From a virus, in IMG/VR virus record IMGVR_UViG_3300006902_000124, positions 1-31,563 of that record: a DNA stretch of 31,563 nucleotides. One strand, 5' to 3'. The stretch's first letter is position 1; every line of letters begins with the position of its first letter. This document shows, one piece after another, positions 1 through 31,563 of the stretch. The translations under genes and the position numbers were made by a program. The notes under the pieces are model-generated. The model had not been told where the DNA came from. It made no database searches and saw only the letters and a program-made list of their open reading frames with translations.

Positions 1-545
1 ATGCTTCTGATTCAGGTAAGTGGAAGCTATTTAAAGATAACCAAGCAGAACCTACTACAACAGTTAACACTGGTGGTACTGGCTATGCAGTTGGTACTTT
101 AGTTGCTAACTTAGAAGGTAATGGTTCAGGTACATGGACTGGAAATGCTAGTACAGCAACAGCATTAGCAACTGGCAGAACTATTGCCCAAACAGGAGAT
201 GTGGTTTGGAGTTCAGGAAGTTTTGATGGCTCAGCTAATGTAACAGCAGTTGCAACAATACAAGCAGATGCAGTTGACTCGGCAGAGATTGCAAGTGGTG
301 CTATTGACCTAGACCATATGTCAGCTAACTCAGTTGATTCAGACCAATACGTGGATGGTTCAATTGATGGTGCACATATTGCTAACGATGCTGTTGATAG
401 TCAACACTATGCTGCAGACTCTATTGATGAAGAGCATATTGCAAATGATGCTGTTGGTTCAGCTGAATTAAAATCATTAGCAACATTATTGATTATTAAC
501 TCGGCAGGAACAACTGTTAATACAATTTATGGAGCAGGAGCTTAA
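1..545 (+). CDS. Phage tail-fibre-like protein, C-terminal part (5' end outside window)
   Basis: The reading frame is open from base 3, so this is the 3' part of a longer gene. An in-frame GTG at 201 is internal. The visible ~180 residues begin with a Gly/Thr/Asn-rich stretch containing TATALATGRTIA and a VWSSGSFDGSANVTA segment, a style common in phage tail-fibre proteins. Three 20-residue repeats with AVDS and IDxxHI themes follow, then a short tail ending in GAGA. Such repeats usually form trimeric fibre shafts that bind the host surface. It ends 76 bases before the next structural gene. Fibre identity rests on composition and repeats; which fibre (proximal, distal or whisker) cannot be told. 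Its position beside the glycosyltransferase island is notable. Confidence 0.75.
   Translation, partial: ASDSGKWKLFKDNQAEPTTTVNTGGTGYAVGTLVANLEGNGSGTWTGNASTATALATGRTIAQTGDVVWSSGSFDGSANVTAVATIQADAVDSAEIASGAIDLDHMSANSVDSDQYVDGSIDGAHIANDAVDSQHYAADSIDEEHIANDAVGSAELKSLATLLIINSAGTTVNTIYGAGA
261..470 (+). repeat. 20-residue (60-base) tandem repeats in the tail-fibre protein
   Basis: Three in-frame 60-base units (261-320, 321-380, 381-440) and a partial fourth (441-470) encode the pattern A-[DN]-x-[AV]-V-D-S-x-x-x-x-x-x-[AS]-I-D-x-x-H-[IM]. The repeats are diverged at DNA level but keep period and key residues, which suggests a structural repeat and not a recent duplication. Confidence 0.75.
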
Positions 546-555
546 TTATAACAAC

Positions 556-596
556 GTCTATTTATATTTTTCTTTTTAAGATTAATATAAATAGAC
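556..596. repeat. Perfect 13-bp inverted repeat carrying TATAAATA on both strands
   Basis: Arms 556-568 and 584-596 are exact reverse complements (GTCTATTTATATT / AATATAAATAGAC) around a 15-base loop. The right arm holds a plus-strand TATAAATA (586-593) and the left arm the same box on the minus strand (559-566). The element fills the gap between the tail-fibre stop (545) and the next start (622). It could be a hairpin terminator for the upstream gene, a promoter, or both. There is a T-rich loop but no clean T-run after the stem. Confidence 0.7.
586..593 (+). promoter_or_regulatory. T4-type late promoter box TATAAATA
   Basis: An exact match to the T4 late promoter consensus, 28 bases before the ATG at 622. 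A second exact copy at 609-616 lies only 5 bases before that ATG, so it is less likely to serve this gene. A structural gene directly downstream fits late transcription. Identification is by consensus only. Confidence 0.6.
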
Positions 597-621
597 TTAA
601 TACAGGAATATAAATAATACT

Positions 622-1530
622 ATGGCTGCAAGAACACCCCTAAAATTAAATGGTACAAATGTTAGAGAGATGTCAAGTACCGATTATGATAATATAGTTG
701 CACGAACGGCGTATCTATATTTAACAGACCCGTCTGTTACACTATCCCAAGTTGGAAGTAGTGGTTCATTAGATGCTATGAGTGATACAAGAACCCAAGC
801 AGGTGCTGCAACAACTCATGCGAGTAGCTTCCGTTCTGAGGGAGATACACCTAATGTAGAAACAGTTACAGTATCATATGATAAAATTACTGAAGCAACA
901 GCTTCGTTATCGGCACCAGCTGATACGAACAATATAAGATTTCCAGTATATATTACTTCTGGTAATATTAAAGCAATGACTCTTCAGGAAATGTATGATA
1001 CATATGTTAGTGATGCAGTTGATGCGATTATAGCAGCACTACCTTATCAAATAGGTACATCTACTACACCGCCATCTGGATATACTAATGTTTCAACAAC
1101 AGCAGTGTTTACAGATACACGTGCAGATGCTGGTGCATATAGTGCTGGTGGTATTACTGAAACACAAGACCAACCAACTACTATAACTAATTATTATCTT
1201 CATAGAGCTAATGGTTCATCTACAGCATACAGTGCAACACCAATGTATATTGATTCTAACCAAAATCTTAAAGAATATACATCTGCAGAGTTTGATGCTA
1301 TTATGAAAGAAGTAATTAGATATACAACAGTAAATGATAGTGGTAATACAATGAGATTTTTTATTGATGGTTCAGGTACATCATTAGGTACTGGTATGGT
1401 TAATACTAAATTGAATAGTTCTACATACGCACAAAGAGAAGTGGGTGGAGATGACTATCGAACACAAGAGTTCCCGGCTGGTTCAGCGGCAACTATTTCA
1501 ACATACTATTTAAAAGCGAGGAAAGTATAA
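622..1530 (+). CDS. T4-like virion structural protein
   Basis: This 302-residue protein starts MAARTPLKLNGTNVREM and contains TDPSVTLSQVGS, a DTRTQAGA motif repeated later as DTRADAGAY, and NIKAMTLQEMYDTY. From memory this arrangement matches a structural protein family widespread in T4-like cyanophages; I cannot verify it by search. The paired DTR..AGAY and TITxYYL elements point to an internal duplication of a beta-rich module, around residues 55-120 and 160-290. No enzyme motif or signal peptide is visible. It sits behind late promoter boxes and overlaps the next gene by one base (TAATG). Its exact place in the virion is unknown. Confidence 0.75.
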   Translation: MAARTPLKLNGTNVREMSSTDYDNIVARTAYLYLTDPSVTLSQVGSSGSLDAMSDTRTQAGAATTHASSFRSEGDTPNVETVTVSYDKITEATASLSAPADTNNIRFPVYITSGNIKAMTLQEMYDTYVSDAVDAIIAALPYQIGTSTTPPSGYTNVSTTAVFTDTRADAGAYSAGGITETQDQPTTITNYYLHRANGSSTAYSATPMYIDSNQNLKEYTSAEFDAIMKEVIRYTTVNDSGNTMRFFIDGSGTSLGTGMVNTKLNSSTYAQREVGGDDYRTQEFPAGSAATISTYYLKARKV

Positions 1531-2291
1531 TGTCGACAATGATTAATAAAGACAACTATGTCTCAGCAACTTTTCTTGATGCTGAGAGAAAAAATATTGA
1601 GGTTCTCCTTAATATGGACCATACAGCTGAGAAAGAATTAACACCACATGTAATTGAAGCTGATGAAAGTAATAAAGAATATCAAGCATTATTAAAGCTT
1701 GTTACTGAAGACGAACTTCATGAACAAACGTGGGAAACTAAAAAGGCAGAGAGCGAAGCTTTCATTGCAATGGCAAGACATGTTATTGCTGATGAATTTA
1801 ATGAAGCAGAGGCAGTTGCAAATAATGCAGTTGATATTGATTCATTATTAACAAAGACTCAAATCTATCCTACCATTGTTAATACTATTTTTACTAACAT
1901 GGAAAATGAAGACCACCTATTTGCTTTGAAGCTAGCGTTATTTGATATACAAGAAATTAGAGAATCAACTGATACTAGTAATAAGACAGCATTAAGGAAA
2001 GGTAAAAATAAAATTGATGTATTACAAAAAGCATTTCAAATTGTTGGTTTAAGAGAACATCAGTCTGATGACCCAGCTGTTTCAGATCCTAAAGAGAATG
2101 CGGCAGAACTAGAAAAAGTTGAAGCTGAACCTATGGAGTCTGGAGATTTAGGTGCTGGGGTTAAAGTAGAACCTCCTGCTAAAGTTCTGAAAGCAAGAAA
2201 AGCAGGCCAAAGAATAACGACTGGTCAAAAACCGGCTAAACGTAAAATGACTGAGGCTCAGCGTAAAAAAGCTGGACTAAATAAAACTTAA
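1530..2291 (+). CDS. Uncharacterised phage protein with acidic middle and basic tail
   Basis: The 253-residue product starts at an ATG that overlaps the upstream stop by one base, with GAGGAAAG before it as a ribosome-binding site. Residues 1-170 look helical and acidic. From about 180 it becomes low-complexity (Pro, Glu, Ala), and the last ~35 residues are Lys/Arg-rich (KPAKRKMTEAQRKKAG). There are no membrane segments, cysteines or catalytic motifs. Translational coupling to the structural gene suggests a virion or assembly role, but I do not recognise the family. Its last four bases overlap the convergent glycosyltransferase gene. Confidence 0.6.
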   Translation: MSTMINKDNYVSATFLDAERKNIEVLLNMDHTAEKELTPHVIEADESNKEYQALLKLVTEDELHEQTWETKKAESEAFIAMARHVIADEFNEAEAVANNAVDIDSLLTKTQIYPTIVNTIFTNMENEDHLFALKLALFDIQEIRESTDTSNKTALRKGKNKIDVLQKAFQIVGLREHQSDDPAVSDPKENAAELEKVEAEPMESGDLGAGVKVEPPAKVLKARKAGQRITTGQKPAKRKMTEAQRKKAGLNKT

Positions 2292-2338
2292 GAAGAAGGC
2301 ATGAAATAATTAGACCACCAACCGGTCCAGCCTTCTTC
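2277..2338 (-). terminator. Candidate terminator hairpin at the convergent gene ends
   Basis: GAAGAAGGC (2292-2300) and GCCTTCTTC (2330-2338) are perfect 9-bp arms around a 29-base loop that itself contains GACC/GGTC (2313-2316, 2324-2327). Read on the minus strand, the stem is followed by a T-rich run (TTAAGTTTTATTTAG), so it may end the minus operon. It overlaps the last codons of the glycosyltransferase gene. The plus-strand side lacks a T-run. Confidence 0.4.
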
Positions 2339-2860
2339 CATTAGGTGATGTAGTTGACCTAATGTAACTATCCCCATCGCAGCATGTGGTTCAGAGGTAT
2401 CTATCTTTGGACATACTGGGTCGAATATATTATATTCAATTTCTTTATAATAAAACTCATCACTCCCTCTATTATATTTTCTCATATAAACATCTGCATA
2501 AGGCCAGAACTTTTCCCATATATGAGATACATCACCAGTCCAAGAAACAATAGATGAGTTAAGAGGTGTGTGTCCAAAGTCTGGCCTCCACCACTTATCA
2601 TCTAACAATGTAAATTTTTCTCTCCATAAGTTTGGTAACTTCTTATAGATAACTACATCTAAATCAAAATATAAATTCTGCCCATCTCTAAACCTATCAT
2701 ACATTTGGAATTTATTATACCAGTTACCATATAAGTTTTCTTCAATAACTTCAAAGGTATCATACTCTAAACCAGAATGAGTGTCTATCATATACTTTAA
2801 GTTATCAACATGCCATTGAGTAAACTTATCACCAAACCTACAACAAATTATTCTTTTCAT
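2288..2860 (-). CDS. GT-A-like glycosyltransferase, short
   Basis: The start used here is the ATG at 2860, which overlaps the upstream stop as ATGA; a TTG six bases earlier is less likely. The ~190-residue product has an N-terminal strand (KRIICCRFGDKFT) and a central LYFDLDVVI, the hydrophobic-D-x-D signature of metal-dependent, nucleotide-sugar-using GT-A enzymes. Trp/Tyr-rich segments follow. It resembles the next gene upstream in the first 60 residues and around the DxD motif, so the two are probably paralogs. At under 200 residues it is short for a complete GT-A domain and may use a small acceptor. Donor and acceptor are unknown. It is the last gene of the minus-strand block. Confidence 0.65.
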   Translation of the reverse strand: MKRIICCRFGDKFTQWHVDNLKYMIDTHSGLEYDTFEVIEENLYGNWYNKFQMYDRFRDGQNLYFDLDVVIYKKLPNLWREKFTLLDDKWWRPDFGHTPLNSSIVSWTGDVSHIWEKFWPYADVYMRKYNRGSDEFYYKEIEYNIFDPVCPKIDTSEPHAAMGIVTLGQLHHLMEEGWTGWWSNYFMPSS

Positions 2861-3621
2861 TTCCAATAGTCCTTAACCCATCCGGTGTTATGTATAGTAT
2901 TATCTGGTCCTAACATATGTACTACTTTGATATTAGGATGTACATCATCTAAAATCATGTAATCAACATCAAATTTTTCACAATACTTTTTATTAAGTTT
3001 AATGTTTTTAAAATAATCATCACTATGATATTTAACTATCCATTTCTCTGGTGTTGTATGTACGTTTGCTTTAGCTTCCCAAAACACTTTCCAATTAACA
3101 TAATTTTGTTCTCCATAATATTTGTAATGAACAACTTCATCATTGAAAAATTTCATTTGCCAATATTCAGGTGCTGAAATAAAATCATCCCATACATATG
3201 ACAAAGTTCCAGATTTAAATTTATAAAACCCACCATTTGTTTCTAATGCTAATCCATGTTCTATTAATTCTTCTGAGTTCCACCATATACCATAAGTAAC
3301 TAATTCACCGTCTTCTACAGGGTGTCCTATAAGTTCATCAACATTGCCTGTAATAACTTGGTCAATATCCATTACTATAATATCATCACCTGGATTTTGA
3401 TATGCATAGTGAGGAGAAAAGAATTTTAGTTTATGCCAATGTAATTTAATATTGCTATTATAATTATATGGTAGTACTATATCTGCTTTAACATTAGGAT
3501 TATCACTTATGCATATAGATTGAAATGGAATGCTTGAGTTTCTTCTTATACTATCAAATAATTTACCTACATAATCTGGAGTATATTTATTGCCAAAGTA
3601 TACTGTACATATTTTAAGCAT
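2857..3621 (-). CDS. GT-A-like glycosyltransferase
   Basis: The 254-residue protein opens with LKICTVYFGNKYTPDYV and carries IIVMDIDQVITGN near residue 80, a DxD-type motif flanked by hydrophobic residues as in GT-A glycosyltransferases (GT8-like layout). ETNGGFYKF and the C-terminal VHMLGPDNTIHNTGW resemble the acceptor-side and terminal His motifs of that fold. There is no signal peptide or membrane segment, so it should act in the cytoplasm on a nucleotide sugar. It overlaps the upstream gene by 8 bases and the downstream gene by 4, showing co-translation with two other glycosyltransferases. The sugar is not predictable. Confidence 0.7.
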   Translation of the reverse strand: MLKICTVYFGNKYTPDYVGKLFDSIRRNSSIPFQSICISDNPNVKADIVLPYNYNSNIKLHWHKLKFFSPHYAYQNPGDDIIVMDIDQVITGNVDELIGHPVEDGELVTYGIWWNSEELIEHGLALETNGGFYKFKSGTLSYVWDDFISAPEYWQMKFFNDEVVHYKYYGEQNYVNWKVFWEAKANVHTTPEKWIVKYHSDDYFKNIKLNKKYCEKFDVDYMILDDVHPNIKVVHMLGPDNTIHNTGWVKDYWK

Positions 3622-4492
3622 CTAACCTTCTCCATACACAATCAAAGTCTTTACAGATTGCATGGACTATTTTTGTTTTAGCTGGAATGAAACGTTGCTT
3701 GTCAAAGAAGTAATGCCATTCATCATCAAGCCATTGTACATTAATATTATTAACTCGTAATTTATATGAGAAAATAGTTTCGTTATCATACCTAAACATA
3801 TCAAGAATGTTCTGAGGATATAAACCACTATCTGCATATGCATCACTTCTTAATGCTGTCATCATTTCTATTATATGTTCAAACCCACCAAAGTAATCTA
3901 ACTGCTTTATATGTTCTGCATTTGCACCAATGATTCCAGTATTGATTACATCATTAGCAATAGGGTAACCACCATCTATTAACATAGCTTGACAATTATA
4001 ATATTTTGCTGATGGACTTCTAATACCATGATTAAAATTTAAAGCATCTCTCTTAATAACCTTATTATTATTATCAAGAACACATATACCTTTTGACAGA
4101 TCCCAAGCATCAAAGAAACTTTCAGTAGTTAAAGGTACAGCATCAAAATCTAAATATAAAATTTCATCATAAAAATTTGCTAGTTCACATAGGATATGTA
4201 TCTTATAAAAATTTATTACTTCATATCCAGTTAATTCAGGAAAGTCTTTAAGAAAATTTTTTTCAAATGTTTGATACTTCTCATCATAAGTATACATCTT
4301 AAAAGCAGCACCTATATACTTAGCGTATTTTCTTTTATTTTCAAGGAGCCTATTATAATGTCCTTGGAAAGCATCAACTGTTTCAGTTGCTTTCTCTATT
4401 GAATCATTTTTATTTGGTGAAGTATATTTTGAATTACCAAAATGTTCAGTGGCCGGTATGTTGACATAAATAGTATAAACTATTCTTTTCAT
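3614..4492 (-). CDS. GT-A-like glycosyltransferase
   Basis: The 292-residue product has ILYLDFDAVPLT near residue 112, again a hydrophobic DxD motif, preceded by NFYKIHILCELANFYDE, where GT-A enzymes place donor-contacting residues. NTGIIGAN near 185 resembles the usual N-x-G acceptor motif. The N-terminus (RIVYTIYVNIPATEHFGN) is a typical first strand. It differs enough from its two downstream neighbours to suggest a different acceptor. It starts inside the methyltransferase stop (ATGA) and ends inside the next gene. Together the three genes look like a glycan-assembly module next to the carbamoyltransferase. Confidence 0.7.
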   Translation of the reverse strand: MKRIVYTIYVNIPATEHFGNSKYTSPNKNDSIEKATETVDAFQGHYNRLLENKRKYAKYIGAAFKMYTYDEKYQTFEKNFLKDFPELTGYEVINFYKIHILCELANFYDEILYLDFDAVPLTTESFFDAWDLSKGICVLDNNNKVIKRDALNFNHGIRSPSAKYYNCQAMLIDGGYPIANDVINTGIIGANAEHIKQLDYFGGFEHIIEMMTALRSDAYADSGLYPQNILDMFRYDNETIFSYKLRVNNINVQWLDDEWHYFFDKQRFIPAKTKIVHAICKDFDCVWRRLDA

Positions 4493-5244
4493 AGCTTTCC
4501 TATTAACATATATCTAGTACCTCTCTCATCTTCTAATTCATCCTCTACTAATACCTCTGCTTCAGAAGGTAGTTGTCCTTTAAATTCTTCTATACTATTT
4601 ACACAATTAATATGACCTGGTATATCAATCATATTATTAGAAGTAAAAGCAAAGTGAGCAGTAGGTTTAACTCTACTCCACCAAGGTATCTTATAACATT
4701 TATGAGCAAGCCAATCAGGTACAAACTTATTATCTTTCCATATTGACCTTGGTCCTATTGGTCCCCAAAGATACATTGGCTTCATATGTTCACATGAAGT
4801 ATTAATAAATATATCTGCAGTGTCAAACATATCTCTATACTCTTCAAACACATCACCGGTTATCCAATCAACTTTATGGTCTTTATAAAATAATCTATTC
4901 CGACCTATTGTAATAGCTTGGTCATCTTCATCTATACATGTAATCTTTTTTACTTTATCTGATATTAATGGTATAAGAACACTTCCATACCAACAACCAA
5001 ATATAACAACTTCAGTATCTTTATTTAAAAGATTTAATTTATCTAAGTGATTAACTAATAGTGATTTAGCTTTAACTTGATTGGCGCTAAATGAATCGAA
5101 TATATCTTCTTTACGTTCAGGTTCATGTTCAAATATAGTAAATATATTTTCAAGTAATTTAAACTTTATCGTTGAAGGTTGATTAGATAATTCTAATATG
5201 TTTTTAATATATGTTAATTCTTCTCTTTCTATCATTAGTCCCAT
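4489..5244 (-). CDS. Class I SAM-dependent methyltransferase-like protein
   Basis: The 251-residue protein has a Rossmann-type block VVIFGCWYGSVLIPLIS near 83-99, an acidic second-strand end ITCIDEDDQAI, and DWITGDVFEE then DTADIFINTSCEHM at strands 3-4. This is the order of class I methyltransferases, although the glycine motif is atypical (GCWYGS instead of GxGxG). The N-terminal ~70 residues are helical and may bind substrate. Starts at 5244 or 5235 (M4) are both possible; the latter overlaps the carbamoyltransferase stop by one base (TAATG). The methyl acceptor is unknown. Flanking carbamoyl- and glycosyl-transferases suggest sugar tailoring. Confidence 0.65.
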   Translation of the reverse strand: MGLMIEREELTYIKNILELSNQPSTIKFKLLENIFTIFEHEPERKEDIFDSFSANQVKAKSLLVNHLDKLNLLNKDTEVVIFGCWYGSVLIPLISDKVKKITCIDEDDQAITIGRNRLFYKDHKVDWITGDVFEEYRDMFDTADIFINTSCEHMKPMYLWGPIGPRSIWKDNKFVPDWLAHKCYKIPWWSRVKPTAHFAFTSNNMIDIPGHINCVNSIEEFKGQLPSEAEVLVEDELEDERGTRYMLIGKL

Positions 5245-6812
5245 CCATCATGTGTTACTTTTTTAATTAACATCCAATCATTAATTACTAATACATCTAT
5301 AGCAGTTTCTCTAAACGTTCTAATAGCATGCCAAGGTTCTTCTACAATAGGTTCTTGAGAATTAAAGCTAGTATTTAATAGTATAGGTATTCCTACTAAT
5401 TTATAAAACTCATGAATCATATCATAGTACTTCTCATTTTGTTCTCTATTCACTGTTTGTATTCTTGCTGTTCCATCAACATGTGTTACACCAGGAATCT
5501 TATCAGATTTAACTGGCATAATTCTTGACATATACGGAGATGGTTGATTAGTATCAAAGTAGTCTTGATAATATTCTTCCATTACAACAGGAGCAAATGG
5601 TCTAAAGTCTTCTCTCATTTTTATTGTACTATTAATAATATCTTTTATGTCAGGATTACGTGGGTCTGCTAATATACTTCTATTACCCAATGCTCTATTG
5701 CCACTCTCAGATTTACCTTGAAACCAACCTACTGTTTTACCATCAACTATTTGTTGAGCAACTCTTTTCATATCAAGAGGTTCCCATAATAATTCTTCAT
5801 ATCCCCATTCAAAATATTTATTTTTTCCAGGTTTCCAATCGTATGCTTTACCAGAGTAAGTATCTACTATATGCTTATTATTATTTAATACATAGTCAGC
5901 ATGTTGATACACCCCACAAGCTTGACCTTCATCACCTACAGCTGGAGGTACATAAACATTCGTCCATGTTTTAGTAAACTCTTCATTCATATAACCATTA
6001 TAAGATACACCACCAGCAACACAAAGATTCTCTGAGGTTTTAAGTGGATAAACAAATTCTTTTATTTTATCTATTGTGAATTCTTGAAGTGTGAATGCTA
6101 AATCTTGTTTCCTATATCTCTTTAAGTCTATATGGTCAAATTTTTCTTGCTTCTTTTCTGTTATTTCACCAGCAAGTATTAATTCAAATAGACTATAAAA
6201 ATAATCATTCCTTTGACCGTAAGCAGATAGGCCCATAAGTTTACCAGCTCCTAATGTACCAAACCCAGTTAAGTTTGCCATGTGATTCCATAACCAACCA
6301 ATAGGTAATACATCAGATAAATCGGTCATTACATTATTCTTATCAAAGAAGCAACATCTATATCTATTACCAATACCATCAATAGCTAATTTATCTGATT
6401 GCTCAAAACCTGAATTAATAAAGGCATAAGCAGCATGTGATTGATGATGGTCTATAAAGTATATCCCATCTTTATAATAATGGTCCCATAACTTTTTAGG
6501 TTGCCAATCAAATATCTCGTCATGGCCTTTTAAAACTGTTTGAAGCAAAGGTTCCTTTGACATTCTTACACCACCATAAGTATATGTAAATGCTAGTATA
6601 CTATCATCTTCTTTTTTAAAATACTCTTCAGTAAATTCATCATTCAATCTATAGTCATTAGGATTTAATACATCTGATTGATGAGCATAAGCTTCTGCGA
6701 AATATGGCAAGTTATGTTTAAATCGTGTTTGTCTTTCTCTTTGATTATGCCATACTCCATCATATGTGTTATGGTCATGTAAGTTTAATGCTACTGCTTT
6801 TATTTTATTTAT
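5235..6812 (-). CDS. NodU/CmcH/TobZ-family O-carbamoyltransferase, start lacks ATG
   Basis: This enzyme should transfer a carbamoyl group from carbamoyl phosphate, via carbamoyl-AMP, to a hydroxyl on a sugar or nucleoside. The HHQSHAAYAF motif (residues 122-131 of the extended protein) and IDGIG at 144-148 match the metal site of the N-terminal domain. AGGVSYNGYMN and SGNRALGNRSILADPR are hallmarks of the C-terminal domain. The longest ORF with a usual start begins with TTG at 6710, but the same frame is open to 6812. It encodes VALNLHDHNTY and ERQTRFKH, equivalent to the family's first strand and ER(F)TRxKH motif, so the true start lies at about 6801-6812. No ATG, GTG or TTG exists there; ATA is available at 6812 and 6803. 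Extended length is 525 residues. Confidence 0.85.
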   Translation of the reverse strand: MNKIKAVALNLHDHNTYDGVWHNQRERQTRFKHNLPYFAEAYAHQSDVLNPNDYRLNDEFTEEYFKKEDDSILAFTYTYGGVRMSKEPLLQTVLKGHDEIFDWQPKKLWDHYYKDGIYFIDHHQSHAAYAFINSGFEQSDKLAIDGIGNRYRCCFFDKNNVMTDLSDVLPIGWLWNHMANLTGFGTLGAGKLMGLSAYGQRNDYFYSLFELILAGEITEKKQEKFDHIDLKRYRKQDLAFTLQEFTIDKIKEFVYPLKTSENLCVAGGVSYNGYMNEEFTKTWTNVYVPPAVGDEGQACGVYQHADYVLNNNKHIVDTYSGKAYDWKPGKNKYFEWGYEELLWEPLDMKRVAQQIVDGKTVGWFQGKSESGNRALGNRSILADPRNPDIKDIINSTIKMREDFRPFAPVVMEEYYQDYFDTNQPSPYMSRIMPVKSDKIPGVTHVDGTARIQTVNREQNEKYYDMIHEFYKLVGIPILLNTSFNSQEPIVEEPWHAIRTFRETAIDVLVINDWMLIKKVTHDGWD

Positions 6813-7644
6813 TCAATAAGCTCGCGTATTTTTTTAATGGGAAGTGTCCTTTAGGTTGTACGTATTCTGTACAGGTTACACAATAGTTTTCATATTTAAA
6901 TAATCTGAAGTTCATCATCTTATCTACATTCTCTTGAGTAATTTCAAATTCTTTAGAGGTGATAGCATTATTTGCAAACTTTTTACTACAATGTACTAAG
7001 TTTTGATTTTCAAAATTAATAACAGGTACCATAGGGAATGCTGCACACATCTTCCTATCTATCTCTGCTGCTTGGGCGTTTAATCGTATCTCTTGAAAAT
7101 CAGGTGCTCTACCATTAAACTCTTTCCATAAAGTATTCTTATGGTCTAGCTTTTCCATTGCTTCTGGATATAGGTGCTTATATTTCTCAAAGTTAGGTGT
7201 CTTAATAACTAAGTTATAATTGTTAAATTCATTTTCATCATGGAAGTCATATGACTTTGGTCCTAATAAAGATATCTCATGCTCATAAAAATCTAATATG
7301 AAATGCTCAACATATATTATATCAGGATCTGTTAATACTTTTGGGTACCTTCTCCTTACTGTTGAGTTAGATAATACCTCACATACATGATTAGGATTAC
7401 TTTTAATTTCTTCAATAACTTCAGGTAAATTTTTTATTAATCCAGGTTCACCACCAAGTATGTTACATCTTGTTTTATAGTTTCTTAAATAATATAATGT
7501 TTTCTTTAAGAACTCCATGTCAACTGTTAGGTTCCTTTGTTCCAAAGTATAGCTAGTACAATAATGACAATCCTTATTACAAGACATTGACAAAAAGAAG
7601 TCTATTGCTAAATAATTATTTTGAACGTCTTTTAAATCTATCAT
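6805..7644 (-). CDS. Radical SAM protein with C-terminal auxiliary-cluster cysteines
   Basis: The CxxxCxxC motif (C22, C26, C29; CNKDCHYC) binds the [4Fe-4S] cluster that cleaves SAM, and ILGGEPGL (62-69) is the SAM-binding GGEP motif. Further cysteines at about 200, 219, 255 and 258 (KMC, HCS, CVTC) fit a twitch/SPASM-like auxiliary cluster. The 279-residue length fits a core with a short auxiliary domain. It starts with a 4-base ATGA overlap with the gene upstream and ends inside the non-ATG start region of the carbamoyltransferase. The substrate is not predictable from sequence. Confidence 0.8.
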   Translation of the reverse strand: MIDLKDVQNNYLAIDFFLSMSCNKDCHYCTSYTLEQRNLTVDMEFLKKTLYYLRNYKTRCNILGGEPGLIKNLPEVIEEIKSNPNHVCEVLSNSTVRRRYPKVLTDPDIIYVEHFILDFYEHEISLLGPKSYDFHDENEFNNYNLVIKTPNFEKYKHLYPEAMEKLDHKNTLWKEFNGRAPDFQEIRLNAQAAEIDRKMCAAFPMVPVINFENQNLVHCSKKFANNAITSKEFEITQENVDKMMNFRLFKYENYCVTCTEYVQPKGHFPLKKYASLLNK

Positions 7645-8009
7645 ACTAAAAATTTACCATCGCTTTGTCTAAGATTTCTTGCATCTGAATCATAATTGTG
7701 CCAATACGGTTGTTGAGGATGCCACAAGATTTTATCATGAATAAATTTATTAAATGCTGAATCTAATTTTTGCTTAGGGCCATCTTTAAATTCAGCATCC
7801 CACGCGTATGCAGGTAACTCATATATTTTTTCTACTAAGTAATAATATATATCTTCAACTTCTCTAGCACCATCTTCATATTTAAGCCGACACTTATCAC
7901 CTAATATTTTTTGCATATTAACATATAGTTGCTGGTACTTATCATCAATAGAAACCATATTGCCTTCATCATCTATTTTAACAAGTATATTGTTTACTAC
8001 TTCTATCAT
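7641..8009 (-). CDS. Uncharacterised 122-residue protein
   Basis: I recognise no family. The product is acidic at the N-terminus (VKIDDEGNMVSIDDKYQQLY), has a Tyr-rich helical middle (VEDIYYYLVEKIYELPAY), and an aromatic C-terminal segment (ILWHPQQPYWHNY). It has a single cysteine and no signal peptide or membrane helix. It is fixed between the DegT aminotransferase and a radical SAM gene by 4-base ATGA overlaps on both sides, which argues for a real, co-translated gene. It could be an accessory or carrier protein for one of these enzymes, but nothing in the sequence shows this. Confidence 0.6.
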   Translation of the reverse strand: MIEVVNNILVKIDDEGNMVSIDDKYQQLYVNMQKILGDKCRLKYEDGAREVEDIYYYLVEKIYELPAYAWDAEFKDGPKQKLDSAFNKFIHDKILWHPQQPYWHNYDSDARNLRQSDGKFLV

Positions 8010-9064
8010 ACTGATAATAAAATTATATTATTAACGTTATCTATTTCTTCATCTGTTAAATAAGGATTCATTGGTAATGTTAATATAGTTTCACTTATTA
8101 GTTTTGCATTTGGACAATTATCTTTTCTATGTATAATATTTTCATACATTGGATGTTCACATATAGGTTTAGGGTAATGTATTCCTGATTGTTCTATTCT
8201 TTCTTTAATAGTATCTCTTAACTCTTTACTCTCAAACCTAACAACATATTTATGATAAGTATGGATTAATCCAGGCTCAGGTTTTTGTATATGAACTGGT
8301 AAATCTTTAAGTACAGCGTCATATCTCTCAGCAATAACTTGTCTTTGGAAATTCCACTTATCCATCTTCCCTAATCTAAAATTAATAAACTCAGCATTCA
8401 TACCAAGCATCTTAGAATTATATCCTAATACTTCATGTTCACCATGCTTTCTTAATTTTCTAAATAACACCGCTTGTTTTTTATTGTCTGTAAGTATAGC
8501 ACCACCTCCAGCAATACCGGCAACTTGTTTATTAGCATTAAAACTAAATGTACTAATATCTCCTATGTTACCTGCTATCCATCCATTGTAATTAGAACCT
8601 AATGCTTGACAAGCATCTTCAATAAAGACAATATTGTTTTGCTTACAGAACTCTCGTATTTCTGCAGTGTCAGATATACTTCCAAATAGAAATGGATATA
8701 CAATTGCTTTTGTTTTATCACTCACCATCTCTTCAATACTTTCAAGTGATATGTGATATGTATGTAAATCTACATCACAAAATACTGGTGTGGCACCAGC
8801 TAAAGATACACATGATGCTGATGATATCCAAGAGAAGCTAGTCACTAATACTTCATCATCAGGTTTAAGACCTAAACTTAATAAAGAAAATGTTAAAGCA
8901 TCTGTTCCACTAGCACAAGCAACTGCAAACTTTCTACCAGTTAATTCTTTTAAACTCTTCTCAAGAAATTCTATATTTCTTTCTTGTTCTTTTTGCATTA
9001 CGCTATCAAAGAGTTTTAAATACTCTTCTTTGTTTTCTAAATATTCTCTATCCCAACCCGTCAT
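8006..9064 (-). CDS. DegT/DnrJ/EryC1/StrS-family PLP aminotransferase
   Basis: This family transfers an amino group, usually from Glu or Gln, to a keto-sugar nucleotide. The 352-residue protein shows ACASGTDAL (PLP phosphate region, 49-57), VFIEDACQALGS (146-157, with the ring-contacting Asp150) and STFSFNANKQ with the PLP lysine at K179, followed by the typical GIAGGGAILT. The C-terminal HTYHKYVVRF and HYPKPICEHP segments are also family-typical. Length is close to the usual 360-400 residues. A GGAG ribosome-binding site precedes the ATG. Together with glycosyltransferases and a carbamoyltransferase it implies an amino sugar. Whether it is a 3- or 4-aminotransferase cannot be told. Confidence 0.88.
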   Translation of the reverse strand: MTGWDREYLENKEEYLKLFDSVMQKEQERNIEFLEKSLKELTGRKFAVACASGTDALTFSLLSLGLKPDDEVLVTSFSWISSASCVSLAGATPVFCDVDLHTYHISLESIEEMVSDKTKAIVYPFLFGSISDTAEIREFCKQNNIVFIEDACQALGSNYNGWIAGNIGDISTFSFNANKQVAGIAGGGAILTDNKKQAVLFRKLRKHGEHEVLGYNSKMLGMNAEFINFRLGKMDKWNFQRQVIAERYDAVLKDLPVHIQKPEPGLIHTYHKYVVRFESKELRDTIKERIEQSGIHYPKPICEHPMYENIIHRKDNCPNAKLISETILTLPMNPYLTDEEIDNVNNIILLSV

Positions 9065-9950
9065 AAATATTCTCCGCTTTTTGTTTTATATATTCCATAA
9101 TCTTTACTTGGCCTTTAGCATTAGGGTGATCGTCTAACTTATCTATAATCCAAGGTAATTTGTCTTTTTTCGCTTTACCTAAAATTGCATTATTAAGTAT
9201 AAACCCTCCAAGCTCGCTTGCCATTGGCCAACCTATAAATTTTTCAATATCAATAAGATGTTCATGTTCACTAAGTATTCTTAAAATATTTTTTTCATCT
9301 TTTTGTTTATTACCTGGATATTTTATTGCATCTTTTTCCCAGTCTAATCCTTCAAGAAATACTTCCCCTTCTGTAGGCTTTAATCCATTTAAGAAATTTC
9401 TATATGGATGTACCATACAAAATTGCATATATGGTATGTCATACCTTTCACACATTATTTGTAATCCTAAAAAATTTCTAATACTTTTACGTAACCAACC
9501 CATTAAGTCACCAGCTGGTTGTACTCTTTCACTCAACCAACTATATCTAGCATTAGTATGAGCCCATTTTGCATGACCTTCAGTTATCTGATAATCATAT
9601 CTATTAGCTTGTGACCATGAACCTATAACCATTCCTATTTTAGATTTGTCTTCAATATTCATTATTATATCTTGTAATGTTGAGTAAATATACTCATTCC
9701 CTTGGCCACCTCGCGAGCAATTGATAATTTCCATATTCCATTTTTTTGCTAATAGCTCAGGCCACTTAGGCCATGATACATCCATGTCTGGGTAACAAGA
9801 AGATCTAAAAGTTTTATCACTCCAACTATCACCACTTACTATTAATATTTTTTTGTTTGACTTAAATGTTATATCTGGATTTGTAAATGGAATATTCTTT
9901 TTTACGTTTCCATACTTTTTAAGAAATTTTTTATTTTCTTCATAATTCAT
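9048..9950 (-). CDS. SGNH/GDSL-like hydrolase
   Basis: ILIVSGDSWSD (residues ~35-45) is the block I GDS motif with its nucleophile Ser. CSRGGQGNEYIYS gives the block III Gly/Asn, GSWSQANR follows, and DDHPNAKGQ near the C-terminus supplies the Asp-x-x-His-type ending. SGNH proteins deacylate or acylate sugars and lipids. The 300-residue protein has no signal peptide, so it probably acts inside the cell. It is a clear paralog of the gene at 11007-11837, sharing SWPKWPE, RGGQGN and YSTL. A radical SAM gene separates the two. Role as esterase or O-acyltransferase partner is open. Confidence 0.75.
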   Translation of the reverse strand: MNYEENKKFLKKYGNVKKNIPFTNPDITFKSNKKILIVSGDSWSDKTFRSSCYPDMDVSWPKWPELLAKKWNMEIINCSRGGQGNEYIYSTLQDIIMNIEDKSKIGMVIGSWSQANRYDYQITEGHAKWAHTNARYSWLSERVQPAGDLMGWLRKSIRNFLGLQIMCERYDIPYMQFCMVHPYRNFLNGLKPTEGEVFLEGLDWEKDAIKYPGNKQKDEKNILRILSEHEHLIDIEKFIGWPMASELGGFILNNAILGKAKKDKLPWIIDKLDDHPNAKGQVKIMEYIKQKAENIYDGLG

Positions 9951-11020
9951 ACAAATCCTTTACTGTCTCCACCCATATTGTCTTTATGAAAATGACTCTT
10001 ACCGCAAAAAGTTTTACATTGTCTAGGAGCATTCATAGGGTCATCACCTAATCCTTTATAAAAATTTTGCCAAGTATCACTCATAAAAACATCTTTAATA
10101 TCTTCAGCAGTATGAAGATTATCTATATGAAATTTCTCTTGATAAAATCCACGTTTCTCCATTGACTCTACCCATTGGTCTTTCTCACAACATGGAATAA
10201 AATATCCCATACTATTAAACATTATATCTTTTCTTAATTTAGCTAAACAGTCAGCGTCTATTTCAAATTCATCAATAGTAGGCCTATAAACTTCCATAGC
10301 ACCAACACTTCTTCCAATATTAATAGGTATTTCTATATGGTCTTGTCTTTGGTCTGTTCTATGTTCAGAAGATGGTTCATATACTCTCATATCTTTTGCA
10401 CCTTTCCATCTATCATCTACCCATCGAGATGAATGCATTTCCTGAAAAGGTATTCCCCATTGCGCAGCCATAAGCTTACCTTCGTCAATATGGTATTGAT
10501 TATATTTAAATACTATCCATTGCCACTCAATATACATCTGCATCTCTTTAGCAAGCTTCATTATTTCCCAAACCTGTTTGCCATTTTGGTTTTCTCTATA
10601 TTTATGAGATTCTTCTGGTAAACCATCTAAAGCAAATATCCATTTCCATTTTTTTTCACCTTGACAAATTTTGAAAACATCTTTCCACCATTCCATTGTT
10701 TTGCCACTACCATTAGTATGGAAACGAACTCTCATCTTTCTACCTTTCAAATACTTTAATGTCTTTATAAAATCCGGATGATAGATTGGATCTGATAAGT
10801 TTCCACAGAATTGTACCATATTAAAGACATCAAATATAACTTTATATTTTTCAAATGGAATATTATATCTACGGTCCCAAGCTTGTGATTTATATTCCGG
10901 ACTACCAGGTTTCATTTGAAAACGCATCATACACCCACCACATCGTAATCTACAACCAATGCCTGCTTCGAAATTTAATTCGTTATCAAGAAGCCAATTT
11001 ATATCTTCATAAGTTTTCAT
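9947..11020 (-). CDS. Radical SAM protein with fused C-terminal twitch domain
   Basis: The CxxxCxxC motif is C23, C27, C30 (CRLRCGGC), with Gly where an aromatic residue usually precedes the third Cys. VQFCGNLSDPIYHP (69-82) takes the place of the usual GGEP strand. The C-terminal ~110 residues carry C258, C277/C278, C335 and C339 (FIPCCEK ... CKTFCGK), the cysteine set of a twitch-type auxiliary [4Fe-4S] domain. The whole protein aligns by eye with two separate upstream genes: the core at 12675-13451 (shared FCGxxSDPIYxP, W..IVF.YN) and the twitch at 13451-13849. It is therefore the fused counterpart of that split pair. Flanked by paralogous SGNH genes. Substrate unknown. Confidence 0.8.
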   Translation of the reverse strand: MKTYEDINWLLDNELNFEAGIGCRLRCGGCMMRFQMKPGSPEYKSQAWDRRYNIPFEKYKVIFDVFNMVQFCGNLSDPIYHPDFIKTLKYLKGRKMRVRFHTNGSGKTMEWWKDVFKICQGEKKWKWIFALDGLPEESHKYRENQNGKQVWEIMKLAKEMQMYIEWQWIVFKYNQYHIDEGKLMAAQWGIPFQEMHSSRWVDDRWKGAKDMRVYEPSSEHRTDQRQDHIEIPINIGRSVGAMEVYRPTIDEFEIDADCLAKLRKDIMFNSMGYFIPCCEKDQWVESMEKRGFYQEKFHIDNLHTAEDIKDVFMSDTWQNFYKGLGDDPMNAPRQCKTFCGKSHFHKDNMGGDSKGFV

Positions 11021-11837
11021 AAAATTCTATTATATATTCTCCGATTGCTTTTTGTCCTAATCTATTAGGGTGGTAGTCTTTTTCTGATATATATAATCCT
11101 CTTTGTGCTTTTTGTTTTTGACTATCACCTATTATTTTATTCTCTAAATCAAAACCACCTATGTTATATGATAGTGGCCATCCTATAAATCTATTAGTAT
11201 CTATAATGTTTTCATAAGATAGTATAATATCTAAACATCTTCTAATTGATTTTTTAACTTTTGTTTTCTGATGACGATTGGTTTTCAAACCATCAAGCTT
11301 GTCTTGATCATTTTGAAAATGGAACTGTTTATTATTCCACCAATCTTCAAATAAATGTCCAGTTTGAAATTGTAAATATGGTAAGTCATATCTTTCACAA
11401 AGTATTTGAAAGCTATGCATCTCTCTTAAACTTTTTTTTGTATGACTTTCTATATTGTTCTTATGATCTCTCATGTCATTAATATTAGACATCCATGAAT
11501 GTTTCTGATAAAATTGTCCAGAGATACTATCCATTGGATGATTGCTAAGATTTCCTTTAAAGCTTTGCCAATCTCTTCTATGAGCTTGACTCCAACCAGC
11601 TATAACTAAACCTATTTCTTCTTTAGGTGTTGTAGTAATTTTATCTAATAATGTTGAGTATACAAACGTATTCCCTTGTCCACCTCTAGCTAAGCAAACT
11701 AATTCCATATCTAAATGTTTAGCTACATACTCTGGCCACTTAGGCCAAGACGTATCCATTTCAGGATGTGCTGAAGACCTAAATTCTAAGTCTGAAACAC
11801 TATCACCACTAACTATTAATTTTTTCTTCATAGTCAT
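11007..11837 (-). CDS. SGNH/GDSL-like hydrolase, second copy
   Basis: KLIVSGDSVSD is the block I Ser motif, LARGGQGNTFVYSTL block III, and DYHPNRLGQ the C-terminal Asp-x-His region. The 276-residue protein shares long stretches of pattern with the SGNH protein at 9048-9950 (TSWPKWPE, RYDLPYLQF versus RYDIPYMQF, IGWPL/IGWPM), so a duplication is likely. Alternative starts at 11837 and 11831 both fall inside the upstream PP-loop gene, giving a 23-29 base overlap. There is no export signal. Its pairing with twitch radical SAM genes suggests it handles the same intermediate or its ester. Confidence 0.75.
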   Translation of the reverse strand: MTMKKKLIVSGDSVSDLEFRSSAHPEMDTSWPKWPEYVAKHLDMELVCLARGGQGNTFVYSTLLDKITTTPKEEIGLVIAGWSQAHRRDWQSFKGNLSNHPMDSISGQFYQKHSWMSNINDMRDHKNNIESHTKKSLREMHSFQILCERYDLPYLQFQTGHLFEDWWNNKQFHFQNDQDKLDGLKTNRHQKTKVKKSIRRCLDIILSYENIIDTNRFIGWPLSYNIGGFDLENKIIGDSQKQKAQRGLYISEKDYHPNRLGQKAIGEYIIEFYENL

Positions 11838-12675
11838 TATAAGATTTTAAAGTTCCATTATAACCAGGAGGTGGCTTTCCTACATCTGTTAAATGATTTA
11901 ATGGATATAATTTTTCACCAAATGCCCATCTTCTTTCATGACACCAGAAACATTTACCACATACTCTTGTAAAGCCTTGTGTAGCCCATGCTGTCCCAGT
12001 GCATGATTTAGTATGTGGATAAATTTCTTTAAGTAAAAATTCATGTGAAAAATATATATCGGCAATAAACTTTTTATCAACATTAATAAATGGTTGATAT
12101 ACTTGATTGAAACATGTTGGCCAGTTATCTTCATGTGTTCGTCGTGGTTCACTCCACCTTATGAATCCATCTTTTATCATCTCTTCTTCAGATGGATTTT
12201 TTGACATACCGTCAAATCGTAAAGGCTGGTCATATTTTCTCATAAGAGCTCTTGTGATTCTATCTATTAATAATATCTTTACCATTCCAATAAGTGTCAT
12301 GTCTTTATATCTATCATAATGTTTTATACAATATCTAGCATCAGCGAAATGTTTAGGGTCTTTGTCATCAAATTCGAATACTTGTATATCTTTTAAATTA
12401 GCGTGAGGAAATAATTTTTGATATTTCTCAATAAACATAATAGCTGAATCAGCATCGCCTGGAGCATTTAAATCTCTACATGTATATGGTATCCATTCAA
12501 TATCTGGAAAATATTTTAAGCAAAGATAAAGTGCCGAAGCAGAATCACATCCCCCTGATAATGAAACTACAACTTGACAGGGTAAACCATTCTTATCAAG
12601 TTTAACATCATCTAATTTTTTAAGTTCTTTAATATCAAAAAAAGGTATCGTTATATTATTATATGTTATTTTCAT
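11809..12675 (-). CDS. QueC-like PP-loop ATP pyrophosphatase
   Basis: SLSGGCDSA (38-46) is the N-type ATP-pyrophosphatase PP-loop, which adenylates a substrate carboxylate or carbonyl. C225, C239, C242 and C245 (SCTGTAW ... VCGKCFWC) followed by ERRWAFGE reproduce the zinc-binding end of QueC (7-cyano-7-deazaguanine synthase). The usual order and spacing are loosely kept, but the 288-residue protein is longer than QueC and the middle (PHANLKDIQVF, RFDGMSKNPSEEEM) is its own. No queD, queE or folE homolog is visible in the window, so it may activate another acid for amidation or nitrile formation. One-base overlap (TAATG) with the rSAM core gene upstream implies coupling. Confidence 0.75.
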   Translation of the reverse strand: MKITYNNITIPFFDIKELKKLDDVKLDKNGLPCQVVVSLSGGCDSASALYLCLKYFPDIEWIPYTCRDLNAPGDADSAIMFIEKYQKLFPHANLKDIQVFEFDDKDPKHFADARYCIKHYDRYKDMTLIGMVKILLIDRITRALMRKYDQPLRFDGMSKNPSEEEMIKDGFIRWSEPRRTHEDNWPTCFNQVYQPFINVDKKFIADIYFSHEFLLKEIYPHTKSCTGTAWATQGFTRVCGKCFWCHERRWAFGEKLYPLNHLTDVGKPPPGYNGTLKSYNDYEEKINS

Positions 12676-13451
12676 TATGTATTCCTAGTATTTCTCCAAG
12701 TCTCTACTTCTTTAGTGACATTAAAATATTCTTCGTTCTTAATTTTCTTAACAGTGTTTTCTTTACTTGGTGCTGGAAAATTACTATAGATATCTTTCAT
12801 ACTATCACGTATATTTCTTGCTTTAGCATCGAATCCTCTATTTGTTTTAACTAACAATAAAGTAAAGCCTTCCTCTTCTGCCATTTCTTTTGCCCTTTCA
12901 ATTTCATGCTCATTATAACCAAACACTATATATTGCCAAACAATAGCTACACCCATTGATTTACCTAATCGCATTTTATCCCATACTTCATCAAAGTTAG
13001 AACCAATACGATACAATGCACTCTTCTGGTCTATTCCATCTACACCAAAGTACCATGCATTCTCATTCATACCATAAGTAAATGCTTCTTCCCACCAAGC
13101 TTGAGTATGGACTTTATGAGACTGACCACATGTAGCAATACGTACACCTCTACCAGTACCATCTAGCATTCTTAGGAATTCCATAAAATGGGGATTATAG
13201 ATTGGGTCTGATATTTGACCACAGAATGTTATGCAGTGTTGATAGTAATCTAATAGCTTTTGAAAATCCTTTGGCTCTAGATCGAATGCTCTCTTAATAC
13301 GTGGTCCACCTTCTTTCTTTTGACGAAGACATTGTGGACATCTTAAGATACATCTATGCGATGAATCAATGTTGGGCGATCCCCATACTTCATTATGTGT
13401 ATACCAATCCGCAATGCGATCAGTGGATTGTAATTCTGAAAATCTTGCCAT
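12675..13451 (-). CDS. Radical SAM core protein lacking its own twitch domain
   Basis: C34, C38 and C41 (CILRCPQC) form the SAM-cleaving cluster. ITFCGQISDPIYNP (74-87) matches FCGNLSDPIYHP of the fused protein at 9947-11020, and YFGVDGID and WQYIVFGYNEHE match its later strands. The 258-residue protein stops after the core, with no further Cys-rich region. The missing auxiliary domain is encoded immediately upstream at 13451-13849, overlapping by one base. The most economical reading is a two-subunit enzyme with core and twitch on separate polypeptides. Substrate unknown. Confidence 0.8.
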   Translation of the reverse strand: MARFSELQSTDRIADWYTHNEVWGSPNIDSSHRCILRCPQCLRQKKEGGPRIKRAFDLEPKDFQKLLDYYQHCITFCGQISDPIYNPHFMEFLRMLDGTGRGVRIATCGQSHKVHTQAWWEEAFTYGMNENAWYFGVDGIDQKSALYRIGSNFDEVWDKMRLGKSMGVAIVWQYIVFGYNEHEIERAKEMAEEEGFTLLLVKTNRGFDAKARNIRDSMKDIYSNFPAPSKENTVKKIKNEEYFNVTKEVETWRNTRNT

Positions 13452-13849
13452 TATATTGTTTCCGTCAAGTATAAATTATTATCTTTCCTTAAGTTACCAC
13501 ATTTATATTTACAATGCTTCATTGCACGTTGTTGGTCGTTTAGTAATGTATGAAAAAAGAAATCCCATTCTTCCGATTTAAATATATCTTCTAGCTTCTC
13601 AACATTCTTTACTCGAAGGTGATCATCTTTCAATCCAAAGTATTCTACACCAAAGTCATTCTTTGGATCGTCTAACCAACAGCATGGAAGCATAAAGCCA
13701 TCAGATGTATAAGCAGCAGGTTTGTGATAAGACTTCGGATTAAAAGTTAAACACCTAGGTTGAATCTTTAATTTAAATTCACCTATATCAAGTTCTTGTG
13801 CTTCTTGTTCTTCCTTCTGTTTATTCATTGCTGCTTCTGACGAACTCAT
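13451..13849 (-). CDS. Stand-alone twitch (auxiliary Fe-S) domain protein
   Basis: The 132-residue product has a charged Glu/Gln/Lys leader (1-22) and then C33, C56/C57, C113 and C117 in the contexts QPRCLTF, GFMLPCCWLD and HCKYKCGN. This is the cysteine pattern and spacing of the C-terminal domain of the radical SAM protein at 9947-11020 (DADCLAK, FIPCCEK, CKTFCGK). Shared non-Cys features include L.DIF.S..W..F. It has no CxxxCxxC core motif. It starts with a one-base overlap with the nitroreductase stop and overlaps the radical SAM core start by one base, so all three are co-translated. Probable role: holds an auxiliary [4Fe-4S] cluster and binds substrate for the core protein. Confidence 0.75.
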   Translation of the reverse strand: MSSSEAAMNKQKEEQEAQELDIGEFKLKIQPRCLTFNPKSYHKPAAYTSDGFMLPCCWLDDPKNDFGVEYFGLKDDHLRVKNVEKLEDIFKSEEWDFFFHTLLNDQQRAMKHCKYKCGNLRKDNNLYLTETI

Positions 13850-14634
13850 TATACAAGCTTTCCATTTAAATATACATCTGTTACACCGTCAAATGTAGGG
13901 AAACGATACTTACCATCTAGTTCTCCTGTACGACGATCATCAAAGGGTATATCTTTATTTAAAGTTTCTGCATGTAATCTCCTATCAACTCCTTCATTAG
14001 GATATCCAACGCCAATAATAAGTTTAGCATTCATAAGTTTACCATCTGCTCTCTTACCTAATATTTCAGATATTGGATTGGAGTCAAGTGCTGAACATAT
14101 TCCAGTTTTATATCCCATCATCGCTGCTGAAAGTATTAATTGACCAACTGAAATTCCAATTGAGAAATCTATTTGCTCTTCATAAATTGATAAAATATTT
14201 GGTGATGCTCCATTCTCTTGAGCCATGAAGTGGGTACCACCTCTTACTGTACGACGATCTTCAGTATATACAAATATAGCATTTGCTAATATCTGAGAAT
14301 TTTTTACAGAGTATTCATCGTCTTGCCAAAACTCACCATCCCTATCTTCAAACATACCTTCAGTATGAAAATCACTACCATCGTAACCATCTACTTCTGC
14401 ATCTTCTGATACAGGGAATAAAGAAAACTTTTTAGTGTTATTATATATTGCTCTTATCTTTTCAGGGTCAGTGAAAACATGTAAAGCAAAATGAGTTTCC
14501 ATTTGTTTCTTTGGAGAATTTTGAGCAGCATATATTAGTGCATCCAAATCTTCCTGAGGAATTTGTTTATTTAAATCATAATTCCTTTGTGCTTGTTTAG
14601 ATACTTTTACAGCATCCATTATTTGTTGATTCAT
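13849..14634 (-). CDS. Nitroreductase-family FMN oxidoreductase
   Basis: The 261-residue protein has the N-terminal V(S)KQAQRNYD segment, equivalent to the family's RRSxRxF FMN-phosphate site. IYAAQNSPKKQ follows as the first flavin-contacting helix. DFSIGISVGQLILSAAMMGYKTGICSAL corresponds to the membrane-like dimer helix, and IIGVGYPNEGVDRR to the C-terminal FMN loop (GxGYP). These enzymes reduce nitro groups, quinones or enones with NAD(P)H, or oxidise rings in biosynthesis. It is preceded by AAGGAG at good spacing and by an exact TATAAATA, making it the probable first gene of a transcript covering the twitch/rSAM/QueC-like genes. Confidence 0.8.
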   Translation of the reverse strand: MNQQIMDAVKVSKQAQRNYDLNKQIPQEDLDALIYAAQNSPKKQMETHFALHVFTDPEKIRAIYNNTKKFSLFPVSEDAEVDGYDGSDFHTEGMFEDRDGEFWQDDEYSVKNSQILANAIFVYTEDRRTVRGGTHFMAQENGASPNILSIYEEQIDFSIGISVGQLILSAAMMGYKTGICSALDSNPISEILGKRADGKLMNAKLIIGVGYPNEGVDRRLHAETLNKDIPFDDRRTGELDGKYRFPTFDGVTDVYLNGKLV

Positions 14635-14647
14635 AATTTTCTCCTTT

Positions 14648-16054
14648 TTATGTATTTATAATGTCTAGCCATGGATATTTAGGTCGATGATATTCTTCTA
14701 ATTCTGGGAATACTTCAAATAAATCCATTTCCCATTTAGTTCCTTTATAATGTTTGTCATTCATAAGTAGATAATCTAATGTGTCTTGATAATCTAAATC
14801 TTTTCCAAAGTCTGGTCTATTAGGTACGAGACCTTTAGGCTCTTCTTTTAATACATTCTGTATATCTGGATAGCCTTCATAAAATGGAATAAGTTTTTCT
14901 TTTAATGGTTTGGGTAATACATTAGCACATAACTTAGCAGGGCTTCTAATGTTTGACCAATTTATTTGATTAAATAATTCATCATGTTCACCAAACCAAT
15001 CTAGTAATTCCCAAAATCTAAGTACAGATAAGAAAGATATTGCTCCATTTATATTTACTGTTACATTTGGATATTGACGAATATGTTCTATATTCCTAAC
15101 TATTTCTTCCCAATTAGACCTACGTCTTATATAATTATTTGCTTTACCTATTGAATCTAATGACACTGTAAATTCAAATATATGAAAGTGAGGAATAAAT
15201 TTTGAAATCTTTATTTTTTCAAACTCTAATGTAGACATATTCGTTTGATATTTTACTGTCATATGTTTAGCTTCACCTGATTCAACTATTCTTTCTAATA
15301 ATCTATAAAACTTTTTCATTACTAATGGTTCACCACCAATTAATTTTAGATTATATATGTATGGAGCTATACTAACGATATCTTCAATAATATCATCTAT
15401 TGTATTTTGGTCTAATTTCTCTGGTGTTGTTTTAGCAAATTTAGTAAATATTTTTTCATCTTTTAAATCATCAGAATGTATTGTAGCTAACCTAGTACTA
15501 GAATCATATGGAATACACATATAACAATCTAAGTTACAAGTGTTTCCAAAAGCTTTTACTTGTACCTCAAGTAATCTTTCTTTAAATGTAATCCTATTAT
15601 CTCTTTTAAATTCCTCTACAGCATTACGTATACGTGGCCAAAGTCTCTTATCGTTTGATTGAATTTTTAAAGCAGCTTGACGTCTTGACCTTCCAAAATA
15701 TTTTTCTTGGTATCTACAATTTTTACATACTTTTTCTGCAAGTTTAAGTGGGGAATTAGGAGTAGTCATTTCTGCACGTAATTCATTTAGTAAAGCATCT
15801 TTACTATAATATTCTGTGCCTTTTATGTTTTTAATATTTGGACCTATATTTTCTTCAGCCCAAGAACATGGAATAAGTTCACCTCTAGTACTCGTATAAA
15901 TCATTTGAAATGGTGCAGTACAAAACCAAATCTCTTCATCTTTAATTTGATTTTCTAAGTTAGGGACATTTTCAAACCACTTACTAGTATCTACTTTGCC
16001 ACCACCCAAGAACTTATCACCAGGGCCACCTTTAGTTAATTTATTTGATGACAT
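14648..16054 (-). CDS. Radical SAM protein with N-terminal twitch domain
   Basis: Domain order is reversed relative to common SPASM proteins. A twitch-type cysteine set comes first (C45 in WFCTAPF, C63 in LIPCSW, C110 and C113 in VCKNC, then GRSRRQAAL). The radical SAM motif follows at C173, C177, C180 (CNLDCYMC), with LIGGEPL at 238-244. This matches what I recall as the N-terminal-twitch radical SAM family. The first 30 residues (KGGPGD ... GGGKVDTSKWF) recur in the neighbour at 16041-17684. The shared C-terminal YYKGTKWEM/LFEVFPELEEY-type end is also in the neighbour and in 18980-21223. 468 residues; substrate unknown. Confidence 0.82.
   Translation of the reverse strand: MSSNKLTKGGPGDKFLGGGKVDTSKWFENVPNLENQIKDEEIWFCTAPFQMIYTSTRGELIPCSWAEENIGPNIKNIKGTEYYSKDALLNELRAEMTTPNSPLKLAEKVCKNCRYQEKYFGRSRRQAALKIQSNDKRLWPRIRNAVEEFKRDNRITFKERLLEVQVKAFGNTCNLDCYMCIPYDSSTRLATIHSDDLKDEKIFTKFAKTTPEKLDQNTIDDIIEDIVSIAPYIYNLKLIGGEPLVMKKFYRLLERIVESGEAKHMTVKYQTNMSTLEFEKIKISKFIPHFHIFEFTVSLDSIGKANNYIRRRSNWEEIVRNIEHIRQYPNVTVNINGAISFLSVLRFWELLDWFGEHDELFNQINWSNIRSPAKLCANVLPKPLKEKLIPFYEGYPDIQNVLKEEPKGLVPNRPDFGKDLDYQDTLDYLLMNDKHYKGTKWEMDLFEVFPELEEYHRPKYPWLDIINT
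14653..14660 (-). promoter_or_regulatory. T4-type late promoter box TATAAATA before the nitroreductase
   Basis: Exact TATAAATA on the minus strand, 18 bases from the ATG at 14634, with AAGGAG between them. It overlaps the last codons of the upstream radical SAM gene. It would start a transcript covering 14634 down to 2288. Consensus match only; the predicted RNA start leaves a leader of roughly a dozen bases. Confidence 0.55.
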
Positions 16055-17684
16055 TTTTCTTTTTACGCTTACGCTTAGCCTTTGGTTTAATAAATGGTTT
16101 TCTATCTTCTTTTGGTATATAATATTCTTCTAACTCTGGAAACACATCAAACAATTGCATTTCCCATTTAGTTCCATTATAATATTCATCTGCTTTTAAT
16201 AAGTAATCAAAAGTATCTTGAATATTTACTTCTCTATCTGCTGGCATTTCAAGAGCTGCAGTAATATCAGGCCAACGTGTATACTTAGGTATTAAATCTT
16301 GTTTTATTTTCTCTGGTAAATTATTTACTCTTAAATGTATTGGACCTTCTAATAACGCCCAATTTATTTGATCGATAATAGGATTTTCCAAACAAAAATC
16401 AATTACTTCATAAAATCTCATTACGCTTAGGAAAGAAACTAAACCGTTAAAGTCTACATTGGCATTATCGTATTCTCTACAATACTCACAATTCTTTACA
16501 ACCTTATCCCAATCAGTTCTTCTTCTCATGTATTCAATAGTTTTACCAACACCATCAACAGATGCTACCATACAAACAAGTTTAAACTTTGGAATATAAT
16601 TAAAGATGTTATGTTTACCTGCTTTAGTTTCTGTTAGGTTTGTTTGATATTTAATTACAATATTTTTAGCTTCATCTATTTCTATTAACTTATCGAGTAA
16701 TTCATAATGTTTTTTCATAATTAAAGGTTCACCACCAATAATTTTAATGCTTCGTATATATGGTGCTAAAGCAATAGTTTGGTCTACCATAGATACTGTA
16801 TTAGTTATTTCATCATTCTTCTTTATATGGTCAAGAAAATGTTCACCTTCACGGTCATATGATAATGAAGCTAGTGGTATTCTCATTGTACCATCTTTAT
16901 CTATTACAACATCTTCATCATTATATATTTCATTCTTATCTTTTGATACCCATCTAAGTTTCTCTTTAGCTTCATCATCTAATTTTTCAAATATTGCATC
17001 ACTCCATACATCACCTTCAATAGCAACCTTTTGACGAATTGTAGAATTAGCATGTACACACATGTAACAATCTAAATTACATTCAGAACCATAAACTTTT
17101 AATTGGACTTCAAGAATTCTTCCACCGTCCATCATATGATATTCCCCAGACACTTCCATCATCTTTATCATCTGTTCAACTTTCTTCCAATAGTCTGCAT
17201 CATTAGAATGAATTTTCATACAAGCAGTTCTTCTAGACCTTCCATATCTTTCTTCATCTGCTATGCATCTTTGACAAGTTCTTTTAGTTTGTTCGAATTT
17301 AGAATTTGGATCTAGCATTTCAGAACGAACTTTATTTAGTTCATCACTATGCATCCACTCTTCTAATGAAGTGTTTAATACACTATGTTTTTCTGATTGA
17401 GTTGCAAAACAACATGCTTGATACTTTCCATTTATTTCCATATATACTTGAGTAAATGGAATATCACAAAAGAAGAGCTCTTGGCTTTTTGCTTTTTCTG
17501 ATAATGTTCCTTCACCTAATAAATTTGGGATAAAGTCTTGTGTATTTGGGTCAAACATATAATCATTAGCAAACCATTCAGTCGTATCAACCTGTCCGCC
17601 AAGTAAAGATGTTTTAAAGTTGTGATCGCCTGGACCACCTCGTGTCATAAACCCAGGTAATTTTTCCATTTCATTCTCACTCAT
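16041..17684 (-). CDS. Radical SAM protein with N-terminal twitch domain and inserted segment
   Basis: A twitch cysteine set (C73 in FFCDIPF, C91/C92, C137, C140, then GRSRRTA) precedes the radical SAM motif C202, C206, C209 (CNLDCYMC) and IIGGEPL (315-321). Between the Cys motif and GGEP lie about 105 residues, versus about 60 in the paralog at 14648-16054; the extra segment is charged (KNEIYNDEDVVIDKDG). The N-terminus shares GGPGD ... LGGxVDTxxWF with that paralog. The C-terminus ends in a very basic tail (KPKAKRKRKKKN), which could bind nucleic acid or a phosphate-rich partner. 547 residues; overlaps its neighbours by 4 and 14 bases. Confidence 0.82.
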   Translation of the reverse strand: MSENEMEKLPGFMTRGGPGDHNFKTSLLGGQVDTTEWFANDYMFDPNTQDFIPNLLGEGTLSEKAKSQELFFCDIPFTQVYMEINGKYQACCFATQSEKHSVLNTSLEEWMHSDELNKVRSEMLDPNSKFEQTKRTCQRCIADEERYGRSRRTACMKIHSNDADYWKKVEQMIKMMEVSGEYHMMDGGRILEVQLKVYGSECNLDCYMCVHANSTIRQKVAIEGDVWSDAIFEKLDDEAKEKLRWVSKDKNEIYNDEDVVIDKDGTMRIPLASLSYDREGEHFLDHIKKNDEITNTVSMVDQTIALAPYIRSIKIIGGEPLIMKKHYELLDKLIEIDEAKNIVIKYQTNLTETKAGKHNIFNYIPKFKLVCMVASVDGVGKTIEYMRRRTDWDKVVKNCEYCREYDNANVDFNGLVSFLSVMRFYEVIDFCLENPIIDQINWALLEGPIHLRVNNLPEKIKQDLIPKYTRWPDITAALEMPADREVNIQDTFDYLLKADEYYNGTKWEMQLFDVFPELEEYYIPKEDRKPFIKPKAKRKRKKKNVIK

Positions 17685-18244
17685 AATCCTTCTGTAACCT
17701 CCGGTCCAAGAAAAAGTTCAATATCAATTTTATCAATTAGATTTTCTTCTTTTATAGTTTTATATAATAATGTAAATGAATGGAGATTTTTTTCAATAGT
17801 ATTAACACCACCAACTTGATAGTCAGCACACATAGGAAGATATATTATTACATCATATCCAGCTTTCGCCCATTGTATTGCAGAATAACCAGTCGATCTT
17901 AAAACGCAACCAGTAGTATTGCAACCTCCTATAATAACTTTATTTACATTATATCCTTCTACTTCTGCTAAATTTATAATATCTTCATAAGTTAAACCTG
18001 CATCAGGGTCAATGGTTATCCATTGATGTTGACCATTTGCAAATTGCATTTTTTCTACTTCTGAAGTTTTTGGTTGTTGGTCATGATTATCTGAAAAAAT
18101 TAAAAACGATTTGTCTGGATACAAATCTCCAAAACCATAAAGCATACTATTTAAATATGAATAACGAAGATTATTCATATATTCATCGGCTATAATTGGG
18201 TGACCTTCAAAGTCAATTAATAATATAATATTTTTATCAATCAT
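17681..18244 (-). CDS. Isochorismatase-like cysteine hydrolase
   Basis: The 187-residue protein has ILLIDFEGHP (catalytic Asp11), and IIGGCNTTGCVLRSTGYSA, in which C113 is the expected nucleophile (family pattern TxxCVxxTA). AKAGYDVIIYLPMCADY follows, as in nicotinamidases and isochorismatases. The usual catalytic Lys is not obvious. Such enzymes hydrolyse amides or enol ethers. It lies between the second nitroreductase and an N-twitch radical SAM gene, which fits small-molecule tailoring. The start is the only good ATG, without a clear ribosome-binding site. Confidence 0.7.
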   Translation of the reverse strand: MIDKNIILLIDFEGHPIIADEYMNNLRYSYLNSMLYGFGDLYPDKSFLIFSDNHDQQPKTSEVEKMQFANGQHQWITIDPDAGLTYEDIINLAEVEGYNVNKVIIGGCNTTGCVLRSTGYSAIQWAKAGYDVIIYLPMCADYQVGGVNTIEKNLHSFTLLYKTIKEENLIDKIDIELFLGPEVTEGL

Positions 18245-18258
18245 AATATTTAGTTATA

Positions 18259-18978
18259 TTAAATAAAGCGAACTACATCCTCATATTCAGGTTTCCTATC
18301 TTCCAAATCACTTTGTGGTTCAAACTTTTTCTGCCACTCTCTCTTAGATACTTTACACTTACCAATAGTTTGCATTAATAAAACAGGATGTTCTACACCT
18401 TCAATATCTTCCCAACCATCTTCGTAATCACCTGGGAAACAAAGAGTTGTTGAAGTATCTAATCCTTCTTCTAAAGCAAATGCTCCTAAGTTAGCAGCAA
18501 ACATTCCAACTTCTACAGATACACCTCTAGCAATATTTGGCATTTCTGATAAATGCATTGGTTCATAGTAGTCTCCACCCACTACATTTTTCCTATACAT
18601 TTCATTTGGTTCACAAAGTCTTTGACTATAAACTATGAGGTAAGGTGCTGTTTTTACATGATTAAAGAAAATATTTTCACCTTCTCCATCATCCCATTCA
18701 GTAAAATCATTATCTATAACACCTGGTGTAGTTTTAGTTCGTGGGATATGATTTTCATTAGTCATCTTTTTATTTTGTTTAGATAACTGCCAAATATTCT
18801 TACTCATTGGCATTTGTTGTGGTCCATATACATTTACATGATATGGCATAAAGTTATTTTTTGAAGGTGTAACCTTCCATGCTTTCCATAATATTTTTTC
18901 TACCAATGATTTTTTAGGATGATCAGCATGCCATTGCATTACATGTCTTCTACTATCCAATAATTCTAACGCGTCCAT
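18259..18978 (-). CDS. Nitroreductase-family FMN oxidoreductase, second copy
   Basis: The start is the ATG at 18978, preceded by AAGGAG at ideal spacing; an in-frame start further upstream at 19008 would overlap the previous gene and is less likely. The ~239-residue product begins MDALELLDSRRHVMQW, equivalent to the RRSxRxF FMN site, with WKVTPSKNNFMPYHV as the first flavin helix. GVSVEVGMFAANLGAFALEEGLDTS is the central dimer helix and LLMQTIGKC the final FMN-loop strand. Its sequence differs strongly from the nitroreductase at 13849-14634, so a different substrate is likely. Directly downstream of the glycosyltransferase-rSAM fusion gene, with one base between. Confidence 0.75.
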   Translation of the reverse strand: MDALELLDSRRHVMQWHADHPKKSLVEKILWKAWKVTPSKNNFMPYHVNVYGPQQMPMSKNIWQLSKQNKKMTNENHIPRTKTTPGVIDNDFTEWDDGEGENIFFNHVKTAPYLIVYSQRLCEPNEMYRKNVVGGDYYEPMHLSEMPNIARGVSVEVGMFAANLGAFALEEGLDTSTTLCFPGDYEDGWEDIEGVEHPVLLMQTIGKCKVSKREWQKKFEPQSDLEDRKPEYEDVVRFI

Positions 18979-18979
18979 T

Positions 18980-21223
18980 TTATTTCTCCTTATATATTTG
19001 TGGTTCAACTACCGTTTGTAGATAGTGAGGTTTCAGTTCAGGGAATACATCTAATACATTCATTTCCCATTTTGTGCCTTTGTATGCTTCATCTGCATCT
19101 ATACAGTATTTATATAATTCTTTAGGTTGAAAATTTTCCTCAGCTGGTAATCTAAGAAGTGTAGCAATTTCTTTCATATGTGGAATATCTTCATATATAG
19201 GAATTAATCTATCCTTTATATCTTGTGGCAAATTATTAGCTTTCATTTGCTGTGGGAAATCTATTGGCCACCAATGATTTTCCATTCCTTCGAAATGTTC
19301 TGCCATTTTATATAAATGTAATACACTAAAAAATGTAACTACAGAATTTAATTCAAGTCTAACATTTCGATATCTTAGGAATTCATTTATATTTTCTACA
19401 ATCTCATTAAAGTTTCCTCTTCTTCTAATATAATCATTATATTTTCCAACTCCATCTAAAGATACTGTGATTAAAACTGTTTTAAATTTTGGAATATAAT
19501 CAAAAATATTATGCTTACCATGTTTAGTTGTAGTTCCATTTGTTTGATATTTTAATTGTATATTTGCAGCATCACCTGATTCTATTAACATATCTAATAA
19601 TTCATAATGCTTTTTCATAACAAGTGGTTCACCACCAATAATTTTTAAATTATAAATGTATGGACCAAGTTCTACAATCTGCCTATTGATTTTATCTACT
19701 GGTTTTTTCTTCATAGCTTGTCGAGATTGTTCCCTTCTATGAAATTCATCACCCCAAACAACCGCGTTGTATACACCATTTTCAAATGCCATTTTAGTTC
19801 GTATAGAAGAACTGAAGTGGAAACACATATGACAATCTAAATTACATTCTATACCAAAAGATTTTACTTGAATTTCAAGAATTCTCTCTTTGAATATATA
19901 TGGAGATGTGTTTGCACTATTAATAACCCTATCCCAAAATAAATTCTCATCAGCATCTCTATAAAGTTCATTAGCAATCATTCTTCGAGACCTTTTAATA
20001 TTAGTTTCATCATTTATACATTTACTACAATGTTTATTAACAGTTTCAAAAGAAGAATTTGGATCTGTCATTTCACTACGAAGATTTTCCATTATATCTC
20101 CAGTCATCCATTCTTTAAGTGAAGTATTATATAAATTATGTGTTGTAGAACGTACAGCGAAATTACATGGAGCATAATTACCTTCTTCATCAGTGAATGC
20201 CATTATATGGGGTATAGAACAAAACCAAATATCTCCATTATCAATAAGTTTTCTTATTGCTTCTTTATTTACAGAAAATATTATATCATCAGGTTGTGGT
20301 AAATTACCAAACTGTTCTCTATGATTTGCTGAAGCTAACTCAGTATGTATTGCTATCTTACCTTTAAATGTATTCAGAGCAGTTATGATAGGCCCAATAT
20401 CTTGGTTCTTTAAACCGCGTTTCCAATACCAATAACCACCATCTTGGACAGGATTGGTTCGATGATAAATTATTTCTTTCCCTAACCATCTACACTCTTG
20501 AAATAATCTTGGAGCAGGGTCAAATGTATCTTTAGTATAAACATATGTTTTGAATTTACCTAATAAATTAGGAACAGGAGATTTTAGATTAGTATTTTTT
20601 AAATCTAAATATTTAGCTTCTTGATGATAAGTTAATATACCGTGGTCAGGATAATCGCTTATTACTTTTTGTACTGTTTTATAATACTCTCTATTAGTTC
20701 CTAAGAACAAATGATCGAATTGAATATCTTCTTCAACTTCTTTGTATATAGGGAAATGTATTATCTTTTCAAAATGTTCTGCGTCCTTTGGCCCATTAGG
20801 ATAAACATCAGTGTCACACAAATTAATAATCCTTTTTGGATTAAAAAAGCTTAAAGCTTTAGGATATTTTTTAGGGTGATTTTCTGAATAAACAGAAATT
20901 AGTTTTTTTGAAAATAAAGCTTTGAGAGATAATTGTTGGTTATTACTATAATCATTCCAAGTCATATGAGCTAGTGTCATCATACTATTACCTAATATCA
21001 TTGACACATCATCATCACCAACAAATATATTATTAACTTCTACATTTTTACAATGAATATATTTATCTGAAATAGATTGAGTATAATCACCTGATGTAAA
21101 GTCACGATGGGTGATAATACAAAGCCTAGTATCTATACCCTTTTCGTTTAGGTGGGAACAATATTCATAACTATAGAATAATAATCCATCTGCTGGTTTA
21201 CTGGTACATACTATGTTTAACAT
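18980..21223 (-). CDS. Fusion of a glycosyltransferase-like domain to an N-twitch radical SAM enzyme
   Basis: Residues 1 to ~310 look like a GT-B-type domain. The N-terminal NIVCTSKPADGLLFYSYEY resembles the first strand and loop, and YVYTKDTFDPAPRLFQE (228-243) followed by LGKEIIY resembles the C-terminal donor-binding segment. Then come twitch cysteines C335 (WFCSIPH), C353, C399 and C402 (HCSKC), then RSRRMIA. The radical SAM motif is C460, C464, C467 (CNLDCHMC), followed by IIGGEPL. The C-terminal YKGTKWEM ... FPELKPHY matches the two N-twitch paralogs downstream. At 747 residues it is the largest protein here. First gene of the minus block, behind a divergent late promoter. The GT assignment is moderate, the rSAM part strong. 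Confidence 0.78.
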   Translation of the reverse strand: MLNIVCTSKPADGLLFYSYEYCSHLNEKGIDTRLCIITHRDFTSGDYTQSISDKYIHCKNVEVNNIFVGDDDVSMILGNSMMTLAHMTWNDYSNNQQLSLKALFSKKLISVYSENHPKKYPKALSFFNPKRIINLCDTDVYPNGPKDAEHFEKIIHFPIYKEVEEDIQFDHLFLGTNREYYKTVQKVISDYPDHGILTYHQEAKYLDLKNTNLKSPVPNLLGKFKTYVYTKDTFDPAPRLFQECRWLGKEIIYHRTNPVQDGGYWYWKRGLKNQDIGPIITALNTFKGKIAIHTELASANHREQFGNLPQPDDIIFSVNKEAIRKLIDNGDIWFCSIPHIMAFTDEEGNYAPCNFAVRSTTHNLYNTSLKEWMTGDIMENLRSEMTDPNSSFETVNKHCSKCINDETNIKRSRRMIANELYRDADENLFWDRVINSANTSPYIFKERILEIQVKSFGIECNLDCHMCFHFSSSIRTKMAFENGVYNAVVWGDEFHRREQSRQAMKKKPVDKINRQIVELGPYIYNLKIIGGEPLVMKKHYELLDMLIESGDAANIQLKYQTNGTTTKHGKHNIFDYIPKFKTVLITVSLDGVGKYNDYIRRRGNFNEIVENINEFLRYRNVRLELNSVVTFFSVLHLYKMAEHFEGMENHWWPIDFPQQMKANNLPQDIKDRLIPIYEDIPHMKEIATLLRLPAEENFQPKELYKYCIDADEAYKGTKWEMNVLDVFPELKPHYLQTVVEPQIYKEK
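19107..19114 (-). promoter_or_regulatory. Possible internal late promoter box
   Basis: An exact minus-strand TATAAATA inside the 3' end of the fusion gene, about 129 bases before the second nitroreductase start. That gene has its own strong ribosome-binding site, so an internal promoter is conceivable. However, the box lies in coding sequence (ELYKYC) and could be chance. Confidence 0.25.
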
Positions 21224-21251
21224 CTGCTATCAAATCAATTAATTATAGTTC

Positions 21252-21269
21252 TATTTATATGTATAAATA
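21252..21269. promoter_or_regulatory. Head-to-head pair of T4-type late promoter boxes
   Basis: TATAAATA on the minus strand (21252-21259) and TATAAATA on the plus strand (21262-21269) are separated by only TG, forming a near-palindrome. Each box ends 28 bases from the ATG it faces (21223 and 21297). The gap between the two divergent operons is only 73 bases and contains nothing else obvious. Simultaneous occupancy of both boxes seems sterically unlikely, so the operons may compete. Confidence 0.65.
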
Positions 21270-21296
21270 CTAGTATAAATTTAAATTTGAATAGTG

Positions 21297-21926
21297 ATGG
21301 AACAACATTTATTATATTCTTATCTTTCGGTATATGGAATACAAAGTGAATTAAATCTGAGGTTAGATGACCCTGAAGGTTTTATCGATTGGACAGAAGA
21401 GAACTTTGAATACGTAAGATATAATCCTAGAAAACCTATCGACCGATGGGGATTAAGCATAACAAGTTACGATGGTGGACTAAGCGGTATTCCTGACTTA
21501 GATAGTTTGGGAGAATATTGCGCAGAAAATAATGTATCTCTTGAAGAGAGCGACTTTAATGTACCAACGGAAGTTTATAAACAATCAAGAGAATTACAAG
21601 AAATATTAGAACCATTTAAAGGAAATTATTATAGAACACATATATTAAAATTAAATCCGGGTGGATTCTTTCCTAAACATAGAGATTTAAGGCTAAGTAA
21701 TTTTGATTCTTTTAGATTAATTATTCCTTTAAAGAATCCATGTGTATTTATAGTAGAAGATAAAATTTTAAATTGGGATATAGGTACAATGTATTTTGTA
21801 GATACTTCTAAAGTGCATCAATTATTTAATGCTACAGAAGAGCCAAGTTATTGGTTAGTACTTAATGTTAAATTAACAGAAGAAATATTTAATGAAGTGA
21901 CAAAACGATTTTTTTATAAAGCATGA
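21297..21926 (+). CDS. 2OG-Fe(II) oxygenase-like (aspartyl hydroxylase-type) protein
   Basis: The start is the ATG at 21297; the GTG three bases before it is less likely. The 209-residue product has GGFFPKHRDLRL, an HxD metal motif, followed by FDSFRLIIPL, and a distal KVHQLFN with YWLVLNVKL, giving the second His of the facial triad on a double-stranded beta-helix. This is the layout of aspartyl/asparaginyl hydroxylase-like 2-oxoglutarate enzymes. The expected Arg after the distal His is not obvious. It leads the plus-strand operon and overlaps the next start by 4 bases (ATGA). Two further oxygenase-like genes follow at 23528 and 24021. Confidence 0.65.
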   Translation: MEQHLLYSYLSVYGIQSELNLRLDDPEGFIDWTEENFEYVRYNPRKPIDRWGLSITSYDGGLSGIPDLDSLGEYCAENNVSLEESDFNVPTEVYKQSRELQEILEPFKGNYYRTHILKLNPGGFFPKHRDLRLSNFDSFRLIIPLKNPCVFIVEDKILNWDIGTMYFVDTSKVHQLFNATEEPSYWLVLNVKLTEEIFNEVTKRFFYKA

Positions 21927-22465
21927 TAGTAGTACCTATAACAGATGAGTTAATATCAGAACTAGAAGTGTTTTGTAAAAAGGCAGGGGAATTAGGTTAT
22001 ACTAATAATGCTAGTATTAAATTAATGCGTTATGATTGGTGTAAAGAGAATGGCGAATATTATTGTGCTATAGAAAATGATAGAATAATTGCTGTAGCAG
22101 GTTGTCATACATTACCACAATTACATGACACTGCTTGGAGAATATTATTTAGAGGATGTGAGTTACCTGGAACATCACCTTATAAAGGATTAAATAAAGG
22201 TGATTGGAATAGTATAACACAAAGAGATTTTATTCCTCATTTTATAAATTATTGTCCAAGTAAAGATTTGTATATAAGTACTAATATAAGTAATGAACAT
22301 TCGGGAAAGGCTTTACGTAATCATAGGTTGATGGGTATATTAGCTAATCAAAAAGATGCTTATTTAAATTATATATGTGATATGGAATTATTTAATTGTA
22401 AGCAAACAATTTGGCAATTAAATATTGGTAAATATTTAGAAAGAAGGAGTAAATTATATGAGTAA
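21923..22465 (+). CDS. Possible GNAT-like acyltransferase or unknown protein
   Basis: The 180-residue protein has a central EYYCAIENDRIIAVAGCHTLPQ, which resembles the strand pair preceding the acyl-CoA site in GNAT enzymes. ISTNISNEHSGKALRNHRLMG resembles the late helix and strand of that fold. The canonical Q/RxxGxG/A loop is not clear, so the assignment is weak. It overlaps the oxygenase-like gene upstream by 4 bases and the small membrane protein gene by 8. If GNAT-like, it could acetylate an amine made by the class IV aminotransferase encoded two genes downstream. Confidence 0.4.
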   Translation: MIVVPITDELISELEVFCKKAGELGYTNNASIKLMRYDWCKENGEYYCAIENDRIIAVAGCHTLPQLHDTAWRILFRGCELPGTSPYKGLNKGDWNSITQRDFIPHFINYCPSKDLYISTNISNEHSGKALRNHRLMGILANQKDAYLNYICDMELFNCKQTIWQLNIGKYLERRSKLYE

Positions 22466-22718
22466 TTGGTTTAATTGGAATCATTTAAAAGAAGCTAAAG
22501 TAAAAGCCGGAGGTAAGGGAGGTTACTGGTGGCATTTTAAATTTGCATTTAGTGAAGCTGTATGGTTATTTTTTGCGAGTGTTGGTTCTCTAATACATGC
22601 AATTTTTCCTTTCTTAATTGATTTTAAATTACTTAAAGCAAGAATTAAAAGGCTTAAATATCTTAAGTCAAAATTACCCCATGACCCAGACTTAAAGAGG
22701 ATACATTTCGATGAATAA
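22458..22718 (+). CDS. Small membrane protein, DUF6356-like
   Basis: The 86-residue product has a KAGGKGGYWWHFKFAF amphipathic start, one hydrophobic span (about 34-54, VWLFFASVGSLIHAIFPFLI) and a basic C-terminus (KARIKRLKYLKSKLPHD). The H-F-x-F-A ... S-L-I-H-A-x-x-P pattern resembles small bacterial and phage proteins that I recall as DUF6356; this is from memory. It may attach to the inner membrane with the basic tail in the cytoplasm. Eight-base overlaps with both neighbours tie it to the operon. Confidence 0.55.
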   Translation: MSNWFNWNHLKEAKVKAGGKGGYWWHFKFAFSEAVWLFFASVGSLIHAIFPFLIDFKLLKARIKRLKYLKSKLPHDPDLKRIHFDE

Positions 22719-23544
22719 TTTAATTGGATATAAAAACGGAGAGTTCTTACCACTCACACAATGTGGTCCTAGTATATTAGACTTTGGCTTTATACATTGT
22801 GATGCTACTTACGATGTAATGCCAATATATAATGGTAAAGCATTTTGTCTTGATAGACATTTAAATAGATTCGTTGCTTCAGCAGAATATTATAAATTAC
22901 AATTACCAGATGTATATTATCTAGGAATTATTAGAGAACTATATAAGAGAAACCCAATTGATAATGCATTTGTTTGGTTCATGGTATGGAGAGGATATCC
23001 AGAATCCGGCAATCCTAGGGATATAGAAAATGCACCAATTAATTTTGCAATGTATATAAAGCCAAGCTATCCTTTGAAAGTAGATGGAGCTCCAATAGAT
23101 GTTGAACTCTCAGATGGATTACGAGTTAATGATAGTTATTATTGGCAACAATCTAAGAACATGGCTTGGATTGAATTTACTAAAAACCAATTAATTAGGG
23201 GTCCTAATTATGATACTGTTGTATTACAAGATAGTGATGGATATATAACAGAAGGCCCAGGATTTAATGTTGGATTTATTTGGGAAAATTATATATACAC
23301 CCCTCTTAATAATTGTCTTCATGGAGTTACAATGAGTGTGGTTGAAGATATATGCGAAGATAATCCTGGTCAATTTGAACGATGTAATATAAAACCAGAT
23401 ATGTGGAATTGGGCAGATGAAATATTTTTGACATCTTCTTCTGGTGGTATTACTAAAACTCAAAGGAGTGGAAAGGTTACTGAATGGTTACAAGAAGAAT
23501 ATATAAAAAGGACGAAACATTACGATTATGTTACAGAATTATGA
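22711..23544 (+). CDS. Class IV PLP aminotransferase (BCAT/DAAT/ADC-lyase family)
   Basis: The 277-residue protein matches fold-type IV PLP enzymes. LDFGFIHCDATYDVMPIYNGKAF is the N-terminal active-site region, and LDRHLNRF (47-54) holds the conserved Arg/His. K149 in QQSKNMAW is the PLP lysine. GYITEGPGFNVGFI (177-190) with E181 is the cofactor-contacting motif, and YTPLNNCLHGVTM the following loop. It could make a branched-chain or D-amino acid, or act as a lyase; sequence alone does not decide. It sits between the small membrane protein and the oxygenase-like pair, implying an amino-acid-derived product. Confidence 0.82.
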   Translation: MNNLIGYKNGEFLPLTQCGPSILDFGFIHCDATYDVMPIYNGKAFCLDRHLNRFVASAEYYKLQLPDVYYLGIIRELYKRNPIDNAFVWFMVWRGYPESGNPRDIENAPINFAMYIKPSYPLKVDGAPIDVELSDGLRVNDSYYWQQSKNMAWIEFTKNQLIRGPNYDTVVLQDSDGYITEGPGFNVGFIWENYIYTPLNNCLHGVTMSVVEDICEDNPGQFERCNIKPDMWNWADEIFLTSSSGGITKTQRSGKVTEWLQEEYIKRTKHYDYVTEL

Positions 23545-24028
23545 CCCTTACTATAGGCAGATTCCTAATACCCTTAGCGAAGAAACTAAAAAAGAATTAC
23601 TTAAACTCGCAAATGAGAAAGATGCTTTTGTTGACATCTCATATAAAATAAGCTTCTTTAAATACCCATCTAAACTTCAAAGGTTTGCTCCTTATGGAGT
23701 AGCTCAAATGTTGAGGGTTACTGAAGAAGATAGTACAATACATAAAGATAGAAATAGAACAAATGAGTATGATGGCACTTATATGCCAAGAAATACTGTT
23801 ATTAATTATCCCCTTACTGATAATCCTTCAAAGACTCTTTGGTATGATGATGATAAAAATTTAGTTACTACTACATCGTATGATAAACATGCAGCTATAA
23901 TTAATACAGGTGGTTGTTATCATAATGTTGATTTTAAAGATGGTGATGAACCACGTATAGTATTCCAATTATGTTTTGAAGAATCGATGGATGAGGTATG
24001 GGATTTATGGAATAAGAATTATGAATAA
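23528..24028 (+). CDS. 2OG-Fe(II) oxygenase-like protein
   Basis: The 166-residue product has STIHKDRNRTN (HxD), RNTVINYPL on the next strand, HAAIINTGGCYHNVDF with the distal His, and PRIVFQLCF with the Arg expected to bind 2-oxoglutarate. This is the H-x-D ... H ... R order of the 2OG oxygenase jelly-roll. The ATG at 23528 overlaps the aminotransferase by 17 bases. It is related in layout to the next gene, and the two may be tandem duplicates that have diverged. Substrate unknown; small-molecule or protein-side-chain hydroxylation are both possible. Confidence 0.6.
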   Translation: MLQNYDPYYRQIPNTLSEETKKELLKLANEKDAFVDISYKISFFKYPSKLQRFAPYGVAQMLRVTEEDSTIHKDRNRTNEYDGTYMPRNTVINYPLTDNPSKTLWYDDDKNLVTTTSYDKHAAIINTGGCYHNVDFKDGDEPRIVFQLCFEESMDEVWDLWNKNYE

Positions 24029-24596
24029 TGAATACGTTTTATCACTTCCCAATTTTATAGATGCTGCTTATGCTAGACAAATAGGTTTAGGAATTATTAC
24101 GGATGACTGGCTTGCTTCTGATGATACACATGCATTAAAGGTATATACAGACTTTGTTACTATAGATGTTGAGTCAGATCCGTATTTAAAAAGTATAAGA
24201 GATAAATATCCAAAGTTATTCCCTTATATTAAAATAATGAAAATGGACCAAGGGCAATGGCCAGCACACATTGATACAATGCGTGAATGCGCAATTAATA
24301 TTCCTGTACAAAATTGTAATGAAACAAAAGTTACAAGGTTTGGACAACCAGGAGTCGCAGTAGAATCATTAGTCACAGTATTTGGTGATTTAGAAAAAGA
24401 ATGGCATTCACATGAATATATTACGTTTGTAGAAGAACAAGAGATGGATTTTGAAATTGCAATTACAGTAGCAACATTAATTAATACTAAAAGACCACAC
24501 CAAGTTATAAACTCTACAGAAACCAAAAGGGTAGTCCTTAGTTGGTCTTATGATGCTCCATTTGAAGAAGCAAAGCAGGATTTACTTAATGAATAA
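24021..24596 (+). CDS. 2OG-Fe(II) oxygenase-like protein
   Basis: The start chosen is the ATG at 24021, which overlaps the upstream stop by 8 bases, a spacing used repeatedly in this operon; the upstream in-frame ATG at 23976 lies deep in the previous gene. The 191-residue product has QWPAHIDTMRECAINIPV (HxD, then a strand), KRPHQVINS (distal His) and KRVVLSWSYD (Arg). This is the same H-x-D ... H ... R order as its neighbour. It resembles small aspartyl-hydroxylase-like proteins common in marine phages. Ends 8 bases inside the methyltransferase start. Confidence 0.62.
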   Translation: MNNEYVLSLPNFIDAAYARQIGLGIITDDWLASDDTHALKVYTDFVTIDVESDPYLKSIRDKYPKLFPYIKIMKMDQGQWPAHIDTMRECAINIPVQNCNETKVTRFGQPGVAVESLVTVFGDLEKEWHSHEYITFVEEQEMDFEIAITVATLINTKRPHQVINSTETKRVVLSWSYDAPFEEAKQDLLNE

Positions 24597-25176
24597 AAAT
24601 AAATTTAATCAAGTATATGAAAGTAATACTGCTGCATGGGGTTATGAACCTGCAGAATGTCTTAAGAAATGGAAAATAGCATTTCCAGAGAATGCAACTA
24701 TATTAGATATAGGTTGTGGTTCTGGTAGGAATGCAAACTATCTTGAAAAAAATGGATTTAAAGTATTGGGTTATGATTGGTCAGAAGAAGCAATAAAAAA
24801 AGCTCAATCAGAGGGTAATGCTACATTTAGAATTAAAAATATAATGACTGAATCTTGGGGTTTAGGGCAATATGATATTGTTATAGATTTTGGTTGTTTT
24901 CATTTCTTTCCTCCAGAATTAAGATCACATTATCACGAACAACTTAATAATGTACTTAAATCTGCTGGCATATATATTAATGAGAGTGCTAGGGTTGATG
25001 CTGATATTCAAATAAACCCTAATGATAATTCTCAAAATTATGCTCCTCCTACTCTAACTAAAGATGTATGGGAAGAATTTGATTATTTAAATATTAAAAA
25101 ACTCGAAGAAAATATATTACCACCACATGGAGACTTTGGTCAATATCCTTGTTGGAATGTATTTGCAAGAAACTGA
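24589..25176 (+). CDS. Class I SAM-dependent methyltransferase
   Basis: Translation most likely starts at 24589 (MNKNKFNQVYESNTAAWGYEP), overlapping the upstream stop by 8 bases; an upstream in-frame ATG at 24550 is poorer. ATILDIGCGSGRNANYLEKNG is the canonical motif I with GxGxG, GYDWSEEAIKKA the acidic motif binding the ribose, and YDIVIDFGCFHFF motif IV. Length 195 residues fits a small-molecule methyltransferase with little extra substrate domain. Its stop overlaps the next gene's CTG by 4 bases (CTGA). Confidence 0.82.
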   Translation: MNKNKFNQVYESNTAAWGYEPAECLKKWKIAFPENATILDIGCGSGRNANYLEKNGFKVLGYDWSEEAIKKAQSEGNATFRIKNIMTESWGLGQYDIVIDFGCFHFFPPELRSHYHEQLNNVLKSAGIYINESARVDADIQINPNDNSQNYAPPTLTKDVWEEFDYLNIKKLEENILPPHGDFGQYPCWNVFARN

Positions 25177-26675
25177 ATGCTATAATATTCAATGAGAGCG
25201 GCGACGAATTAATAAGGCGCACAATGGGAGCATATAAAATTGCTGATATAATGCGTGAATATGGGTGGACAGTTGAAGTAATAGATTGGACAGCGCATTG
25301 GACTAATGAAGAAGTTAAAGAATTTATAGAAAGCTTACCATATAAAATAGATTTATTTGCTCTTAGTAATCTATGGATGCAAGATATGATGGTTGTCGAT
25401 AAGATTGCATATCTAAAAGAACATTATCCTGATATAAAAATACTTATGGGTGGTCCTAGACCATATCAAATGGACTATGGTGCAGATGCAATGATATTTG
25501 GTTACTGTGAATATGCATTAAAGCCTGTATTAGATTGGTTAGTTGGTGGTAGTTTGTTACACCCAGAAGGTAAATATCCTGAATGGGCACCTAATAGTTA
25601 TCATGTTGATGCTAACAATTCATATAAAGCATTAAATAATGTTAAGTTTGATGTTAAATATCATGAAAATGATTTTATAGTACCAGGAGAAGCACTTACA
25701 CTTGAGCTATCACGAGGTTGTAAATTTAGATGTAAGTATTGTAACTATGCTTTCTTAGGTGTAAAAGATTTTTCTGATAGAACAGTGGATGATGTTTATG
25801 ATGAACTAATGCTTAACTATAATTTATATGGCACTACGAATTATATTATTAGTGATGATACATTTAATGATAGAAATAGTAAAATAGAAACACTTGCTTT
25901 AGCAGTAGAGCGATTACCCTTTGAACCTAACTTTAGTTGTTTTATTAGATTAGATTTAGTTATAGCTAATCCAGAACAAGTTGAACTATTATGTAGAGCA
26001 AGAGTTTGGATGCACTTTTATGGTATAGAAACATTACATCCTCAAGCTGCAAGAGCTATTGGTAAAGGAATGCACCCAGATAAAATTAAAGCAGGTTTAC
26101 TTTGGATTAGAAAAGAATTTTATGATCGTATAGGTGTATATCGTGGAACTTGTGGAATGATTGCCGGATTACCACATGAACCAGTTGAGCATTGGTATGA
26201 AGCTTTAAAATGGTTAGATGAAAACTGGGAAAGTTATTTTTATTGGGGACTGCATATTAGTAAAGATACAGATAATACTACACAAAGTGATTTTAGTCTT
26301 GACTCAGAAAAATTTGGTTATTATGAATCAACCGATCCAGAAGTTTTAGCTTGGGGTAAAAAACAATTTGATAAAAGATTTATAATGCCAGGTATAGGTA
26401 GACAAAATAATAAATTAGATAATAGAAATATGCTTTGGCAAACAGAACATGCAAATTTTATGCAAGCAACAGAATTTGCAGATATGTATATGGAAAAATA
26501 TTTTTATAAGCAAAAGATATTTGGTTTTGATTTAACAGAACATTTATCAAAGTTTGCTATAAAACCTTTGCTTACATATAATGTCAGGAAGCTATATCAT
26601 AAGAAGAATATAAATAGCTTATATATGCAAAGGATTGCTGAATATAAAGTGAAGAAGCTTGGACTATATAAATGA
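25149..26675 (+). CDS. B12-binding-like domain radical SAM enzyme
   Basis: C191, C195 and C198 (GCKFRCKYC) give the SAM-cleaving cluster. The N-terminal ~130 residues have the Rossmann layout of cobalamin-binding radical SAM proteins (KILMGGPRPYQ, GADAMIFGYCEYAL), but no DxHxxG is seen, so B12 would bind base-off without a His ligand or not at all. ISDDTFNDR and FYGIETLHPQAARAIGKG are typical of this class. Two starts are possible: ATG 25149, overlapping the methyltransferase by 28 bases, or CTG 25173, giving LNAIIFNESGDEL and a 4-base CTGA overlap. The family methylates unactivated carbons or rearranges rings. 508 or 500 residues. Confidence 0.8.
   Translation: MLECICKKLNAIIFNESGDELIRRTMGAYKIADIMREYGWTVEVIDWTAHWTNEEVKEFIESLPYKIDLFALSNLWMQDMMVVDKIAYLKEHYPDIKILMGGPRPYQMDYGADAMIFGYCEYALKPVLDWLVGGSLLHPEGKYPEWAPNSYHVDANNSYKALNNVKFDVKYHENDFIVPGEALTLELSRGCKFRCKYCNYAFLGVKDFSDRTVDDVYDELMLNYNLYGTTNYIISDDTFNDRNSKIETLALAVERLPFEPNFSCFIRLDLVIANPEQVELLCRARVWMHFYGIETLHPQAARAIGKGMHPDKIKAGLLWIRKEFYDRIGVYRGTCGMIAGLPHEPVEHWYEALKWLDENWESYFYWGLHISKDTDNTTQSDFSLDSEKFGYYESTDPEVLAWGKKQFDKRFIMPGIGRQNNKLDNRNMLWQTEHANFMQATEFADMYMEKYFYKQKIFGFDLTEHLSKFAIKPLLTYNVRKLYHKKNINSLYMQRIAEYKVKKLGLYK
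26609..26616 (+). promoter_or_regulatory. Possible internal late promoter box
   Basis: Exact TATAAATA near the end of the B12-type radical SAM gene, 55 bases before the ATG at 26672. It could give extra transcription of the last three genes of the operon. It lies in coding sequence, so chance is a real alternative. Confidence 0.3.
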
Positions 26676-27625
26676 TGGAGATATTGAATTTAAATTATTA
26701 TGAGCAAGAACCAGAAGATAGTACATTTCCAGATATTATGGTTGACATCACACATAGGTGTAATATGGAATGTAATAACTGTTACATACCTACTAGAACT
26801 CCACCAGACATGGACATAAATAAGTTCAGAGAATTTATTAAACGTTTTCCTAATAAACGTATGTTTAGAATCGTAGGAGCAGAACCCACATTACATAAAC
26901 ATTGTATAGATTTTATAAAGACAGTATTAGAAGAAGGCCATATGTGTTTATTAATAACAAATGGTTTACGTTTATCGAGTCCAAGTTTTGTTAAGAAATT
27001 ACAAGCAACTGGATTAAAGCAAATATATATGAGTATGAATGGTGTTGATAGAGATGATTGGTATGAAAAAATTGATGACTTAGCTTGTGCTGAAAAGAAA
27101 TTAAAAGCATTTAAAAATATTGCAAATAAGTTTAATCTTGATATAGGTACAATTATTGTTAAAGGTATTAATGAAGAAGCACCAAGACGTATGTTAGATT
27201 TAATCGAAAAATATGATGTAAAGAATATTACTATGCGTATTAAAAATGTTGGACAGCTTGGTCGTTACATGCAAGACACAACTGAAAATTATAAAATGGA
27301 AGACTTAGTTCGTATATGTGCTGGACATTTTAATTTAACTGAAGAATATATATGGGAATTTTATAAGAAAGAGCATACGTATACCGATGGTTGGAATTAT
27401 TGGGAACGAGAATCATGTGGTATAGAATTCCCTGTGGATAAAAATACTGATCGTTCATTTAGATATAAAGGCCGATGGGTTAAATTAACAAATTGGAGTA
27501 CAGATAATGAAGTTGGTATTCCAGATCCTGGTAGCGAGCGTCGAGGACGTATTACACCAGATTGGAAGATAGCACCTTTCATGGAGCATGTAAGAATTGG
27601 AATAGAGAATGGGAGTGGTTACTAA
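26672..27625 (+). CDS. Radical SAM enzyme (GAEP variant)
   Basis: C30, C34 and C37 (CNMECNNC) form the radical SAM cluster. RIVGAEPTLH (66-75) is a GAEP variant of GGEP, and LITNGLRLS follows as expected for strand 3. The C-terminus has only scattered Cys (RICAGHF, ESCGIEF), which is not a clear twitch or SPASM set. The ATG at 26672 overlaps the upstream stop as ATGA; ATG 26675 is also possible. 317 residues. Between a B12-type radical SAM enzyme and a GMP reductase-like gene. Substrate unknown. Confidence 0.8.
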   Translation: MMEILNLNYYEQEPEDSTFPDIMVDITHRCNMECNNCYIPTRTPPDMDINKFREFIKRFPNKRMFRIVGAEPTLHKHCIDFIKTVLEEGHMCLLITNGLRLSSPSFVKKLQATGLKQIYMSMNGVDRDDWYEKIDDLACAEKKLKAFKNIANKFNLDIGTIIVKGINEEAPRRMLDLIEKYDVKNITMRIKNVGQLGRYMQDTTENYKMEDLVRICAGHFNLTEEYIWEFYKKEHTYTDGWNYWERESCGIEFPVDKNTDRSFRYKGRWVKLTNWSTDNEVGIPDPGSERRGRITPDWKIAPFMEHVRIGIENGSGY

Positions 27626-28644
27626 TGAATGATATAAAATTAGATTTTGATGATGTATTAATAAAACCTAGAAAATCTGTTATACCTCTTACAAGAAAGA
27701 GTGTTAATATAGAAATACCTTGGTTAGATAAAACAGCTCATCCTGTTGTTATCGCAAATATGCCTTCAACTGGAACATATGAGATTGCAAAGCATATGAC
27801 ACCAATGAAAGTGTTTACATTTATTCATAAAGAATATAAAGTACATGAGCATAGGGAAAATTTATCTGTGATGGAAGATCGTAGTTATATTGCTATTACA
27901 AGTGGTGTTAGAAATAAAGATGTAATGAGAACAATAGAAATTATATCAGGCTTTGAAGATATTGGAATGATTAATGTTGATATAGCTAATGTATATGCTA
28001 ATGTTAGTGGAATGATTAAAGCTATTAAAACATTTAAAGAACATTTTCCAAATATATTATTATGTGCTGGTAATATATGTGATAAAGATTTAATGCAAAC
28101 TTTAGTTGATGCTGGTGCTGATTATATTAAAGTTGGTGTAGGTTCAGGGGCTGCATGTATTACTCGAACAGAAGTTGGCGTAGGTATACCCCAATGGAGT
28201 GCTGTAAGAGAATGCTATGAAGAATCACAAAAAACTGGATGCAGAATAATATCTGATGGTGGATGTGTTACAGCAGGCGATGTATGTAAAGCAATTGCGG
28301 CTGGAGCTGATATGGTTATGATTGCTGGTATGGTATCTAGTTGTTATGAATGTAGTAACATGGTAGAGATTGATGGTCAACAATATGTAAATTTATATGG
28401 ATTAGGCTCAACAAAACAATATAATATACATACTATAAGTGAACAAGAATATAGACCAAACGAAGGTAGAGATTTAATGATTCCTGCTAAGGGTCATATT
28501 AAAGATATTATTAATCAAATACTTGGTGGATTAAGAAGTGTATGTACTTATGTAGGTGTATCTCATATTACACAATTATCTTCTCATGCTGAATTTATTA
28601 GAGTAAATAATACTCATAATAGAAGTTTAGAAAAATATGGATAA
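27625..28644 (+). CDS. GMP reductase / IMP dehydrogenase-family protein
   Basis: The start is ATG 27625 (MNDIKLDFDDVLIKPRKS), overlapping the upstream stop by one base (TAATG). The 339-residue TIM barrel has the family's N-terminal FDDVLIKP, NVDIAN, and a catalytic loop YIKVGVGSGAACITRTEVGVG with Cys178, followed by IISDGGCVTAGDVCKAIAAGADMVMIAGM (phosphate site). Length and absence of CBS domains match GMP reductase (GuaC; GMP to IMP with NADPH) better than IMP dehydrogenase. The loop reads GSGAACITR where GuaC has GPGSVCTTR, so a related purine or a modified nucleotide could be the substrate. Its place in a biosynthetic operon is unusual. Confidence 0.78.
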   Translation: MNDIKLDFDDVLIKPRKSVIPLTRKSVNIEIPWLDKTAHPVVIANMPSTGTYEIAKHMTPMKVFTFIHKEYKVHEHRENLSVMEDRSYIAITSGVRNKDVMRTIEIISGFEDIGMINVDIANVYANVSGMIKAIKTFKEHFPNILLCAGNICDKDLMQTLVDAGADYIKVGVGSGAACITRTEVGVGIPQWSAVRECYEESQKTGCRIISDGGCVTAGDVCKAIAAGADMVMIAGMVSSCYECSNMVEIDGQQYVNLYGLGSTKQYNIHTISEQEYRPNEGRDLMIPAKGHIKDIINQILGGLRSVCTYVGVSHITQLSSHAEFIRVNNTHNRSLEKYG

Positions 28645-29359
28645 TTATTTAAAACAGATTTTAAATTGGAAACGATTTGGAATAGCTATTGTATCTTCTG
28701 GTACAACAGGAGAACCGAAACTTGTATGGAGAACACCTGATAATCTTCGTGCATGTAATGAAGTTGCTATCCATGCTCAACAATTAACTAGCAAATCTAA
28801 AGTATTAACTGTAACTAAAACTGACCATGCTGGTGGATTACTATTACAAACATTGCCAGCATATACCTTAGGGTGTAAAGTTATTGATGTAGAAAAGTTT
28901 AATCCTTGGACCTTTATAAAGAAAGTAAAGGGATATACCCATACATTCTTAACACCTGAGCAAATGAAAGCCGTAATGATGACTAAAGGATTTAGAGATT
29001 GTGACTTAACTGGTATAAGAATATTAGGTGGTAGTAACCCAGTTAGTTATGATATGATAGAAGCCTTTGTGTCAAAAGGAGCATTGGTACAACCTAATTG
29101 GGGTATGAGTGAAATAGGCCCGATGGTAATTAATATTGAGATAAATAATATAGAACATATAAAATATTTAAAAGAAAGAACACCTGAAGGCAATACTATA
29201 CTAGGTAATTGTTATTGGTGTGATTGGAAAGTTGAAAAAGGTGAGTTATATGTTAAAAGTGATATGTGTATTGAACCTGGTTGGTTCGCAACAGGGGATA
29301 TGGTTTATTTAGATAATGAAGAAAGAATGTATTATGAAGATAGGAAATCGTATAAATAA
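28637..29359 (+). CDS. Short acyl/aminoacyl-adenylating enzyme (ANL superfamily, truncated)
   Basis: SSGTTGEPK (20-28) is the A3 ATP-phosphate loop, NWGMSEIGP the A5 motif (YGxTE-like), GNCYWCDWKVEKGELYVKS the following sheet, and WFATGDMVYLDNE the A7 TGD motif. YYEDRKSYK stands at the A8 hinge. At 240 residues it lacks the first ~100-150 residues and the whole C-terminal lid of acyl-CoA synthetases, including the A10 lysine. It could still adenylate a small acid, with transfer to a CoA or amine done elsewhere. It overlaps the upstream gene by 8 bases and ends just after a late promoter box. Confidence 0.7.
   Translation: MDNYLKQILNWKRFGIAIVSSGTTGEPKLVWRTPDNLRACNEVAIHAQQLTSKSKVLTVTKTDHAGGLLLQTLPAYTLGCKVIDVEKFNPWTFIKKVKGYTHTFLTPEQMKAVMMTKGFRDCDLTGIRILGGSNPVSYDMIEAFVSKGALVQPNWGMSEIGPMVINIEINNIEHIKYLKERTPEGNTILGNCYWCDWKVEKGELYVKSDMCIEPGWFATGDMVYLDNEERMYYEDRKSYK
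29351..29358 (+). promoter_or_regulatory. T4-type late promoter box TATAAATA before the lipoprotein gene
   Basis: Exact TATAAATA overlapping the last codons of the adenylating enzyme. A T4-like start would put the RNA 5' end about at 29364-29368, just before the long stem at 29373-29446, leaving a structured leader of about 100 bases before the ATG at 29466. Confidence 0.55.
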
Positions 29360-29372
29360 AATTATATAGTTA

Positions 29373-29446
29373 TTAAGTGTGTCACTTGTTGCACGCATTC
29401 GGTCCGTAAGGATACCTTTTATTGCTCCGGCTGGTGGCACACTTAA
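29373..29446 (+). promoter_or_regulatory. GC-rich structured RNA leader (long stem with inner hairpin)
   Basis: Arms 29373-29385 (TTAAGTGTGTCAC) and 29434-29446 (GTGGCACACTTAA) pair over 13 bp with one G-U. The 48-base loop contains GGTCC/GGATACC (29401-29405, 29411-29417 region), able to form an inner hairpin with a two-base bulge. 32 of 60 bases at 29381-29440 are G or C, far above the neighbouring island genes (13 of 60 at 28021-28080). No T-run follows, so it is not a classic terminator. It may be a 5'-leader regulator, an mRNA-stabilising element or a small RNA. Confidence 0.5.
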
Positions 29447-29465
29447 TGGCTATATACTAACAATT

Positions 29466-29912
29466 ATGATTGAAAAAATACTAGCGGGAACTCTCGCAAT
29501 ATCATTAAGTGGATGTAGCATGCTCGGCGGTTTCAACGCACTAGATCCCAAGAATTTAATAAAGACAGCAGCAACGACTGGTGTCACATACGTCATAGCA
29601 GGCCCATTACCAGCAGCGGCCAATGCAGCAACATCTATTGCTGTTGATTCAGTACTCCCCGATGATAAACCTGCAATCAGTGATATTGAAGCTGGGAACG
29701 AAGAACAATTGAGGGCATATATGTTTCAAAACCTAACACAAACAGTACTATACGCAGTAATTGGATTTTTAATATTTACAAATGTTGTAGGCCCTTGGGC
29801 AGCACAACGTAGAGCAAGAAGAAAGGCAGAAGCCTTAGCAGAAGACCAGCGTCGTAAAGATAAGTACGATGCTATGAAAGCAGAACTTAACGCACGTAGA
29901 AATAAAGATTAA
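29466..29912 (+). CDS. Lipoprotein with internal membrane helix, spanin-like architecture
   Basis: The start chosen is ATG 29466, giving MIEKILAGTLAISLSGC with a lipobox at C17. An in-frame GTG at 29379 would add 29 residues inside the structured leader and is rejected. The 148-residue product continues with an Ala/Gly/Thr-rich segment (18-65), an acidic stretch (DDKPAISDIEAGNEEQ), a hydrophobic helix at about 88-108 (TVLYAVIGFLIFTNVVGPW) and a charged helical tail rich in Arg, Lys and Glu. An outer-membrane lipid anchor plus a C-terminal membrane helix is the arrangement of unimolecular spanins, which fuse the two host membranes at lysis. Function is inferred from architecture only. Its DNA is visibly richer in G+C than the island. 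Confidence 0.6.
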   Translation: MIEKILAGTLAISLSGCSMLGGFNALDPKNLIKTAATTGVTYVIAGPLPAAANAATSIAVDSVLPDDKPAISDIEAGNEEQLRAYMFQNLTQTVLYAVIGFLIFTNVVGPWAAQRRARRKAEALAEDQRRKDKYDAMKAELNARRNKD

Positions 29913-29928
29913 AAATTTAAGGAGTGTT

Positions 29929-30087
29929 ATGAATCAGAACACTAGTAGGAATATTAGTAAGTCAGTTCAATTAAAAAAATTAAAAGAAAAACTCCACGTG
30001 GCTGGACATGATAGAAGTCACAAAAAGATTAACATGGTGAAAGCTTTAAAGAATCTTAAGAAACGAGAAATAAGAAAAGGATTGTAA
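29929..30087 (+). CDS. Small basic protein, 52 residues
   Basis: ATG 29929 is preceded by TAAGGAG at good spacing. The product starts MNQNTSRNISKSVQLKK and continues with helical, Lys/Arg/His-rich sequence (GHDRSHKKINMVKALKNLKKREIRKGL); no Cys, Trp or Phe is present. Small, strongly basic phage proteins often bind nucleic acid or host RNA polymerase, but nothing specific is visible. It follows the lipoprotein gene by 16 bases and probably shares its transcript. Confidence 0.6.
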   Translation: MNQNTSRNISKSVQLKKLKEKLHVAGHDRSHKKINMVKALKNLKKREIRKGL

Positions 30088-30088
30088 C

Positions 30089-30244
30089 ATAGAGAAAAAG
30101 ATTAAAGGTATTCCACCTCATGATAAATTTCCATGTAGTTGTGGACGTTCACCTACTGGTAGATGTTGTGGTTGGCATAGATTCACAGAAGAAGAATATA
30201 TGATTAAGTTTAAACAATTTAAAGTTGATGGTAAATTGAAATAA
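30089..30244 (+). CDS. Small SEC-C-like Cys-rich protein, no standard start codon
   Basis: The frame is open from 30074 to the TAA at 30242-30244 and encodes IKGIPPHDKFPCSCGRSPTG, then RCCGWHRF and a charged tail. CxCGxS(x4)CCG closely resembles the zinc-binding SEC-C motif (CPCGSGxxxxxCCG), one residue shorter between the Cys pairs. No ATG, GTG or TTG precedes the motif in frame; the only in-frame ATG comes after it. ATA at 30089 or ATT at 30101 are candidates. The motif argues that the frame is real, and a base change or frameshift may have removed the start. Its last 26 bases overlap the convergent cyclase gene. Confidence 0.45.
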   Translation: MEKKIKGIPPHDKFPCSCGRSPTGRCCGWHRFTEEEYMIKFKQFKVDGKLK

Positions 30245-31563
30245 CATCTTCTTTACCTTTCACTTTAATATCACTAATCTTTCTAGAGTTATGAAACATA
30301 TTTGGTGGAAGTTGTTCCCTTGTCATACTTGAATATATAGTTGGATATTCTTTATAGTCTCCTCGACCAGCTGTTGCCTCTAATCTTGCCGCTAAGTTAA
30401 CTGCATCACCAATTACAGAAAAGTCAAATCGAGTTGAGCTACCCATATTACCTATAATTGCTGGACCAGTATTTACACCTGTACCTACGTTTATATCAGG
30501 TAAGCCTCTATCCTTATATCGTTGTTTTAGTTCTAATGTCTTTGCTTCTATTTCAACAGCGGACTTCACAGCCATTTCAGCATGATTAGGCATATCTAAT
30601 GGTGCACCAAACACTGCCATAATACAATCACCCATAAACTTATCGACCATACCACCATTAGCTAATATAATATTAGTCATCTCATCTAAGAACTCATTTA
30701 CTAATACAACTAATCCTTCAGGGTCATCATTGTTTTTATAGTATTCTGAAATAGGTGTAAACCCTATAATGTCCATGAATAGATATGACATATCTTTTCT
30801 AGCACCACCCAACTTAAGTAAGTCAGGATTCTTTTGTAGTTCTTTGACTTGCCTTGGGTCTAAGTAATGTTCAAATTGTTTTTTAATTTGTTGCTTCTGT
30901 CTAAATTCTAATATAAATCTATTAAATGTGGAATGGAATCCTACAATAAAGAATGTTAATAAGGCCCATGTAATATCTACAAGTACTAATTGAGAGGCAA
31001 ACATATATTGGAAATAATATATTCCTCCAACAAATGTACCTAATAATGATACACCTATTATCCAATATGGCAAAAATCTTGTAATGAATACAATTAGTAT
31101 TCCTAATATAAGGCCTGCTAATAGTTCTACTAAAGGGTCATATCGTTTTATTGTTTCACCATCTAGGATTGTTTGTAATGTCTGACCAGATATAACATAA
31201 TCATATTGTTCACCAATAGGAGTTGATACCACACCACCTAATCCTTCTGCGGTCATAGCAATTATAACAGTTGTCCCAGCTAGGGCTGAAAAGTCCTCAG
31301 AAGCAGCACTCATAGTCCTAAATTCTTTATTCCATCGCACCCAAACCCTAGCCTTAGTATCCGTATTAATTGTTGCATAGGCAGGAACTCTCATAGCAAT
31401 AATTCCAGCTTCATCTGCTTTCACTTGATATGATGGGTCACCAACTGCAACTCGTATTGTTTCTATTGCCATGTTAGGATAAACTTCTTCGCCTATCTTC
31501 ATGAGTAACGGTACTCGTCTAATTATACCATCAATTTCAGGAGCAGTATTAATAACACCAACA
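30219..31563 (-). CDS. CHASE2-type class III adenylate cyclase (5' end outside window)
   Basis: The frame stays open past the ATG at 31502 to the window edge (VINTAPEIDGIIRRVPLL), a typical CHASE2 sensor segment, so the N-terminus is missing. In numbering from 31502, the sensor ends near 115. Three membrane helices follow at about 124-142, 146-163 and 172-190, then a HYLDPRQVKEL linker and the cyclase domain. D244 (FMDIIGF) and D292 (KFMGDCIMAVFG) are the metal ligands. K288 and D366 (VIGDAVNLAARLE) are the residues that select adenine, with N369 and R373 catalytic. It should make cAMP from ATP at the host inner membrane, controlled by a periplasmic signal. Such an enzyme is unusual next to phage genes. 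Confidence 0.88.
   Translation of the reverse strand, partial: VGVINTAPEIDGIIRRVPLLMKIGEEVYPNMAIETIRVAVGDPSYQVKADEAGIIAMRVPAYATINTDTKARVWVRWNKEFRTMSAASEDFSALAGTTVIIAMTAEGLGGVVSTPIGEQYDYVISGQTLQTILDGETIKRYDPLVELLAGLILGILIVFITRFLPYWIIGVSLLGTFVGGIYYFQYMFASQLVLVDITWALLTFFIVGFHSTFNRFILEFRQKQQIKKQFEHYLDPRQVKELQKNPDLLKLGGARKDMSYLFMDIIGFTPISEYYKNNDDPEGLVVLVNEFLDEMTNIILANGGMVDKFMGDCIMAVFGAPLDMPNHAEMAVKSAVEIEAKTLELKQRYKDRGLPDINVGTGVNTGPAIIGNMGSSTRFDFSVIGDAVNLAARLEATAGRGDYKEYPTIYSSMTREQLPPNMFHNSRKISDIKVKGKEDVISIYHQL

Follow-up and report, generated by a model that had tools for sequence, protein, structure and literature searches.

In the radical SAM enzymes BtrN, anSME, SuiB and BlsE, the auxiliary cysteine module is located C-terminally, in the same chain as the core. 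To our knowledge, the auxiliary cluster of radical SAM enzymes with SPASM or twitch domains is always covalently attached, and for this reason its role has been studied by point mutation. Here we describe a locus of a marine phage in which a twitch-like module and a radical SAM core are encoded by two separate genes, with the twitch gene placed ahead of the core gene.

The window, which is the whole stretch of DNA analysed (31,563 nt, 31.6 kb; GC 31.6%), is the viral record IMGVR_UViG_3300006902_000124. According to its open reading frames, a run of mostly overlapping genes extends on the minus strand from 21223 to 2288 and encodes several radical SAM proteins, two nitroreductase-family proteins, a PP-loop ATPase, a DegT aminotransferase, a carbamoyltransferase, a methyltransferase and putative glycosyltransferases. 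Much of the operon is collinear with an island in the isolated pelagiphage Mosig EXVC030M, with ~40-71% identity in the SGNH-like, DegT, radical SAM, carbamoyltransferase, methyltransferase and glycosyltransferase genes. In pelagimyophages, islands of this type have been named the host recognition cluster; they contain glycosyltransferases, and radical SAM cassettes have been added to them (PMC7029224). A set of 12 radical SAM genes has also been recorded in one T4-like marine virus (PMC5332604). It was also possible to see a 122-aa protein at 7641-8009, whose Mosig counterpart (Mosig_00087) is fused to the DegT aminotransferase C-terminus, and two paralogous SGNH-like proteins with a VSGDS motif (9048-9950 and 11007-11837), each adjoining the fused radical SAM gene and neither having a Pfam match. 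Elsewhere the phage record carries IMPDH/GMP reductase-like (27562-28644), short AMP-ligase-like (28637-29359) and CHASE2-adenylate/guanylate cyclase (30219-31502) genes. The features considered below are the following.

9947-11020, minus strand: fused paralog, core-then-twitch, 357 aa (profile comparison with both halves of the pair)
11809-12675, minus strand: PP-loop ATPase with a QueC-like Cys-rich C-terminus, 288 aa (PF06508, 23.5 bits; DGMSxNP replaces YPDC)
12675-13451, minus strand: stand-alone radical SAM core, proposed subunit, 258 aa (CILRCPQC motif, no auxiliary domain, extra C-terminal strand-helix; passes PF04055 with 31.4 bits, cutoff 29.5)
13449-13453, minus strand: TAATG stop/start overlap of the twitch and core genes, one shared base (ORF coordinates and sequence)
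13451-13849, minus strand: stand-alone twitch (auxiliary Fe-S) protein, proposed subunit, 132 aa (C33, C56, C57, C113, C117; homology to the fused protein's half)
13849-14634, minus strand: nitroreductase-family flavoprotein, 261 aa (PF00881, 37.5 bits)
14648-16054, minus strand: N_Twi_rSAM, twitch before core in one chain, 468 aa (NF033640, 274.8 bits, cutoff 170)
16041-17684, minus strand: N_Twi_rSAM, 547 aa (NF033640, 285.3 bits)
18980-21223, minus strand: N-terminal domain of ~330 aa fused to N_Twi_rSAM, 747 aa (NF033640, 262.3 bits, residues 333-733)

The genes for the 132-aa and 258-aa proteins are both intact and lie in different frames. From the nitroreductase gene through twitch and core to the PP-loop gene (13849-14634, 13451-13849, 12675-13451 and 11809-12675, all on the minus strand) there is a one-base overlap at each junction. 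An earlier reading made from the sequence alone had described both the overlap within the pair and those with the flanking nitroreductase and PP-loop genes, and the ORF coordinates agree. The TAATG overlap of twitch and core is a probable case of translational coupling. The cysteines named in that reading were also found, namely C33, C56/C57, C113 and C117 in the twitch protein, these five being invariant in 36 twitch proteins, and C34-x3-C38-x2-C41 in the core, all three invariant in the family alignment of 32 cores.

The AlphaFold2 model of the 258-aa core had a pLDDT of 82.8 and a pTM of 0.83, and its best PDB fold matches were BlsE (7vob, E 2.2e-6) and SuiB (5v1s, E 2.6e-6); as modelled, this protein has the radical SAM barrel fold. 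The extra C-terminal strand and helix are confident in the model and could be part of the docking surface. The profile search that had been suggested for the 132-aa protein was divided in its outcome: the protein itself stayed below the gathering threshold of PF13186 SPASM (14.9 bits against 21.5), but 29 of the 36 members of its family matched at E up to 0.1 (best E 1.5e-4). The 132-aa protein has the conserved C...PC...CxxxC pattern with at least four cysteines. We call it twitch-like on account of its homology to half of the fused protein, and do not regard it as a curated SPASM member. Its model was of moderate confidence (pLDDT 75.7, with residues ~71-120 above 85) and gave no PDB fold match; in BFVD it matched a viral protein with 87% identity (E 5.6e-18), and there were weaker matches (E 0.003-0.007) to two small viral proteins, of which one has 112 aa, like the Mosig twitch. 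The PDB sequence search with the twitch profile gave chance-level matches only. Against TIGR04317 (W_rSAM_matur, cutoff 380 bits) the core scored 18.4, the twitch 13.5 and the fused protein 29.3 bits, so none is a member; the N-terminal part of this model was matched by the core and the C-terminal part by the twitch.

When family profiles were compared by hhalign, the 258-aa family aligned with residues ~15-222 of the 357-aa family (probability 100, E 1.7e-44), and residues ~249-341 of the latter aligned with the 132-aa family (probability 98.8, E 1e-16). Since the 258-aa protein maps to the N-terminal half and the 132-aa protein to the C-terminal half, the order of the modules in the pair is a permutation of that in the fused paralog. 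The comparison of both halves supports the original proposal that one operon holds a split twitch-first form together with a fused core-twitch paralog, and the motifs common to them (FCGxxSDPIYxP, PCC and CK(YK/TF)CG) were confirmed. The fused protein had also been taken as the counterpart of the pair; both halves are indeed homologous, but it is an old relative with ~30% identity and a separate clade, and not a direct counterpart. The same identity and clades rule out a recent duplication of the fused gene as the origin of the pair.

The relatives of the core were taken from IMG/VR as the best 80 of 510 above the chosen threshold, where 80 is a count of records, some contigs being near-identical, and not a number of independent lineages. 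Core identity among these relatives went from 98% down to 51%. In this set (best 80 of 510), all 80 loci had a separate twitch coding region immediately upstream of the core and no locus had twitch and core in one chain, a recurrence that is far beyond chance. The overlaps between the two genes were mostly of 1, 4 or 17 bases (15, 25 and 19 cases, respectively). When the window was compared with four relatives, dN was ~0.015-0.08 and dS 0.15-0.77 for both genes, with dN/dS ~0.06-0.13 (against L047, 0.044/0.770 for the twitch and 0.076/0.752 for the core); these values indicate strong purifying selection on both. The split is a real and conserved architecture of the whole family, not a local oddity or a broken gene. 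The sequence-only reading had described a split with the modules in reversed order: both the split and the twitch-first order are real, but family members are split as a rule and core-then-twitch splits also exist, so neither the split nor the order is an event specific to the window.

Tandem twitch pairs upstream of a single core were seen in L061 (4367-4995), L068 (4236-4858) and L087 (4239-4861), with all five cysteines in both copies; the first copies form a clade of their own. In L021 a MazG-like pyrophosphohydrolase gene (5687-6010) lies between twitch and core, and a gap of similar length is present in L060, L065 and L067. As some phages have two twitch genes or the intervening MazG-like gene, a strict 1:1 complex coupled by translation does not hold for all of them. 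In four of the 80 loci (L091, L094, L095 and L116) the twitch forms the C-terminus of a ~405-aa protein, whose N-terminal domain is the one that opens the 747-aa protein of the window.

This N-terminal domain (residues 1 to ~330 of the protein at 18980-21223) begins LNIVCTSKPADGLL and has no Pfam match; it stands alone in Mosig (Mosig_00083), is fused to the twitch in L095 and L116 and to N_Twi in the window. Mosig_00083 is annotated as a molybdenum cofactor enzyme, yet it has no radical SAM motif. As to the order of the modules, twitch-first is real for the pair but not unusual in the operon, where three neighbours (468, 547 and 747 aa) are twitch-first within one chain (NF033640). In the NF033640 search the 258-aa core reached 15.5 bits (cutoff 170) and the 132-aa protein gave no match, so neither is a member; single core sequences match this family weakly (28 of 32, best 2.3e-10). 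A direct derivation of the pair from an N_Twi single chain found no support, neither half being significant in profile-profile comparison. The PP-loop protein is fused to N_Twi_rSAM in several phages, with 743-778 aa where complete. It occupies the N-terminus in L092 (6260-8491), L093 (8299-10530), L095 (7934-10270), L112 (5098-6999) and L116 (7850-10159), and a TKGGPGD-type motif, which also opens the stand-alone N_Twi proteins of the window, joins the two parts. Such fusions suggest that the parts belong to one pathway.

A second lineage is split in core-then-twitch order. It comprises Mosig_00084/00085, L060 (7373-7978/7975-8295), L097 and the MAG loci L033-L039, some of which resemble phage contigs, and L114 is a fused member. 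Two of its loci, L035 (5951-6898) and L037 (5951-6897), are in Hyphomicrobiales MAG contigs of 227 and 174 kb with housekeeping neighbours. By blastn, all that these contigs have in common is the 948-bp core and twitch pair (80.7% identity), located at different chromosomal sites. Given that there is no other homology and the sites differ, the pair seems sufficient as a unit. A small precursor peptide beside it was considered and rejected, the homology being confined to the two genes. The core of the pair is rare in cells, with 2 of the 298 genomes in the order of the L035 MAG (Hyphomicrobiales) carrying it.

Trees of the core and twitch sequences (FastTree, 44 and 52 sequences, respectively) were midpoint-rooted, so precedence of split or fused forms was not read from them. 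Both trees had the same main groups, with the twitch-first split group apart from the fused group; the core-first sequences make up the remainder, well separated in the core tree and with poorly resolved branches in the twitch tree. Pairwise distances of twitch and core were correlated (r 0.95, 33 loci), with a partial correlation of 0.80 given the adjacent PP-loop protein, compared with 0.41 between core and PP-loop protein given the twitch. This co-variation is suggestive of an interaction; it was discarded as proof of one, being weak and not distinctive when only close relatives are taken (14 loci, partial 0.41).

The label "QueC-like" given to the 288-aa neighbour describes it in part. Like QueC, Cap9 and QatC, it has an SGGxDS loop and a C-terminal CxxCxxC site, and the SGGxDS PP-loop is kept in 66 of 66 PP-loop partners; a CFWC Cys site is also kept. 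Unlike them, its Cys spacing is C(x)13 and not C(x)8 and the substrate motifs are absent: none of the 66 partners has the QueC motifs YPDC, VPxRN and YxQxHxxE, as defined in PMC13329287, and 64 of 66 have a DGMSxNP-type motif. For this reason the substrate is probably not 7-carboxy-7-deazaguanine, and QueC/7-deazaguanine chemistry was rejected for this partner. The notion of one multi-enzyme unit is a reasonable deduction from the overlaps and gene fusions, but the PP-loop gene is adjacent in only 50 of the 80 loci and the nitroreductase/PP-loop adjacency is not universal.

Taking these results together, we consider with a probability of about 0.7 that the two genes encode one radical SAM enzyme composed of two subunits, probably an oxidoreductase, in which the auxiliary Fe-S domain is a protein of its own. 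We infer a complex, a cluster, a redox role and a pathway along the following lines. The 258-aa subunit would be a minimal radical SAM barrel, which would hold the [4Fe-4S]-SAM cluster by way of CX3CX2C and generate the 5'-deoxyadenosyl radical. The 132-aa subunit would be a twitch (half-SPASM) module, with four of its five invariant cysteines ligating one auxiliary Fe-S cluster, and it would dock where the barrel is open, in the position that the C-terminal half takes in the fused paralog. The likeliest function of this cluster would be to accept the substrate-radical electron, because it looks fully Cys-ligated; the reaction would be a dehydrogenation or an oxidation that forms a bond, like those of BtrN- or SPASM-type enzymes. 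Full ligation by cysteine suggests electron acceptance rather than substrate binding, an argument drawn from BtrN/SPASM enzymes versus MoaA. Through the overlapping start and stop codons the two subunits would be kept in stoichiometric amounts, the twitch being translated first, and the neighbouring flavoprotein and PP-loop enzyme may act on the same substrate. Considering the genomic setting, in a phage host-recognition island, the product is probably a modified surface glycan or protein.

Other explanations were weighed against this one. The one-base overlap and the different frames would be expected if a sequencing or assembly frameshift had divided one gene, or if the pair were a decaying duplicate of the fused gene. 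Frameshift and pseudogene are ruled out by the conservation in 80 of 80 loci and the purifying selection, and the MazG-like gene of L021 stands between the two halves; moreover, a single indel cannot yield the pair because the gene order reverses that of the fused gene, and we give this explanation practically no weight. The lack of a PDB fold match for the twitch model would fit a module that binds zinc or no metal and merely closes the active site or binds substrate. This is improbable, since the cysteine pattern and the matches follow SPASM/twitch modules and the partner core is in every case a radical SAM protein.

Rather less improbable, although still unlikely, is that the 132-aa protein acts as a free carrier of electrons with an Fe-S cluster, or as an auxiliary subunit shared by several radical SAM proteins, instead of being dedicated to the adjacent core. 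The many radical SAM genes in the operon, the two twitch genes of some phages and the fusion of twitch to a non-core domain in L091/L094/L095/L116 are compatible with it, whereas the twitch always adjoins the same core (80/80 loci, best 80 of 510), is homologous to a covalent C-terminal half in the fused paralog, and in L035/L037 accompanies the core with no other shared gene. To a slightly greater degree, but with low probability as well, split radical SAM/twitch enzymes may already be described and the pair be an ordinary member: the pelagimyophage cassettes and the 12-gene virus cited above are on record, and N-terminal-twitch single chains are a curated family (NF033640). Against this, our search, which covered open-access papers, found none that describes a separate twitch or SPASM subunit.

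Returning to the two-subunit enzyme, we think it somewhat better than an even chance that it represents an undescribed class, in which the auxiliary Fe-S domain is separate and exchangeable. This class would be widespread in marine T4-like phages and occasionally a free-standing two-gene unit in bacteria, within a domain-shuffled toolkit (twitch, core, PP-loop, N_Twi and the N-terminal domain) that builds a modification. If a natural two-piece enzyme exists, its auxiliary cluster could be omitted, restored or swapped, which would provide a direct test of its role. An abundant group of marine phages would then carry a modular, uncharacterised radical-chemistry pathway within its host-recognition island.

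Compared with BtrN, anSME, SuiB and BlsE, the pair has the same elements, a radical SAM barrel bearing CX3CX2C and an auxiliary Cys module, but here the module is a separate protein encoded upstream. The NF033640 N_Twi_rSAM proteins also have the twitch encoded ahead of the core, although as single chains. The 357-aa paralog and phrog_21308, which matches both the 258-aa core and the fused protein, are homologous to the pair but are fused with the core first, the paralog being the distant relative (~30% identity) already placed in a separate clade. In Mosig EXVC030M (Mosig_00084/00085) and L033-L039 core and twitch are also separate genes, but with the core gene first and in a separate clade of the core tree.
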